A stretch of 64,000 nt of DNA from Chrysophaeum taylorii. Its lineage: Eukaryota > Sar > Pelagophyceae > Pelagomonadales > Pelagomonadaceae. The translations under genes and the position numbers were made by a program. The stretch spans positions 62,001 to 126,000 of the forward strand of contig JAQMWT010000671.1 of the NCBI GenBank assembly GCA_029834535.1. The letters are read 5' to 3'. Shown piece by piece: positions 1 through 64,000 of the stretch. Every line of letters begins with the position of its first letter. Position 1 is the stretch's first letter. The notes under the pieces were generated by a model. The model was not told the origin of the DNA, made no database searches, and saw only the letters and a program-made list of their open reading frames with translations.

Positions 1-1200
1 AAGGAGCCTGGGCGGGCCCCTATGACAGCCCGGGAGAAGCGGCAGCGAGAAAAAACGGCTCCGAAGCGAGTTTTCAACAAGATAACGGCTGCGTTGGACG
101 CGGAAAAGAAACGCCAGCAGCAGAATCGTGGAGGCCTTAGCGTATTGCGAGAAGGAAGGAGTAGGGGCCAAGAAGTGTATGACGGACCACCACCCCGAGT
201 GGATTGAGCTCATCACCTGGAAACAGCTCGACGATTGACTGAAGGAGCGTGTTTTGTTTGATGAAACAGCCGCGACGCACGCTCGCTCGGACCGGATGTC
301 GCTCACGCCGAAGGAGGAGCAGGCGCCTGTGAAATGGATTGTTGAGAGCAACAAGGCCCGCGCCGCTCCAAGCTGCGGAGAGATTGGAGTCAAAGTGCGC
401 CATAATTTACTCCTCAATCGTCGACTTGAGAACCGGCGCGGCGGACGCGAGAAAGTCCCGTTCAACAACGCCAACTACAAACTTGTGTGCGGCCATTCGC
501 CCTCCTCGGAAGAATTTTTCGTAGGTTTCATCGCCCGCAACTCGCACCGGATCAGCACGAAGTGATCTCGAGCAAAATAATCGAGGCGAAGCGTGCCGCC
601 GTGAACTGCGACGAGATGGTCGAGGAGTACTTTGCGGGCATCCACGAACTTCGCGCCGAGCTCAAGACCGCGGGGATTATGGACGAGCACGGCGCCATAT
701 CGGACCCCCGCCTTGTCCTGAACCTCGACGAGGCGCCCCAGTTCGTGGACTACGCCGACAACAAAGGGAACGCCAAAACCAAGTTTGGGGCCGGCTAGGG
801 TGACGTCTGCTGGGCTAAGGCCTATGACTGCCGCGAGTGCAACACTGCCATGATGTGCTGGGGCCTGTGCGGGCCGCGATGGACGCGGCTTTTTTTTCTC
901 GGCATGTTTCGAGGCGTGGCAGCGCTGCAAGGACGGCTGCGTCTGCGGCCTTGACGTCAACGGCGCAGCGCGCGATGCCAGCAAACTCAAGTACTGCGAG
1001 ATGTGCGGGGACCTCAAAAACGGAAGCGGTGCAGTAAGAAGGCGTGCAAAAAGGCGCTGGATGATCTTGCATTTGCCGTGCCGGATGATGCTGATGCTGA
1101 AGATTATGAGGAGGAGGAGGAGGACAGCAACACCGAATTCGAGCGCGAGATCGGTCACGATCGTCGCGCCGCTGTCGGCGACCGCCCGCCCCCGCTGTGG
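1..1200 (+). pseudogene. Decayed DDE transposase (pogo/Tigger-like) with Cys-rich tail
   Basis: Pieces of one protein are spread over several forward frames. About 130-480 reads as a basic DNA-binding region (LTPKEEQAPVKWIVESNK, resembling CENP-B/Psq-type HTH transposases) with an in-frame TGA near 236. About 480-798 continues in another frame and ends with PRLVLNLDEAPQFVDYADNK, which resembles the 'N-DE' motif around the second catalytic Asp of pogo/Tc1-mariner DDE enzymes. A TAG follows at about 796. After it comes a Cys-rich stretch with repeated CxxC pairs (about 797-1060), then an acidic tail. The frame changes and stops mean it is not functional. The left end lies outside the window and no terminal inverted repeats were identified. 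The transposase assignment rests on motif resemblance only. Confidence 0.5.
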
Positions 1201-1247
1201 CACTCGCAAGGGGGGGGGGGAGTGAGGACAGCCAACCGCCCGACCGA

Positions 1248-1283
1248 AAACCCGCCCGCCCGCCCGCCCGCCCGCCCGCCCGA
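1248..1283. repeat. CCCG-type tetranucleotide repeat
   Basis: A run of CCGC/CCCG units lies between the transposase relic and the 3' end of the importin gene. It is a simple low-complexity tract. Confidence 0.8.
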
Positions 1284-1318
1284 AAAGACAACAGACTTAG
1301 AAGATGGAAAAGAGACTA

Positions 1319-4300
1319 CTAGGATGGAGGCGGAAAGCGCGCGCAGGCCTGGGCGACGAGGGAAGCGATGTGGTCGTCGTCGATTTTAGCTTGGTCGACG
1401 GCCTGGGCGATGGCGCGCTGGAGGAGAGGCGCGTGATTGGCGAGGGCCGCGTGGTTCTGGTCGATGAGGCGAAGGAGGCAGGTGTAGACGGTCTTGTTTT
1501 CCGAGGCGTCCTCCTGGAGGGGGAGGAGGGGGAGGATGAGGGCGAGGACCTGGTCGACGGGGGCGGAGTCAAAGTCGATGGAGATGATGCGGCACATGGA
1601 GGCGACCGCGTTGTCGGAGGCGGCCTGGTCGGCGTCCTTTCGCTCGGGGGGGGCGGTTTTGGCGCGCTCGATGAGGGGCCAGAGCGTCTGGAGCGCGGCG
1701 GGGGCGTGGGGGCGCGCGAGGGCGGGCGCGTTGGCGAAGAGAGAGCCGAGGCCGAACGCGGCGTTTCGAGCGACGTTCGCGTGGGTATCGGCGCAGGCCT
1801 GGACCAGGAGGGGATGGAGGGTTGCGAAGTGTTGGAGGGCCGCATATTCGGGGGGAAGCTCGGAGCAGAGTTCGGCGTAGCAGCCGATGGCCATCGCGCG
1901 GTCCGAGGAGGATCTGTGCGGGGCGACGTACTTGGCGAAGGCCTGGAAGAGCTCGGCCGACTTGGCCGGGCCCATCGCGCCGCCCGCGACCTTCCCGAGG
2001 GTCCCGCAGAGGTCGGCGACGTTGTCCATCAATACGTTGTCGTGGTCCTGGTGGTCGTCCTCGCCTTTGGGGACGCCGAGGATGGCGCGGTCGTAATCGT
2101 CGTCGTCGGCGTTTAGGAGGGTCTGGCACGTGGCCTCGCCTTTGGCGAGGCGAACCACCTGGTCGGCGACGGCGAGGTGATGGTTCGAAGGTATGAGGGC
2201 GGCGGGGCCGACGTCCTGGGCGAGCTCGACGAGGGCCTCGCAGGCGATCGCAACCACCTCCTTGCTCTCGTCCTCGTCGACGAGTTTGATAAGGAGGCCG
2301 ACACATTCGTCGGCAAAAGTAGCGAGGCCGGCGTCGGGCAGGCGCGCCGTCGCGTCGCCCTTGGTCCATTTGATGGCGCGGGGCTCCTTGCGCTTGCGGA
2401 AGGCGAGCTGCGCGGCGAGGCCTTCCCTGTAGGCGTCGGCGAGCGCGGGGCCGGCGCGCGCGACGCACGCCGCGTGCACGAGTTGCTGGAGCGCGATCGC
2501 GCATCGCTCGCGAATTTCGTGATGGAAGTAGATCGTCATCTCCTTGAGCACCTGGTAGGCCTGGTCGAGGTACCCCGCGAAGGCCCCCTCGGTGTATTCG
2601 GCCGCGTTCCCGAGCGCGACGATCGCCGCCTTTTTCACGTTCATCAGCGCCGTTCTCACCTGCAGCACCGCCTGCCCGGCGAGGTCGTCGTCGTCGTCGT
2701 CGTCGTCGTCGTTCGTAGCTCGGGCCGGAGACGACGACGCGGGTTTTGGCGGGTCGTCCTCCCACTCGTCGTCGGCGCCACCCTCCTCGCGCTCGATGAT
2801 TCCGCCGTCGTCGTCGTCGTCGAGGAAGGCCATCCGCGGACCGTCGCCGCCTTCTCCCGTCGCGGGTCCGTCGTCGTCCTCCTCCTCGAACTTGAACGAG
2901 GCGCCGTCGCGACGCGCGATCACCTCGATCAAATGAGGGACGAGCTGCGGGAGGAGCGGCGAGAAGCGCGTCCGCATGACCTTGGCGACGTTGGCGAAAA
3001 ATCCGTACGAATACTCGGCGAGTTCGGTCGAGTCGAACGAGCTCAAATTCGAGGTCGCCGACGCGAGGGCGGGTTCCCAAATAGGCTGAAACCGCTCGGG
3101 CCCGACCGCGAGCGCGATGTGGCCGAGGGCCTCGAGGGACCGCCCCCGCAGCTCCCAGGCGCGCTCGTCGGTGAGCGTGATGTTCGGGCCGAGGGCGCCC
3201 GCGGCGCCGTCGAGGTACGGACCGAACTTTTCGCCCGCCGCGACCGCGGCCGAGCCGACGGCCGCGGCCGCCATCTCCCGGATCCCGAGAAGTTGGTGTC
3301 CTAGCAAGGCGAGGAGCCGTTGCATCAGGGGATCCAGCAAAGGCATGATCTGGCCCGCGTCCATCGACTCGCAGAACATCTCGAGGACGTAGCACGACGT
3401 CCCGACGACCGCCGCCCGCGAGTCGTCCAGAAAAGCGAACACCACCGGCAGCACCGAGGCCGCGTACGCGACGATCTCGGGCTGGCAGTGCTCGGCGAGC
3501 TGGCCGTACGCGAAGCACAGGCACTCGCGGGTCGCCGCGTCCGACCGCGCGGCTGCCTCCTCCAACAGCCGCAGGACCTGGCCGAGGTGCTTTTCGCGCA
3601 GCGCGTCCTGGAATCCTTCGGCGACGACGCCGATCGCCGCCGCGCCCGCGCGACGCGTCGCCTGCTCGGGGTCCCCCAGGCACCGCGCGGCGAGCCCCAA
3701 CGTCGGCTCGAGCGACCACTTGAGCGGCACGTGGAGCGCGATCTGGTCGAGGGTCGTCTGGGCCATTTCCTGCGGGCTCGGGCCCTCGTACTCGCCGTCC
3801 TTCTCGACCTGCTGCTGCTGCTGCTGCTGCTGGCTCAGCAGCGCCTCCTCCTCGGCCTTGAGCCGCTGGAGTGGCGTGCTCATGAACAGCGCGCCGGCCG
3901 CGCCGCTCTTCGAAGAGTCGGTCCGCGCCATGATCATCACGCACGCCTCCACGATCCCCGGCACCAAACCCTGCTTCCCGACCAGCTTTGGTTTCCACTC
4001 GGCCAGCGTACCGAGGACGTGAGCCGCGCCGTCCCTCGTCTGCCGGTCGAGCAGATCTTCGGGGGCACGCATCACGTCCAGCAACAACTGCACCACGCTC
4101 GTCGCGTGCGGCGCGATCACGGGCACGGGCGTCTGCGCGAGCTCGGCGAACGCGTCGAAGAACGCCTGAAGCACGACGTCGTCTCGCGCCTCGGCCGCCT
4201 GCCGAGCGACGGTCACCATCGGCGGCACCAGGTCCCGGAACAACAACGCCTCGTCGTCCGTCGACAGGGTCGCAACGAACGCGCAGCACGCCCGCAGCGC

Positions 4301-4849
4301 CATCACCGACACCGACCGATCCTGATCCCCGAGCGCGCTCGCGAACAGCCGAGCTAGCTCGCCCACTTGCGACGTCAGGTTTCGCGCGACCGTCTCCGAC
4401 AACTGCAGCAGCAGCAGATGCGCCAGCTCGCGGTGCGCGGGGGACGCGTGCGACGCGCACTGCGATATGAACTGCAACAGCTCGTTCCACCTACCCCCGG
4501 GCAACAGTACGCGCGCCAGACTCGACGACAGCGCCGCGATCGACTTGCGCACCGCCCGTTCCGGCTCGTTCGCGAGCCGCGCCAACAACACCTCCTTCAC
4601 GTGCTGCTGCGTCGTCTTCTTCAGCTTACGCCACATCTTCACGATCTTCTTCCGCAGCACCACGGCCGCGATCTGCCGGACTGCCGGGTTCCCCGACATC
4701 TCCAGCTGATACATCAGCGCCGGCACGCACCCCGCCTTCTTCAACACCGGCTTCAACGCCTCCTCGGCCTGCTTGATCTGCCGCGTGTCGGGGTGCAGCA
4801 GCGCGCTCAAGATCGCCTCCATGCGCTGATTTGTACCCTCGCTGCTCAT
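1319..4849 (-). CDS. Importin-beta family nuclear transport receptor (importin-4/Kap123-like)
   Basis: The gene encodes 1,176 aa as a single intronless reading frame. The first ATG in frame is at 4849; the frame opens 12 nt earlier only with a TTG. Helical HEAT-type repeats run the whole length. The N-terminal region (residues ~1-110: ILSALLHPDTRQIKQAEEAL, then NPAVRQIAAVVLRKK) is typical of the importin-beta N-terminal, Ran-binding end. An acidic insert (residues ~650-720, with Asp runs encoded by a GTC/CGT-type microsatellite at 2685-2714) breaks the repeats, as in importin-4/5 class receptors. A Gln run lies near residue 345. The expected role is carrying cargo such as histones or ribosomal proteins through the nuclear pore in a Ran-GTP-dependent cycle. 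Length (about 1,080-1,180 aa in the family) and repeat pattern agree. Assignment to importin-4 rather than importin-5 is tentative. Confidence 0.92.
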   Translation of the reverse strand: MSSEGTNQRMEAILSALLHPDTRQIKQAEEALKPVLKKAGCVPALMYQLEMSGNPAVRQIAAVVLRKKIVKMWRKLKKTTQQHVKEVLLARLANEPERAVRKSIAALSSSLARVLLPGGRWNELLQFISQCASHASPAHRELAHLLLLQLSETVARNLTSQVGELARLFASALGDQDRSVSVMALRACCAFVATLSTDDEALLFRDLVPPMVTVARQAAEARDDVVLQAFFDAFAELAQTPVPVIAPHATSVVQLLLDVMRAPEDLLDRQTRDGAAHVLGTLAEWKPKLVGKQGLVPGIVEACVMIMARTDSSKSGAAGALFMSTPLQRLKAEEEALLSQQQQQQQQVEKDGEYEGPSPQEMAQTTLDQIALHVPLKWSLEPTLGLAARCLGDPEQATRRAGAAAIGVVAEGFQDALREKHLGQVLRLLEEAAARSDAATRECLCFAYGQLAEHCQPEIVAYAASVLPVVFAFLDDSRAAVVGTSCYVLEMFCESMDAGQIMPLLDPLMQRLLALLGHQLLGIREMAAAAVGSAAVAAGEKFGPYLDGAAGALGPNITLTDERAWELRGRSLEALGHIALAVGPERFQPIWEPALASATSNLSSFDSTELAEYSYGFFANVAKVMRTRFSPLLPQLVPHLIEVIARRDGASFKFEEEDDDGPATGEGGDGPRMAFLDDDDDGGIIEREEGGADDEWEDDPPKPASSSPARATNDDDDDDDDDLAGQAVLQVRTALMNVKKAAIVALGNAAEYTEGAFAGYLDQAYQVLKEMTIYFHHEIRERCAIALQQLVHAACVARAGPALADAYREGLAAQLAFRKRKEPRAIKWTKGDATARLPDAGLATFADECVGLLIKLVDEDESKEVVAIACEALVELAQDVGPAALIPSNHHLAVADQVVRLAKGEATCQTLLNADDDDYDRAILGVPKGEDDHQDHDNVLMDNVADLCGTLGKVAGGAMGPAKSAELFQAFAKYVAPHRSSSDRAMAIGCYAELCSELPPEYAALQHFATLHPLLVQACADTHANVARNAAFGLGSLFANAPALARPHAPAALQTLWPLIERAKTAPPERKDADQAASDNAVASMCRIISIDFDSAPVDQVLALILPLLPLQEDASENKTVYTCLLRLIDQNHAALANHAPLLQRAIAQAVDQAKIDDDHIASLVAQACARFPPPS

Positions 4850-5293
4850 CCCTCTCGTCAACCCACGGCACGACGACGACGCATAATAATAATAATATCG
4901 CTAGCTTAGGGTTTAGGCACAATAACGCAAAGAGAGAGAGAGAGAGAGAGAGAGTATTCTTCATTTCATTCAGGGGGCACACACACGCGCAATAATACGT
5001 GTCGTGTGCATGCACGGAGGGCACTACTTCCTTATTACTTACTGCCCCGTGGTACATGTAATAACATGACAACACCACAGCATGGTACTCGGAAAACGGG
5101 CTGCCTGCCATCTCAATCGTCGTCGTCGTCGTATTGGTAATAATAATAATAACAAGACTTTTATTAGCACATACGACGTCTTCGTTTATTAAAATTCGGC
5201 TCTCCCATGTTCAGAAATGATTGGCCTTCCAACAACAAGATATTATTATGCGCGGAAGAACTGCCACAAACAAAAACAAGCCCGGGTTTTTTT
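4850..5293. other. Intergenic region with microsatellites
   Basis: No gene is seen. It holds a short AAT run (~4884-4897), a long AG run (~4930-4954), CGT triplets (~5117-5133) and another AAT run (~5140-5153). It separates the start of the importin gene from the 3' end of the next gene on the same strand. Confidence 0.7.
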
Positions 5294-8200
5294 TTATCGC
5301 GGAGAGGCGGGGTGGTCGTCGTCTTCAAAGAAGTAGAACCCGGGGCCTTCGTAGTAGACCGTCGGACTCGACCAGTCGGAACCGCACCGTTCCGTAGCGC
5401 GCAGCGGCGAGTCCTCAACCGACTCGTCCACGTCCTCCAGCAACACGGTGTTGACGGCGTTGGACACGATCTCGCTCGCGAGCCTGCTGTAGACTGCGTG
5501 GACTTCCCGATCGCCGATGGCGATGGCGTCGTCGATCACGTCCTCCAGGATGCGGTCGCACCACAGCTCGGCCACAACCCCCGCGGCGAGGCCCGCTCGC
5601 TCGGCGCGATCGCGACGCCTCAGAACTTCTTCTTCTTCTCTAACGCTCGACTCTTCCTCGAGCGGCAGCGTCCGACGCCAATGGACCAAAGCCAACCCGA
5701 GGCGCCGGCGCGCGAGGCGCACGAGGCCGTGGGCAATAAGCACGAGCCCCCGGCGCCGGCGCGCGACGACGCGCTTTGCAGCGTCTCGCCTCGCTTGCTC
5801 GCCCCACTCGCTCGACAGCGCAGCCGCGTGCGCGTCAAGTGCGGCGACCTGATGCTCGCGCCGTACCCTGCGCCGCTCTTCTAATGTTCGCTGCACCGCT
5901 GTCTGCTGCTGCACGCGGCGTTCCACGACGTCCGCGAGCTCGGGGCGCCGTTTCTTCTTCGCCATCGCGCCGCGCCAGAGTGCACCCAACCGCTGCGCAC
6001 CTCGCCGCGTCGCGGAGGTGTGCCGCCTCGTCCGAAGCCCGCGCGCCGCGGCCTGGATCTTACCGACGGCCGCAGCGGCGCGCGCGTGGTCGTCGGCGTC
6101 GCGCGAGCGGCGGAAGAAAGCGCGGAACGCCCGCCGAAGCGCGTCGAGAGCGGCACGCTCGCGTTGCGCGACCCTCCTACCGAGCCACGCCCTCGTTACC
6201 CACTGGATCCTTTCAGCAGCGCGCTCGCGTTGGTGGGCGATCTCGCTGCGCTCGTGGCGCGCGCGCTCCGAGAGCTCGGCGCGACGGCGACGCGTCTCTT
6301 CGAGAGCTGTTCGCCGCGCCGAGGCCACGGCGTCACCGGCGGCGCGGCGAAACAGCTCCGCCGTCGTGTTGCTCCGAAGCGCGTCGGCGTCCCGCCGTGC
6401 AGTGGCCTGCTTCTCGACCTCGGCCGCTGCTGCTTGAAGCTCGCGCTCCGCTACGCGCGCACGTAGCGACGCCGCGTCCGCGCGCGCGCGCATCTCGACG
6501 GCGTCGCTCGCCGCCGTCGCCTCGATCTGCCGATGCCGCGCCTCCTCGAGCGCCGCGCTCTCTCGGACTGCAACAATCCAGCTTGGTGGCGCCTCGCGAC
6601 TTGCCTCGAGCTCGACTCGGGCGGCGCGCGCTTCGCACGCAGCGGCATCGCGCGAACCCTCGAGGCGAGTCGCGAGGTGCCGAACCTCCCGCCGCGACGA
6701 CTTCAATACGGCCTCCTCGAGTGCCGCCACGGGATCCTTGTCTGCCGCCAAAATCCTCGTTGCCGCGACAAGCCCTTCTCGGGGGTTCGCGGCGATGCGG
6801 ACGTGCGAGTCGAGGAGGCGACTCGGGCTGCCTTTTTTTTCCACTCGCGAGACCCTGCTTTTTTCCCCTCGGGGTCTCGCGACGGCATCAGCCGCTTGAA
6901 CCAACAAAGAAGCAGAGGTAGGTTTCCTTCTTCTTTTGTTGGCGGCGACGCGGCGCACGCCGAGCAGCCGGCACGGGCCGAATGAGGCTGCGAGCGCGGC
7001 CCGGAGGCGATGGTCTTCTCCGAGGTCGCGGGCAACGGCCCGCGCCTCGGCAGCCGACGTAGGCGTCGTGCGGCACTTGACGACACCCTCGCCAGCGATA
7101 TTCTTCTCGAGCAGTGCCGGCTCGATCACCCGTGCCAACTGCGCCCGCGCCTCCCGCTGGTCGCGTAACGCTTCGATGGTGCGTGTTTCCTCAAACTTGA
7201 TCGAGAAAGTGACGAGCTCCGAGCAGCAGCGGCGGCGGTGCTTAGTAGTCTGTTTTCTTTGGCTCGAAGGAAGCTCTGCGATCTTCGCGAGCTTCATCGT
7301 AGTCGCGCAGAGGGTGGCGGTCACGAGGACAGTGTGCCACGTGCGCCACAACGTCGCGTCGCGCAGCACTCGGAGCTTGTCTTTGCGGCCCGAGGCTTCC
7401 AACGAAGGCTCGCGCCCCGCTTCCGCGTCGAGCGCGTTGACGAGACGCGCCAGGGCCACGGCGTCAGCGTCGGGGCAGAGCTCGCGCAAAGCTGGATCCT
7501 CGAACACCTGCTCCCATGGCTGCTGTTTCCTGGAGGAGGCATCCTTGAGCGAGGCGAGAGCCGCCGCCTTGGAAGGCGACGGCTCTCGAACGCTCCACGA
7601 CGAGTACGTCGTCTCGAACGTTGCGGTCCCTCGACGAGCGCCGGTGAGTGGGTCCACCAGCGTGACTACTACTGAATTTTTCTTCGTCTTTGAGCCGTCA
7701 TCGTCCTGCTCCAACAAGAGTGGGAGGAGCGCGACCTCTCCAACGGCGATCCGATTTCGCCACGTGACGCGCTCGTCGAGGATGGACGCGCGCAAGGTGG
7801 GGGCGAGACCAATCTCGTCATCGGTGCGAAGCGCATCGTGCGCGGTGCTCACGAAGAGCGTCACTGGCGTACGTCGCGCGTCCTCTTGAGAAGACCTGCA
7901 CCACGCCGTAGCACCACAAAACGACGTCGGCGTGCGCACGTGCGCGCCACCGCCGGCGCCCTTCACGGCGACGCGCGCGAAGACGCGAGCTCCTTTCTCG
8001 GCGAGCGCCGCCGCCGCCTCCTCGAGCGCTGCATCGACGAGAGTCACGCTCAGGTATCCCTGTGTATGCGGCACGAACACAGCCTCGAGGTCGCAGAGCG
8101 CCTCGTGCGCGCGAGAGGACACTTTGCCAGGCCGCGCGACGGCGCTCTCGACAACTTCTCGCGCGTCGAGCTCCGCGATTACTGCAGCAGCCTCGTTCGT

Positions 8201-10273
8201 CAGCCGCAGCGTCACATCTTGAGGCGGGCGATACTTGGGCACGGCGACGACGATTTGTTGCGGCAGCTCCAAGTTTTGGGCAAGGCACGACGGCGTGACC
8301 CTCACGTAGCGCTTGATCTTCCCGCGGCGAGCATCGTCGGCCCGGTTTCTCGGCAAAGAAACCGATACGACCGCGAGACCCTTGGTGCGGTGGTCGACGA
8401 TCCTCTCTCGCGAGCACGAGACGCACACCTCGCCGCGATTGCACCCGCGGGCATCTACCAGTGCGAGCCAGGTGTCGCTCAAATTTAACACCGACGAGAG
8501 CGTAACGGTCGCCGCGCCGACGACGCTCTCGGCTGGCGCCATCGTAGACGCCCGCACCGCGAGCGACAGCACCATCTCCTCGTCAAAGAGCTGGGTCGAA
8601 CCAAGTGGGACGCGAATAATATGGCCAGGCCACATCGGGTGCGTGTCGGTGCCCGCAGGCGCGATCGCGCCTTGGACGACGACGACGACGCCGCCGCCGT
8701 CCGAAGACGAAAGCGAGGCTTCGACGAAGGGCTCGAGCCGGCCTCGCGGTTGATCAGGATGCTGCAGATATCGTGCCGCCGAAACGCCCACAGCGAGCAC
8801 GGGCTTGAAAGGTCTAAATGCAGCTGGAAGCAACATGTCGGCGAGTACGGTGCTCGCGGGAATGGCGTGAGCTCGGAGAAGAAGATCCGCACATTTTTTT
8901 GTCGTACCAGTGCCTCGGTCGTCGTCGTCGTCGTCGTCGTAAAGCCCGAGGCGGAGATTGACCACGTCGCCGCAGAGGAGAGATGGAACAAGAGGTATCC
9001 ACGTCTTTCCCACCACCATCACGTCGTCCTTGTCGTTGTGCGCGAGGAGCTCGAGACGCAAGAGCGGCGTCGTCCGCTCGTCTATCTCGCCGCCCAAAGG
9101 CACGACGAGAGTGGACGGAATATTTGATCGAACGTCGTTGCCCTCGACGACACCGCCCTCCACGACCACGGGTCCGAGAGGCGCTGCATCGACGAAGACG
9201 CCGCTCATGATTCGCGCGCTCAGCCGACAACCGCGTGATTTTTTCGACTGGCGACGAGCGAGTCGCGCTCGCCACGCGCACACGTGAAGCCAACCTCCAG
9301 AAGAAAACGTCGTCTCTTTGAGCTCGTCTTGTCCCGCGGCACTCAGGCAAAGGTGGACCGCGCGCGCGAGCTCCAAGGTCGCCGTTCCGCCCAGCTGGGC
9401 GAGGGCGTCCAGGGGCACCACAAAGGTCTCCTCGCCGTACTCGACGCGCAAGGGCACGTTTGGTTCGACCTCGATTTCCGAGTCTAGCACCACCGGGTGG
9501 TCGTCGCAGTCTCTCGCGAGCGAGACTCGACCGTCACCGATGACCGACGCGCGCACGGCGCGTGTCTTCTTGCTGCTCGGCAGCCGCGCCTCTTCCTCCC
9601 GGAGCACCACCGCGACGCGAACCGCGAGGTCGACGCCGAGAAGGTGGACGAACGACGAATCTCCGCGCAGAAGAATGGCCGCCAAGTTTAGCGACGTCGA
9701 GGGGCCGTCCGGGAGGACCGTGAACTGCAGGACGTCAACATCCACGCTCGAGCTCGCCACGAAACTGCCGCCGCCGCCGCGAACGTCCGTGCAACGCCCG
9801 GTACCCAACAGACTCGCGCGAACGACGGCGTTCGGGTGATCATCGAGTCTGAGGTAGACGCGGCCCGGCGAAGCACTGAGAAGCTTGTTTTTTGATGAGG
9901 AGAAGTCCTCGAACACGCTAACGACGACGTCGAGCTCGGCGACGGCGCGCGTACCGGACAGCATGCCGAGCGATCGCCGCACGCCGCCGCGCGTCGTGAG
10001 GAGAGCGTCGAGCGCGACGGCCGCTACGGCGACCGCCCGTGCAGCTTCGGCGACGAGCGCGAACTGCACCCTCCAGCCCACTACGACCTCGCTCGCGTCG
10101 AAAGTCAAGACCTCGCCCCATCGCGCTATCCGCCCTACGAGCGCCACAGCCGACGTCCTCGCGGCCCTGGGTGCTGCGATTGACGACGGACCACGAAGCG
10201 AGGCTCGCACGTACAAGCGCTCCGCCGGAATCCCGGCCAACGCTCGAAGCCTCTCGACCTCAACCACAACCAT
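5294..10273 (-). CDS. Giant C2-like / IQ-motif coiled-coil protein
   Basis: One uninterrupted frame of 1,659 aa starts at an ATG at 10273. The N-terminal ~930 residues are rich in Val and beta-prone segments. They look like several degenerate C2-type modules (for example MVVVEVERLRALAGIPAERL at the start), but no complete Ca2+-binding Asp set is obvious. The C-terminal ~700 residues are strongly helical and rich in Arg, Ala and Glu, typical of coiled coil. Two IQ-like calmodulin-binding motifs occur at residues ~1335-1395 (RIQWVTRAWLGRR and KIQAAARGLRTRR). Proteins of this design are often cilium- or cytoskeleton-associated. That role is inference, as is any link to the kinesin gene 34 kb away. 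Reading-frame integrity over 5 kb in a repeat-rich window shows it is a real gene. Confidence 0.75.
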   Translation of the reverse strand: MVVVEVERLRALAGIPAERLYVRASLRGPSSIAAPRAARTSAVALVGRIARWGEVLTFDASEVVVGWRVQFALVAEAARAVAVAAVALDALLTTRGGVRRSLGMLSGTRAVAELDVVVSVFEDFSSSKNKLLSASPGRVYLRLDDHPNAVVRASLLGTGRCTDVRGGGGSFVASSSVDVDVLQFTVLPDGPSTSLNLAAILLRGDSSFVHLLGVDLAVRVAVVLREEEARLPSSKKTRAVRASVIGDGRVSLARDCDDHPVVLDSEIEVEPNVPLRVEYGEETFVVPLDALAQLGGTATLELARAVHLCLSAAGQDELKETTFSSGGWLHVCAWRARLARRQSKKSRGCRLSARIMSGVFVDAAPLGPVVVEGGVVEGNDVRSNIPSTLVVPLGGEIDERTTPLLRLELLAHNDKDDVMVVGKTWIPLVPSLLCGDVVNLRLGLYDDDDDDDRGTGTTKKCADLLLRAHAIPASTVLADMLLPAAFRPFKPVLAVGVSAARYLQHPDQPRGRLEPFVEASLSSSDGGGVVVVVQGAIAPAGTDTHPMWPGHIIRVPLGSTQLFDEEMVLSLAVRASTMAPAESVVGAATVTLSSVLNLSDTWLALVDARGCNRGEVCVSCSRERIVDHRTKGLAVVSVSLPRNRADDARRGKIKRYVRVTPSCLAQNLELPQQIVVAVPKYRPPQDVTLRLTNEAAAVIAELDAREVVESAVARPGKVSSRAHEALCDLEAVFVPHTQGYLSVTLVDAALEEAAAALAEKGARVFARVAVKGAGGGAHVRTPTSFCGATAWCRSSQEDARRTPVTLFVSTAHDALRTDDEIGLAPTLRASILDERVTWRNRIAVGEVALLPLLLEQDDDGSKTKKNSVVVTLVDPLTGARRGTATFETTYSSWSVREPSPSKAAALASLKDASSRKQQPWEQVFEDPALRELCPDADAVALARLVNALDAEAGREPSLEASGRKDKLRVLRDATLWRTWHTVLVTATLCATTMKLAKIAELPSSQRKQTTKHRRRCCSELVTFSIKFEETRTIEALRDQREARAQLARVIEPALLEKNIAGEGVVKCRTTPTSAAEARAVARDLGEDHRLRAALAASFGPCRLLGVRRVAANKRRRKPTSASLLVQAADAVARPRGEKSRVSRVEKKGSPSRLLDSHVRIAANPREGLVAATRILAADKDPVAALEEAVLKSSRREVRHLATRLEGSRDAAACEARAARVELEASREAPPSWIVAVRESAALEEARHRQIEATAASDAVEMRARADAASLRARVAERELQAAAAEVEKQATARRDADALRSNTTAELFRRAAGDAVASARRTALEETRRRRAELSERARHERSEIAHQRERAAERIQWVTRAWLGRRVAQRERAALDALRRAFRAFFRRSRDADDHARAAAAVGKIQAAARGLRTRRHTSATRRGAQRLGALWRGAMAKKKRRPELADVVERRVQQQTAVQRTLEERRRVRREHQVAALDAHAAALSSEWGEQARRDAAKRVVARRRRGLVLIAHGLVRLARRRLGLALVHWRRTLPLEEESSVREEEEVLRRRDRAERAGLAAGVVAELWCDRILEDVIDDAIAIGDREVHAVYSRLASEIVSNAVNTVLLEDVDESVEDSPLRATERCGSDWSSPTVYYEGPGFYFFEDDDHPASPR

Positions 10274-10330
10274 AGACTTATTACAAGTTACAACAGCTTT
10301 CGTCTCGAAAAAAGTTCGGTTGTTTGGGCA

Positions 10331-10382
10331 AAACCCTATACGGTATACCGGAAATCTACATTTTTTAGTTTGGACACCTTAT
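10331..10382. repeat. Short dispersed element shared with 37808-37862
   Basis: About 50 bp beginning 'accctatacggtataccgg' are nearly the same as a segment at 37808-37862. In one frame both could encode TLY-x-IPEIY-x-F followed by a stop. The second copy terminates a decayed ORF, which suggests both are the 3' end of the same lost coding element. In this copy the core CGGTATACCG is a perfect palindrome. The element lies about 60 bp upstream of the start codon of the neighbouring gene. Confidence 0.6.
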
Positions 10383-10483
10383 TAATCTAACACACACGAA
10401 ACGTACGGACCCCCCCCAGTCGACAGACAAAAACACCCCCTTATTTAGCAGTTGGTTTTAAAACCCCCCACTTTGGCCCACGT

Positions 10484-10567
10484 TTTGAACTACAGAGTGG
10501 GTACCTACGGCGGCGGTCCGTCCGCTTTGAACTACAGAGTGGGTACCTACGGCGGCGGTCCGTCCGC
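10484..10567 (+). repeat. 42-bp perfect tandem duplication
   Basis: Two identical 42-bp units (10484-10525 and 10526-10567). Because 42 is a multiple of three, they read through as a duplicated 14-aa peptide (LNYRVGTYGGGPSA) in a short forward ORF at 10452-10634. That ORF opens without surrounding support and is not called as a gene. Confidence 0.85.
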
Positions 10568-11700
10568 GCAGATACTTGATGCGCCCGAGAGGACAGCATT
10601 GTTGTACTTTCGATCCAGCCGCGTGTTTCCTTAAACGGATATATATTGAACCTAAGGGGGGCGATGGCAGCACATTGTGGGCGTCTTGCGCCCAGTGCGC
10701 GCACAAACCATCAGGTGTAGCCCCTCGTCGACCGCTGTCGGTCGTAGAGCCAGAGCCGTGAGTGACATCGCGCACTTTAATCCTCGTTTCTCCCGACCCA
10801 AATTTTATACGAAACCCCAACAATTTATTTGACTTGGAAAAGTTGTGACCGCCCGAGAAGCGATTAGAGCCGACCCGGATCGCAAGAGGTAATCTATTGT
10901 TGGCACTACGATTGTCCTCACCGCAGACCATAGGACCCCATACATCCTCATGAGCCACTAGTAAGGTGTCAAAATCAACGCTTGCCGGGTCTTTTTTTTT
11001 TCACCACTGTCGGTCGCAGTTGCGGAAAAAATCGCGTCAGTAGGTGTGTGATGAACAACAATGAAACCCGCACAAAAACGGACCAATGATAGTCGTCTCT
11101 AGGCGATGTCTAGGAACGAGTCTCGTTGTTCTTTTTGCTTACGCCGTCTGGGTTTGGTGGTGCGTTGCCCGCCGATTTGCGAGCGAGCTGATTGCAGGTG
11201 GCTCGTGGGAATCGAACAGCACTACATTCGACGAAATGACGCTCGCGACTAGAGTCATCTCGAGACCCACAGTTGGCGAATTGATACATCGCGTGCCATA
11301 CATCACAAAACTCGAGCTTGTATGCCACCTACTTTGAGTGCTGCTGCTCGGAACACGGCAGACACGTTCGTCAACGCGACAGTCGCTCTGGCATCGAGCG
11401 AGTCGCGGCCATTCGTCGGTTGTCGCGCGCGACCGTACCGCGCGACAAATAAGCATCTCGCGAGCGAAGGGCGCGCGCAAAGGGACTCGCGCTCTGGGAT
11501 TGGGGGACAGAACTTACGGCGACACGGACTATCTTCACCGCTGCCACTCGACGACCTCGAGCGAGCTCTCGAAATGCCAGAATTTTTTTCGCCGAGAGGA
11601 GTTGAGGTCGTCTGGCGCGCCGTTCTCGTGGGCTCGATGTTGTGCGCCTCGAGGCATTCGTTGCACGTGTCCTGAAGAATATGGCTGCCGATGCAGCCTT
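10568..11700. other. No recognisable gene
   Basis: Only short overlapping ORFs on both strands, none with a recognisable motif. The 5' end of the adjacent CA-like relic may extend into the right part of this stretch, on the minus strand to about 11300. Confidence 0.5.
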
Positions 11701-11905
11701 CTTTCGTGACGACGTGCGTCTCACCATCCTGCGGGGCGGTTACTGTCGAGTCCGACGCGTAAGTTCCACGTCGCGTATGGTAATGTGCTGGTATTCGACG
11801 GCGTGCTCGGAGAGAAGATGGAAGTGCAACTTGAGGGCGATATCGTCGCGACCCTCGTGGACCACCACGCCGGAGCCGCACCACAGGGCGACCTCACGGT
11901 TGTTG
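11700..11905 (-). pseudogene. Relic alpha-carbonic anhydrase fragment
   Basis: Read on the minus strand, ~11900-11780 gives VVHEGRDDIALKLHFHLLSE followed by HAVEYQ. This matches the central block of the CA genes in this window (GRDYVALQFHFHLLSEHTVD), including the two zinc-ligand His of the HFH motif and the Glu of SEH. A further minus-strand segment near 11740-11690 reads QDGETHVV, aligning with QDGEMHIV of the intact genes (third zinc His retained). The two blocks are in different frames with a stop (TAA at ~11747-11745) between them, where the intact genes have a short intron. Flanking CA sequence is not recognisable and a GTT run interrupts the left block. I read it as a third, divergent and probably dead CA locus; a very divergent live gene is less likely. 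Confidence 0.65.
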
Positions 11906-11927
11906 TTGTTGTTGTTGTTGTTGTTGT
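11898..11927. repeat. GTT trinucleotide run
   Basis: About ten GTT units lie between the CA relic and the truncated 5' end of the LINE. Confidence 0.85.
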
Positions 11928-11949
11928 TCCCGAGTTGATGGTCGGGTGC

Positions 11950-14900
11950 ATTCGCTCGAGTAGGCGATCTGGCCTTACCATCAGTAGTAATCAGAATAAT
12001 TCAGACGCCACTCGCAATGGTTTGTGTCTTTATCTACCTATCGGCCTATGCGGAACATGTGCCCTTGCTTGCAGTTGCCCTAGACACTTCGAAGGCCTAC
12101 AATAGTGCTCCTGTTTTGGTTAGGCAAGGAGACGGCGGCCTTACGTCGCGTTGGATTTCCCGACGTTTTAACCTACAACAGGATGTTGGTAATCGGGCAC
12201 AGGTGGTCACAGCGTACGGCACGTCAACATCCCTCTTGGGGGACGATGAGGGATCCTTCCCCCTTGCCCGCGGTACTGCCTAAGGTGCGTCCGAGTCACC
12301 TAGCATCTGGTTGGCATTTTGTTCTATACTGTCAGATATGCAAACGGGCCCTCCTCTTGTTCCCGAGGGCCATCTCGAAGTCACGGGGTCAGGATTGCGG
12401 CGCCCACCCGAGTTTGGTATTCCCACTCTTGCCACCCATGACCTCGCTCGCACCACGGCCGGCTTATGCTTTGTTGCTATGATGCTTTGTGGTATTCGAT
12501 TACGCGCCGCGGCTTAGAGCTACGGGTCAATGTTTACAACCTTCTCTTTGAGTTCTTCGCAATCCAATTCAACATCACGAAAACCAAAGCGCTGGGTCTC
12601 GAGTGGTTCAAGGGCCCCCTCGATCTCGCGGCACAGAAACGGCGGCCTTGGGTCTACGACGATACCGCCGTGTTATTTCGCCATGGACGCTTACAGCTCG
12701 GTGTTGATGACCCGGGTCACATTGGGCCTTTATCAGCCAAACAGGGTGAAATTTCTGTTATTCCCTTTGACCACGGTGTGCGGCGGTACTTGGGGATTCA
12801 GTGGTCTCCCGCTCGCGAGTATCTTGACGTTGCAGATTCAATTCGTCATATTGTCGACGATTTCGTGGCTAAGCTCCACGCCGTTCCGGTATCCCCGGAT
12901 AGCACACGCTGCCTTCTTGACCAAGTGCTCTGGAGCAAGCTTGCCTATCGCTTTCGTCTTGAACGTTTCGAACAGCGCTTTGTGGATTCACTTCAACGCG
13001 AAGTGGAGTCTCTGTTGTTGAAGCGAGCACGTTTGGGCGAACGAACTAATCGGTTAGTTTTACAAACACCCGCAAACCTCAGAGGTGCCGGCTTACCATC
13101 CTGGGTTGACAAAATTCATGCGGATCGTCTGGAGTGGATGGCGCGTTTGTTGTATCGGGGTGGCCTCGCGACACGGCTGATTGAGGCGCTCATTCGTCAG
13201 GCTCAAATGCGTTTTGGCGCCAGTTCCCCCGTCTTCGAATCCAGCCATGCTGCAAAATGCCAAACGGATCACCTCTATTGCCACGGACCGCACAGGTCGA
13301 CGGCACCATCGTATGGGCCACTGCAAATGACGTGCAACTTACTTTGGGTGGTCCGCTCCCTTGATCGCACTGTTGTTTTCAATCTTGCGCTCGCTGTTGG
13401 TTGGCCGGTCCCTGATATTATCAAGCTGCAGCGGGTGTGCCGCGAGAACGAGGTCTGGTGGTCCACATCCTTCCTCGCGGCGGACGGATATACCTTCCAT
13501 GACGCATGTATTCCTCCTTCAGCGGTGGACCGTGCTTGGTTCGTCTCGCGCTTGAAGAGATTACTCCATGTGGATGCTGCCGGCCTTATTGGGCCCGAAT
13601 TTCGGGCCAATCGCGCCATGGCAGGTATCATCCGTGGTGACGTTGCCTTGTGCATGTTTGACGGCCACCTGCGCTTAGGAGGTGCAAGACACGGATGGTG
13701 ACAACGCGCTTGACTGTGAATTGTAATTTCGGACATATCACCGCGAGCTGCAGCCAGGTACAGCTGACGGTAAACTCGCAGGGGGTTGGTACGAGGGTCG
13801 TAACCACGGCGTCACGGGCCGTGGCAGACACACCAGCATCATTTTTCGCGCTGGCGGTGACCAGTACCCTTTGACCCCGAAGGCTGAGCGACCGTTCGCG
13901 TGCTTCCCCATGATTTGTCACTTGACTGGGATCCTGCAGCATGGTTTGTCCCGAAAGCCACGGCCGTTGCGGTCGCTTGCGTCGATATGCGTCGCCCTCC
14001 TGTGAAACGCCGCCGCCCGCTGGTGAGTTTCATCGTGAACCTTTCTCCTTGCCGTAAGTCGTGCTGATATGCGTAACGAAAATACTTGTTTCCATAACTG
14101 CCGCCGCGCATCCAACCCTGCCTCCCACGTCCTCCACTCACCCCCTGACCTTGGTTCGGGCACGTACGCTGCGACTGTTGCCGCCCGGTTTCCTACGTGG
14201 GCACGCCTCGTTCTGCGCTTGATGGCTGTGGTCCTAGACCGCCCATCGATCATCTATACGTGGCCTGCGACGGATCCGTGTCCAAAGGTGGGGGCGGAGC
14301 TGCCGTAGTCATTTTCGATCCTGCGGCCCCCCGCCTCTACACTTTCGCTTTGCGGGTCGCTACCGGTCCTGGAACTCTATCTGCGCATCATGGGCATCTA
14401 TGCCGCGCAAGCTACAAATTGGTCCCTTCGTGATGTACTTCCTCGGTTACCCGTGAAAGCTGTCCTTGACAAAAAAGGCGCTGTGCTCGCACATTCTGGC
14501 CTCTCGCAGCGCATGCCAGTCGATATTTGGGATGAGATTGCGCACTTCACTCCACACTTAACAACACAGTTTGGTTCATTTGACCTCGAGTGGGTGCAAG
14601 GCCACCCGGAACGTCGCAAATCTTCTTCCCAGTTCACCTTTGTCGAGTCTCTCCAATATTTTGCTGATGGCCTTGCGGCGCGTGGCCGGTGTGGAGCGGG
14701 TACGGATGACCCTTCTTGCACGCATTTCTGCCAAGGCCGACGTTGGTTTGTCACCTCCCAGCGGCGCCGTCTGTTTGATGGGGTTTGCTCCACTTTGCGG
14801 ACGCAGCTTGGCATTGCGTGCCTTCGTGCTTATGAGCCTGCCGATGTCCATCCTCTCACTTTGCTCTTCCGGGCATCTTTTATCGGCCCGTGCAAATCAT

Positions 14901-15571
14901 TCATGACGCGTGCCGTGCAGGTTAAGTTCCTCATGGCGCAATTAGCCACCCGCCCCGGTTCTTCCGAGTCGCTTCACCATCCTCTGGCTACTTGCCCACA
15001 TCCCACTTTGAAGACGGCGAAACAGAGTAGTGTGACTACTCTTCTGTTCCTTCCGCTTGTAGCCGCCAGCTTGACACATTTACAGGACGGGTTGACTTCC
15101 CGCTTCCCACACTGCCCTTGTACTTGATCTACGACCACGACGTTCGTTTGCCCTACCCTTCGCATACGGCACCGACGCTGCTTATGACTTCGTAGTACGC
15201 GGTCGTTTGCCGGCGGCGCTTATCGACATCCTTGTTGCTTGTGAAGTCGATGCTGATGACGTGTGGTTACCTTATGTTCTCGCGACATTTGGCCGCCTCA
15301 CCCGGACCAAATTTTAGAGGCCTGTTTGGGATTTCTGGCATCATGCTGCAACCGACGTTTATTAGCGTCGTCTCCTCGTGTCTTTCTTCATCACCACGCC
15401 AGCCGCTACTCTCTCTTCTTCTTATCCCTGCGTCACTCGTTCATCCTGCCTTTGCCTCCGTTCTTGTTTCATCCTTGTTTCCCTCTGCGCGCATATCCTT
15501 TGCATTCTTGCTGCTTCCTTTTTTCCTTGCGCTCATCCATTCTGGCTCTTTGAGCCCGGGAGTTGAAAACC

Positions 15572-15653
<82 letters not shown>
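11950..15653 (+). mobile_element. Non-LTR retrotransposon (LINE), 5'-truncated and frameshifted, RT + RNase H
   Basis: Fragments of a LINE polyprotein appear in order. Near 12070 ALDTSKAYNS is reverse transcriptase motif A. Around 12230-12480 is the decayed palm, where CYDAL stands in place of the YADD box. 12540-13701 is the intact thumb/connection region (including KTKALGLEW and YLGIQWSP). 14250-14330 is the RNase H DxS start (YVACDGSVSKGGGGAAVVIF). 14580-14700 is the RNase H C-terminal WVQGHPE and YFADGLAA. These lie in at least three frames, so the copy is dead. No endonuclease or gag-like part is seen, as expected of 5' truncation. The 3' UTR (~15130-15560) is pyrimidine-rich, and the element ends in an AAT-repeat tail instead of poly(A). 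Confidence 0.85.
15572..15653 (+). repeat. (ATA)n LINE tail, about 27 units
   Basis: A pure AAT/ATA tract of about 82 bp directly follows the LINE 3' UTR. This is the usual place for a microsatellite-type LINE tail. Just downstream, 'cgtgaccaaatgac' occurs twice (15672-15708). Confidence 0.9.
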
Positions 15654-15654
<1 letters not shown>

Positions 15655-18182
15655 CGAAATCAAAAGAGGGTCGTGACCAAATGACACTTTTTTTCGTGAC
15701 CAAATGACTTTTTCCCCTAATAATAATTCGCCTTGTTCAAACGCGGGTGGATTTTTTAAAAAAGGAATTTGCGATGTGGAATTCGTGTTTTTGTGGCTTC
15801 GGCCATTTTCGCGGTCTCCTGAGACTAATAATAACGACAGCGAAAACTTCGTCTGTACATCCCGTCTTGAAACGCGGACCAGGGAGTCTCCGTGCAGAAT
15901 GCGCCGAACGATGTGTCCTTGGCAGTATGATGCGCGGCCATAAGGCGGCGGGTGAGGCGGGATGCGGCGATGTGTCGGCGGAGTGGCGCCCGGGTGCGGT
16001 CGCTATGTGGCGTCGTGGGCAATAAAATTCGGCGTAGTGTTCGGAACCAAAGATGCCGAGGATGTGTTTGTTTGCCACCGGCTTTCAGTCGGGCGCAGCG
16101 CTTCTCGTCGCAGAGGCATTTCGCAGAACGTACTGTCTGGACTCGGCTAGCACTGAGGCCGTGCGGCTCCGGTCGGCGCCGTGATTGCCAAAAATCGACT
16201 ATCGCGCCCAACAGGTCCAGGTTCAGGGGGAGCGCAGGGTATTTTGTCGCCAGCTGTTCCACCACACACGCGACGCGCGTTGCTCGAACGCGCACTGTCC
16301 CGGAAGAAAGATCGCCGAAAAGCTTATAGTCATATTACGAAGTGTCGACCTCCGGGACGCAGCGCGTCCAGCTATATCGAAAATCCGTCTACCGCGTGCC
16401 ACCAATTTCGGCAAAGCGCGAAGACACCCAGCTGTCTCGGAATACCATCACTCAAATGTTGCGGGCACGCCGGGAAGGTGAATTGCACGCGCGGGTTCGA
16501 CGCCTCGAGATGGTTCCGATGCGCTGCGCATGAAAAGAGCTTCTTATAAAACGCGAAACGAGAGCAAGTTCACGCCACCGTTTGTGGTGACCGCCAACTT
16601 GTTAGTATCCGCGACGGGAATGAAAGGCGCCCGCGAGATCGCGTCGGTGACAGCAACCCAAGAGGCCGAAATGCACGCCGACGATCGACCGACATCAATG
16701 CGATATGAAGAGAGTGCCATCGGTCCGGCAGACATCCATCGCTTCAGCCTATCAAACTACGCGACACTAGCGCTACCAATTTCGGAACTCTCATCACTCG
16801 CCACATAGATCCGGTTCAGCCACATGAACGCGTTGAGACCGACCTCTGCCAATATGTATGATCAAACTTCCTTAATAATCAACATTTTCCCCTACTTGTA
16901 GTAATTTGGTTTTCCACAAACATCGTCAAATCATCATCCTGCTTAAAAAGCAACGAAACATAAATCAGACTCGTTGATTCAAATTGACCGATCCCTCATT
17001 ATTATCATTGTGGTTGCGCAGGGGTAGAGAAAATAAAAAGCAAAGACCTGAGGGGACTGCGAAAAAGAAGCCAAATAAAAAGGGAGGGACGTGGACAAGA
17101 GGGCGAAGAAGAAGAAGATTTGTTTCGGCGCTTTGTTTGAATCCTTTTCCTCGGTAGATCTCGTGACCCTTCCTCTTGGTCCAAGATGTCGAGGGTCTAG
17201 CGGGACAGCAGCTAGCAGAACAGGGGAATGGGAGACGCGCGCAGCAACAACAACTACAAAACAACAAGCAACAACGACGACGACAAAAACGTGAACGCGA
17301 AAAAATAATCTCCCCAATACCGCCGCGCAGGCGTAAAGTAAAAATCCTAGACAGCGGCGCACGACTAAAGCATCACGAACCTGGCGCCCATGATTATTGG
17401 ACGAGGGTCCTAGATATAAGCCGACTGCGGAGCAAGGGACTGCTAAAGAGCCGACTAGTAAGGGAGGTGAATCCGGAAGCAGGCAAAGGCCCTGAATAGC
17501 TCGCAGGCTGCTGAGTGAGAAAAGAGAGTACGATGAAGGTCCGGAATAAAAGGTGACCGACCACCTACTACAGAACTCTACCGGGAGATGTTAAGCAGCC
17601 CGCAACGTCACACTGTCGCAGGATGGCCAAAATAATCTGAGCTTCTTGTCTTGAAGGGCATTGGACAAGCCACAACATCAACTAGGCGTTCCGCACCGTG
17701 TAGTCGGAGAGATTTGAGCCCCTCCGGGTGTACGGTAGAGGCCGCGTGCGGTCTTAGGTGTGACTAGACCATCCCGCATGTGACGTGCTACTACTACACA
17801 AGGCAGGGATTAAGCTCCGAGAAGTTTTCACACTGCTCTGACAACGAGGGACAAAGCTACTGTGCTATGTAAACAATAGACTCTGTACCGTACAGCACGC
17901 AAGGGCGGATAGCACGCAAGGGCGGATTTCCCCTAATAAATAGGTCGGATGGATGAACCAGACGATCTTGTTGTCATGGTGAATTGAAAGCAGGAAGGAA
18001 GGGCAAGGATGAGGGAAAGCCGTGATTATCTCGGAGAGAAGACCCTCATAAGAAAGTTGAAAAGGAGTGTGGTGTACAAGAAGTAGTACCAGAGAGAGTC
18101 GTGTGCGGTTTGGGTCAACTCTCTGAAGAAGTGAAGTCGAGCCAAAGACCATTATTATCTCAGAAGAAGAATGTGACTTTCC
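15654..18182. other. No recognisable gene; low-coding region
   Basis: About 2.5 kb without a credible coding frame. 15750-16550 has G+C-rich ORF-like stretches on both strands that overlap each other and carry no motif I recognise, so it is perhaps an old decayed gene. 16990-17360 (minus) is hydrophobic only because of simple GTT/GTC-rich sequence. 17480-18180 shows nothing. Confidence 0.5.
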
Positions 18183-20233
18183 TCAATTGGGAAAATGTAA
18201 CAATATACGCCCAACCATACTCTGCATCTTGCGGTACAGCGCACGAAAAACATGTTTGCACGTTTTGAAACACCTTACACAAAAAGGCCCAAGCCACCTG
18301 CGCATTGGCTTCCACGGCAAACAGCACAATACTGCTAAAATCGGCATGAACGCGGCGCCGACGAGTAGAACTTTGGCTGAGGAGCTCTTCCTCGAAAACC
18401 CAATTCGGGCGTTAAGCATGAGGCTAACGAAGTAGGATATTACGAGAGCCCAGTTGGTGACAGTAGAGACAATCTCGTCTCCCAGGTAGATGAACGGACG
18501 GAACCAGCTGCACAATGGAATGTACAAGATCGAGACGGTTAGAGCAAGCGCAATTTGGAGCCTCGAGCCGGGCCAGCACACGCTGATGATCGCCGTCAGA
18601 AACAGTCGCCTTACAAGCTCGAGACACTCCCACCAGTAGCAGTTCGCGCGATATCCTGACCACAAGAATTGGAAGGTCAACGCTCCGTGTGTCTGGGTCG
18701 ATGCTCCGTGCTGGGTACAAAACCGGCTCGCGCGAGACTCGGCGGCAAGCGCTTGGTGTACTTTGGATGCTTCGAGGCATTCGAGCTCTACATGCCAAAG
18801 TTCGTTCTGGAGGGCAGTGCGTTGGTCGAGGACGGTTTTTTCCCAATACTCTTTGCCCGCGTCTCGCAGGTCGTCTCTGTACTTGAACAACAAACCACAA
18901 AATGCAACAAACAACAAGCCTTGGAGTACGACAGAAAAGCAGGCGAAAGGGAAAATTTTGTTGGTATATTTCGCACTGTCACAGTTGATGTCGCGCGCGA
19001 CACGCAAGAATTTCTCCGTGTTTTCGTAGCCGCGGTCGTAGCCGTCGCAGACGAGCGACGAAACAGCCGAGAATGCGCACGTTGGAAAGGCAAGGTACGA
19101 AAAGAATATGGCCAGTTGGAACGCGAATCGACGGCTGTCGTGGTCGAAACTGTCGTCTAGGCCACTGTCTCCGCACAGACGGCGCCGCAGGTAAGGTAAA
19201 CCCAGCCCGAGGCACCATAAGAGGGCGATCGCCTCAAACGGGAACAGTCCGAAAACAACAAGGCGCAGAAAGAAATAGTTATGATTCGAGTTGCGAAAGA
19301 GACAGCGAATTGGCATCAATTTGTCCAAATTCAAGCCACAAAGACCCATGAACCTCGTAAGTACGGCGTAGATTGACGGCACCTCGAAATCGTCTCCAAA
19401 GACGTCCGGCATCGCCGCGAGCATCTATTAAGGAAAGAGAGAGGTTAAAGAAAGAGCGTCGTCCAATGCACACCTGATAGAGCGCCACAAGTTGCTTCAA
19501 CGTGACCAGCGCCGTGCCAGCGTGCCACCTTTGCCATCTCTTTCGCGAGTTATAGTGTTATTATTATACGGCGGCACGCGCCTATCCCAGGACCCCAAAT
19601 CGTATTTGACGGGAGCGTTGCCAGCGACTTGGGGGGCGTTCACCGCTGGGCTCTGGATACCCGCTTGAAATCCTTCAGGATTTCTCGAATAAAGTTTGGC
19701 ATCGTCAACGACTGCGAACGAAATTTAGGCACACTTTCGTCACGAAAGAAGAAGAAGAACCGCAATTATTGATGATCACAGCAAGGCACGCATAAACTCA
19801 CACCAGCGTACGATGTCGTGGCCATGGCGTGTAGCTATGGCGCAGCATACGCACAGCACCACGAGCCCTCCAATCGTGGCGAGCAAGACGCGAGTAGTGC
19901 GCCGTAGCGATTTGTCGCAACGGTTGCAGCGGAGTCGGCCATCGCTTCCGGCTCGTGGGTAGTAGCGCACATCGCAGGCCCCGCACACAATCCCGGTATA
20001 ACTGCGCCACGCGACTAAGGGAAGTGCCGAGAGGACGTTTGTCGCACCCTTTGGCGCACGACGCGTCGCCGGTTACGTTCCCGCCAGGGCACCCGCTCCC
20101 CTTTGACGGACACTTGTAGGTCTTCTCGGAGGTTGCGGTCGTGCGGAAGCGGCGCTTGTTCACGGGCACGAACTTGAGGGCAAGGCCCAGCTCGGAACAG
20201 TCCATTCCTGAAAAAAAAAAAGGGCGACGTCAT

Positions 20234-20265
<32 letters not shown>

Positions 20266-23200
20266 GACGGTTGAGAGGATCGATTACCTTGGTTGCACGC
20301 GTGACAGCTGCCTTTCCACCAATATTCGCCGACCTGTGGTACTGTCTGTATGAGGAGGAGGAGTTTGGTTTCTTGTTCTTCGACACGGCTTCGCTGACGT
20401 CACACGGAGCGCACCACGAGGTTGTCGTCGAGACGGGTTCTTGGACGGTCCCCGAACGACATTCGTCGAGATAGACGGAAAATCGCTCTTCAATGTCGTA
20501 GAGCGTAGCAAGTGGCGAGCTGACATCGACGGTCACGCGACTTCCAGGGGCCAAGGTGACGGTCGCATCCTCGAAGGTCGCGACGCCAGCGGCGAAGAGT
20601 TTGACGTTGTTTGATATCGTGGCGTTGGGCGGGTTGTGGACTTCGGCGATAGCGGTAGCTTCCTCGTTCACCGCCGTGGCCCGTTGGTCGAATGCGTCAA
20701 CTAGCTCGACCGCGAGTGTGCTGTTGTTGCCTATCGCATATCCGCTCCGCGCGCGGACTACGGTTTTGCCGTCCACGGCGCGCAGGCGGCGAGCGGGCGA
20801 GGCCATCTTCGGGCCGTAGAGCGCGGAGTTCTTGTCCAATCCGATGACGGTGCCCTTGAAGGAAGTGTCGTTGACGCCGTCGTCGATGAAGATCGCCCCG
20901 CCACCGCCTTGGTTGGCCGTGTTGTTTTCCACGACCGACGACGGCGCGGCGACGTCCGAAGCCCCGACGACGACGAGCAGCCGCGCTGACTCGTGGCCTC
21001 GCACAGCAGCACCCTCGTACGCGCGCATATTCGCGCCGTCGCGCGAGTGGAGAATCAGGCGGTAGGTGCCGTTCCACCAGCTCTCCGCGAGCGCGTCGTG
21101 TGCCCGCAGCGCGTACGCGCCTCGCGTCAAGCAGTAGTCGTACTGGACGAGAGCGCCGGCTCGCGGCGTGACTCTCGCGACTTCGCTTCCCGAGGAGACG
21201 TTGCGCAGCGACACGTAGCGCTCCTGCTGGATGTAGCACGCGCACCCCGCGCACGCGTCCGCAGCGGCCGCCAACTCTCGTAGGACTCGGACGAGCTCGG
21301 CATCGTTATAAACTGCCGCCTCGATTTCGTCTTCGAGAAAGGACTCGATGCCCAAACTCACGACCAAATCAACCAGGGACGCGACCGTCGTCGACGTGTT
21401 GGGGAAGCCAAAACCCGCTAAGGCTTGGTACGCCGCACAGCCTGCAGTAATCACGTCGCACGTCGAGTTGATGCCGTCGCCGAAAAAATCGAACGGCAAA
21501 CACTTGGCCGTCGTGAAGCGAAAATCGATTTCGATCGTCGCGTTGGCGCAACCGTCGCCAGACACGAACGAAACCGACGATTCCGCGGTGTCGAGCATCG
21601 CGAGCGCGCCGCCATTCTTGGCACGGTTTGCCACGAAAGCGACGCCTCGGAGATCGGCGTTCGACGAACGAAGCGCGAGCCCCCCGCCGGACCCCCCGAC
21701 GTCATTCTGGAAGAACGACACGTTCGAGAGCGTCGCGGTGACGTCGCCGCGCACGTCGGCGACGGCGAGCGCGCCACCCTCGTCGCCGGCCGCGTTGCCT
21801 CGGAACACGCAGTCGTCGATGGTCGCGCGCGAAACGCCCCTCAGTCTCGCGAAACCGCCCGATCCGCTCGCCTCGCATCCCCGCGCGACAGAGCCGGAAA
21901 TTTCGACGGCGCTCAAGGTAGCCGCGTCTACCGCGCCGCCGTCTGCCGCCGTGTCCATCTCGAACGTCGCGTTCGTGACGCCGAGAGTCGCGAGCTCGGC
22001 AACGTAAATAGCACCGCCGCCGCCGTCCTTCGCGGACGCGCTCGTCGCGAAGTTAGACTCATACGTGACGTCGTCGACTTGCGCGACCGTAGACTCCGAG
22101 AGCGCGACGGCGCCGCCGCGGTACGCGCTGTTGTGCTCCCATATCGGACTCCACGACAACGTGTTTTCGATCGGGACGGTAAAGGCGCGCCTCGCCTCGT
22201 GTTCGCCCTCCGCGAGACTCAAAAAGACGTTCGCGTCGTCGTCGTCGGGGTCGTTGAGTGCGGCAGTTGCGCCCCCCCACCCCAACGCAGTGTCAGAATA
22301 GCCTTCGAGAACGTACGCGGCGCCGACCTCGAGGCACGCGTGATAAACCGTCTCGCTGCCGACGTCCTCGTTGGTCAGCGCGAAAAGCATCGAGCGCCCG
22401 CGGACGTCGGGCTCGTTCTCGCGGAGCTCGCCCGTCGACACGAGCACCGAGATTTTTGTACTTTCTTCCGCCGTCAAGTCGAGCGCGAGCTGATAAAAAT
22501 GGCACGCCGAGCTCGCGTACAGAGCACTCGACGCGCCTCGGAGCGAGACGCCGCCGCCGTCGCCAACCGCCGAATTCCACGCCACGCGCACCCCCCCGCG
22601 AACCACCACGTTACTCTCCTGCGCGTGCACGCCACCGCCACGCCCGCCAGCGCTGGATTTCAGCAGCGACGTCGCGTCCAAGAGCCGCACGGTCGAACTC
22701 GTCGTCGCGAGGACCGCTCCGCCGTCAGACTCTGCCACGCACGCAACCAGCGAGGCCCAGTCCAGCAGCGTCAATGTCGACCCCCCTTGGACGTGTGCGG
22801 CCCCGCCGCGCCCAGCGCGGCACGTAGCGATACTCGCGCGCCCGCGGAGCACGACGCGAGACGACGACTGCGCGAACACCCCCCCTCCGGTCTCGCCGGC
22901 ACTCGAATCGGCGACGCGCGTCTCTCCAGACAGCTCGATCAGGGCCCCCGATATGCCGTAGACACCTAAAAGACAAAAGCTCGGAGGGAGGGAGGGAGGG
23001 AGGGAGGGAGGGACACACCTCCGCCGGAGAATGCGGCGCTGCAGTTCGCGATCACCGTGCGACCCCGAAGCAGCATCGTCGTCCCGTCCGAGTAGACCCC
23101 GCCCGCGTCGTTCTCGGCCCAGCAGTCGGTGACTCGAACGTCAGTCAAAGACAGCGTCGGGTTATATAATGCAAGGCCTTCACCGTGGATACCGCCGCCT

Positions 23201-25504
23201 TGAGACGATGAGCACGTGTGGAAGGTCGAATTGACGGCCTCGAAGTACGCGCTGCCAGCGCGCACGCACCCACCCCTCAGACCCGCGTGACTTCGAAGCA
23301 TCTCCGAATCGCTGACGAACACGGAGGCATTGTCGCCCGTGAATAACGACCCGCCGGCGACCGACGCGTCGCAGTCGGCAAACGTACTGTTGCTAATCGT
23401 CGTGCGACTACCCGGGGCGTAGACGCCACCGCCGTATGTGGCCGAGCATGCCTCGATCCGAGTCCCTGTCAACGCGACAGTGCTGTTAGGCCCCGCGCGG
23501 ATCCTAGAGCAGCAGCAGGAGCGGTGAAATCACGAATATAAAAATAATTTTTTTTCGTACCCGCCGCCATACGTGGCCGAGCAATGCGATATCCGGCTGC
23601 CGCGCGTGACGAGCCCCGCATCCCCCTCGAGGTAGATCCTGTGCGTAACGACGAGTTGTGCACAACCGATGATGATGATGATGATGATGATGGAAACACT
23701 AGGATAAAGAGACGCTGCTGGCGTGAGACCCGCCTCCCTGGCTTTGAGTGCTGCAGTTGTGGACCGACGCTTGTTCTCGGAGACGGATCCAAGCTCCCAC
23801 GAAAGCGTAGATGCCTGCACCCGCCGTCGAGGCGGTGCAGCTTTCGATGACGGCGAAGTCCGTCATGGTAAGAGTCCCGTTGATCCCAACGTAGACAGCC
23901 CCGAAAGTCGAAGAAGCTCGAATGACCCTCGCCTGGTCGCGGAGGTCGATAGCGCCGTCGCTACTCGACGAGATTGCCGCTCCTACGGGGGCCTCGCAGT
24001 CAGCGAGCGTTGCATTCCCCCAGAGAAGAACGTCGCCACCATAGGTAGAGACACAGCCACCAAATAGCGGGGAGATGCAGTTGCTGATGAGAGCGTCGTC
24101 GCGCATCGTCAAATTTTCGCGCGTCCAAACGCAGCCACCCGACCCGACGAGTGTCGCGCACGAATCAACGCACGCGCTGTCGCGCAAGACGACCGTCCCG
24201 GCTGAGATACACCCGCTATTCAAGCCAGCCGTCGAGCGCGCAACACGCGCGCGATCGCGCAGCTCAACAGATGTACTATTCCCACCATACGCGGCGCCGC
24301 CGACGCCGTCGCTATCGTCGGCCGAACAGTCCACGATTTCGGAATCGTCATGCATCACGAGTCGTCCTGAACCCAAGTAGACCCCACCCGCGTACGTCCC
24401 ACTGGTAGCCTCGACGATGCGCGCCGTGTCGCGAAGCTCGACCATGGTCGCGCCCGGTGCCGCGTATATACCGCCGCCGTAGAGAGTAGCGTCGCACCCA
24501 AAAAGCGTGGCGTTGCCAGTCAGCAGAACGACCCCGAGACTCGCGATGCAACCGCCCGCCAACGCGAAACTCCCGTTCACAGTGCCGTTGGAAAAGACCA
24601 CGAAGGAACTCTTGGCGCCGTCGACGGCGCCACCAGTACTTAGCGAAATGCAGTCCTCCAATCGAGCGCCGTCCCGCGCCGACACGATCGCGCCCTCGTC
24701 AGCGTAGATGCAGCCGCCACTCCCATAGGCGCCGGCATCTAAGATGACGGCCTCCCCCTCGAGAGCGACGGACGCGTTCTTGCCGACAAACACCGCGCCT
24801 CCGTCGCCTAGCGACAGCGTCTCCGTGATGAGCGCCTCGTCGCGCACTATCAGGCGCCCGTCGTCGACGGCGACGGCGCCGCCGTTTCCATAATAAGATA
24901 CGCTCGACCTCAGCGTCGTGGTCCCGCTCAGAGTTGTCGTCCCCTGCACGTATATCGAACCCCCGTCGAAATATGAGATGGAAGTTTCCAGTAGACTATC
25001 CTCGACGACGACCGACCCGGCACCTGCGAGAATGCCGCCGTTTAGCGAGATGCAGGAAAACGCGGTCACGTCGCGGAGGTGCGCCGTTCCGTCCACCCAG
25101 ATAGCGCCGTTGCCATTCGTCGTGCAATTCCAAACGCTGACGTTCGTCATATTCAACGTCGACCCGGCGTTGGCCGCGACGCACCCGCCGTCGCCAAACA
25201 CGGCGAGGGGACTGGAGCCGACGAGGTCGATGTGTTCCACGCTGAGCGCGCCGTCAACCACGAGAAGCTGAGTGCCACCCGATACCACGGACGCGCGGCG
25301 ATCCAGAGGCCACGACGTCAGCCGAACGAATACATCGGCGGGAATATACAGCGAGGAGTTCATTAGCACTGTCGTGCTCACGCCAACCCAGCACGATCCC
25401 GAGCAATCGTACTCCTCCAGCAACACCGAAGCGGCCTCCATGATCACATCGGGCTGCGCGCCCCTGACCATCGCGATCCAAAGCCAGCACCACCACAGCA
25501 TCAT
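18183..25504 (-). CDS. Large surface protein: POMP-like GG repeats, Cys-rich module, C-terminal multi-pass domain
   Basis: I join these minus-strand exons by reading frame and GT-AG borders: 25504-23730, 23638-23561, 23503-23019, 22965-20399, 20333-20288, 20207-20048, 20001-~19804, ~19528-19474, 19424-18183. The total is roughly 2,200 aa. It starts MMLWWCWLWIAMVRG, a signal peptide. Exons 1-4 carry dozens of repeats ending GG[AGIV] with alternating S/T/N and Cys, the polymorphic-outer-membrane-protein (POMP) beta-helix pattern. A Cys-rich segment follows (WCAPCD, GEYWWKGSCHACNQ, CPSKGSGCPGG, CGACDVRYY), then a TM (VLLATIGGLVVLCVCCAIA). The last exons encode a multi-pass domain with YRANCYWWECLELVRRLFLT. 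The architecture is known in algal and oomycete proteins of unknown function; adhesion, sensing or channel activity is speculation. Borders between 19804 and 19528 are uncertain, and that 275-bp gap could hide another exon. Confidence 0.85.
20236..20262. repeat. GACA microsatellite inside an intron of the POMP-repeat gene
   Basis: A CAGA/GACA run occupies the middle of the 80-bp intron 20287-20208. On the transcribed strand it is pyrimidine-rich (TGTC) and is followed by a T-run and CAG, a good 3' splice site. Confidence 0.85.
22981..23011. repeat. GGGA microsatellite inside intron 3 of the POMP-repeat gene
   Basis: A GGAG/GGGA run fills most of the 53-bp intron between the exons ending at 23019 and starting at 22965. 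Confidence 0.85.
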
Positions 25505-26701
25505 GAGAATTCCGCCTTGGTGCGTCTTTTGACAGCTAATAAGGTGCGAAAGTGACGAGTCGTTGGGTTATGTCAAGGTCAACTGCAAAGAGCGGTGGGG
25601 GGGGGGGGGTGCGACGTGCGACCAGGGCTTTGGATATGCGACTAAACTATCATATTATCTTTATCTCTTTCTCGTTCAACGAATGGTTATCATCATCCGC
25701 CCTCCCAAAACTCGTGCAAAATGTGTGTCTTTAAAGGTCGACTGCTAAGAGTGTGGTGCATGAAGGATGTGGGTGGTTTTGTGTGTCTGTCTGTATACAG
25801 GTTGCATCTGGCGCTCCAGAAACGGGCAGGTGTATTGAGACTTCCCTTCGTCGCATGTACCACGTCACAAGATGTCTTACATACATAATTACACGTGTTT
25901 GTTCGGATTTTTTGAAGTCGACCGCCCGATCTGCAAGGTTCAGTTGGGAGTATGTCAGAAAACTTCAACAAGCCGAAGTTGAACTTTTTGCGACGGCGAG
26001 CTATTCGTCGTCCTGTATTGCACGTCGATGTCGCCGCCTGGCGCGGTTCACTTACGGCGCCGACGAAAACGCGCGGTAGTCTGGTCGAGCCCAAACGACC
26101 CGTCGGTGTCCGAAAAGACTTTGATCAACAACTACGCTGTCGGGTACTCGAGTTGCACCGTCGCCCGCACGATCGACAACTCGGGCGACATGGACGCGCT
26201 CATCGACATGACGCTCGGCGAGGTCGCGAAAAGGGGCTTCGACTGCGAATAAAGCGGTGGCGGAGATCGCGACCTCAACGCATGCCAAGATTCGTCGTCT
26301 GTTGAGGTGATGGCGTACGGGTCCAAGTTGAATTAAAACCACCCACTATTGCTTTTGCTTGTCGTTTGAACGGACCACTGCGAACCCGAGCGCTTGTGCT
26401 TCAACGCCGCGTGCACGCCTTGAACCCACCGGCCCGCTGTGAAGACGAAGAGGAAGACGACGGCCTTGCGAGACGGACGACGGTACCGAACTCGCAAATT
26501 TTATGCGATGGATGACGACGAGACGACTCCCCCGGACGTCCCGCGAACGTGCCTCGCCAGTCGAAAGTCGACTCAAGCGACGCCGCATCGACTGCCATGG
26601 GCCCGGGATGTGCAAACCGATTCTCTTAAGCCAATCTCCCCTCTTTGGCATGTGACGAACCCAACCCTGGCACGGGCTGTATTATGTAAGCCCCCGACGA
26701 A
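25505..26701. other. Upstream and repeat-bearing region without a clear gene
   Basis: Holds a G-run (~25596-25609) and one copy of a dispersed module (~25733-25800: 'gtcgactgctaagag', then G/T-rich sequence with 'catgaaggatgtgggtgg') that recurs at 26763, 36298 and 62717. ORFs at 25950-26260 and 26400-26680 are short, overlap in several frames and have no motif I recognise. Confidence 0.5.
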
Positions 26702-27790
26702 TCCTCACTACTAATCGACAGATGTTTGTCTGTCTGTTTGTCTGTTTGTCTGTTTGTCTTTGAATGTCGACTGCTAAGAGGGGGGTGTGTGTGGGGAGCA
26801 TGTGGGTGGGTTTGTTGGGCATTGTCTATTTGTCCCACGATTTAGGGTAAGGATCAGGTAGGCCCGCGAACCAGGCATTGATCCTCCAAGCCGTCTACGG
26901 CGACCTCGCAGACTATTTCCACGACCCGCGGCGGCTCTTTCAGCGCGCCATTCTCACGCCCCGTCGAAACGATGTTGTCGATGCTGACAACGCGCGCATG
27001 ACCGCGGCCTTTTTTTCCCGGAGACGAGGCGTCGGAGTTCTTTTCGGCCGACTAGGTTGGGTCGGAATACGACGCCTCGCTCTTCACAGTCGAGTTTTCA
27101 AGTCCCTGACAACCAACGGCATGCTGACTTTGATCTCGAGCTTAAAGTCTTCGCAACCTCGACCCGTCGTACGGCCACTGCAACGGCACCCGATACATCA
27201 TCGATAGTGTCGTGTCACCGAGGCTCCTCCAACCTGTATCCCTCAAGCCCACCGACGCCAAATGATCAACAAGAGCCAGAGGCAGACGCCCCGCGAGGTC
27301 GGCGTCCTCTTGCCCAAGCCCGTCTTCTGCCACGTCCAGCTCTACGTGGCTCTCTGTCGATCGGCAACCCCGAGGATATGCTCTTCTGAGTCGACGACTC
27401 CACCCTACCCCACACGTGCTGCGCAATACCGATAAGCCCCCTCCCGGCGTCTACACGCGCACTGTAGGTGAACTTACTGGGACCAGTTGAACTTGCTGGG
27501 GTTTGAGATTGGGACTAGGTGAACTGAGTGACCAGGTGAACTCACTGGGACCAGGTGAACATACTGGGGTTTTTAGAGTAAAGGGTTTTTAGAGTAAACT
27601 CAAAGGTTGGCAGCGCGTGCGGATCAAAGCAGCTTAGATTGGCGGAGGCGAGAGCGACGAGCTCAAAGGAGTTGGTGTGAGCTAGGTGAACTTACTGACC
27701 AGGTGAACTTATATGAAACTTACTGGGACCAGACCTGAACTTACTAGGGTTAGAGATTGGGAGTAGGTGAACTTACTGGCCTGCACTTGT
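26702..27790 (+). mobile_element. Helitron-derived element, copy 1 (helicase C-terminal remnant)
   Basis: It begins A|TCCTCACTACTAATCGACAG, a TC start preceded by A as at Helitron 5' ends, followed by a TGTT/TGTC-rich run. About 26940-27000 encodes FQRAILTPRRNDVVDADNAR, matching the PIF1-like Helitron helicase. ~27165-27235 gives NLDPSYGHCNGTRYIIDS in another frame, and ~27260-27370 gives INKSQGQTPREVGVLLPKPV-like sequence, the last helicase motifs. An in-frame TAG interrupts at ~27054, and about 60 residues normally found between NGTR and INKSQGQ are missing. The 3' part is a 'gtgaacttactgg' minisatellite ending 'ggcctgcacttgt'. This copy also carries the 'cgactgctaagaggggg' module between the TGTC run and the helicase part. 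A canonical CTRR 3' end was not recognised. Confidence 0.8.
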
Positions 27791-29640
27791 TAACTTATAA
27801 TAAGGGCCTGAAAATCAAAGTTGACCAAATCGAAGTAAAGCAAATACTGCAACTTTGATGATTTGGCGCTTGTAGTGAACAGCGCTCAAGACGGAATTGC
27901 TCAAATTTTAGCGGGTCTCCTTACATTACGGAGGCTCAAGATAAGCGCAAGTCCGACCGCGTGAGTCTTTGACGCACGACTCTCAATTATTAAAGGCCGT
28001 TGAATCCTCGGTCGGGTATGCGGGTGCTTTCACGCCTCGACGCCCCGCCTCGACGGTGATTGAGAGTCATTCGACTCCGAGTGCGCTCCATTCGATGACT
28101 CTGATGACGTCAGCAACCACGTATACCACGTAAGTGCAACCAATAAGCGTGTTTCAGCGCGTAGCAGTAACACGGTGACCGCGACTAGCGGCCAGGATTT
28201 GGCGCCGCGAAGGCGTCCTACGAATACACAGATTGAAAGCGACAAGCGTGCTGAGGAGAAACGGCCGGCCGAAGAAGTGGCGGATGCCGCCGAAAGTGAC
28301 AGTTACCGTTATTAGATCCGAAGAAACGACCCCAAAGCGCACTCGACGGACTCTCGTCGTCGCGGCGCCGTCTCGGCGGCGATGATCGAGAGCGTGATAT
28401 TCTCGACGACGAGAAGATGCCGGACGCAGAGCCCTCCGGGCCTGCTCCTGGTGTGCTTCTGGACTGACATCGAGCGGCGCGGGGGTGTGAGCGACGTACG
28501 CGACCTTGGCTCATTCAACACGCGTAAATACTCGGACATCGCGTTTCTTAACGAGGGGACTCGATCGTGAAGGTGTCGTCCCGGGCGAGTTCTCGCGCGG
28601 AGGGACGATCGCGCGTGTCGGAGGCAACGCTGCTCGCCGCGTCTGGGAATTATCACTTGTCCTACGGGCGTCGCTCCGAGCCCACCTTCGAGATCGCGAA
28701 GACAGCTCTGCTTTCCGCGAGTTAGCTCGTCTCTGCCGCTCGTCCGAAACCAAGTTGTTGAGCAACAAGCGCCTGAAGCTTTTATCAATGACGAAGTACT
28801 CAATCTGGCGCTCAACGTCGACCCCGCCGACGCGAGCGTAGTTCCTTCACCCACGCCTGTTTCTCTAGGGTCGCTGTCCCAGCACTCGCGCCGCGCGCCC
28901 GACCTCCAGCTTATCCGCGCGGCCCCTGTCGACACTTGCCGGCTCAGGCAGGATGCGCGACCGCCGCCCCAACGTCTCGACCAGGCAAGCGCCACCACCA
29001 AGAAGGATCCTCGTTATCGCCGTTGTGGTCGCTTTAAACCACAGAGCGACCTGATCGCCGCTGGCAAGCATATGGAAAATGCGTCTTAAGAATTTCGGTC
29101 GCCTACTGTCGAGTGAGCCCATCTCAATATGAGCCATTTAACCCGAAGCCTAAGTCGTCCGTCGATTACGATCTGTGAGGGCGCTGGTGATCGAGATCCG
29201 GGCTCGATCTGTCGGCCTTTTAAGACGGGAAATTCATTCTTCTTTCCCTCAAAACGCTCTAGAGCTCGCGCTAAAAAAAGAGAGCCATCTTATCGTATCG
29301 ACGGCGGGTAGAGATGCACTTTGAGAGTCGGTGGCCGATTGGTGTCGGCCTTTCATAGCCTCGAGAGAATGGGAGCACAACACGCCCGGCGACTTGCAAG
29401 CTCCATAGGAACACATACGCGGTTTGTGAGGATGGGCGGTGGAGCAAAAGCAATCCGCCGCGCATGCTCCCAGAAATATCCTCTTAGAGACATCATTCCG
29501 CAAGCGAAAGACCGCCTTCACGGAGGGGCATGGTATTCTCTTAAGACTCTACAATTCACAGTACGCATCACGCATTTTTCGCTGTAGTGGGAGCAAAGAA
29601 AAAACGCCGTTAAGAGAAATTCTTGTCGTATCGTTCTATG
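27791..29640. other. No recognisable gene
   Basis: 1.85 kb with only short, overlapping, motif-free ORFs on both strands (for example 28312-29001 minus). Nothing else is seen. Confidence 0.45.
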
Positions 29641-30022
29641 TCGAGAGTAAGACTCTCGCGCAATCAAAAGGTGTAAGTCTCGACCACCAAGTCCACACCC
29701 CTCCCCCTGGCTTAGCGTTCTGCGCCTCCCTTGTGCCTCTCCCACACCACCATGCGCTCCTTTTGCTGTCCCCTCCATTCTTCGCCTCTCTTGCGCATCA
29801 TCCCATCATGCGCACTTTTTGTTGATCTCACCATACTTCTCGCTGCGTTGTTGCCGCCTCTTCCAGCCTTTTTCCGTCTGCTTTGGCATTTTTCTTCTTG
29901 CTTTCTCCATCGCCGTCCTCTGCGGTCGTCTTTGGTCTTCTCTCCTATTTCTCTTCCTTTGAGCGATCATCCATTCTGTCTCGGTGAGCCTTGGAGTTGC
30001 TAACCACTATAATAATAATAAG
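29640..30022 (+). mobile_element. LINE 3'-end fragment with ATA tail
   Basis: A pyrimidine-rich stretch of about 350 bp ends 'atcattctgt...gagttgctaaccactataataataataa'. It resembles the 3' UTR and tail junction of the LINE at 12-15.65 kb (which ends 'atccattctgg...gagttgaaaaccataataat'). I read it as a heavily 5'-truncated second copy of the same or a sister family. No coding part is left. Confidence 0.6.
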
Positions 30023-30566
30023 TATCGGTCCCCTGGCACCAGCATGTGCTGGGAATTCCGTCGTGACTAAGTTCCCCGGCGTTGCCAGGTAGCAACGGCC
30101 AGCAACAACACTGCGCCTCATGTCTAGTGGCCGGAAGTACGTACTGAACTCTCCAATGTGCCGGATGTACTTATTGAGAGTTCTATATTCTCAGACTGCT
30201 TGTCGGAAAGGGAAGTCCTGCTTAAAGAAAAACGGATTGAGAGTCAAAAGGACGGCGAAGCGAAGCCACGCGCAAATAGCAAGTACCAATGGCGACGACG
30301 GCGAAGCTTCTATCTTGAGCACGCCGACAAGCTGGGACCAAAAAAAGGTGCGGCAAATCATACATATTGTAGCGTAGTACACGATCAAGAAGGAGAACTA
30401 GACGAACAAAAATTTTGCAAGACTTGGATGGTACGACTGAGACATAACAACGTTAAGGCACAGAAGAAACAACATCTGCAGAATGAAATTCGGAGAAGCA
30501 GCGTCCAAGTTGCAGTCGGCGTATTAAAAACATTTTCGAGCATCATGTGGGTATCCGCGAGTCTCT
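30023..30566. other. Intergenic, downstream of the five-domain CA gene
   Basis: A forward open frame of ~150 codons runs from about 30126 into the CA gene's 3' end. It looks protein-like (hydrophilic, Lys/Arg/Glu-rich) but has no ATG near its beginning, and its last third is antisense to the CA gene. Treated as unproven. Confidence 0.35.
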
Positions 30567-33500
30567 CTAGGCGCTTAAGCGCAAAAGATCCCCATCGGTA
30601 TTTTCTTGGTCGTCGTCCTGACCCTTCTGCTTAACAACTTGAAAGGAGCTTGCTGACTCTGGGCGCTTGGTGGAGAGTCTTTTCCGGTAGCAAGTGAACA
30701 ACGCGAGCATAATGCACATCGTCCCAAAGAAGACAACGAGGACGGAAACGATAATTGCAGTCCTATATTTACTCTTGCTGACAGTTTTGTTGTTCTTGGA
30801 AGAGCCACGAGTTGACTCCCTGACCAACTCGACTTCCACACAAACAGACTCCGAGCATTCGAGCCCATCGCCGCACAGGTCGGCGCCTTCCACGCACGTC
30901 TCGCTAGCGCTTAGCACAACCGCCGAGTCTAGCAGGTTGCGGTCATTCATCGGTTGCACGGGGCGGTACTGCGCGCAAGAGGCTGGTGGGTTAATGGGCT
31001 ACAAAGCACGAGACTCACGTTCGACGGGTTGGGGAAAATGTTCTGGAAGTAATCATACTGTGACTGTGACATGGGCGAGACCGTCTTCATTACGTGCCAC
31101 TCGACGATCTCAGAGCAGGGAGGCGTGGTCAACGAGCCCTTGTATCGCCAGAACTCCCCTGAGAGAATGTCGGCGAAAAAGTTGAGGTCGACGTCCTCGT
31201 CGATCGCCACGCCGGCACTCTCCGTCTCGGTGGTCGGCGCCTCCTCCCACTTGATGGTCTCCAGAAATGAGTTGTCTTCGTCGCCGGTCACGTTGAAGAA
31301 AATGCCAAGAACCAAGAGGCTGTCGATGCCGCCTTCGTCGTCGTAAGCGGCGTGCACAATGTGCATCTCGCCATCCTGGGAGGCCATGACAAGCGATCAT
31401 AGCACAAACTCACGTGATATTCGCCATCGACAGTGTGCTCTGAAAGCAGGTGGAAGTGAAACTGGAGTGCTATGTAGTCGCGGCTGTTGTGGACGACCTT
31501 GCCCGCAGCGCTCGACAGCACGACCTCGAGGTTATGGCCCGTGTTGATAATCTCACGGCCAGAGTCAGGTGAGTACGAGAAGGCGATTAGGGTCTTGCCA
31601 GCCAAGGGCGTGAATGCGGATGCGGTGACGAGGTCGACGGGTGACTGGTAGCTCCCGTCGCAATCGTCCCACTCGCCGGTTGGGCACGAGCCCCAGTCCG
31701 CAGGTGCGAGGCAGTCATCACACGTCTCGCCAAGAGGGTCGAGGCCCTCCTCGTATCCATAATGACACTCTACCGTCGCGGTTGCGCAGACATTGTCGAC
31801 ACAGTCAAGGGAATCATCGACGTCGCCGCAGAGGTCGGCACCAACGACACACGCCTCACCGACACCGAGCACAACAGCTGAGTCGAGCAGGTTGCGGCCG
31901 TTCATCGGTTGCACGGGGCGGTACTGCGCACGACAAACAGCGAGATAAACGGGGTGCAAAGCACGAGACTCACGTTCGAGGGGTTGGGAAAAATGCTCTG
32001 GAAGTAGTCGTACTGGGACTGCGACATAGGCGAGACTGTCTTCATCACATGCCACTCGACGATCTCCGAGCACGCCGGCGTGGTCAACGAGCCCTTGTAC
32101 CGCCAGAACTCGCCCGACAAGATGTCGGCGAAAAAGTTGAGGTCGACGTCCTCGTCGATCGCCACGCCGGCGCCATCGGTCTCGGTTGTCGGCGCCTCCT
32201 CCCACTTGATGGTCTCCAGGAACGCATTGTCCTCATCCCCGGTCACGTTGAAGAAGATGCCGACGACCAAGAGGCTGTCGATACTGCCTTCGTCGTCGTA
32301 AGCGGCATGCACGATGTGCATCTCGCCATCCTGAGAACCGATGACAAGCGATCCTGTCAAAGACTCACATGGTATTCGCCATCAACAGTATGCTCGGACA
32401 GAAGGTGGAAGTGAAACTGGAGCGCAACATAGTCGCGGCCCTTGTGCACAACCTTGCCGGCGGCGCTCGTAAGCACGACCTCGAGGTTGTGACCCGTGTT
32501 GATGATTTCGAGACCAGAGTCCGGCGCGTATGAGTGTGCGATCTGGGTCTTGCCGGCAGCCGGCGTGTAGGCATCGGCGGTAACGAGGTCGATGGGCGAC
32601 TGGTACATGCCGTTGCAGTCGTCCCACTCGCCGGTTGGGCACGAGCCCCAGTCCGCAGGCGCGAGGCAGTCGTCGCACGTCTCGCCGAGCGGGTCGAGGC
32701 CCTCCTCGTAGCCATAGTGACATTCGACCGTCGCACAGACGTTGTCGGTACATTCAAGGGTATTATTGTCGTTGCCGCACAAGTCGGCGCCAACGACGCA
32801 CGCCTCGTCTAATCCTAGTACAACAGCCGAGTCGAGCAGGTTGCGGCCGTTCATCGGTTGCACGGGGCGGTACTGCGCACGACAAACAGCGAGATAAACG
32901 GGGTGCAAAGCACGAGACTCACGTTCGAGGGGTTGGGAAAAATGCTCTGGAAGTAGTCGTACTGGGACTGCGACATAGGCGAGACTGTCTTCATCACATG
33001 CCACTCGACGATCTCCGAGCACGCCGGCGTGGTCAACGAGCCCTTGTACCGCCAGAACTCGCCCGACAAGATGTCGGCGAAAAAGTTGAGGTCGACGTCC
33101 TCGTCGATCGCCACGCCGGCGCCATCGGTCTCGGTTGTCGGCGCCTCCTCCCACTTGATGGTCTCCAGGAACGCATTGTCCTCATCCCCGGTCACGTTGA
33201 AGAAGATGCCGACGACCAAGAGGCTGTCGATACTGCCTTCGTCGTCGTAAGCGGCATGCACGATGTGCATCTCGCCATCCTGAGAACCGATGACAAGCGA
33301 TCCTGTCAAAGACTCACATGGTATTCGCCATCAACAGTATGCTCGGACAGAAGATGGAAGTGAAACTGGAGCGCAACATAGTCGCGGCCCTTGTGCACAA
33401 CCTTGCCGGCGGCGCTCGTAAGCACGACCTCGAGGTTGTGACCCGTGTTGATGATTTCGAGACCAGAGTCCGGCGCGTATGAGTGTGCGATCTGGGTCTT

Positions 33501-35692
33501 GCCGGCAGCCGGCGTGTAGGCATCGGCGGTAACGAGGTCGATGGGCGACTGGTACATGCCGTTGCAGTCGTCCCACTCGCCGGTTGGGCACGAGCCCCAG
33601 TCCGCAGGCGCGAGGCAGTCGTCGCACGTCTCGCCGAGCGGGTCGAGGCCCTCCTCGTAGCCATAGTGACATTCGACCGTCGCACAGACGTTGTCGGTAC
33701 ATTCAAGGGTATTGTTGCCGTCGCCGCACAAGTCGGCGCCAACGACGCACGCCTCGTCTAATCCTAGTACAACAGCCGAGTCGAGCAGGTTGCGGCCGTT
33801 CATCGGTTGCACGGGGCGGTACTGCGCACGACAAACAGCGAGATAAACGGGGTGCAAAGCACGAGACTCACGTTCGAGGGGTTGGGGAAAATGCTCTGGA
33901 AGTAATCGTACTGGGACTGCGACATAGGCGAGACTGTCTTCATCACATGCCACTCGACGATCTCCGAGCACGCCGGCGTGGTCAACGAGCCCTTGTACCG
34001 CCAGAACTCGCCCGACAAGATGTCGGCGAAAAAGTTGAGGTCGACGTCTTCGTCGATCGCCACGCCGGCGCCATCGGTCTCGGTTGTCGGCGCCTCCTCC
34101 CACTTGATGGTCTCCAGGAACGCATTGTCCTCATCCCCGGTCACGTTGAAGAAGATGCCGACGACCAAGAGGCTGTCGATACTGCCTTCGTCGTCGTAAG
34201 CGGCATGCACGATGTGCATCTCGCCATCCTGAGAACCGATGACAAGCGATCCTGTCAAAGACTCACATGGTATTCGCCATCAACAGTATGCTCGGACAGA
34301 AGGTGGAAGTGAAACTGGAGCGCAACATAGTCGCGGCCCTTGTGCACAACCTTGCCGGCGGCGCTCGTAAGCACGACCTCGAGGTTGTGACCCGTGTTGA
34401 TGATTTCGAGACCAGAGTCCGGCGCGTATGAGTGTGCGATCTGGGTCTTGCCGGCAGCCGGCGTGTAGGCATCGGCGGTAACGAGGTCGATGGGCGACTG
34501 GTACATGCCGTTGCAGTCGTCCCACTCGCCGGTTGGGCACGAGCCCCAGTCCGCAGGCGCGAGGCAGTCGTCGCACGTCTCGCCGAGCGGGTCGAGGCCC
34601 TCCTCGTAGCCATAGTGACATTCGACCGTCGCACAGACGTTGTCGGTACATTCAAGGGTATTGTTGTCGTCGCCGCACAAGTCGGCGCCAACGACGCACG
34701 CCTCGTCTAATCCTAGTACAACAGCTGAGTCGAGCAGGTTGCGGCCGTTCATCGGTTGCACGGGGCGGTACTGCGCACGACAAACACACGGGTTAAACGG
34801 GGTGCAAAGCACGAGACTCACGTTCGAGGGGTTGGGGAAAATGCTCTGGAAGTAATCGTACTGGGACTGAGACATAGGCGAGACTGTCTTCATCACATGC
34901 CACTCGACGATCTCCGAGCACGCCGGCGTGGTCAACGAGCCCTTGTACCGCCAGAACTCGCCCGACAAGATGTCGGCGAAAAAGTTGAGGTCGACGTCCT
35001 CGTCGATCGCCACGCCGGCGCCATCGGTCTCGGTTGTCGGCGCCTCCTCCCACTTGATGGTCTCCAGGAATGCATTGTCCTCAATGCCGGTCACGTTGAA
35101 GAAGATGCCGACGACCAAGAGGCTGTCGATACTGCCTTCGTCGTCGTAAGCGGCGTGCACGATGTGCATCTCGCCATCCTGAGAACCGATGACAAGCGAT
35201 CCTGTCAAAGACTCACATGGTATTCGCCATCAACAGTATGCTCGGACAGAAGGTGGAAGTGAAACTGGAGCGCAATATAGTCGCGGCCGTTGTGCACAAC
35301 CTTGCCGGCGGCGCTCGTAAGCACGACCTCGAGGTTGTGACCCGTGTTGATGATTTCGAGACCAGAGTCCGGAGCGTACGAGTAGGCAATTTGCGTCTTG
35401 CCGGCAGCCGGCGTGTAGGCATCGGCGGTCACGAGGTCGATGGGCGACTGGTACATGCCGTTGCAGTCGTCCCACTCGCCGGACGCACACGAGCCCCAAT
35501 CGGCCGGCGCAAGGCATTCATCGCACGGCTGGCCGAGCGGATCGAAGCCTTCCTCGTAACCTGAGCGCCGGTCTCTCACCCCGGTAGGTGCGATGCGCGC
35601 AACACACCATACTGGCAACCCTCATCGAGGCGGCGCAAGCGGAAGCCAAAGGCATCGCCCAGGAGCAGGACGATTACGGCGAAGGCCTTCAT
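30567..35692 (-). CDS. Membrane-anchored alpha-carbonic anhydrase with five tandem CA domains
   Basis: Predicted 12 exons, about 1,550 aa. Exon 1 (35692-35608) encodes a signal peptide (MKAFAVIVLLLGDAFGF). Exon 2 is 35560-35217, exon 3 35178-34822, exon 4 34770-34267, exon 5 starts 34228, and so on. Every further CA domain is an exon pair of 504 + 357 nt, split by a 38-nt and a ~50-nt intron, all phase 0. Each domain has the alpha-CA catalytic set: HFH and EMH (three zinc His), SEH Glu, NTGHN (proton-shuttle-position His) and SLTTPAC (Thr199/200). A Cys-rich linker (CVVGADLCG, CDDCLAPADWGSC) separates domains. The last exon carries a TM segment (TAIIVSVLVVFFGTMCIMLA) and an acidic ~45-aa tail. 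It should catalyse CO2 + H2O <-> HCO3- + H+ outside the membrane, probably for carbon acquisition. All five sites look intact; activity is inferred. Confidence 0.9.
32357..35205 (-). repeat. Near-identical 949-950 bp tandem repeats (CA modules)
   Basis: Matching points recur at 32357, 33306, 34255 and 35205 (periods 949, 949, 950). The middle repeats differ at only a few positions visible by eye, mostly in the linker around the NNTLEC codons, and their introns are also nearly identical. This indicates recent duplication or gene conversion. Confidence 0.9.
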
Positions 35693-36002
35693 GTCTGTGT
35701 GACGTTGACAGGTGCCCTCGAGTCCCCGCGATCTTCCTAGAGTAGGATAGGATTTTAGCACATGGCGAACATAGGATTGAATGAGTACAAAAAGTTCATA
35801 CCCACTTCATGACGCCTCAACAAGCAAACGTAAGAACAGGTGATGACACGCGTGGTAGTGTGACTCATTTCTTTCGCCGAATCTCGAGTTCACGTGGCCT
35901 AGCCAAGGAGGAACGTCAGTGACCCAATATCAGGACATATCTCGGTGTTTTTTGAAATCAGGTCCATCCAGTCCATCTATTCTCGTTTTTCTGGTTTAGC
36001 AA
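35693..36002. other. Upstream region of the five-domain CA gene
   Basis: No gene seen. Its sequence (for example 'atgacgcctcaacaag' and 'acacgcgtgg') is partly shared with the region upstream of the second CA gene (42729-42900), as expected if the two genes and their promoters arose by duplication. Confidence 0.5.
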
Positions 36003-36430
36003 AGGTTAGCGAACGTGCGGTGATCAAAGCAGCTTAGATTGGCGGGGGTGAGAGCGTCGAGCTGAAAGGAGCGTGGGGTGAGTGGGTGTAAGGGGGGGCG
36101 GCAAAGCGCTAGCCTAACCGTCCGGGCGCCGCCAGGGACCCGGCGGCCGAGAGACGTAGGGGCCGTTGGCGTTTCTGTAATTCGTTTTTCTGGGTAAAAA
36201 TGCTAAGAAAAAGAAAAAGAAGAGGAAGAAGTAGAAGAAGATGGAAGATCCTTACTTCTTCCAAAAAAAAAAACAAGTTTGTCTGTCTGTCTTTAAATGT
36301 CGACTGCTAAGAGGGGGGGGGTGTGCGGTGCATGAAGGATGCGCGTGGTTTTGTGGGGTAGGAGGGATGTGCCTGACGGGCGTAGATAGGTATGCGGGAC
36401 CTAGTCGGGGTCAGTACTGCATTCTGGCTG
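36003..36430 (+). mobile_element. Scrambled relic of the Helitron-derived family
   Basis: 36003-36092 matches the sub-terminal part of the Helitron copies ('gatcaaagcagcttagattgg', then 'gagagcg-cgagct-aaaggag'). 36270-36430 matches the 'gtcgactgctaagaggggg ... catgaaggatg ... cctgacgggcg ... ggacctagtcggggtca' module found upstream of copy 4 (62717-62836). Here the 3'-type piece precedes the 5'-type piece, and no helicase part lies between them. Confidence 0.6.
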
Positions 36431-36699
36431 CGGCGTTTAGAGTACCAGCCCTGCCCAGTATGCTTCGAGTGCTTATTAGCGTTGGCTTCCTAGACGCCTC
36501 AGATGCCTCAGCCACCCACACGTTCGGATCGCTTAAACGGGAAGTTCAATCACCTCTGGAGAGGAAACTAACCCTACGGTCGTTGAGGCTCTCCGAGGCA
36601 AGAAATTCTCTATTCAACAACGGATCGCGAAATGAAGTTTCTTGGAGTATGGCCCTCGCTGTTGAGCGGCCGCTGGCGCATTAACAAGAGCTCGTCCGG

Positions 36700-37862
36700 A
36701 CCTGGCGACGCGGGCGTTGAGTCCTTTGATGTCCAAGGCTACATCGTCAACTTGTTTGGCGACGTGCGATCACGGGAGTGGTGAGTTCGATGTCGATGCG
36801 TGTCTCCAAAATTTCTTAAAATTGGAATGGTCGATGTGGGCACCGTGTACCTTTTTTTTTTATTTCGGAGGACAGAGACGGTTGTCCGGACCTATGAACG
36901 AATTCCTGGTGTGCTCGGACCAACCGCGGACGGGGTAATTGTCGCGAGACGCGGAATTGTATAGAGTCTCGTTGTTCTTGTAGGCAAGAGCGAGCTTTCA
37001 CTTGACTCTCGCAGGTCGAACCCACACAATTGGTGGTACAGTGTCCGCATCGCCAAGAATACCAGAACGGCGATGTTCTCTCGCCACGAGATCTTCAACC
37101 TCAAGCATCACCGCCCTGTGGGCGGCGCGTACGACACCAAGACGATGAACTTCGTCGGGCTTCCGAACAAGGACTGGGGCTTCCCGCCGCGCGACCAGCA
37201 CTGCGTCGATGAGCTCCTCGTCGAAAACTGGGACTAGGTTCTCGAGATTTTCGTCGCCGACGAGATGCGTCAGATGCCACGCTTCGACGAAGATATGTCC
37301 ACCGACGTGCTTCCGAAGCTGCAGTCTCTCTTGGCTTGCGTCGACAGCTCGCGACAGTGCACGTCGGCTGTCGATTTCGCGCGCGCCGTGGTGTGGCTCA
37401 TACGCACGAAGGAGCTTCCCGTACTCCGCGCTCACGTGTTTCCCGCTGACGACGGCGCGGCCTCCAGAGCAGGGCCCGACGCGTGGCCGCCGCGACGACC
37501 GCCTTTTGCTCCAGCTCGTCCTCGGGCTCCCGGACTCAGCGCGGGCCTGGTGGTACTCCAAGACCGCGCTCGTTGACGAGCTGAATCGGCGAAGCGACCT
37601 CGACGTGACGACGGCCGTCGTCGAGGTCCCTCTTCCAGCCGCCAGCCCGTACCTTCCTTGCCGGCAGCTCCATGCCTCGGCGCCGAGCTCGCGGCGAACA
37701 GTTCATCTGGGTGCCGTCGAGCACCAAAGTCACTGCCCACAGGCTGGTCAACCAGCTCCAGGGCGACATCCCGCGCCCGCTCGTCGACAGTGCCCCGGTC
37801 CTTCGAAGCGCAACCCTATACGTTATACCGGAAATCTACGTTTTCGTTTGCACACCTTTGTA
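36700..37862 (+). pseudogene. Decayed ORF of unknown family
   Basis: One forward frame reads sensibly from ~37019 (NPHNWWYSVRIAKNTRTAMF ... FVGLPNKDWGFPPRDQHCVD ... ENWD), hits a TAG at 37237, then continues in the same frame (VLEIFVADEMRQMPRFDEDM ...) to ~37450. Further pieces in other frames (WWYSKTALVDELNRRSDLDV; EQFIWVPSSTKVTAHRL) run to the TLYVIPEIYVF end at 37862. The frame changes and stop show it is dead. I do not recognise the family. The shared 3' end at 10331 suggests a mobile or multi-copy element. Confidence 0.45.
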
Positions 37863-37955
37863 GCTTTGCCTATTGTGGCTTCGGAGACCGCGAGATGGTT
37901 GGATTTCGCCCCCAAGGGCTCTGCCACGTGCCTACAATAACCCTCATTATAAACA

Positions 37956-38219
37956 ATGACAACGCCCAAGATGGTGTCCCCCGAGGAAGTGGCGAGGGAG
38001 GTCGCCGAGGGCGACATGCTGGAGGATTTCGAAGATGAGGAGGAGGTGTGGAGAGAGCTGCAGGAGTCGAAGCTCGCCGAGCTGCGTCCGATGGACGCGA
38101 TGCAGTTTCGCAATGAGAAACTCGTTGCTGACATGGAGCGTCGACACCTGCACCCCAAGGGGCTCCTCTCCGACGGCGTTCGAAGTACCGACGCAGGTCG
38201 AAAATTGCGTCTTTGGTAA
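37956..38219 (+). CDS. Short hypothetical protein, uncertain
   Basis: 87 codons from ATG 37956. The product is acidic, helical and Glu/Arg-rich (EEVAREVAEGDMLEDFEDEE), with no motif I recognise. It lies between a decayed ORF and a repeat region. It may be an exon or remnant of a longer gene, since no continuation was found downstream. Confidence 0.3.
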   Translation: MTTPKMVSPEEVAREVAEGDMLEDFEDEEEVWRELQESKLAELRPMDAMQFRNEKLVADMERRHLHPKGLLSDGVRSTDAGRKLRLW

Positions 38220-38619
38220 TCTGCATAGTCGACTGCTTCAATGGAGGCGCGTGCGGGGCGGTCAAGTTGCTCGAGTCGACGTCCATCGCCTCGGCGATGG
38301 CCAACCGACATGCTTCGGTTTGCGTCGGCGAAGTCCCGACACCCGTATCACGACCACGCGCGGCACACGGGCCGCGTAATCACGGGCGAAGGGCCCACAT
38401 ATCGAAGTTGGGCCCAGACATCAAAACGACCGTTAGGGTAAGTTCCCCCCCCAGAGGTACTAACTACCCCGTGGGTTTAGGAGTAAACTCAACGGTTAGC
38501 GAGCGTAATGCCGTTGCCGGAGGTGGGCGGTGGCTGCACCGCCTTCGACATACTGGAGGCCTGCTAGAAGGAGACGGGCACGCTCACGATGCACCGTGAG
38601 TTAGATCAAGAGGTTATCA

Positions 38620-39400
38620 ATAGCGTTCGGAATTCACTTCAGCACGTGAACGTGAAACCACTCCACCAGCCACGCAACTTTGGTGAAGTGATTTGAAGTG
38701 AACACGTCGCCCTACGTGGCTAACGTGAACATTGGTGAAGTGAACCCCACTTTTTTTTAAAACGCCAGAGCCGGTCCCTACCGCGCCACGTTAGTTCCGT
38801 GCCCCCCGCCCACTATATTGCCTAGGCCAGGTGCTCGTAGATTCACTCGCGTTTCGGGACGAAGGAGGAGTCACCGTGGATGGTGTTCAGTGTTTCTTAC
38901 TTTAGGCGATGTGAACGACCTCGGTATCTTCGCCTTGTTCTTCCTTCCTCATCAGACCCCATACCCGCAGAGTCGTCGGGGATAGTGCTTCCGGCGTTTT
39001 CGAACTCGGTCTCGTGGTGTCCGAGGTCGTTATGCTTTATCCGGGCCGCCGCAATGAAATTCTTCTTCATGCGCAGTAGGGCAACTTTGTCCGCCTCGTC
39101 CGCGCCGAGCAAGACGTTTCGCTGGTTTATCATCCAGTTTTGCCGGGCGTGTTCGACGTCAGCATCGACATCGGCTTTTTCTTGTGCTCCTCCTTCTGTT
39201 CCGCGTTTTCCTCCTCATCATCAACATTATCCTCCACCTCGAGGTAGCGCGGCTCGACTTCGCTCATCAGGCGGGCCGTCGGCCGAAGTGAATGAATATG
39301 AAGTGAACACTGGACTTCGGACAAAAAATTGGGGTGAAGTGAAGTGAACCAAATTCAGTGAACCTAGTGAAGTGAGCCCAGTGAATTCCCAACACTGAAT
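38620..39400. repeat. Degenerate 'gtgaagtgaa' rich segments
   Basis: 38628-38752 and 39288-39392 carry many GTGAAC/GTGAAGTGAA words. They resemble, but are not identical to, the 'gtgaacttactgg' minisatellite of the Helitron copies. The two blocks flank the decayed ORF at 38897-39330. Confidence 0.45.
38897..39330 (-). pseudogene. Decayed ORF of unknown family
   Basis: On the minus strand an acidic stretch (EVEPRYLEVEDNVDDEEENA) is followed, after a frame shift near 39175, by VEHARQNWMINQRNVLLGAD and DKVALLRMKKNFIAAARIKH, ending at 38897. It looks like the remains of a coding sequence bounded by GTGAA-rich repeats on both sides. Function unknown. Confidence 0.35.
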
Positions 39401-39486
39401 ATTATATTGATATATTGTATTGTTAATATTATATTGATATCCCCTTGGTTAGATAGTGATCATCATGTGCATACCCTCGAGGTTAT

Positions 39487-42400
39487 TTAGGCGCTTAAGC
39501 GCACAGGATCGTCATCGGCATTTTCGTGGTCGTCGTCTACCATCTTCTGCTCAACAACTTTAAATGACTGTGGGCTCTTGGTGGAGAGGCCCTTCAGGTA
39601 GCAAATAAACAAGGCGAGCATAATAAACATGGTGCCGAAGAAGACAACGAGGACGGAAACGATAATTGCAGTCCTAAATTTACTCTTGCTGACAGTGCTG
39701 CTGTTCTTGGAAGAACTACGAGTCGAATCGGTGGCCAACTCGACTTCAACACAAACAGACTCCGAGCATTCGAGCCCATCGCCGCACAGGTCGGCGCCTT
39801 TCACGCACGTCTCGCTTGCGCTTAACACGACCGCCGAGTCTAGCAGGTTGCGGTCATTCATCGGTTGCACGGGGCGGTACTGCGCGCAAGAGGCTGGTGG
39901 GTTAATGGGCTACAAAGCACGAGACTCACGTTCGACGGGTTGGGGAAAATGTTCTGGAAGTAATCGTACTGGGACTGCGACATGGGCGAGACCGTCTTCA
40001 TAACGTGCCACTCGACGATCTCAGAGCAAGGAGGCGTGGTCAACGAGCCCTTGTATCGCCAGAACTCCCCTGAGAGAATGTCGGCGAAAAAGTTGAGGTC
40101 GACGTCCTCGTCGATCGCCACGCCGGCACTCTCCGTCTCGGTGGTCGGCGCCTCCTCCCACTTGATGGTCTCCAGAAATGAGTTGTCTTCGTCGCCGGTC
40201 ACGTTGAAGAAAATGCCAAGAACCAAGAGGCTGTCGATGCCGCCTTCGTCGTCGTAAGCGGCGTGCACAATGTGCATCTCGCCATCCTGGGAGGCCATGA
40301 CAAGCGATCATAGCACAAACTCACGTGATATTCGCCATCGACAGTGTGCTCTGAAAGCAGGTGGAAGTGAAACTGGAGTGCCATGTAGTCGCGGCTGTTG
40401 TGGACAACCTTGCCCGCAGCACTCGACAGCACGACCTCGAGGTTATGGCCCGTGTTGATGATCTCACGGCCAGAGTCAGGTGAGTACGAGAAGGTGATTT
40501 GGGTCTTTCCAGCCAAGGGCGTGAATGCGGATGCGGTGACGAGGTCGACAGGTGACTGGTAGTTCCCGTCGCAATCGTTCCACTCGCCGGTCGAGCACGA
40601 ACCCCAGTCAGCAGGCGCGAGGCAGTCGTCACACGTCTCGCCGAGCGGGTCGCGGCCCTCCTCGTAGCCGTAATGGCATTCAACAACCGCTGTAGCGCAG
40701 ACATAGTCGACACAGTCAAGTGAATCATCGACGTTGCCGCAGAGGTCGGCACCAACGACACACGCCTCTCCCAAGCCGAGGACAACCGCCGAGTCGAGCA
40801 GGTTGCGGCCATTCATTGGTTGCACCGGGCGGTACTGCGCACGACAAAAATGCTGGTTAACGGGATGCAGAGAACGAGACTCACGTTCGAGGGGTTGGGA
40901 AAAATGCCCTGGAAGTAATCATACTGGGACTGCGACATGGGTGAGATCTTCTTCATCACGTGCCACTCGACGATCTCGGCGCACGCGGGCGTGGTCAACG
41001 AGCCCTTGTAGCGCCAGAACTCGCCCGACAAGATGTCGGCAAAGAAGTTGAGATCCACATCCTCGTCGATGGCCACGCCGGCACCTTCGGTCTCGGTGGT
41101 TGGCGCCTCCTCCCACTTGATGGTCTCCAGGAACCCGTTGTCCTCATCCCCGGTCACGTTGAAGAAGATGCCAAGGACCAAGAGGCCGTCAATGTTACCT
41201 TCGTCGTCGTAAGTGCCGTGCACGATGTGCATCTCGCCATCCTGCGGGAAAGTAAGAGACAGGTACGATCCAGACTTGCGTGATATTCGCCATCGACAGT
41301 ATGCTCGGACAGAAGGTGGAAGTGGAACTGGAGCGCAATGTAGTCGCGGCCATTGTGCACAACCTTGCCGGCGGCGCTCGTAAGCACGACCTCGAGGTTG
41401 TGACCCGTATTGATGATTTCGAGACCAGAGTCCGGCGCGTATGAGTATGCGATCTGGGTCTTGCCAGCAGCTGGCGTGTAGGCATCGGAGGTAACGAGGT
41501 CGACAGGTGACTGGTACATGCCGTTGCAGTCGTCCCACTCGCCGGTCGAGCACGAACCCCAGTCGGCAGGCGCGAGGCAGTCGTCGCAAGTCTCGCCGAG
41601 CGGGTCGCGGCCCTCCTCGTAGCCGTAATGGCATTCAACAACCGCTGTAGCGCAGACATTGTCGACACAGTCAAGTGAATCATCGACGTTGCCGCAGAGG
41701 TCGGCACCAACGACACACGCCTCTCCCAAGCCGAGGACAACCGCCGAGTCGAGCAGGTTGCGGCCATTCATTGGTTGCACCGGGCGGTACTGCGCACGAC
41801 AAAAATGCTGGTTAACGGGATGCAGAGAACGAGACTCACGTTCGAGGGGTTGGGAAAAATGCCCTGGAAGTAATCATACTGGGACTGCGACATGGGTGAG
41901 ATCTTCTTCATCACGTGCCACTCGACGATCTCGGCGCACGCGGGCGTGGTCAACGAGCCCTTGTAGCGCCAGAACTCGCCCGACAAGATGTCGGCAAAGA
42001 AGTTGAGATCCACATCCTCGTCGATGGCTGTGCCGTTACCGCCATTCTCGGTAAGCGGCGCTTCACCCCACTTGATCGTATCGAGGAAAGTGTTGTCTTC
42101 GTCGCCGGTCACATTGAAGAAGATACCAATAACCAAGAGGCTGTCGATGCTGCCACCATCATCGTATGCGCCATGTACGATATGCATCTCGCCATCCTGC
42201 GCGGCAACGAGCAGTCAGCGCGACGCAAGTGTAAGCTTCTTACGTGGTATTCGCCGTCGACGGTGTGCTCCGAGAGAAGGTGGAAGTGAAACTGGAGCGC
42301 GACGTAGTCGCGACCGTTGTGGACGACCCTGCCTGCCGCACTTGACAGGACGACCTCGAGATTGTGCCCGGTGTTGATAATTTCAAGGCCAGAGTCAGGC

Positions 42401-42727
42401 GCGTACGAGTAGGCAATTTGCGTCTTGCCGGCAGCCGGCGCGTAGGCATCAGCGGTCACGAGGTCGATTGGTGACTGGTACATGCCGTTGCAGTCGTCCC
42501 ACTCGCCGGACGCACACGAGCCCCAATCAGCCGGCGCGAGGCAGTCATCGCACGGCTGGCCGAGCGGATCGAAGCCTTCCTCGTAACCTGAGCGCCGGTC
42601 TCTTAATTCCCCCGTTACGTTCGATGCGCGCATTGAACCCACCATACTGGCAACCCTCGTCGAGACGGCGCGAGCGGAAGCCGAGGGCGTTGCCTTGGAG
42701 CAGGATGATCACGACGAAGGTCTTCAT
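39487..42727 (-). CDS. Membrane-anchored alpha-carbonic anhydrase with three tandem CA domains
   Basis: Paralogue of the five-domain gene, with the same plan in 8 predicted exons (about 975 aa). Exon 1 is 42727-42643 (signal peptide MKTFVVIILLQGNALGF) and exon 2 starts at 42587. Three CA domains lie at about 42587-41840, 41790-40880 and 40840-39930. The last exon (~39882-39487) has a TM segment (TAIIVSVLVVFFGTMFIMLA) and an acidic tail. Zinc His (HFH, EMH), SEH and SLTTPAC are present in all three domains. The final domain, TM and tail are much closer to those of the five-domain gene than to the other domains of this gene, so the whole gene duplicated before the internal expansions. Domain 1 differs most (WGEAPLTENGGNGTAIDEDV). 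The expected role is the same: extracellular CO2/HCO3- interconversion at the cell surface. Confidence 0.9.
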
Positions 42728-43165
42728 GACTGTGACGTTAGCTAGGTGCCTGGGTTCTTGCGAATCAGTACTGTGGACTTCTTATTGGATTTTTGGGTGA
42801 AGGAGAACGAAAAGTTTGCACTTAATGACGCCTCAACAAGTATTGACGACACGCGTGGTTCACTGTGACTCATTTCTATCTCCGAAGCCTGGCTTAAGCG
42901 AAGGAGCAACGTCAGCGACCCAAAAAATCCGTCAGTGCTGGAGCCGTTCTGACCTGGTTTCGCCACAAAAGCAAAAAAAAAGTTAAGGTCACAATCAATC
43001 GGCATTCATTGAGGCTCATTCAGCTCTGGGTGTCGCAGGCGAGGCTGCCGGCCTCGGTGTCTGTCAACGGAGCGAAAACAACGACTACACGACGGGCTCA
43101 TCGGTCGGCACTGGGAGATTCTCGAACCTTTCGCGGCGGCGACCGCTAAGGTGGTCCAACCAAGC
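42728..43165. other. Upstream region of the three-domain CA gene
   Basis: No gene seen. It shares short blocks with the region upstream of the five-domain gene (CAACAAG, ACGCGTGG and GTGACTCATTTCT at 42835-42875 versus 35818-35872). Confidence 0.45.
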
Positions 43166-43287
43166 TTACTCGGGGACTCAATCTGCTCGATCCGGTTCGC
43201 CGTCAGCCTTGGTTCGTGGAGGCACGTTACTCGGGGACTCAATCTGCTCGATCCGGTTCGCCGTCAGCCTTGGTTCGTGGAGGCACG
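43166..43287. repeat. 61-bp tandem duplication
   Basis: Unit 43166-43226 is repeated exactly as 43227-43287, beginning 'ttactcggggactcaatctg'. No associated gene. Confidence 0.9.
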
Positions 43288-43715
43288 TAAAAATCACTGT
43301 GCCCCTGGTAGAGAAAGATGGCAGTGGTAGTGCTGCCCTGACGCCCTGTCCCTAGCGACACAAAGAGCAGCACACAGCGATTTTATTGGTGATTAGGTGT
43401 GAGAGTGATAGAGGGGGGGGGGGTTACTAACCCTAAATCAAGCTTTGTATCTCTAGTCCGGTTGTGGTGCCCGCGGGGTACTGACGTGACTAAAATCGGC
43501 GGCGCGGCGATGCACTTCGCCGAGATATCGGCTTGAAGCCAGCTGGGGAACTATATCCGAATGAGAGTTTTGCGTGGTGGTGCTTTGACGTCAACAGTAT
43601 CGTTTTCTCGCCTTAAACGTTGGCCCGGGGTTGCGTGTCGTTTCGTGGCCAGTATGCGCGTCCACATTTCCGTCTAGAGCATCAGTTGGCTGGCGCCGCC
43701 AGACCTGCACCAAAT

Positions 43716-43885
43716 TCTTTTCTTTTCTTTTCTTTTCTTTTCTTTTCTTTTCTTTTCTTTTCTTTTCTTTTCTTTTCTTTTCTTTTCTTTTCTTTTCTTT
43801 TCTTTTCTTTTCTTTTCTTTTCTTTTCTTTTCTTTTCTTTTCTTTTCTTCTCTTTTCTTCTCTTTTCTTCTCTTTTCTTTTCTTT
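43716..43885. repeat. (TTTTC)n pentanucleotide microsatellite, about 34 units
   Basis: A nearly pure TTCTT tract of ~170 bp with a few C-for-T interruptions at its right end. ORFs running through it on both strands are artefacts of the repeat. Confidence 0.95.
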
Positions 43886-44518
43886 CGGGTCGGTCGGTCG
43901 TCTCGAGTTGCGCCCAACAAGAGGACGCCCTCTAGGAGTCGATCGGCGCAAACAACACTCATATCAGACTATTCCAAGAACGCCACTATCGGCTGCGGTG
44001 GTGGTGATGATGGTGCGAGCGATGACGCCTTGCGGGGGATCGTGCACGCGTCGGAGGTCGGGGTGTCGGATAGAGTACACGACTTTGGGCCCACGACCGC
44101 GGCGTCGGCGCGCGCGGCGGTCGAACCATTGGGGGCTGCCTCGAGCTCGGTGGGGTCGACTTGGAGGGGTCGCATTCATGCGCCGCGCGTCGAAACATCT
44201 CCTGGAGACTTGTCGGCGGTTCTCTCTCGCGGGCCGCTTGTTGACCTCAGGCTCGTTGCCTCGTGGACTAGGTGTGGTGTGCACGCGGTTCTGGCCGAAG
44301 GCCTCGTCCAGCTCGACCCGACGCAGCTCCCCGGCCCGTAAGACACAAGATCACCAGATTGGTCCTCGGTGACGGCATCGACTTCTCCAGCTTGAGGAAG
44401 AGCATTGTGGACTTTTGCTGACGATAAAGGGGGCAGCTTGCTTCCAAACCCTATATATACACTCTGGTCAGCTTATTATTTATTTATTCCTCGCGTGCGG
44501 GTTATTGACAATCAAGTG
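43886..44518. other. No recognisable gene
   Basis: A forward open frame runs from the TTTTC tract to 44341 but is motif-free and low in confidence. 'cctatatatacactc' at 44450-44464 is TATA-like, but no gene start is seen after it. The rest precedes the kinesin 3' end. Confidence 0.4.
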
Positions 44519-46897
44519 TCAGAAGAAGCGGATGTCGCGGTTGTCTTCTTCCGGTGGTGGTGCGAGCGATGGGCGTTGCGGCGAGAGGTGGTCGGGCCGC
44601 GGATGGAGGCCGGTCTCCGGGACAGGCGTGTCATGAGCCTCCCCCCGATCGTGGTTGGTGGGCCGTTGGTTTTGGTGAAGAGGCGGATTTTTCGGCAAGT
44701 CGTCCGAGTCGAGGTAATACGTGTCAGAGGGTGGTCTTTGGTCGATGGGGCTCGCGCGTACGACATCCTGGAGTTTGCGTCCGAAGGCGTCGTCGGGCTC
44801 ACCCTGAAGGGGCGACGACGAGCGCCGAACCTCGGCGTGGAGTTGGTCGTAGTACTGCCTAAGTTTCCGCTTTTGCTTTTCGGCGCGGCGGCGATACTTG
44901 GCTTCCTTGTCTGCGGCGAGCTGGCGCGCGGCCTCGCGTTCCTCCTCCTCGCGGCGCAGCATCTCGTTTTCTTGCTCGCTCTTGCGAACGAGCCACTCGC
45001 GCGTCTGCGCGTGCTTTCTCATTCGCGCCTTGGTCTCTCGAAGTTCGCGCTTGAGCGCTTCCTCGCGCTCGACTTCCGGGTCGATCCAGTCGCCGCCCGT
45101 TCGGCTTTGGCGACCCTGGCGCACGCGGTACTTGGGTCCCGCCGCGGCGCGCGCCTCGGCCGCGAGCAAGCTCGCCCTGTCCGGCTCTGGCGGCTTCTTG
45201 AGAGCCTTTCTTTTGCTCTCGTCGACGACGCTCCTCGGCGGCGGCGGCGGCGCTGCCGCCGCCGAGGCAAGCGCGGTGCCTCCTTGGTTCTCGTCGTCGT
45301 CGTCGTCGTCGTCGCCACCCTGCGGGGGCGACGGAAGCTCGACCAATTCGTTGTCGTCGCCTCGAAAGTCGACGGCCTCGAGCGCGGCTTCAATGCGCCG
45401 CCGCATCTCGTCCTCTTCGATTTCAAAGGCAAAAAAGTTTGACGAGGTCTCGCGTACCGACGTCAACGCTGCCTCGAGTTTGGTGTTTCGCTGGACGAGG
45501 CGCCTGTATTTCGCGGCGCGGTCGAGCGGCGAGTCGCTTCGTCGGTCCGGGTGCGGTGCTCTCGCGTCCGGTACCAACGCCGGCAGCAGGTTTTTCTTTG
45601 CGGCGCCGGCGAAAGAGGTGATCGACACCTTGTCGTCGTCGTCGTTTTTTTTGTTGTTGTTGTTGGGAAGCAGCCGCGCGCGGAGGTCTCGGTTCTCGAT
45701 CTTGAGGCGTTCGAGCTCGTTCAAGAGACGCTCGAGGTCAAAACCGCCGTCGAGCTTGGCGTCGCGCGTTATGGACTGCAGCATGGCCCGGAGGCGCACC
45801 ACCTCCGACTGGAGTCGCTGCACCATGGCGTAGTCGATGGGTCGGTGTTCGTTTCGCCTCACGTTCGCCGTGACGCTGCGCGCGCGGTCGGCAAAGCGCA
45901 GCGTCGAGACCGATTCGTCGATGCAGTCGGCTGCGGGCGACAGCGTGGCGATGAGTCTCGTGATGGAATTGCCCCCCAGCGAGTCCTGGAGGAGGCGCGT
46001 CAGCTTTGAGTCGCGGTACGGGACGTGGACGTTCGTTCCGGGATCCTTGGCGGCCTTGGCGAGCGCGGCGATGCACTTGCCGAGAGTGTGGAGGGACTTG
46101 TTTATGTTCGTCATTTCGGCGACGCGGTCCTCGACCATGGTCTGGTAGATGTCCCACTTTTCCGACCCAGCGAGGTCGACGAGATTGAACTTTGAGCGCA
46201 GCGTCGACTCGCCGTCGCCCTCTACTCTTTTCTGCTCGATAAGCACCGTGAAGATCGAGTGGGACCGCGAGGACGCCGTGTTCATGTGCGTCTCCCGGAC
46301 CGCCCGGTTGTCCTCGCCCGCTTTGAGCAGCTGCATGCAGTCCTGCGCCGACCGCACGGCGTACTCGCTCAAGCCGCTCACGTAGTTTGCGCCGCCGCCC
46401 GTCTCGTCGTCCAATCTGATTTCGAGCGGCGTCGACCGCGTCGGGTCGCGCAGCATGTCGTACACCTGCTCGCGGTATATCTGCACGAACGAGGCATACA
46501 CGTGGCCTGTTGTGATGGCGCCAAACAGCGCGTCGACGGCCCTTGGTATGAGTCCCGCCTCGCTTCCTCCTCGCCACCCGGGCGGACCGAACATCGTGTG
46601 AGTTTTGCCCGAACTCGTTTGCCCGTACGCCAAAATGGTTGCGTTGTAGCCGCTCGCAACCTGGGTGGCGCAGTCGGCCACGTGTTCATACACTGCTTCC
46701 TGCGTCGCCGTCGGCCCGAGCACGTGGTCGAACGCGCACCGCAGTTGATGCCTCGCTTCGCTCCCCTCAAATATCACCTCTGGCTTACTCTCGTGCGCCC
46801 GAACCACCGCCGTCGTCTTGCGATCGCTCTCCGTCTCGATCACCGGACGGATGCGCACCAGGACCTTGATGCGCTCCCGCAGCACCTTCTCCTCCAT
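44519..46897 (-). CDS. Kinesin, N-terminal motor
   Basis: 792 aa from ATG 46897 (the open frame extends upstream through a CAA/CAG-like run with no better start). The motor domain spans residues ~1-335: ERIKVLVRIRP, the P-loop AYGQTSSGKTHTM, switch I NTASSRSHSIF, switch II LVDLAGSEK, and the microtubule-binding stretch VPYRDSKLTRLLQDSLGGNS. LRFADRARSV is followed by a neck with coiled coil (QRLQSEVVRLRAMLQ, LERLKIENRDLRARL). The remainder is charged and helical, with Arg/Glu-rich coiled coil and a disordered Pro-rich end. It is an ATP-driven microtubule motor, probably plus-end directed by its N-terminal motor position. The 'SEKWDIYQ' after switch II replaces the usual 'SER' and may mark a particular protist subfamily; I do not assign one. 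Confidence 0.95.
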   Translation of the reverse strand: MEEKVLRERIKVLVRIRPVIETESDRKTTAVVRAHESKPEVIFEGSEARHQLRCAFDHVLGPTATQEAVYEHVADCATQVASGYNATILAYGQTSSGKTHTMFGPPGWRGGSEAGLIPRAVDALFGAITTGHVYASFVQIYREQVYDMLRDPTRSTPLEIRLDDETGGGANYVSGLSEYAVRSAQDCMQLLKAGEDNRAVRETHMNTASSRSHSIFTVLIEQKRVEGDGESTLRSKFNLVDLAGSEKWDIYQTMVEDRVAEMTNINKSLHTLGKCIAALAKAAKDPGTNVHVPYRDSKLTRLLQDSLGGNSITRLIATLSPAADCIDESVSTLRFADRARSVTANVRRNEHRPIDYAMVQRLQSEVVRLRAMLQSITRDAKLDGGFDLERLLNELERLKIENRDLRARLLPNNNNKKNDDDDKVSITSFAGAAKKNLLPALVPDARAPHPDRRSDSPLDRAAKYRRLVQRNTKLEAALTSVRETSSNFFAFEIEEDEMRRRIEAALEAVDFRGDDNELVELPSPPQGGDDDDDDDENQGGTALASAAAAPPPPPRSVVDESKRKALKKPPEPDRASLLAAEARAAAGPKYRVRQGRQSRTGGDWIDPEVEREEALKRELRETKARMRKHAQTREWLVRKSEQENEMLRREEEEREAARQLAADKEAKYRRRAEKQKRKLRQYYDQLHAEVRRSSSPLQGEPDDAFGRKLQDVVRASPIDQRPPSDTYYLDSDDLPKNPPLHQNQRPTNHDRGEAHDTPVPETGLHPRPDHLSPQRPSLAPPPEEDNRDIRFF

Positions 46898-47703
46898 CAA
46901 CAACAAAAACAACAACAACAACAACAAAGAAGAGCAACGGCCCTATCGCATCCTTAACCTTATAATAATAATAACAAGGCTCCGTCCACTTCAAACTTTT
47001 GGGCCGTTTCGACGATTATGGTCTGATCGATTGGAAAGAGCAGCCCGGACTGACTGACTGACTGACTGAGTGACTGGGTGACTCAATGGAGGTGCGGCAT
47101 TTCCCAAACCAATGCTCCCGGCCGTCCTCCGGCGTCGTCGCCTCGCAGAAATAACACGTCTGTTGCCGCGAGCTGTGTGCATCGACGTTTTTTTTGAAAG
47201 ATGCGTCTACCTACAGTCTCCTTCGGCGACGGCTAACAACAGAGTACCCACAAGCTTTTTTTCCGGGTTCGACTCGTTGTGTGTTGTGCTCTACGGCACT
47301 ACACAAGTTGAGTCGCCCCAACATACATAAAATGCCGTGATCGCGGGCTATGGAAGGACACGCGTAAACGCAACGCCGCTCTTGCAGCTGGAAGGAAAAA
47401 AAGCTCTCGCGGCGACGACACCGATGCGGATGACTTTTCCGAGCGTAGGCGATAAGAGCAGAGAACGACGGCCTTGCTGCTGCTGCTGCTGCTGCTGCTG
47501 AGTCGCTCGCTCCTCGCCGCAGATGGACCTCCTGCCGCGGAATTTCACGTGGTGGTGCTACTAACACTAAGGGATGCTGGCTTGCTGCGAGGTGTAGGCG
47601 GGTCTCCTTGATTTGCGTTGTCGTCGAGAAAGAAGGAGAGTTGCCCAGGCCACTACAAAGTTTTTCGCCAAGGAGGGTATTCTTCTCGCGTTACCCTCTA
47701 TCT
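46898..47703. other. Intergenic between two divergent genes
   Basis: No gene seen. It contains a CAA run (46900-46927), a TAA run (~46959-46974), GACT tetranucleotides (~47048-47078) and a CTG run (47475-47499). Promoters of the kinesin (-) and the small protein gene (+) should lie here. Confidence 0.6.
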
Positions 47704-47999
47704 ATGGACGCGTTGTGAGTGTGTCGATATTCCCTACGGCGAGGACGGAGCGAGCGTGTTTCGTTAGGTGCACGATGATCTGTGGGGGCGCCGAGGAGCA
47801 GCTGATCGACACTGAGCAGGTCGGTCAGGAGACGAGCCAGGGCGATCCGTTCGCAGCACACGAAAACGCGCTCATCGGCACCCCAGCACCTGTTCAGGCT
47901 CCCGAGGCCCCACAGGTCGGACTCCTCGATGACTTCGCGGCGCCGCCGGCGGCGGCACGGCAGGGACCGCCCGTATCGGGCGACTTAATCCAATTCTAG
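47704..47999 (+). CDS. Small protein with endocytic-adaptor-type peptide motifs
   Basis: Proposed two-exon gene: 47704-47714 (ATGGACGCGTT), a 53-nt GTGAGT...TTAG intron, then 47768-47999, giving about 80 aa. Without splicing, the same frame can start at ATG 47775 (74 aa). The product is acidic, Pro/Ala-rich and probably unstructured. It carries GDPF (a DPF motif as bound by AP-2 appendages), LLDDF, and a C-terminal DLIQF. Such short linear motifs occur in tails of clathrin adaptors and accessory proteins; here they stand alone without a folded domain. A role in vesicle trafficking is a guess. The short length leaves real doubt about gene status, though codon choice and the good splice consensus favour it. 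Confidence 0.5.
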
Positions 48000-48065
48000 G
48001 AGGAGCGGTCGTCCGAGGTCGCTGCATGCGATAGGGGTATCTAGAGATCGATCCGTTGGAATGCG

Positions 48066-48596
48066 ATGGGGCGCATCCGCGATGCCGTCGTCGCGTTAGC
48101 GCGGCGCGAGTTCGAGGCGCGGCCGGTCGAAAGGTCCGTTGCGCCCTCGAGCCCATCGCCGCCAGAACTCATCGCGGAGGCGCTCGGGGCGCTGGCCGAG
48201 CGCGGCGCCGTTGGCCCCGGGAAGCGCGTGGTCGACCTTGGGTGCGGTGACGGGCGATGGCTCGCCGCAGCACGAAGTTTTGGGTGCCAGGGCGTTGGTG
48301 TGGATCTCGACGCCGCCGCCGTCGAGGCGGCGAGACATGATCTCGAGGCCCGGGGGCTCGACGGTATCCAGCTTCGAGTTCAAGACCTCTTCCAAGCTGA
48401 CCTCAATAGCTTCGACGTCGTCATCGCCTACCTCTTCCGCGACGGCTGCCGGAGGCTCCAAGCGAAGCTCCAAGCGGAACTTCCCCCCGGCGCCTCGGTC
48501 GTCTGCGTTGGCTTCGCCCTGCCGAACTGGACCCCTTCCTTCCACACGCGCTCCGCCCACGGCCTCATGCTCCGCATCTACACTTCCCCGCGATAG
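48066..48596 (+). CDS. Class I SAM-dependent methyltransferase (ATPSCKMT/FAM173-like)
   Basis: 176 aa from ATG 48066. Motif I is VVDLGCGDGRWLAAA (SAM binding), followed by GVGVDLD (acidic residue for the ribose) and, at residues ~115-135, FDVVIAYLFRDG. The compact fold and the order of motifs, with a short helical start before motif I, resemble FAM173-type protein lysine methyltransferases (which modify mitochondrial proteins such as ATP synthase c-subunit or ANT). Substrate is inferred from resemblance only. It lies 67 bp after the small-protein gene and 170 bp before the kinase, all on the plus strand. Confidence 0.75.
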   Translation: MGRIRDAVVALARREFEARPVERSVAPSSPSPPELIAEALGALAERGAVGPGKRVVDLGCGDGRWLAAARSFGCQGVGVDLDAAAVEAARHDLEARGLDGIQLRVQDLFQADLNSFDVVIAYLFRDGCRRLQAKLQAELPPGASVVCVGFALPNWTPSFHTRSAHGLMLRIYTSPR

Positions 48597-48766
48597 GGGA
48601 TGGGGTGGTCGTCGAGCCGCCGGGCGGGTGCTGTTGCGAAGATTTGTTTGTTGTTGCTAAGGACGACATCAGCCCCTCCCCCCTACTCGGATGGATGGAT
48701 GGGTGAGGTCATTCACAGTATCCCCTAACATCCTGAAATAAAAGTGCTCGGAAGATTCCGAGGGTG

Positions 48767-49627
48767 ATGGCAGCGCGCGGTCGGGTGGTATTCCTGGGCC
48801 TCGCGCGCGCTCTGCGCGAGCGGCCGCAGCACCACGTGTCCCTTCGCGAGCCGGCCAAGCCGGCGGCGCAGACGTGGGCGGCCCCTTCGCTGCGGCGCGA
48901 AGAGCCTCGATGCCCGCGACTTGAGCGAGATTTCCACGTCGGGGAGGTGTGCGGTCGCGGCGCGTTCGCCGAGGTCGTTCGCGCGACGCACCGCGTCGAC
49001 GGCCGGGTTTACGCGATCAAAATCGTCAGAGACGGATGCGCCCGCGAAGCGCGAGTTCTCGCGGCGCTCGAGCCGCACCCGAATATAGTCCGTTATTACG
49101 GCGCCTGGCGCGAGCCCAAAGTCCTGTGCGTGCAGCTCGAGTTCGCCGGGCCCAGCTTGCGGGCTCTCCTGGACCGCGGCGGCTCCGTCTTGCCGCAAGA
49201 AATTGCCCTCGCCGTCGCCGCGGGCCTCCGACACGTCCACGCCGCGGGCCTCGCGCACTCGGACCTCGCTCCCGCGAACCTTCTGAAGGGCCACCACTGG
49301 CTCATATGCGACTTTGGCCTCGCGCAGCGGGCGGACGCCTTCGAGCCCACCGACGACGGCCACCCTCACTACATCGCCCCTCGTCGCGAAAAAGACCCGA
49401 CCAAGGCAGACATTTTTAGCCTGGGGGTCATCCTCTTCGAGCTCCTCGCCCCCCTCCCGACCGCCATGGAGCGCGCCTGCGTCCTCGGCGACCCTCCCTA
49501 CGCGGTCCCCGGAGGCTGCGACACCAACCTCGCCGCCCTCGTCGCCGACATGACGTCCCTCGACCCCGACCACCGACCCACGGCCGCATCCCTCGTCACC
49601 GCCCTCTCCTCCGCCGCCGCACTATAA
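48767..49627 (+). CDS. Protein kinase, Wee1-like, with altered catalytic loop
   Basis: 286 aa from ATG 48767 (a GTG three bases earlier is not a eukaryotic start). Kinase landmarks: glycine loop VCGRGAFAEVV (~60-70), VAIK-type Lys in YAIKI, HPNIVRYYGAW (typical of the Wee1/PEK branch), catalytic loop HSDLAPANLL, and DFGLA. The APE region reads YIAPRREKD, followed by ADIFSLGVILFEL. Compared with ordinary Ser/Thr kinases (HRDLKPEN), Arg is Ser and the catalytic-loop Lys is Ala, while Asp and Asn remain. The protein may be active with reduced efficiency, or be a pseudokinase. Wee1 itself inhibits CDK by Tyr phosphorylation; that function is not established here. A large minus-strand ORF overlapping it is a shadow. 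Confidence 0.85.
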   Translation: MAARGRVVFLGLARALRERPQHHVSLREPAKPAAQTWAAPSLRREEPRCPRLERDFHVGEVCGRGAFAEVVRATHRVDGRVYAIKIVRDGCAREARVLAALEPHPNIVRYYGAWREPKVLCVQLEFAGPSLRALLDRGGSVLPQEIALAVAAGLRHVHAAGLAHSDLAPANLLKGHHWLICDFGLAQRADAFEPTDDGHPHYIAPRREKDPTKADIFSLGVILFELLAPLPTAMERACVLGDPPYAVPGGCDTNLAALVADMTSLDPDHRPTAASLVTALSSAAAL

Positions 49628-49634
49628 TAATAAT

Positions 49635-50015
49635 CTACCGCTTCGCGAGCAACGCGCACACCCGGGCGCATTCTTCCTGCGGAGCGGGCTTTCGGCGCTT
49701 GTTTCGCGGCATCGAATCGATCTGCCGCAACGCCTGCATCACGGGCTCCTGGATGGGCGCCACCACCACGTCTTCCTGCGGCTCGAGGTCCGCTCCGAGG
49801 CCGCCGTAGAGGTCGTCCTCCTCCTCCGCCGCCGGACTCTCCTCGGCCTGCTCCTCCGGCGCCTCCTCCTTGGGGGGCACGTCTCCCGTACGCCACGAAC
49901 TGTCTACCCGCGTCGCGTCGACGTACACCGGCAGCACGGCGACGCGTCGCAGCCAGTACCGTTCGGCTTCCTCTTCGATACCGCCGCCGCCGCCCCAAGG
50001 AACAACACCGCTCAT
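49635..50015 (-). CDS. Acidic hypothetical protein
   Basis: 126 aa from ATG 50015, ending 8 bp from the convergent kinase stop. The N-terminus (GIEEEAERYWLRRVAVLPVY) looks folded. The middle is an acidic Glu/Pro/Ala-rich segment with DLYGGLGADLEP, and the C-terminus is basic (PRNKRRKP), possibly a nuclear localisation signal. I do not recognise the family. It is divergent to the methyltransferase at 50053 with only 37 bp between start codons, implying a shared promoter. Confidence 0.6.
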   Translation of the reverse strand: MSGVVPWGGGGGIEEEAERYWLRRVAVLPVYVDATRVDSSWRTGDVPPKEEAPEEQAEESPAAEEEDDLYGGLGADLEPQEDVVVAPIQEPVMQALRQIDSMPRNKRRKPAPQEECARVCALLAKR

Positions 50016-50052
50016 GACAACGCGGGTTAGGGAGTGTCATTACAGAAGAAAA

Positions 50053-50964
50053 ATGCAACCACTCTTTGTCGCGACGACAACGCTGTGGCGGACGCTCGAC
50101 GTCGCGAGCTGGCCGATTCCGCGGCGCGTCGCCGTCCTCGAGAACGCGGCCATTTCCCGGCCGAGCGACCTGAGCTGGGCGGGCGGGCGAGGCCTAGCTG
50201 CCTTTCTCGCGTCGACGGCCCTCGTCGGCGGCAAGAAGGTGGTCGAACTAGGGGCTGGGTGCGGGCTCGTGTCGCGGTGCTGCGTTGAGCTGGGGGCAAG
50301 CGTCGTGGCGACGGACTACGACGACCAAGCGCTGGCGCGCGTGGCCACTAACGGAAACCTCGAGGCGCGTTTCTTCGACGTGTTTGGCGGCGAAGGTCTC
50401 CCGGCGTGCGACGTCCTCGTCGCCTCGGACATCATGTACACCTCGGCGCTGGCCGCCAAGGCTGGCGACCGCGCCGCCGAGGCTCTTGCCCGGGGTGCGA
50501 CGGTTGTTTTTGCCGATTCCCAGGGATGGGCCTGGCAGACGACTCGGGAGAGGGTTCTGGCGGCCGCGCCTCGAACTTGGGAGTCCCTAATTAACGTCCA
50601 CCATCGGAGAGCGACCAAGCGCGTCCGCATCCTCGTTGCGAGGCACGATGACGACGTTATCCGGGATATCGACATCGACCGCGGCCACCTCGTCTATTGC
50701 GACGACGACGATAGCTGGGCGGTCGTTGCGACCTCGCTCCTCGGCGAGCTCCACGTTGTTCCGCTCGTCCCCCTCGACGACCACCGGCTCGTCCTCGACC
50801 CCGACGTCCGCGCGCCCGTCCTCCTCGATGTGGACCGGGTAAGCCGAGTTGTAGACTACCCGTTGATTCCCCCACATTCTGACGATCTCCCTGCCGTCTG
50901 GTCCCTACGCCAAGCAGATTGGAGGAGACCTCGTCCGCCGTTGAAGCGTGGTGGGAATAATTAA
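50053..50964 (+). CDS. Lysine-methyltransferase-like protein (METTL21/Methyltransf_16 type)
   Basis: 303 aa from ATG 50053 (the frame upstream is open but lies inside the divergent neighbour). Residues ~25-60: SWAGGRGLAAFLAS leading to motif I VVELGAGCGLVSR, then VVATDYDD for SAM ribose binding, and a post-I motif CDVLVASDIMYTS in the position of the family's DxxY-type motif. This is the layout of METTL21-like protein lysine methyltransferases. The C-terminal ~120 residues (from RGHLVYCDDDD) are not part of the usual fold; they are rich in Asp, Val and Leu and may be an added beta-rich domain. Substrate unknown. Confidence 0.8.
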   Translation: MQPLFVATTTLWRTLDVASWPIPRRVAVLENAAISRPSDLSWAGGRGLAAFLASTALVGGKKVVELGAGCGLVSRCCVELGASVVATDYDDQALARVATNGNLEARFFDVFGGEGLPACDVLVASDIMYTSALAAKAGDRAAEALARGATVVFADSQGWAWQTTRERVLAAAPRTWESLINVHHRRATKRVRILVARHDDDVIRDIDIDRGHLVYCDDDDSWAVVATSLLGELHVVPLVPLDDHRLVLDPDVRAPVLLDVDRVSRVVDYPLIPPHSDDLPAVWSLRQADWRRPRPPLKRGGNN

Positions 50965-50987
50965 AAAAGTAACCCCGACGCGCATCG

Positions 50988-51700
50988 TCTTGTCTTGTCT
51001 TGTCTTGTCTATAAGCGGAATCGCTGGCCAAATGTGAGTGAACACAACCACCACCAGGCCAGGGCAGGGCTGCTGCGCGGACGCAGTGTGATTGGCGCAT
51101 TCCCAAAGGGAGAGGGCGACGATCAGTCAAGGAGGCCCGTTCTCCTTGGTCGAGTCGGCTTGCTTTTTAAAGAGCAAGGTGGTGGTGGTGGTGGTGGTGA
51201 AACAGCGAGTGCCTCTCTCTCTCGACATAACAAAAACAATAGCACTGTTCTGGCCATGGAAAGACGTCGCAGACCATAACAGCAACAACAAGAACACCAA
51301 ACAAACTGGACCAGCATCATCATCAAGAAGGAGTAGGGCAGTCACGAGAGCAGCGCTTGGTCAATGCTGGAGCAGCATAATCCACAGGGGTATATATAGC
51401 CCCGGGCACTCGCACACACCATGACCGGCATTCCTACCCTCACCTTTTGTAATCATCATCGTCAAGGAGTAGGGCACGAGAGCAGCGCTAAGTCAATGCT
51501 GGAGCAGCATAATCATCATCATCAAGAAGGAGTAGGGCAGTCACGAGAGCAGCGCTTGGTCAATGCTGGAGCAGCATAATCATCATCATCAAGAAGGAGT
51601 AGGGCAGTCGCGAGAGCAGCGCTTGGTCAATGCTGGAGCAGCATAATCATCATCATCAAGAAGGAGTAGGGCAGTCGCGAGAGCAGCGCTCGATCAACGC
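50988..51700. repeat. Minisatellite region: CTTGT run and 67-bp units
   Basis: A CTTGT run lies at 50988-51010 and a GTG run at ~51179-51200. A 67-bp unit ('aagaaggagtagggcagtc' ... 'gctggagcagcataatcat') starts at 51524, 51591 and 51658 with nearly exact copies. Older or interrupted copies lie at ~51327 and ~51457. Between those two, 'ggggtatatatagcccc' (51389-51405) is a TATA-like box framed by an inverted repeat. The block sits just past the 3' end of the protease-like gene. No coding gene seen. Confidence 0.8.
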
Positions 51701-51745
51701 GTGCCAAAAGAAAATCGTTGTTCGTTGGCGCCACGACACCCTAGT

Positions 51746-53179
51746 CTAGTAGTCGGCGTACCCGATGACTGTCGAGGTGCCGTCGTTGGTGTAGCAGCCC
51801 GCGGCGTCCCAGACCGCGCCCACGTAGCCCGCGTTGCCCTCGAGATTAATGCTGACGGCGATCGGGTAAGGAGAGTGGGCCTCTATCGTGATGTCAAGAG
51901 AGCCGAGGGCGGTGCCGGCGTCCGGAATGAAGTCGTTGGAGGATAAGTAGTAGGTGACCGTGACCGAGGTCGCTGCGGTTCCGACGTTGAGGAGCGTCAG
52001 GACGACGTAATAGGAGGCCGTGCTGGAATCGTAGGTCAAACCAATGATGTCGCTGTCGTAGAGACCAAAGACGTCGGCCTGGTACTTGATGACTTGGCAG
52101 TAGGTGCCAGGGTCGGTCCACTCCGAGATCGTGCCGCTGTACGTGGACGTTTCGCCGATGATGGCCTTATAGACTTCGACGAGGTCGTCGGAGACGAGAG
52201 CGCCCACCTCGTAGCAGCCGGTCAACCCGTATAGGTGGATGCCGGATATGTAGTAGGCCGAAGAAATGTACTGGTAGTAGGGGCTGCCGGACTCGCCGGG
52301 GAAGATGTAGGCATCGTATAAATAGATGAGTCCATCAAGGAGGTCGTCGACGGCCTCTAGGCGCCAGAGGCGCGAGAGGTACGCGTTAGGAATGTAGGTC
52401 TCGAGATCTTCGATGTAGCCCGGGTAGCCCGCGATCTGGAGGGAAGTCACGTTGCCCGTGTCCAAGTTAAACCAGCTGGTCAACATGCCGATCTCGCGGT
52501 CGACCTTGCAGATCTGCATGTCGTACCTCCATTCGCTGTCTACGTAGCTCGTTCTGTTGGTACACGCGTCCTTGTAGGTCGAAAGATATTCGCAATCCGT
52601 CTCGACGTCGTCGACGTAGGCCGTGCCGAGGTGCGCATAGTCCAGCCAGTCGGCCGCGTCGACCTCCGCATCGTACCCAAACCCGCAAGCGATCTGGAGC
52701 TTCGCGTACCCGACGCACGCGTCTCTTCCGCAGCTGCGCGTCATAAGGAAGTGGTACGGACCGATCAACGTCCCCGAGCAGAGACGCTGGCTGTCGTCGA
52801 CGAAGGTGGCGAGGACCTTGCACACTTCGGGCTGGTTCCACGGGTCGGCCACGACGCTCGCCGAGGCCGTCGGATCGTGCGGGTCGTCGTCGAATCCGTA
52901 GCACTGCTCGAGCCGCCGATCGTGGCCGAGTCTCTTTGGTACGTGCGGAATGGCGCGTTTGATCTTATCGGTGAAACTTTCGGCCTTTGTCTCGGTCCTG
53001 TTCTCGCGCGGTCTCCCCGATCTTTCCAGGGTCAACTTGTGCACCTTCAAATCCTTGTGATTCACCTTCCGCTCGGGCGCCCCCGCCATCCGGTGCAACG
53101 CCGGCCTTGCGCCCCGCTCGATGTCCCTGGGTTCGAATTGGCCACTCGCCCCCACAATCAAAACGGCGATCGCGATCAT
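51746..53179 (-). CDS. Secreted trypsin-fold (S1-type) protease homologue with missing catalytic His
   Basis: 477 aa. ATG 53179 is preceded by an in-frame TAG, so the start is firm. The N-terminus is a short signal peptide (MIAIAVLIVGASGQF), then a basic pro-region. The protease-like core lies at ~100-345. LCSGTLIGPYHFLMTRSCGR is where family members have the TAAHC block, but the catalytic His is absent. The Ser block is clear (FPGESGSPYYQY, GxSGxP), as in V8/glutamyl-endopeptidase-like enzymes. A C-terminal ~110-residue beta-rich domain (TVTYYLSSNDFIPDAG) may be a binding module. Tyr and Asp content is high. Secretion is well supported; proteolytic activity is doubtful. It could be an inactive binding or regulatory homologue. 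Confidence 0.8.
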   Translation of the reverse strand: MIAIAVLIVGASGQFEPRDIERGARPALHRMAGAPERKVNHKDLKVHKLTLERSGRPRENRTETKAESFTDKIKRAIPHVPKRLGHDRRLEQCYGFDDDPHDPTASASVVADPWNQPEVCKVLATFVDDSQRLCSGTLIGPYHFLMTRSCGRDACVGYAKLQIACGFGYDAEVDAADWLDYAHLGTAYVDDVETDCEYLSTYKDACTNRTSYVDSEWRYDMQICKVDREIGMLTSWFNLDTGNVTSLQIAGYPGYIEDLETYIPNAYLSRLWRLEAVDDLLDGLIYLYDAYIFPGESGSPYYQYISSAYYISGIHLYGLTGCYEVGALVSDDLVEVYKAIIGETSTYSGTISEWTDPGTYCQVIKYQADVFGLYDSDIIGLTYDSSTASYYVVLTLLNVGTAATSVTVTYYLSSNDFIPDAGTALGSLDITIEAHSPYPIAVSINLEGNAGYVGAVWDAAGCYTNDGTSTVIGYADY

Positions 53180-53329
53180 CTCCAGCGTTTTCTATGCATG
53201 AATGACTTTCCCTTCGCTTGATCAAGCAAATTCAAAAAAGTCAGTACACGCTCTAGTTGTTGCACTTTTCGAAATTACGCTTTAGAGAAAGAAGAGATAT
53301 GGTTGGTGGCGCATAAAAACGAGGCAGAA
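53180..53329. promoter_or_regulatory. Putative promoter region of the protease-like gene
   Basis: The 150 bp upstream of the start codon, bounded by the Helitron copy at 53330, is AT-richer than its neighbours. No specific motif can be proven. Confidence 0.25.
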
Positions 53330-54333
53330 TCCTAACTACTAATCGACAGATGTTTGTCTGTCTGTCTGTCTGTTTGTCTGTTTGTTTGTCCCTCGATTTA
53401 GGGTAAGGATCAGGTAGGCGCGAGAGTAAGGATCAGGTAGGCGCGAGAGCCAGACAGTGATCCTCCAAGCCGTCTACGGCGACCTCGCAGACTATTTCCA
53501 CGACCCGCGGCGGCTCTTTTAGCCAGCGCGCCATTCTCACGCCCCGTCGAAACGATGTTGTCGATGCTGACAACGCGCGCATGGCCGCGGCCTTTTTTTC
53601 CCGGAGACGAGGCGTCGGAGTTCTTTTCGGCTGACTAGGCTGGGTCGGAAGACGACGCCTCGCTCTTTACAGTAGAGTTTTCAACTCCCTGACAACCAAC
53701 GGCATGCTGACTTTGATCGCGAGCTTAATGTCTTCGCAACCTCGACCCGTCGCACGGCCACTGCAACGGTACCAGATACATGATCGATCGTGTCGTTGTC
53801 ACCGAGGCTCCTCCAACCTGTATCCCTTAAGGCCCGCCTACGCCAAACGATCAACAAGAGCCAGGGCCAGACGCCCCGCGAGGTCGGCGTCCTCTTTCCC
53901 AAGCCCGTCTTCTGCCACGTCCAGCTCTACGTGGCTCTCTGTCGATCGGCATCCCCGACGACTCCACCCTACCCCACACGTGCTGCGCAATACCGATAAG
54001 CCCCCTCCCGGAGTCTACACGCGCACTTTAAGTGAACTTACTGGGACCACTTTGAGATTGGGACTAGGTGAACTGAGTGACCAGGTGAAACTGGGACCAG
54101 GTGAACATACTGGGGTTTTTAGAGTAAAGGGTTTTAGAGTAAACTCAAAGGTTGGCGGCGCGTGCGGATCAAAGCAGCTTAGATTGGCGGAGGCGAGAGC
54201 GACGAGCTCAAAGGAGTTGGTGTGAGCTATGTGAACTTACTGACCAGGTGAACTTATATGAAACTTACTGGGATTAGGTGAACTTACTGGGGTTAGAGAT
54301 TGGGACTAGGCGAACTTACTGGCCTGCACTTGT
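53330..54333 (+). mobile_element. Helitron-derived element, copy 2
   Basis: Starts A|TCCTAACTACTAATCGACAG, then a TGTC/TGTT run, then 'ctcgatttagggtaaggatcaggtag' twice in tandem (~53393-53448), then the helicase remnant (RAILTPR..., NLDP...CNGTRY, INKSQGQTPREVGVL) with the same stop and the same internal deletion as copy 1. The 3' part is shorter: the 'gtgaacttactgg' minisatellite is partly deleted, and it ends 'ggcctgcacttgt'. Confidence 0.85.
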
Positions 54334-54409
54334 AATCCGATAAACAGATGTCTCGGAGAATTATATCATCCTCGCTCCACTTCAATATCCAACTCTCGAT
54401 TCTTGGTCA

Positions 54410-55461
54410 TCCTAACTACTAATCGACAGATGTTTGTCTGTTTGTTTGTTTGTCTGTTTGTTTGTTTGTCTGTTTGTCCCTCGATTTAGGGTAAGGATCA
54501 TATAGGCCCGCGAGCCAGACACTGATCCTCCAAGCCGTCTGCGGCGACCTCGCAGACTGTTTCCACGACCCGCGGCGGCTCTTTCAGCGCGCCATTCTCA
54601 CGCCCCGTCGAAACGATGTTGTCGATGCTGACAACGCGCGCATGACCGCGGCCTTTTTTTCCCGGAGACGAGGCGTCGGAGTTCTTTTCGGCCGACTAGG
54701 CTGGGTCGGAAGACGACGCCTCGCTCTTTACAGTCGAGTTTTCGACTCCCTGACAACCAACGGCATGCTGACTTTGATCGCGAGCTTAAAGTCTTCGCAA
54801 CCTCGACCCGTCGCACGGCCACTGCAACGGTACCAGATACATGATCGATCGTGTCGTGTCACCGAGGCTCCTCCAACCTGTATCCCTTAAGGCCCGCCTA
54901 CGCCAAACGATCAACAAGAGCCAGGGCCAGACGCCCCGCGAGGTCGGCGTCCTCTTGCCCAAGCCCGTCTTCTGTCACGTCCAGCTCTACGTGGCTCTCT
55001 GTCGATCGGCAACCCCGAGGATATGCTCTTCTAGGTCGACGACTCCACCCTACCCCACACGTGCTGCGCAATACCGATAAGCCCCCTCCCGGCGTCTACA
55101 CGCGCACTGTAGGTGAACTTACTGGGACCAGGTGAACTTACTGGGGTTGGAGATTGGGACTAGGTGAGCTGAGTGACCAGGTGAACTTACTGGGACCAGA
55201 TGAACTTACTGGGGGTTTTAGAGTACACTCAAGGGTTGGCGGCGCGTGCGGATCAAAGCAGCTTGGATTGGCGGGGGTGAGAGCGACGAGCTCAAAGGAG
55301 AGTGGGGTGAGTGGGTGTGAGCACGAGTGGGTTCACGCCGAACTTACTGGGGTTAGAGATTGGGACTAGGTGAACTTACTGACCAGGTGAACGTAACGGG
55401 ACCAGGTGAACTTACTGGGGTTAGAGATTGGGACTAGGTGAACTTACTGGCCTGCACTTGT
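54410..55461 (+). mobile_element. Helitron-derived element, copy 3
   Basis: Same orientation as copy 2 and only 76 bp after it. It starts A|TCCTAACTACTAATCGACAG, carries the same helicase fragments (near 54590-55020) with shared lesions, and has the longest minisatellite tail of the four (55110-55450), ending 'ggcctgcacttgt'. Confidence 0.85.
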
Positions 55462-56347
55462 CTGCTTCTAGGAAGGAACCTTATTACGTACTTATTCATT
55501 CCCCGCGCGATTCCTCTGGATTCGGATCTTTTTTTTTTCGGGCAGGGTTTCATCGACGACGACGACGATTGGGTATAAGGTTATCAAGGATGGCAGCGTG
55601 ATCCAGATGTGTACGACGACCCGTCGACGTAGCGAGCGCTGATTTTATAGCTTCTCTCCGTGTGTCTGTCCCCTATGCGTTGGTACTGCAGGCCACTGGC
55701 GAAGGATGTGTCCTCTTGGAATGTCTACCATTCGGCCGGACGGTTTCACACAGATCTCCTACAATATTCGCGGCCATTCCTACTCAGAATGCGCGACGGA
55801 CGAGCACCATCCTTGATGTAGATCACTGCTGATCGTGGGGCTTACGACGACTTTCTTTCCCTTATTGGTAACCACCACCTTCTTTCCTTTAGCGCGCGGC
55901 CTCGGAGCGACCCACAATTTTTTTGGCGGTCGTTCACGAGCTTTTTTGAGCGAACGTTGTTGTTGCGCTTGATAGGGTATGATAAAAGAGCCACCTGGCG
56001 AGTCATCGTCTTGTTTCTTTCGTGCGCGGCCTCGGAGTATAAAGCTGACCGTCAATTGTCTTGTAGTCCGCCCCTAGCATCATGTTCCATCCAGTCCTCT
56101 ATTTGTAAAAATATGCATAAATAAAATTAATCCTTTTCCTCGATTATTTTTTCCTAGGGGAGGAGAGAGTTAGCTGTCCCTGAACCGCACGCTCTTCTTC
56201 TCTTGTTCGACAAGGCCCTAAAATGCCACACTCTCTCTTCGTGGTCCTCACGACGTGCATCGCCAGAGGAAAATGAGAGCGCATTTTCATTGCACTTTGC
56301 ACAGTTATTTTGGTGGAACAATAGGAAGACAAGGAAGCTGGTAAGAA
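55462..56347. other. No confident gene
   Basis: A minus-strand ORF of 91 codons (56055-55780) encodes a Lys/Arg-rich peptide with an internal repeat (KGKKVVV twice), with no known motif and a TTG-free ATG start unproven. Otherwise nothing is seen. Confidence 0.4.
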
Positions 56348-57040
56348 TCATGATCGCGTGAGGATGTAGGTGGTCTCGAAACACCACGCGCAGCCCTTTT
56401 GAGACCAGAACGGGTCGAGGGGGATGCGGTCTTCGGTGTGGATGCGCTCGACCTCGAAGTGGGGGTTTGCGAGAGCCCGGAGCGCGGGTTCCGAGATGTT
56501 GAAGGGCGGGCCGAGCTTTCCATCGACGAAGGGTGGGTGCTCGACGGCGACGAGAAGGACGCGTCCTCCCGATTCGACGTTCCTGGCGAGGGTTCGGACG
56601 TAGGCGGGTCGATCCGCCGGATCGACGGCGACGATGCCCGCGCGGTCCCAGGCCGCTTGGAAGCGCTTGCCGTCCGGGAGGACGGCGAGGGGGTCGAGGG
56701 CGAAAAAGTTGCCGACGACGTAGCGGACGGTCGCCTTGGAGGGGAGCTCGATGACGCTGAGTTCGCCACTGGGGGTTGCTTGGCTGGAGGCCACGACCGC
56801 ACCATGGTCGTTGACGAATTCCGCGCGCGCGAGCGGGACGCAGTCGACGCCCACGACCTCGAGGCCCCTCTCGGCGAAGAAGGCGAGGTCGACCGACTTG
56901 CCGCAGAGGGGGACAAGAATTCGCGTGGATGCCCGGAGGAGGCCGACGGTGCGGACGAGTGCCGGATGGACCTCGTTGAGGTGAAATGTCGTGCGGCCAG
57001 CCGCCCACCTCGCTGACCACTCACTCTCGACAGCGGTCAT
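56348..57040 (-). CDS. Thiopurine S-methyltransferase-family enzyme
   Basis: 230 aa from ATG 57040, the usual family length. The N-terminus has WSARWAAGRTTFHLNEVHP (family W-x(2)-G-x(2)-FH-type start). SAM-binding motif I is VPLCGKSVDLAFFAERG followed by VVGVD. The mid part has the AWDRAGIVAVDP motif typical of TPMT/TehB-like enzymes. It ends with a short C-terminal strand (WCFETTYILTRS). It should methylate S, Se or Te (or halide/thiocyanate) nucleophiles; algal members are often linked to volatile halide or sulfide methylation. The exact substrate cannot be read from the sequence. No targeting peptide is visible. Confidence 0.9.
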   Translation of the reverse strand: MTAVESEWSARWAAGRTTFHLNEVHPALVRTVGLLRASTRILVPLCGKSVDLAFFAERGLEVVGVDCVPLARAEFVNDHGAVVASSQATPSGELSVIELPSKATVRYVVGNFFALDPLAVLPDGKRFQAAWDRAGIVAVDPADRPAYVRTLARNVESGGRVLLVAVEHPPFVDGKLGPPFNISEPALRALANPHFEVERIHTEDRIPLDPFWSQKGCAWCFETTYILTRS

Positions 57041-57439
57041 ATTATGTTCGGAACTTCAACTCGAGTTCATAATTAACAACTACCTACATAGTCTTCTTGT
57101 TTGTTCGTTCCCATAATAATAATATCCTGATAGAAAAAAAAACGAAAAAATCGATCGCCGTCCGAATCGGAGAGGAGGGTTCATCATCCACCGCATCATC
57201 CAAAGCAAAAAAAAAACAAAGGAGGACGTTGGCCGTCGCCAGCCGCCAGGTGCGTGATGATGTCCAACTCACCTGTGTTGCTGACTTCTGACGACTTGGT
57301 ATTCATACTGGCTGAACGCGCGTGCGCTCTCTCATAGGTGAGGCCTGTGAGCGAGAAGCCGACTCATGCACCACTCTGACTTGTCGTGACGTCCCAGAAT
57401 CGATCGATTTCCGAGGCCTCCTTATTCGTCGCGTCGCAG

Positions 57440-58489
57440 ATGGCCGGGTTCGACAAGGCGAGCGTGGACGTGGCGGAGGTGTTGGGGATCGATGGCGTCG
57501 CGTCGGAGCTCGGGGTGCACGGCGAGGCGGTGAAGCTGCAGAACGGGGGCTGCGCGGCTAATTACTTAATCGGCGACGACGTCGTGGTCAAGGCCGTCGT
57601 AGGCCCCGACGCGCGGGAGCTCGCTGCCCTCCAGGTGCGCGTGCTCGAGGCCGTTGCGGGGACGCGCGTCGGGCCGCGGCCGATCGCGGGGCCCTGCGCC
57701 TGCGAGACGACGAGGGGCGCGGGCTGGGCGATCGCGATGGAACGCGCGCCGGGCGAGGCCGCGAACGTCCTGGAACGCGAGGGGAAGGTTTCAAAAGCGG
57801 CGGCCTGCGGTGCGATTGGTGACGCCCTCGGAACCCTGCACGCCGCGAACCTCTTCGTCGACGAGGCTACGAATCTCGGGGACCCAAGGTTCCTCGAACG
57901 TTTTTTGCGGGTCGACGGCGAGGTGGAGGTCGAATTGAGCAAAGGCTCGGCCGACGACCCGTTCGTCGGGTGGGTGCGCGCCGACGACTGGCGTCGCTTG
58001 AAAAAGGTGAGGGCAGCGCTGGCGCGCACCGACATCCCCGCCGGCCTGCTCCACGGCGATCCCTACACGGACAACGTTCTCCTCGTCGTCGACGACGGGA
58101 CCGTAGCCTCGTCGAAGCTCGTCGACTGGGAGGACGCGTGCATCGGACCCCTCTGCTACGACGTGGCCTGCGCGCTCGTCGCGGCTGCATTTGGAGGAAG
58201 AGAGGGGTTTGAGGTTTCTGTCGCCAAGAAGTTGCTCGAGGCGTACACTCGACGTCGGAAAATGGATGAGACGGAAGTCCGGGCGCTTCCCGACCTCATG
58301 TTTGCCAACGCCGTCGCCTGCGCCTTGTACCGTTGGCACCAGTTCCACGTGGTCGACCCCGAGGCCCCGGCGGCCGCCAAGGCCGCGCACCTCGAGATGC
58401 AGGCCATCGCCACCAAGATCGAAAACGAGAAGTTCCTCCTTGACGACGACTTGTTGTTATTATTAGGAAATTCCTCAACGGAAAGATAG
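57440..58489 (+). CDS. Aminoglycoside-phosphotransferase-fold small-molecule kinase
   Basis: 349 aa from ATG 57440 (upstream part of the frame opens only with GTG). An N-terminal lobe with GGCAANYLIGDDVVVKAVVG (nucleotide-binding Lys in VVKAV) leads into a helical middle. The C-lobe holds the Brenner motif LHGDPYTDNVLL (catalytic Asp and Asn) and the metal-binding LVDWEDACIGPLCYDVA. This is the APH/homoserine kinase II/fructosamine-kinase-like superfamily. The physiological substrate is unknown; fungal and algal members phosphorylate sugars, choline or amino acids. Antibiotic resistance should not be assumed. It has its own promoter divergent from the TPMT-like gene (400 bp apart). Confidence 0.85.
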   Translation: MAGFDKASVDVAEVLGIDGVASELGVHGEAVKLQNGGCAANYLIGDDVVVKAVVGPDARELAALQVRVLEAVAGTRVGPRPIAGPCACETTRGAGWAIAMERAPGEAANVLEREGKVSKAAACGAIGDALGTLHAANLFVDEATNLGDPRFLERFLRVDGEVEVELSKGSADDPFVGWVRADDWRRLKKVRAALARTDIPAGLLHGDPYTDNVLLVVDDGTVASSKLVDWEDACIGPLCYDVACALVAAAFGGREGFEVSVAKKLLEAYTRRRKMDETEVRALPDLMFANAVACALYRWHQFHVVDPEAPAAAKAAHLEMQAIATKIENEKFLLDDDLLLLLGNSSTER

Positions 58490-58514
58490 TAGGAGTACAT
58501 CCATCCATCGTATT

Positions 58515-59030
58515 ATGCTGTCGGGGTGTCTGTGTTCGCCGTGCTGCGCGACCCCGGGCGGGGAGTGGCCGTGCTGGGAGCAGGAGGAGGAAAAGAAGCA
58601 CAAGTCTAGGGATCCCCGGGGTCGCGAGCTCGGGCAGGGTGTGGACGATGCGCTCCGGTCGGCGACGAAGATCGCCGTCGCCGTCGCGCTGACCGCGTTG
58701 ATCGAACACTGTTCGAACATCTACAGCGAGATCGCCGAGGAGCAGATCGAGGAGGCGGAGAAGGTGGTCGCGTGGGCGACCGATGTCGGGGAACACTTGG
58801 CGAAATACGAGGCGCGGGTCTCGACAAGGGTGGGCGCGCACGAGCGGCTCGAGAAAGGGCGCGTCGCCGTCCGCAAGGCCAAGGAGACTGTCCTCAAGGT
58901 GTTGGACTTGGGGCAGGAGGTTCGCGAAGGAAAGAAGGGGGTCTGGTACCTCCGGAGCATCCACTTCGCGACCGAGTTTAGCGACGCCCAGAAAAAGATG
59001 CGCCGGGCCCTCGACCAGCTGGGCGCTTAA
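58515..59030 (+). CDS. Hypothetical helical protein with Cys-rich N-terminus
   Basis: 171 aa from ATG 58515, just 25 bp after the previous stop. The N-terminus has six Cys in 20 residues (MLSGCLCSPCCATPGGEWPC), a candidate palmitoylation or metal site. The rest is amphipathic helix (EQIEEAEKVVAWATDVGEHL, KAKETVLKVLDLGQEV). It ends with a stop inside a TAA run. Family not recognised. Membrane-tethered helical protein is the best description. Confidence 0.65.
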   Translation: MLSGCLCSPCCATPGGEWPCWEQEEEKKHKSRDPRGRELGQGVDDALRSATKIAVAVALTALIEHCSNIYSEIAEEQIEEAEKVVAWATDVGEHLAKYEARVSTRVGAHERLEKGRVAVRKAKETVLKVLDLGQEVREGKKGVWYLRSIHFATEFSDAQKKMRRALDQLGA

Positions 59031-59059
59031 TAATAATAAATAGAGAAGATATACGCCAC

Positions 59060-59896
59060 CTACCTCGAGACGGAGCGACCCCAGGAGGAGGCGGAGGTGT
59101 TGTGGTCGCGGGCGCGCGCGGCGGCGATGAGGGCGGCCTTTTTCGCGTGGGCGAGGTCGTCGTCGGTGAGGTCTTTCTTTTTGTCGTAGAGCGAGAGGTC
59201 GAGGTGCTTTGGAGCGACGAGGTTGTCGCGGATCCAGGAGCGCGCGACGTCGCGGACGAGGGAGCCCATCGTCTCCTGGACGGGGAGCGGGACGTGGCCG
59301 ACGATCACCGAGCACGAAACGTCGACGTGGAGCTCGGGCATCTCGAGGAACTGGAGGGTTAGGGACGTGAGGTCGCGGGAAAAGGCGAGCTTGAGACGTC
59401 CCTCTATCCTCGCGTTTTCGACGCGAAGGAGCGCGCCGAAGGATATGACCTGCCTTCCGTCCACGCAAAGCTCGCAGGACCAGGCGGGGGCCCAGTGGAG
59501 TGCCCACTCCGAGTCGTCGAGGGCGCGCCACCGCACGAGGCGCACCGTCGGGGCCTTGGCGTTGGTCGCGGGGAAACTGCAGTCGACGTACCTCAACGTC
59601 TCGACGAACGACAAGCCGCCCAACGCTGTCTCGAGGAGCCGCGAAACCTCCGACGCGTACGACTCGTTTTGTCGGGGACTCATCAACAGCACGTTGACGA
59701 GACTCGATGCCGCGAGGATCCACTGCGCGTTGGCCTCGTGCGAGGCCGCGACTTCTTTTTGCAACGCGGCAACTTTTAACCTCTCGGCCATCAGCTCGTC
59801 CTCGAGGCTCGGGGGGCCGTAGGGTGGGTGCTCCTCGACGACCTCATCCGGCGGCGAGGGCGCACAACTCCCATCCAACGAGAGCTCGCCGAGCAT
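59060..59896 (-). CDS. SMP-like (synaptotagmin-like mitochondrial lipid-binding) domain protein
   Basis: 278 aa from ATG 59896; the open frame continues upstream but runs into the neighbouring gene. The first ~75 residues are acidic and Pro-rich with a helix (ERLKVAALQKEVAASHEANA). Residues ~85-250 show the pattern of an SMP lipid-transfer module: LSFVETLRYVDCSF, then alternating beta strands (ARIEGRLKLAF), then LQFLEMPELHVDVSCSVIVG and the closing helix with DNLVAPKHLDLSL, where E-Syt/TCB/TMEM24 proteins have P-x-i-d and lV-P-x-i. A basic tail follows. Such domains bind glycerolipids at membrane contact sites. No TM or C2 domain accompanies it, so tethering would need a partner. Assignment is by pattern only. 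Confidence 0.55.
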   Translation of the reverse strand: MLGELSLDGSCAPSPPDEVVEEHPPYGPPSLEDELMAERLKVAALQKEVAASHEANAQWILAASSLVNVLLMSPRQNESYASEVSRLLETALGGLSFVETLRYVDCSFPATNAKAPTVRLVRWRALDDSEWALHWAPAWSCELCVDGRQVISFGALLRVENARIEGRLKLAFSRDLTSLTLQFLEMPELHVDVSCSVIVGHVPLPVQETMGSLVRDVARSWIRDNLVAPKHLDLSLYDKKKDLTDDDLAHAKKAALIAAARARDHNTSASSWGRSVSR

Positions 59897-60058
59897 CTGG
59901 TGGTAGTAACCGCGGCGGCGCCTTCTTTTCCAGCAGTCAATAGTTGGACTCCTCCTCGGTGAGGGTAATAAATGTTGTAGACCAAGGAAGATACTAGAAA
60001 ATAAATAAGTCCTCCACCTGTCGACAACGCCTTGTGTTATAGGATTGGTTGATTGATT

Positions 60059-60312
60059 ATGGGCAACGAAACGTCGTCGGTCCCCGAGGATGATGAGGAG
60101 GAGGATGGGGAGACGCGATTGGTCATCCACAGCGCCCTGACGCAGGAGTACAAGGATGCGAGGTTCTCGACAATCGAGGACTGCTACGGGTCTTTGGTCG
60201 AGACATTTGGGAGCGGGATGCTGACCAAGTTCACCCTCACCGACGAGGAGTTCGACGTGGTGTTTTGCCTCGCATTTTCGGACCCCGCCGAACACTTTTC
60301 TCAGATCTGGAG

Positions 60313-60343
<31 letters not shown>

Positions 60344-61678
60344 GCGAACGTTTTCCACGTATTCTGCGCGCTCTTTCTTCTCTGCGAGGAGGAGCTCCAC
60401 GGCTTCGACAACAAGACGGCAGCGATCTACAAGTTGTTCGACTTTGACGGAAGCGGGGCCCTGAACCAGGTCGAGTTGGAGTGTTTGCTCCAGGCCTGCG
60501 TGGCGGGGTTGTCGCGCGCGACAGGCACGCCCCCGCGCGCGACCGAAACCCAAATCGAAGCCATGGCCGCCGCCGCCGTCGCGTCGAGTCCAGACGGCGA
60601 GGCGACGCTCGGCGTCTTGAAGGAGTGGCTCGGAACCCGGCGCGACGTGCTCACCTATCTCTCCGAGTTCATGGAAGCGCGGATGGTCGTCGACTACCAA
60701 CGTCGCGTCGAAGACCAATTCCAGACCACGACGCAACAATTCATCGCCGCTGCAAGGGGCGAACCTCCCGAGATATCGACCTCGGAAGTCACCGAGATCA
60801 TCCGGGCCCTCCCGGGGAGTCCCCCCACCAACGCCGAAATTGCGGCGTTCGTGGCTCTCGTCGACGACAGCGCCGGAAAAAACGGACGAATAGGTTTCGA
60901 CGAATTCGCCGACGCGATTTTGCCCTGGATTTCATTTTCGATCGTCGACGACGACGCCACGGGGACCCTCTCCCCCGACGAATTGAAGCTTCTCATCTGG
61001 ATATCGGGGGGAGAAAACGGTCCCGAGCCTTCCTCGCACGTCGTCCAGCGCGCGACGCGCGCGATGGACTTCGACAAGGACGGCGACGTCGTCCGCCTCG
61101 AGTGGCTCAAGTACAACGCGGGCACCGACCCCGCCACCGGCACGCTCAAATTCTCCAAGGCGGCGCGAGACCTCTTCAAGCAAATGGACGCCGACGAGTC
61201 CGCGATAGTCAACTGCCGCGAACTCGAGCGCGTCTTCGAATCGCAGTTGCAAGACCTCCTCACCAATCTCGAGGACGACGCGATCACCCAGGTCTCCCCG
61301 ACGACCCGCGCCGAGATCGAGTCATTGATCCACGACGCCGCCCACGAGGTCGCCGATTTGATCGATGCCAACGCCGACGGCATCATCTCCTGGGACGAGT
61401 TCTCCGTCCACGTCGACATCATCACCTCCAAGCAGGACAAAATCAGACAGTTCGCCAAACTCGTCTTGTCCACGCACCCGCGAGCCACAAAACCAAAATG
61501 CTCGGCCATCCACAGAGCTAAGAAGAAACGGGCATCAATCCGCGTCCTGGCGCGCCTCGGGAGAGACCTTGGGAAAAGGAGAAACACCGTCAACGCGGCG
61601 ATCGACGATCTCAAAAAATCCGACGCCGACGACAATCGCCGTCGATTCACCACGGCGATGGCCCCCATCCGCGCCTAG
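60059..61678 (+). CDS. Multi-EF-hand protein with N-terminal myristoylation signal
   Basis: 539 aa from ATG 60059 (the upstream TTG in frame is not a start). MGNETSS fits the N-myristoylation consensus (Gly2, Ser6), so membrane attachment is likely. EF-hand loops: DFDGSGALNQVE (~130), DDSAGKNGRIGFDE (~275), DDDATGTLSPDE (~300), DFDKDGDVVRLE (~345), a degenerate DADESAIVNCRE (~380) and DANADGIISWDE (~440). An Asp run at ~88-95 comes from a GAC microsatellite. The C-terminus is basic (RAKKKRASIRVLARLGRDLG). It should be a Ca2+-regulated adaptor or sensor. It is divergent from the SMP-like gene (162 bp between start codons), so the two may share a promoter. Confidence 0.85.
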
Positions 61679-62097
61679 GACCTTTGGTCCTGCGTGCACC
61701 TTTCTTCCCTCCTAGCACAGATCGTATGTGTATACACAGTCTAGTATATAGCGGAGTTGCCACGCCATCAAGATTATTTTATTTTATTTTAGTTTATTTA
61801 TTGTGGCAAGGAACATGACCTCCACGATGCCCGCCCCTCGAGTATATGTACAGCAGAGTGGAGGCCACTGGGTGCCGAGGGAAAAGGCTAGGCCCCGGCG
61901 GCTTATAGTAGTAATCTCCACGGGTGACTGACTATAACCCATCCGGCAGTGCGATCGGGTTTCTTGAATCGACTGTCTCGACGCAAAACATCTTCCAGGA
62001 CTTTTCAAGACAATGTCAATAATTCGTAAAACACGGCGATTCAGGTATCAATGATGCGATTTCGGACGGACCGACGGACGGACGGACTTCATCAAGT
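61679..62097. other. No gene seen
   Basis: 3' flank of the EF-hand gene. It contains a TTTTA run (~61775-61802) and GGAC repeats (~62074-62088). Confidence 0.6.
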
Positions 62098-62670
62098 TCA
62101 GCACCCCCAAACAGTTGAGGCGAAAGTGCCGACCAGTTTCCTAAATTGCGGCGTTCTGGTGAAGATCAACCAATGGCTGTCGATGAGAGTTGGGGGCGCG
62201 TGATCACGCGGCGGACCCACTACCATCGATCTTAAAGTGGAATCACCTCTGCTTCTTTTTTTTTGGGTTCGCGGTCGCGCCCGCGCCGCCACCAAACTTG
62301 CACTCGTGAATCTTTTGATGTTGAATTTGGGCAGGTCGCAGGCTTTCTTGAGACGGTGGCAGTCTTGATGACCTCGTACTCGAAGGCAACGAACTCCATG
62401 CCCTCCGCCGAGTTGAAGCCGCCAATAAAATGGACAAAGGTCAGCCTCGGTCTCGTCGACAGACGCCAGACCAGTCCTTCCACAGCCATGGCGCTGCTCG
62501 AGCTCCGCTGTCGTCGACTCGGAGGTGCACAGAAAATTCGCGTCCGCTTTCATAATCTCCACCTTTTTTCGTAGACGAGTTGCTGCGTCAGCCGACTTAG
62601 AACGCCGCGCGAAGGAATGCACGAGACGCCAGCGCTTTCGCACAATCCCTTCACTACTACCAAAAAGCAT
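62098..62670 (-). pseudogene. Decayed ORF of unknown family
   Basis: A long minus-strand frame exists, but the protein-like pieces are in two frames: KKVEIMKADANFLCTSESTT (from ~62565), then, shifted, RLTFVHFIGGFNSAEGMEFV and AFEYEVIKTATV (~62460-62370), then back to KKACDLPKFNIKRFTS. The alternation suggests two frameshifts in an old coding exon. Family unknown. Confidence 0.4.
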
Positions 62671-62900
62671 GAAGGATGTGGGTGGGTTTGTGGGGTAGGA
62701 GGGATGTTTGTTTTTAAATGCCGACTGCTAAGAGGGGGGTGTGTGTGGGGACCATGAAGGATGTGGGTGGGTTTGTGGGGTATGAGGGATGTGCCTGACG
62801 GGCGGAGATAAGTACGCGGGACCTAGTCGGGGTCATCGCCGAGGCGTGGGGCAGGCGAAGAGAGGACGGGCCCCGCCCGTAAGTCGTACGCATGCTGTTC
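62670..62900 (+). repeat. Dispersed 'cgactgctaagaggggg' module
   Basis: Carries 'catgaaggatgtgggtggg' twice (~62668 and ~62752), the 'ccgactgctaagagggggg' word and 'tgcctgacgggcg...acctagtcggggtca', matching 36298-36420 and partly 25733-25800 and 26763-26830. It sits at the left side of Helitron copy 4, where the other copies have the TCCTAACTACTA start. Confidence 0.7.
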
Positions 62901-63880
62901 CTCGATTTAGGGTAAGGATCATGTAGGCCCGCGAGCCAGACATTGATCCTCCAACTAGCCGTCTACGGCGACCTCGCAGACTATTTCCACGACCCGCGGC
63001 GGCTCTTTTAGCCAGCGCGACATTCTCACGCCCCGTCGAAACGATGTTGTCGATGCTGACAACGCGCGCATGGCCGCGGCCTTTTTTTCCCGGAGACGAG
63101 GCGTCGGAGTTCTTTTCGACAGACTAGGTTGGGTCGGAAGACGACGCCTCGCTCTTTACAGTCGAGTTTTCAACTCCCTGACAACCAACGGCATGCTGAC
63201 TTTGATCGCGAGCTTGAAGTCTTCGCTACCTCGACCCGTCGCACGGCCACTGCAACGGTACCAGATACATGATTGATCGTGTCGTTGTCACCGAGGCTCC
63301 TCCAACCTGTATCCCTTAAGGCCCGCCTACGCCAAACGATCAACAAGAGCCAGGGCCAGACGCCCCGCGAGATCCGCGTCCTCTTGCCCACAAGCCCGTC
63401 TTCTGTCACGTCCAGCTCTACGTGGCTCTCTGTCGATCGGCAACCCCGAGAATATGCTCTTCTGAGTCGACGACACCACCCTACCCCACACGTGCTCCGC
63501 AATACTGATAAGCCCCCTCCCGGCGTCTACACGCGTACTGTAGGTGAACTTACTGGGACCAGGTGAACTTACTGGGGTTAGAGATTGGGGCTAGGTGAAT
63601 ATAGTGACCAGGTGAACTTACTGGGACCAGGTGAACTTACTGAGGGTTTTAGAGCAAACTCAAGGGTTGGCGGCGCGAGCGGATCAAAGCAGCTTGGATT
63701 GGCGGGGGTGAGAGCGACGAGCTCGAAGGAGTGGTGTGAGGACGAGTGGGTTTACGCCGAACTTACTGGGGTTAGAGATTTGGACAAGGTGAACTTACTG
63801 ACCAGGTGAACTTACTGGGACCAGGTGAACTTACTGGAGTTAGAGATTGGGAGTAGGTGAATTTACTGGCCTGCACTTGT
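62901..63880 (+). mobile_element. Helitron-derived element, copy 4
   Basis: Starts within 'ctcgatttagggtaaggatca' and has the same helicase remnant (63020-63440), stop and internal deletion as the other copies, then the 'gtgaacttactgg' minisatellite (63543-63870) ending 'ctggcctgcacttgt'. The TCCTAACTACTA 5' terminus is absent and the dispersed module takes its place. It is in the same orientation as the other three copies. Confidence 0.85.
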
Positions 63881-63930
63881 AGAATAAAAAAAAGAAGTCC
63901 CGAACCGCAAATCCTTGCTTGACGAGAAGC

Positions 63931-64000
63931 ATGTGGTGGTCGAATGTGGTCGCGTTCCAGGTGGTCGCCGGGTTTTGCGCGATCGCGACGGCCCTGGTCG
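63931..64000 (+). CDS. Start of a gene cut by the window edge
   Basis: ATG 63931 opens a frame encoding MWWSNVVAFQVVAGFCAIAT and continuing hydrophobic to the edge, like a signal peptide or first transmembrane helix. Only 23 codons are visible, so the gene cannot be named. Confidence 0.4.
   Translation, partial: MWWSNVVAFQVVAGFCAIATALV

Follow-up and report, generated by a model that had tools for sequence, protein, structure and literature searches.

A predicted membrane-anchored chain of five alpha-carbonic anhydrase domains in Chrysophaeum taylorii

We analyzed a 64,000-nucleotide stretch of contig JAQMWT010000671.1 of Chrysophaeum taylorii (the window) and found a gene, CA5, whose spliced product contains five alpha-carbonic anhydrase (CA) domains. 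Gene structure, catalytic motifs and selection support a single membrane-anchored chain with five alpha-CA domains that all appear active. Our preferred reading, to which we assign a probability of about 0.55, is that CA5 is a membrane-anchored CA concatemer which faces the secretory or extracellular space and would raise CO2/HCO3- interconversion in carbon uptake. The features of CA5 and of its tandem sister gene CA3 are as follows.

30567..35692, minus strand: CA5, coding sequence with its start and stop codons, 12 exons encoding 1545 aa with five alpha-CA domains (spliced model, five PF00194 stretches)
35645..35692, minus strand: signal-peptide-like N-terminus, aa 1-16, MKAFAVIVLLLGDAFG (hydropathy; the cleavage site discussed below was judged by eye)
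34732..35525, minus strand: domain 1, aa 41-275, with two introns inside (Pfam, motif checks, coordinate mapping)
34564..34701, minus strand: 46-aa Cys-rich linker joining domain 1 to domain 2 (coordinate mapping)
33783..34575, minus strand: domain 2, aa 328-562 (Pfam, motif checks, coordinate mapping)
32834..33626, minus strand: domain 3, aa 615-849 (Pfam, motif checks, coordinate mapping)
31885..32677, minus strand: domain 4, aa 902-1136 (Pfam, motif checks, coordinate mapping)
33615-33752, 32666-32803 and 31711-31854, minus strand: the other Cys-rich linkers, similar to the first (coordinate mapping)
30930..31722, minus strand: domain 5, aa 1191-1425, SLTTPPC form (Pfam, motif checks, codon comparison, coordinate mapping)
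30687..30755, minus strand: transmembrane (TM) segment, aa 1484-1506 (hydropathy peak 2.82)
30567..30686, minus strand: 39-aa C-terminal tail and stop codon (coordinate mapping)
39487..42727, minus strand: CA3, 8 exons, 970 aa, three CA domains with the same signal/TM/tail plan as CA5 (spliced model, Pfam)

Gene structure and catalytic motifs of CA5

The spliced model of CA5 retains the 12 exons given by an earlier reading of the DNA (the sequence-only reading). All 11 introns are GT-AG and 38-51 nt long, the frame is intact and there is no internal stop. The splice junctions are supported by the domains of a second five-domain gene, C142, which have no introns and align without gaps across both CA5 junctions. 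CA3 introns sit at the same places as those of CA5. Retention of a domain's first intron would bring translation to a TGA in each of domains 1-4, whereas the 38-nt intron of domain 5, its length not divisible by three, would only shift the frame. The exons of the repeat measure 357 nt and 504-510 nt, all multiples of three, and the introns are in phase 0, so duplication of a unit preserves the frame. On this indirect support, the predicted CA5 gene model is sound.

The sequence-only reading had placed five alpha-CA modules on this chain and suggested a Pfam search. This search returned five PF00194 stretches in the spliced protein (whole-protein E 2.4e-209, 692.9 bits, cut-off 27). In an unspliced six-frame search, 10/10 CA5 pieces, two per domain, exceeded the family cut-off. 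Chance similarity or mere open frames are ruled out by the five strong stretches and by synonymous-biased divergence. Separate single-domain genes are ruled out by the spliced model, which has no stops between units and a single shared signal start and TM segment. Pfam matches to Zap1_zf1, Abp2, Phage_tail_C, DUF7291, HCBP_related, Nrd1-Seb1_dom2 and HupF_HypC had no stretch that passed alone, and we took them as noise inflated by the repeats. Among the Pfam matches at E 0.01, neither a CDCA domain (zeta-CA) nor a CaMKII-AD-like domain (iota-CA) was found.

Each of the five CA5 domains carries the motifs for H64, H94, H96, E106, H119 and T199, in human CA II numbering. The three zinc His and SEH reported for every module are thus present in 5/5 domains. 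SLTTPAC had also been reported for every module; it occurs in domains 1-4, but domain 5 reads SLTTPPC. Across all multi-CA genes, 15/15 domains passed five motif checks covering the six catalytic residues (N[TN]GH, Q[FV]HFH, SEH, EMH[IM]V and LTTP), with domain 1 of the two-domain gene C398 spliced by hand for this count. The best PDB sequence match of a single CA domain was 4c3t (E 6.5e-31), presumably from Thermovibrio ammonificans. One CA domain is colinear with it over query residues 18-248, including QFHFH..SEHTV, the third His and SLTTPxC. This bacterial-type alpha-CA is a 247-residue chain with one CA domain, compared with five in CA5.

The signal peptide of the sequence-only reading stands as a signal-like start, but its hydrophobicity is weak (hydropathy peak 1.64); the starts of CA3 and C142 fall below the 1.6 threshold. 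The single TM segment was borne out. The tail had been described as short and acidic. It is short and its outer part is acidic, but its membrane-proximal part is basic, and overall it has 7 D+E vs 8 K+R. The four linkers are Cys-rich and 46-48 residues long, and repeat units 1-4 have ten Cys apiece. The calculated mass before processing is 168.8 kDa.

Sister genes, copy number and selection

CA3 lies 3.8 kb from CA5, at 42727-39487, and had been omitted from this finding of the sequence-only reading. One of its introns starts with GC rather than GT. Searched with PF00194, the assembly yielded 26 matches, counted exon by exon: 16 on the contig of the window (two per domain for the eight domains of CA5 and CA3), 5 in C142, 2 in C398, 1 in C402 and 2 in C366. 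The 70.8-Mb genome has four multi-domain alpha-CA genes, namely CA5, CA3, C142 and C398. C142 has five domains and a TM segment, and its assembled frame is broken past domain 3 by one base missing from a G run. At C402 an alpha-CA is fused to a Na+/H+ exchanger; C366 is a degraded-looking locus of the C402-like kind, as judged by eye.

Identity among the CA5 domains is 89.8-100%. Domains 2-4 encode the same protein sequence, with only 1-4 nt differences in the core, and an array of this kind, about 2.8 kb long, is easily mis-assembled. The assembly may have inflated or collapsed the count, or alleles may differ, so that the true gene has fewer or more middle units than five. The near-identical C142 copies, with their frame-breaking base loss, point the same way. 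However, the CA5 units are not exact copies: the unit alignment shows 7 differences between domains 2 and 3, while domain 4 has a 3' end of its own. A search of the assembly with the unit DNA matched 8 places, every one of them within CA5, CA3 or C398 (the C142 units have diverged too far for this search), so no second, haplotig-like copy was seen. The sister genes with 2, 3 and 5 domains also argue for real arrays. We consider a wrong count unlikely. The assembly duplication that the sequence-only reading named as a way to refute it keeps a small probability where the exact number is concerned. Since domains 2-4 are near-identical, the exact copy number of CA5 needs reads; the multi-domain design is independent of it.

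In the domain tree, CA5 domains 2-4 group together (bootstrap 96), as do all five C142 domains (bootstrap 100). From these groupings we conclude that amplification of the CA5 array was separate from that of the C142 array. CA5 domain 5 pairs with CA3 domain 3 (97.0% nt identity, bootstrap 100). Support is weak at the remaining nodes (65, with 56 for the C398 pair), and this unrooted tree does not order the older duplications. Domains 1 and 2 of CA3 are 98-100% identical in the last four of ten 100-column segments of the unit and 66-86% identical before, which hints at gene conversion or a partial duplication.

We calculated dN/dS by the Nei-Gojobori method on 14 pairs of our choosing. Eight CA5/CA3 domain pairs with non-synonymous changes gave 0.065-0.109. 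The CA5 pairs D2-D3 and D3-D4 have 4 and 1 synonymous core changes, respectively, and zero non-synonymous ones. The CA5/CA3 domains are under purifying selection by this measure. Three between-gene comparisons involving C398 or C142 gave 0.22-0.25 at high dS. For C142, the one pair compared shows two non-synonymous changes and no synonymous one, too few to judge selection.

Location and proposed function

All five CA5 units contain NVT sites and three linkers contain NNT. These sites, with the ten Cys in each of units 1-4, fit a secretory compartment, and outward or lumenal exposure of CA5 is likely. We propose that CA5 is a type I membrane protein displaying a lumenal or extracellular string of five alpha-CA units, probably stabilized by disulphides. 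Each unit would be an independent zinc site interconverting CO2 and HCO3-. With several such sites sharing an anchor, every protein inserted would contribute more CA activity at places where inorganic carbon enters or moves towards the plastid. The 'high turnover' that the sequence-only reading ascribed to CA5 is a prediction.

The sequence-only reading called CA5 surface-anchored, but at least two sites are possible, the cell surface being one of them: the signal-like N-terminus, along with the TM segment, would suit the plasma membrane, the ER or a membrane round the plastid. The enzyme string could face an internal space (ER lumen, epiplastid ER or plastid-surrounding membranes) and hand carbon on to the plastid instead of acting at the cell surface. 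Precedents exist among alpha-CAs of other red-lineage algae, which are reported from the epiplastid ER lumen (Nannochloropsis CAH1) and the four-layered chloroplast membrane (Phaeodactylum) (PMC7215798). The possible CA5 cleavage site, judged by eye, is GDA-FGFRLRR, with Phe right after it. This resembles the F, F and Y that follow the signal stretch in three light-harvesting frames, the ones examined by eye among 84 light-harvesting matches in the genome. In those frames a longer presequence follows, whereas CA5 has only about eight residues between the possible cleavage site and RRLDEG..C, the conserved motif with which the mature module starts, hardly any length for a transit peptide. The paralogs C142 (ASA-HRALDEG) and C398 (VAA-RPRF) have H and R, not an aromatic residue, after the site. 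We regard an internal location as a serious alternative, though less probable than our preferred reading. One light-harvesting match has PDB chains named FCPI and VCPI among its best solved relatives, and the assembly includes a 103.6-kb plastid contig. Together with a ranking of PsaB relatives, the light-harvesting genes and this contig indicate an alga whose plastid is of the red, chlorophyll-c type; an exact 18S pattern had no match.

Two further explanations concern what the repeats do. CA5 might be a polyprotein that is cut in its linkers and frees single soluble CA domains. Its units are near-identical, and some other algal plastid proteins are polyproteins. Yet all four Cys-rich linkers lack Lys and Arg and hence have no dibasic site, and cleavage would leave the last unit alone anchored, with little purpose for a TM segment that is conserved in CA3. 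We consider cleavage quite improbable. Slightly less probable still is that the CA domains serve mainly as a surface coat or as an adhesive or mineral-binding scaffold, with catalysis secondary. CA5 is very acidic (pI 4.14), and CA-containing matrix proteins have been linked to biomineralisation in molluscs, as has a CA fusion protein to ciliate armour (PMC13344042). A scaffold would have no need of the catalytic motifs retained in 15/15 domains.

The beta-CA family PF00484 had zero matches in a six-frame search of the genome, a search that ignores introns and may miss a split beta-CA gene; 9 of 14 control genomes matched. The CA classes covered were alpha and beta. Two loci match SLC4-type bicarbonate transporters (5 matches in the genome). 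These results are context for the proposed role in carbon acquisition.

Comparison with known carbonic anhydrases

Tandem CAs are already known: two-domain alpha-CAs, three-repeat zeta-CAs and two-to-four-repeat iota-CAs. The statement of the sequence-only reading that a few algal alpha-CAs have two domains was right but incomplete for CAs at large. Double-domain alpha-CAs occur in Dunaliella and giant clams (PMC5879104). As in CA5, the CA domains of the Dunaliella salina protein and of the clam (Tridacna) DDCA/tgCA stand in tandem on one chain, but there are two of them, compared with five in CA5 and three in CA3. The clam protein has one TM predicted within its first domain, unlike CA5, and the available text describes no near-identical repeats like CA5 domains 2-4 in the dual-domain CAs. 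With a dual-domain alpha-CA defined by exactly two domains, CA5 and CA3 fall outside the class; C398 has two.

PDB chains named Carbonic anhydrase 9 matched a single CA domain. They correspond to human CA IX, a type I membrane CA. Human CA IX resembles CA5 in having an alpha-CA ectodomain, one C-terminal TM segment and a short tail, but it has a single CA domain.

CDCA1, a zeta-CA of the diatom Thalassiosira weissflogii, also has tandem CA repeats with separate active sites. Compared with CA5 it has another fold, three repeats and a lower inter-repeat identity (80-82% vs 89.8-100%). The full-length protein with its three repeats reportedly has about threefold the activity of a single repeat (PMC4413181). 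By analogy, this would support more activity from more sites. For the iota-CA LCIP63, two to four repeats occur among relatives (PMC6776030). Repeat number thus varies between relatives, as in the CA5 family, but LCIP63 has a CaMKII-AD domain and no predicted TM, and its activity is independent of repeat number. By that analogy, selection for higher activity need not be what favors extra domains.

In the literature, surveyed mostly by title and the start of the abstract, no alpha-CA with more than two domains was found, and within that scope CA5 is the longest alpha-CA concatemer that we have met. A four-domain alignment scan confirmed no relatives among 390 viral contig and 163 genome contig pattern hits; the patterns were narrow, and absence is not implied. 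A tblastn search of a phage collection gave only 4 records, unannotated and 25-31% identical.

The two-, three- and five-domain sister genes suggest that the CA5, CA3, C142 and C398 arrays lengthen and shorten through unequal exchange between repeats. A bolder idea, which we hold as doubtful, is that such exchange between near-identical units sets the number of active sites per anchor, like a dial. Length alleles in populations would then tune CO2/HCO3- conversion to carbon supply, and multi-site alpha-CAs, with the alpha-CA/Na+/H+ exchanger fusion, would do what beta-CAs do in other algae.

The CA5 array could offer a ready-made scaffold for CO2-capture enzymes with several active sites. One genome with two-, three- and five-unit arrays, two of them amplified separately, is a natural series on active-site number. 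It lends itself to asking whether more active sites per anchor speed carbon supply, a question that zeta-CA and iota-CA answer differently.

Surroundings of the three-domain gene

The three-domain alpha-carbonic-anhydrase (alpha-CA) gene of the window, CA3, has an intron at 41242-41279 that opens with GC, not GT (GCAAGT...CAG). A pentanucleotide array lies upstream of the gene, and further genes were found elsewhere in the window:

43715-43885: TTCTT array, 34 copies, upstream of CA3
44522-46942, minus strand: kinesin motor domain gene (E 1e-97)
1322-4900: importin-like neighbour
56351-57055: TPMT-like methyltransferase
57380-58486: APH-type phosphotransferase
60053-61675: EF-hand protein

Tandem arrays on other contigs

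Contig C142 of the same assembly holds a five-domain alpha-CA paralog, whose frame is broken in the third linker:

C142, about 4022, minus strand: frame break in the five-domain array

The G run of this linker is one G shorter than in the other four units and, as a result, the frame is broken after domain 3. The missing G is either a sequencing error or a real lesion.

Light-harvesting matches of near-equal score were also observed in tandem runs, five on contig C539, five on C88 and three on C552. Recent tandem amplification may therefore be common across the C. taylorii genome.

Other carbonic anhydrases and the exchanger fusion

A six-frame search of the whole assembly with the beta-CA family (PF00484) gave 0 matches, although an intron-split gene could escape such a search. 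If true, this absence is unusual for an alga. An alpha-CA locus and a CA-like one lie on further contigs:

C402, 2827-6630, plus strand: alpha-CA and Na+/H+ exchanger fusion, single open frame of 1267 aa
C366, about 4160-5960, plus strand: second CA-like locus, followed by frames judged exchanger-like by eye

Inspected by eye, the C366 locus is scattered across several frames and contains stops. Its CA part reads FLLHRG in place of VHFHFG and EVQFV in place of EMHMV, and zinc histidines appear to be missing from it. The locus may be a decayed copy, or else it may require splicing.

In the C402 fusion, the alpha-CA domain (E 2.9e-44) has intact catalytic motifs, and the Na+/H+ exchanger part was matched with E 1.2e-40. 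Among the closest relatives of the exchanger domain with a solved structure are OsSOS1 and sodium/hydrogen exchanger 7. No such fusion was recognisable in the titles and opening lines of abstracts returned by literature searches. CO2 release and proton export could be coupled within one chain, and the fusion may be worth a separate study.
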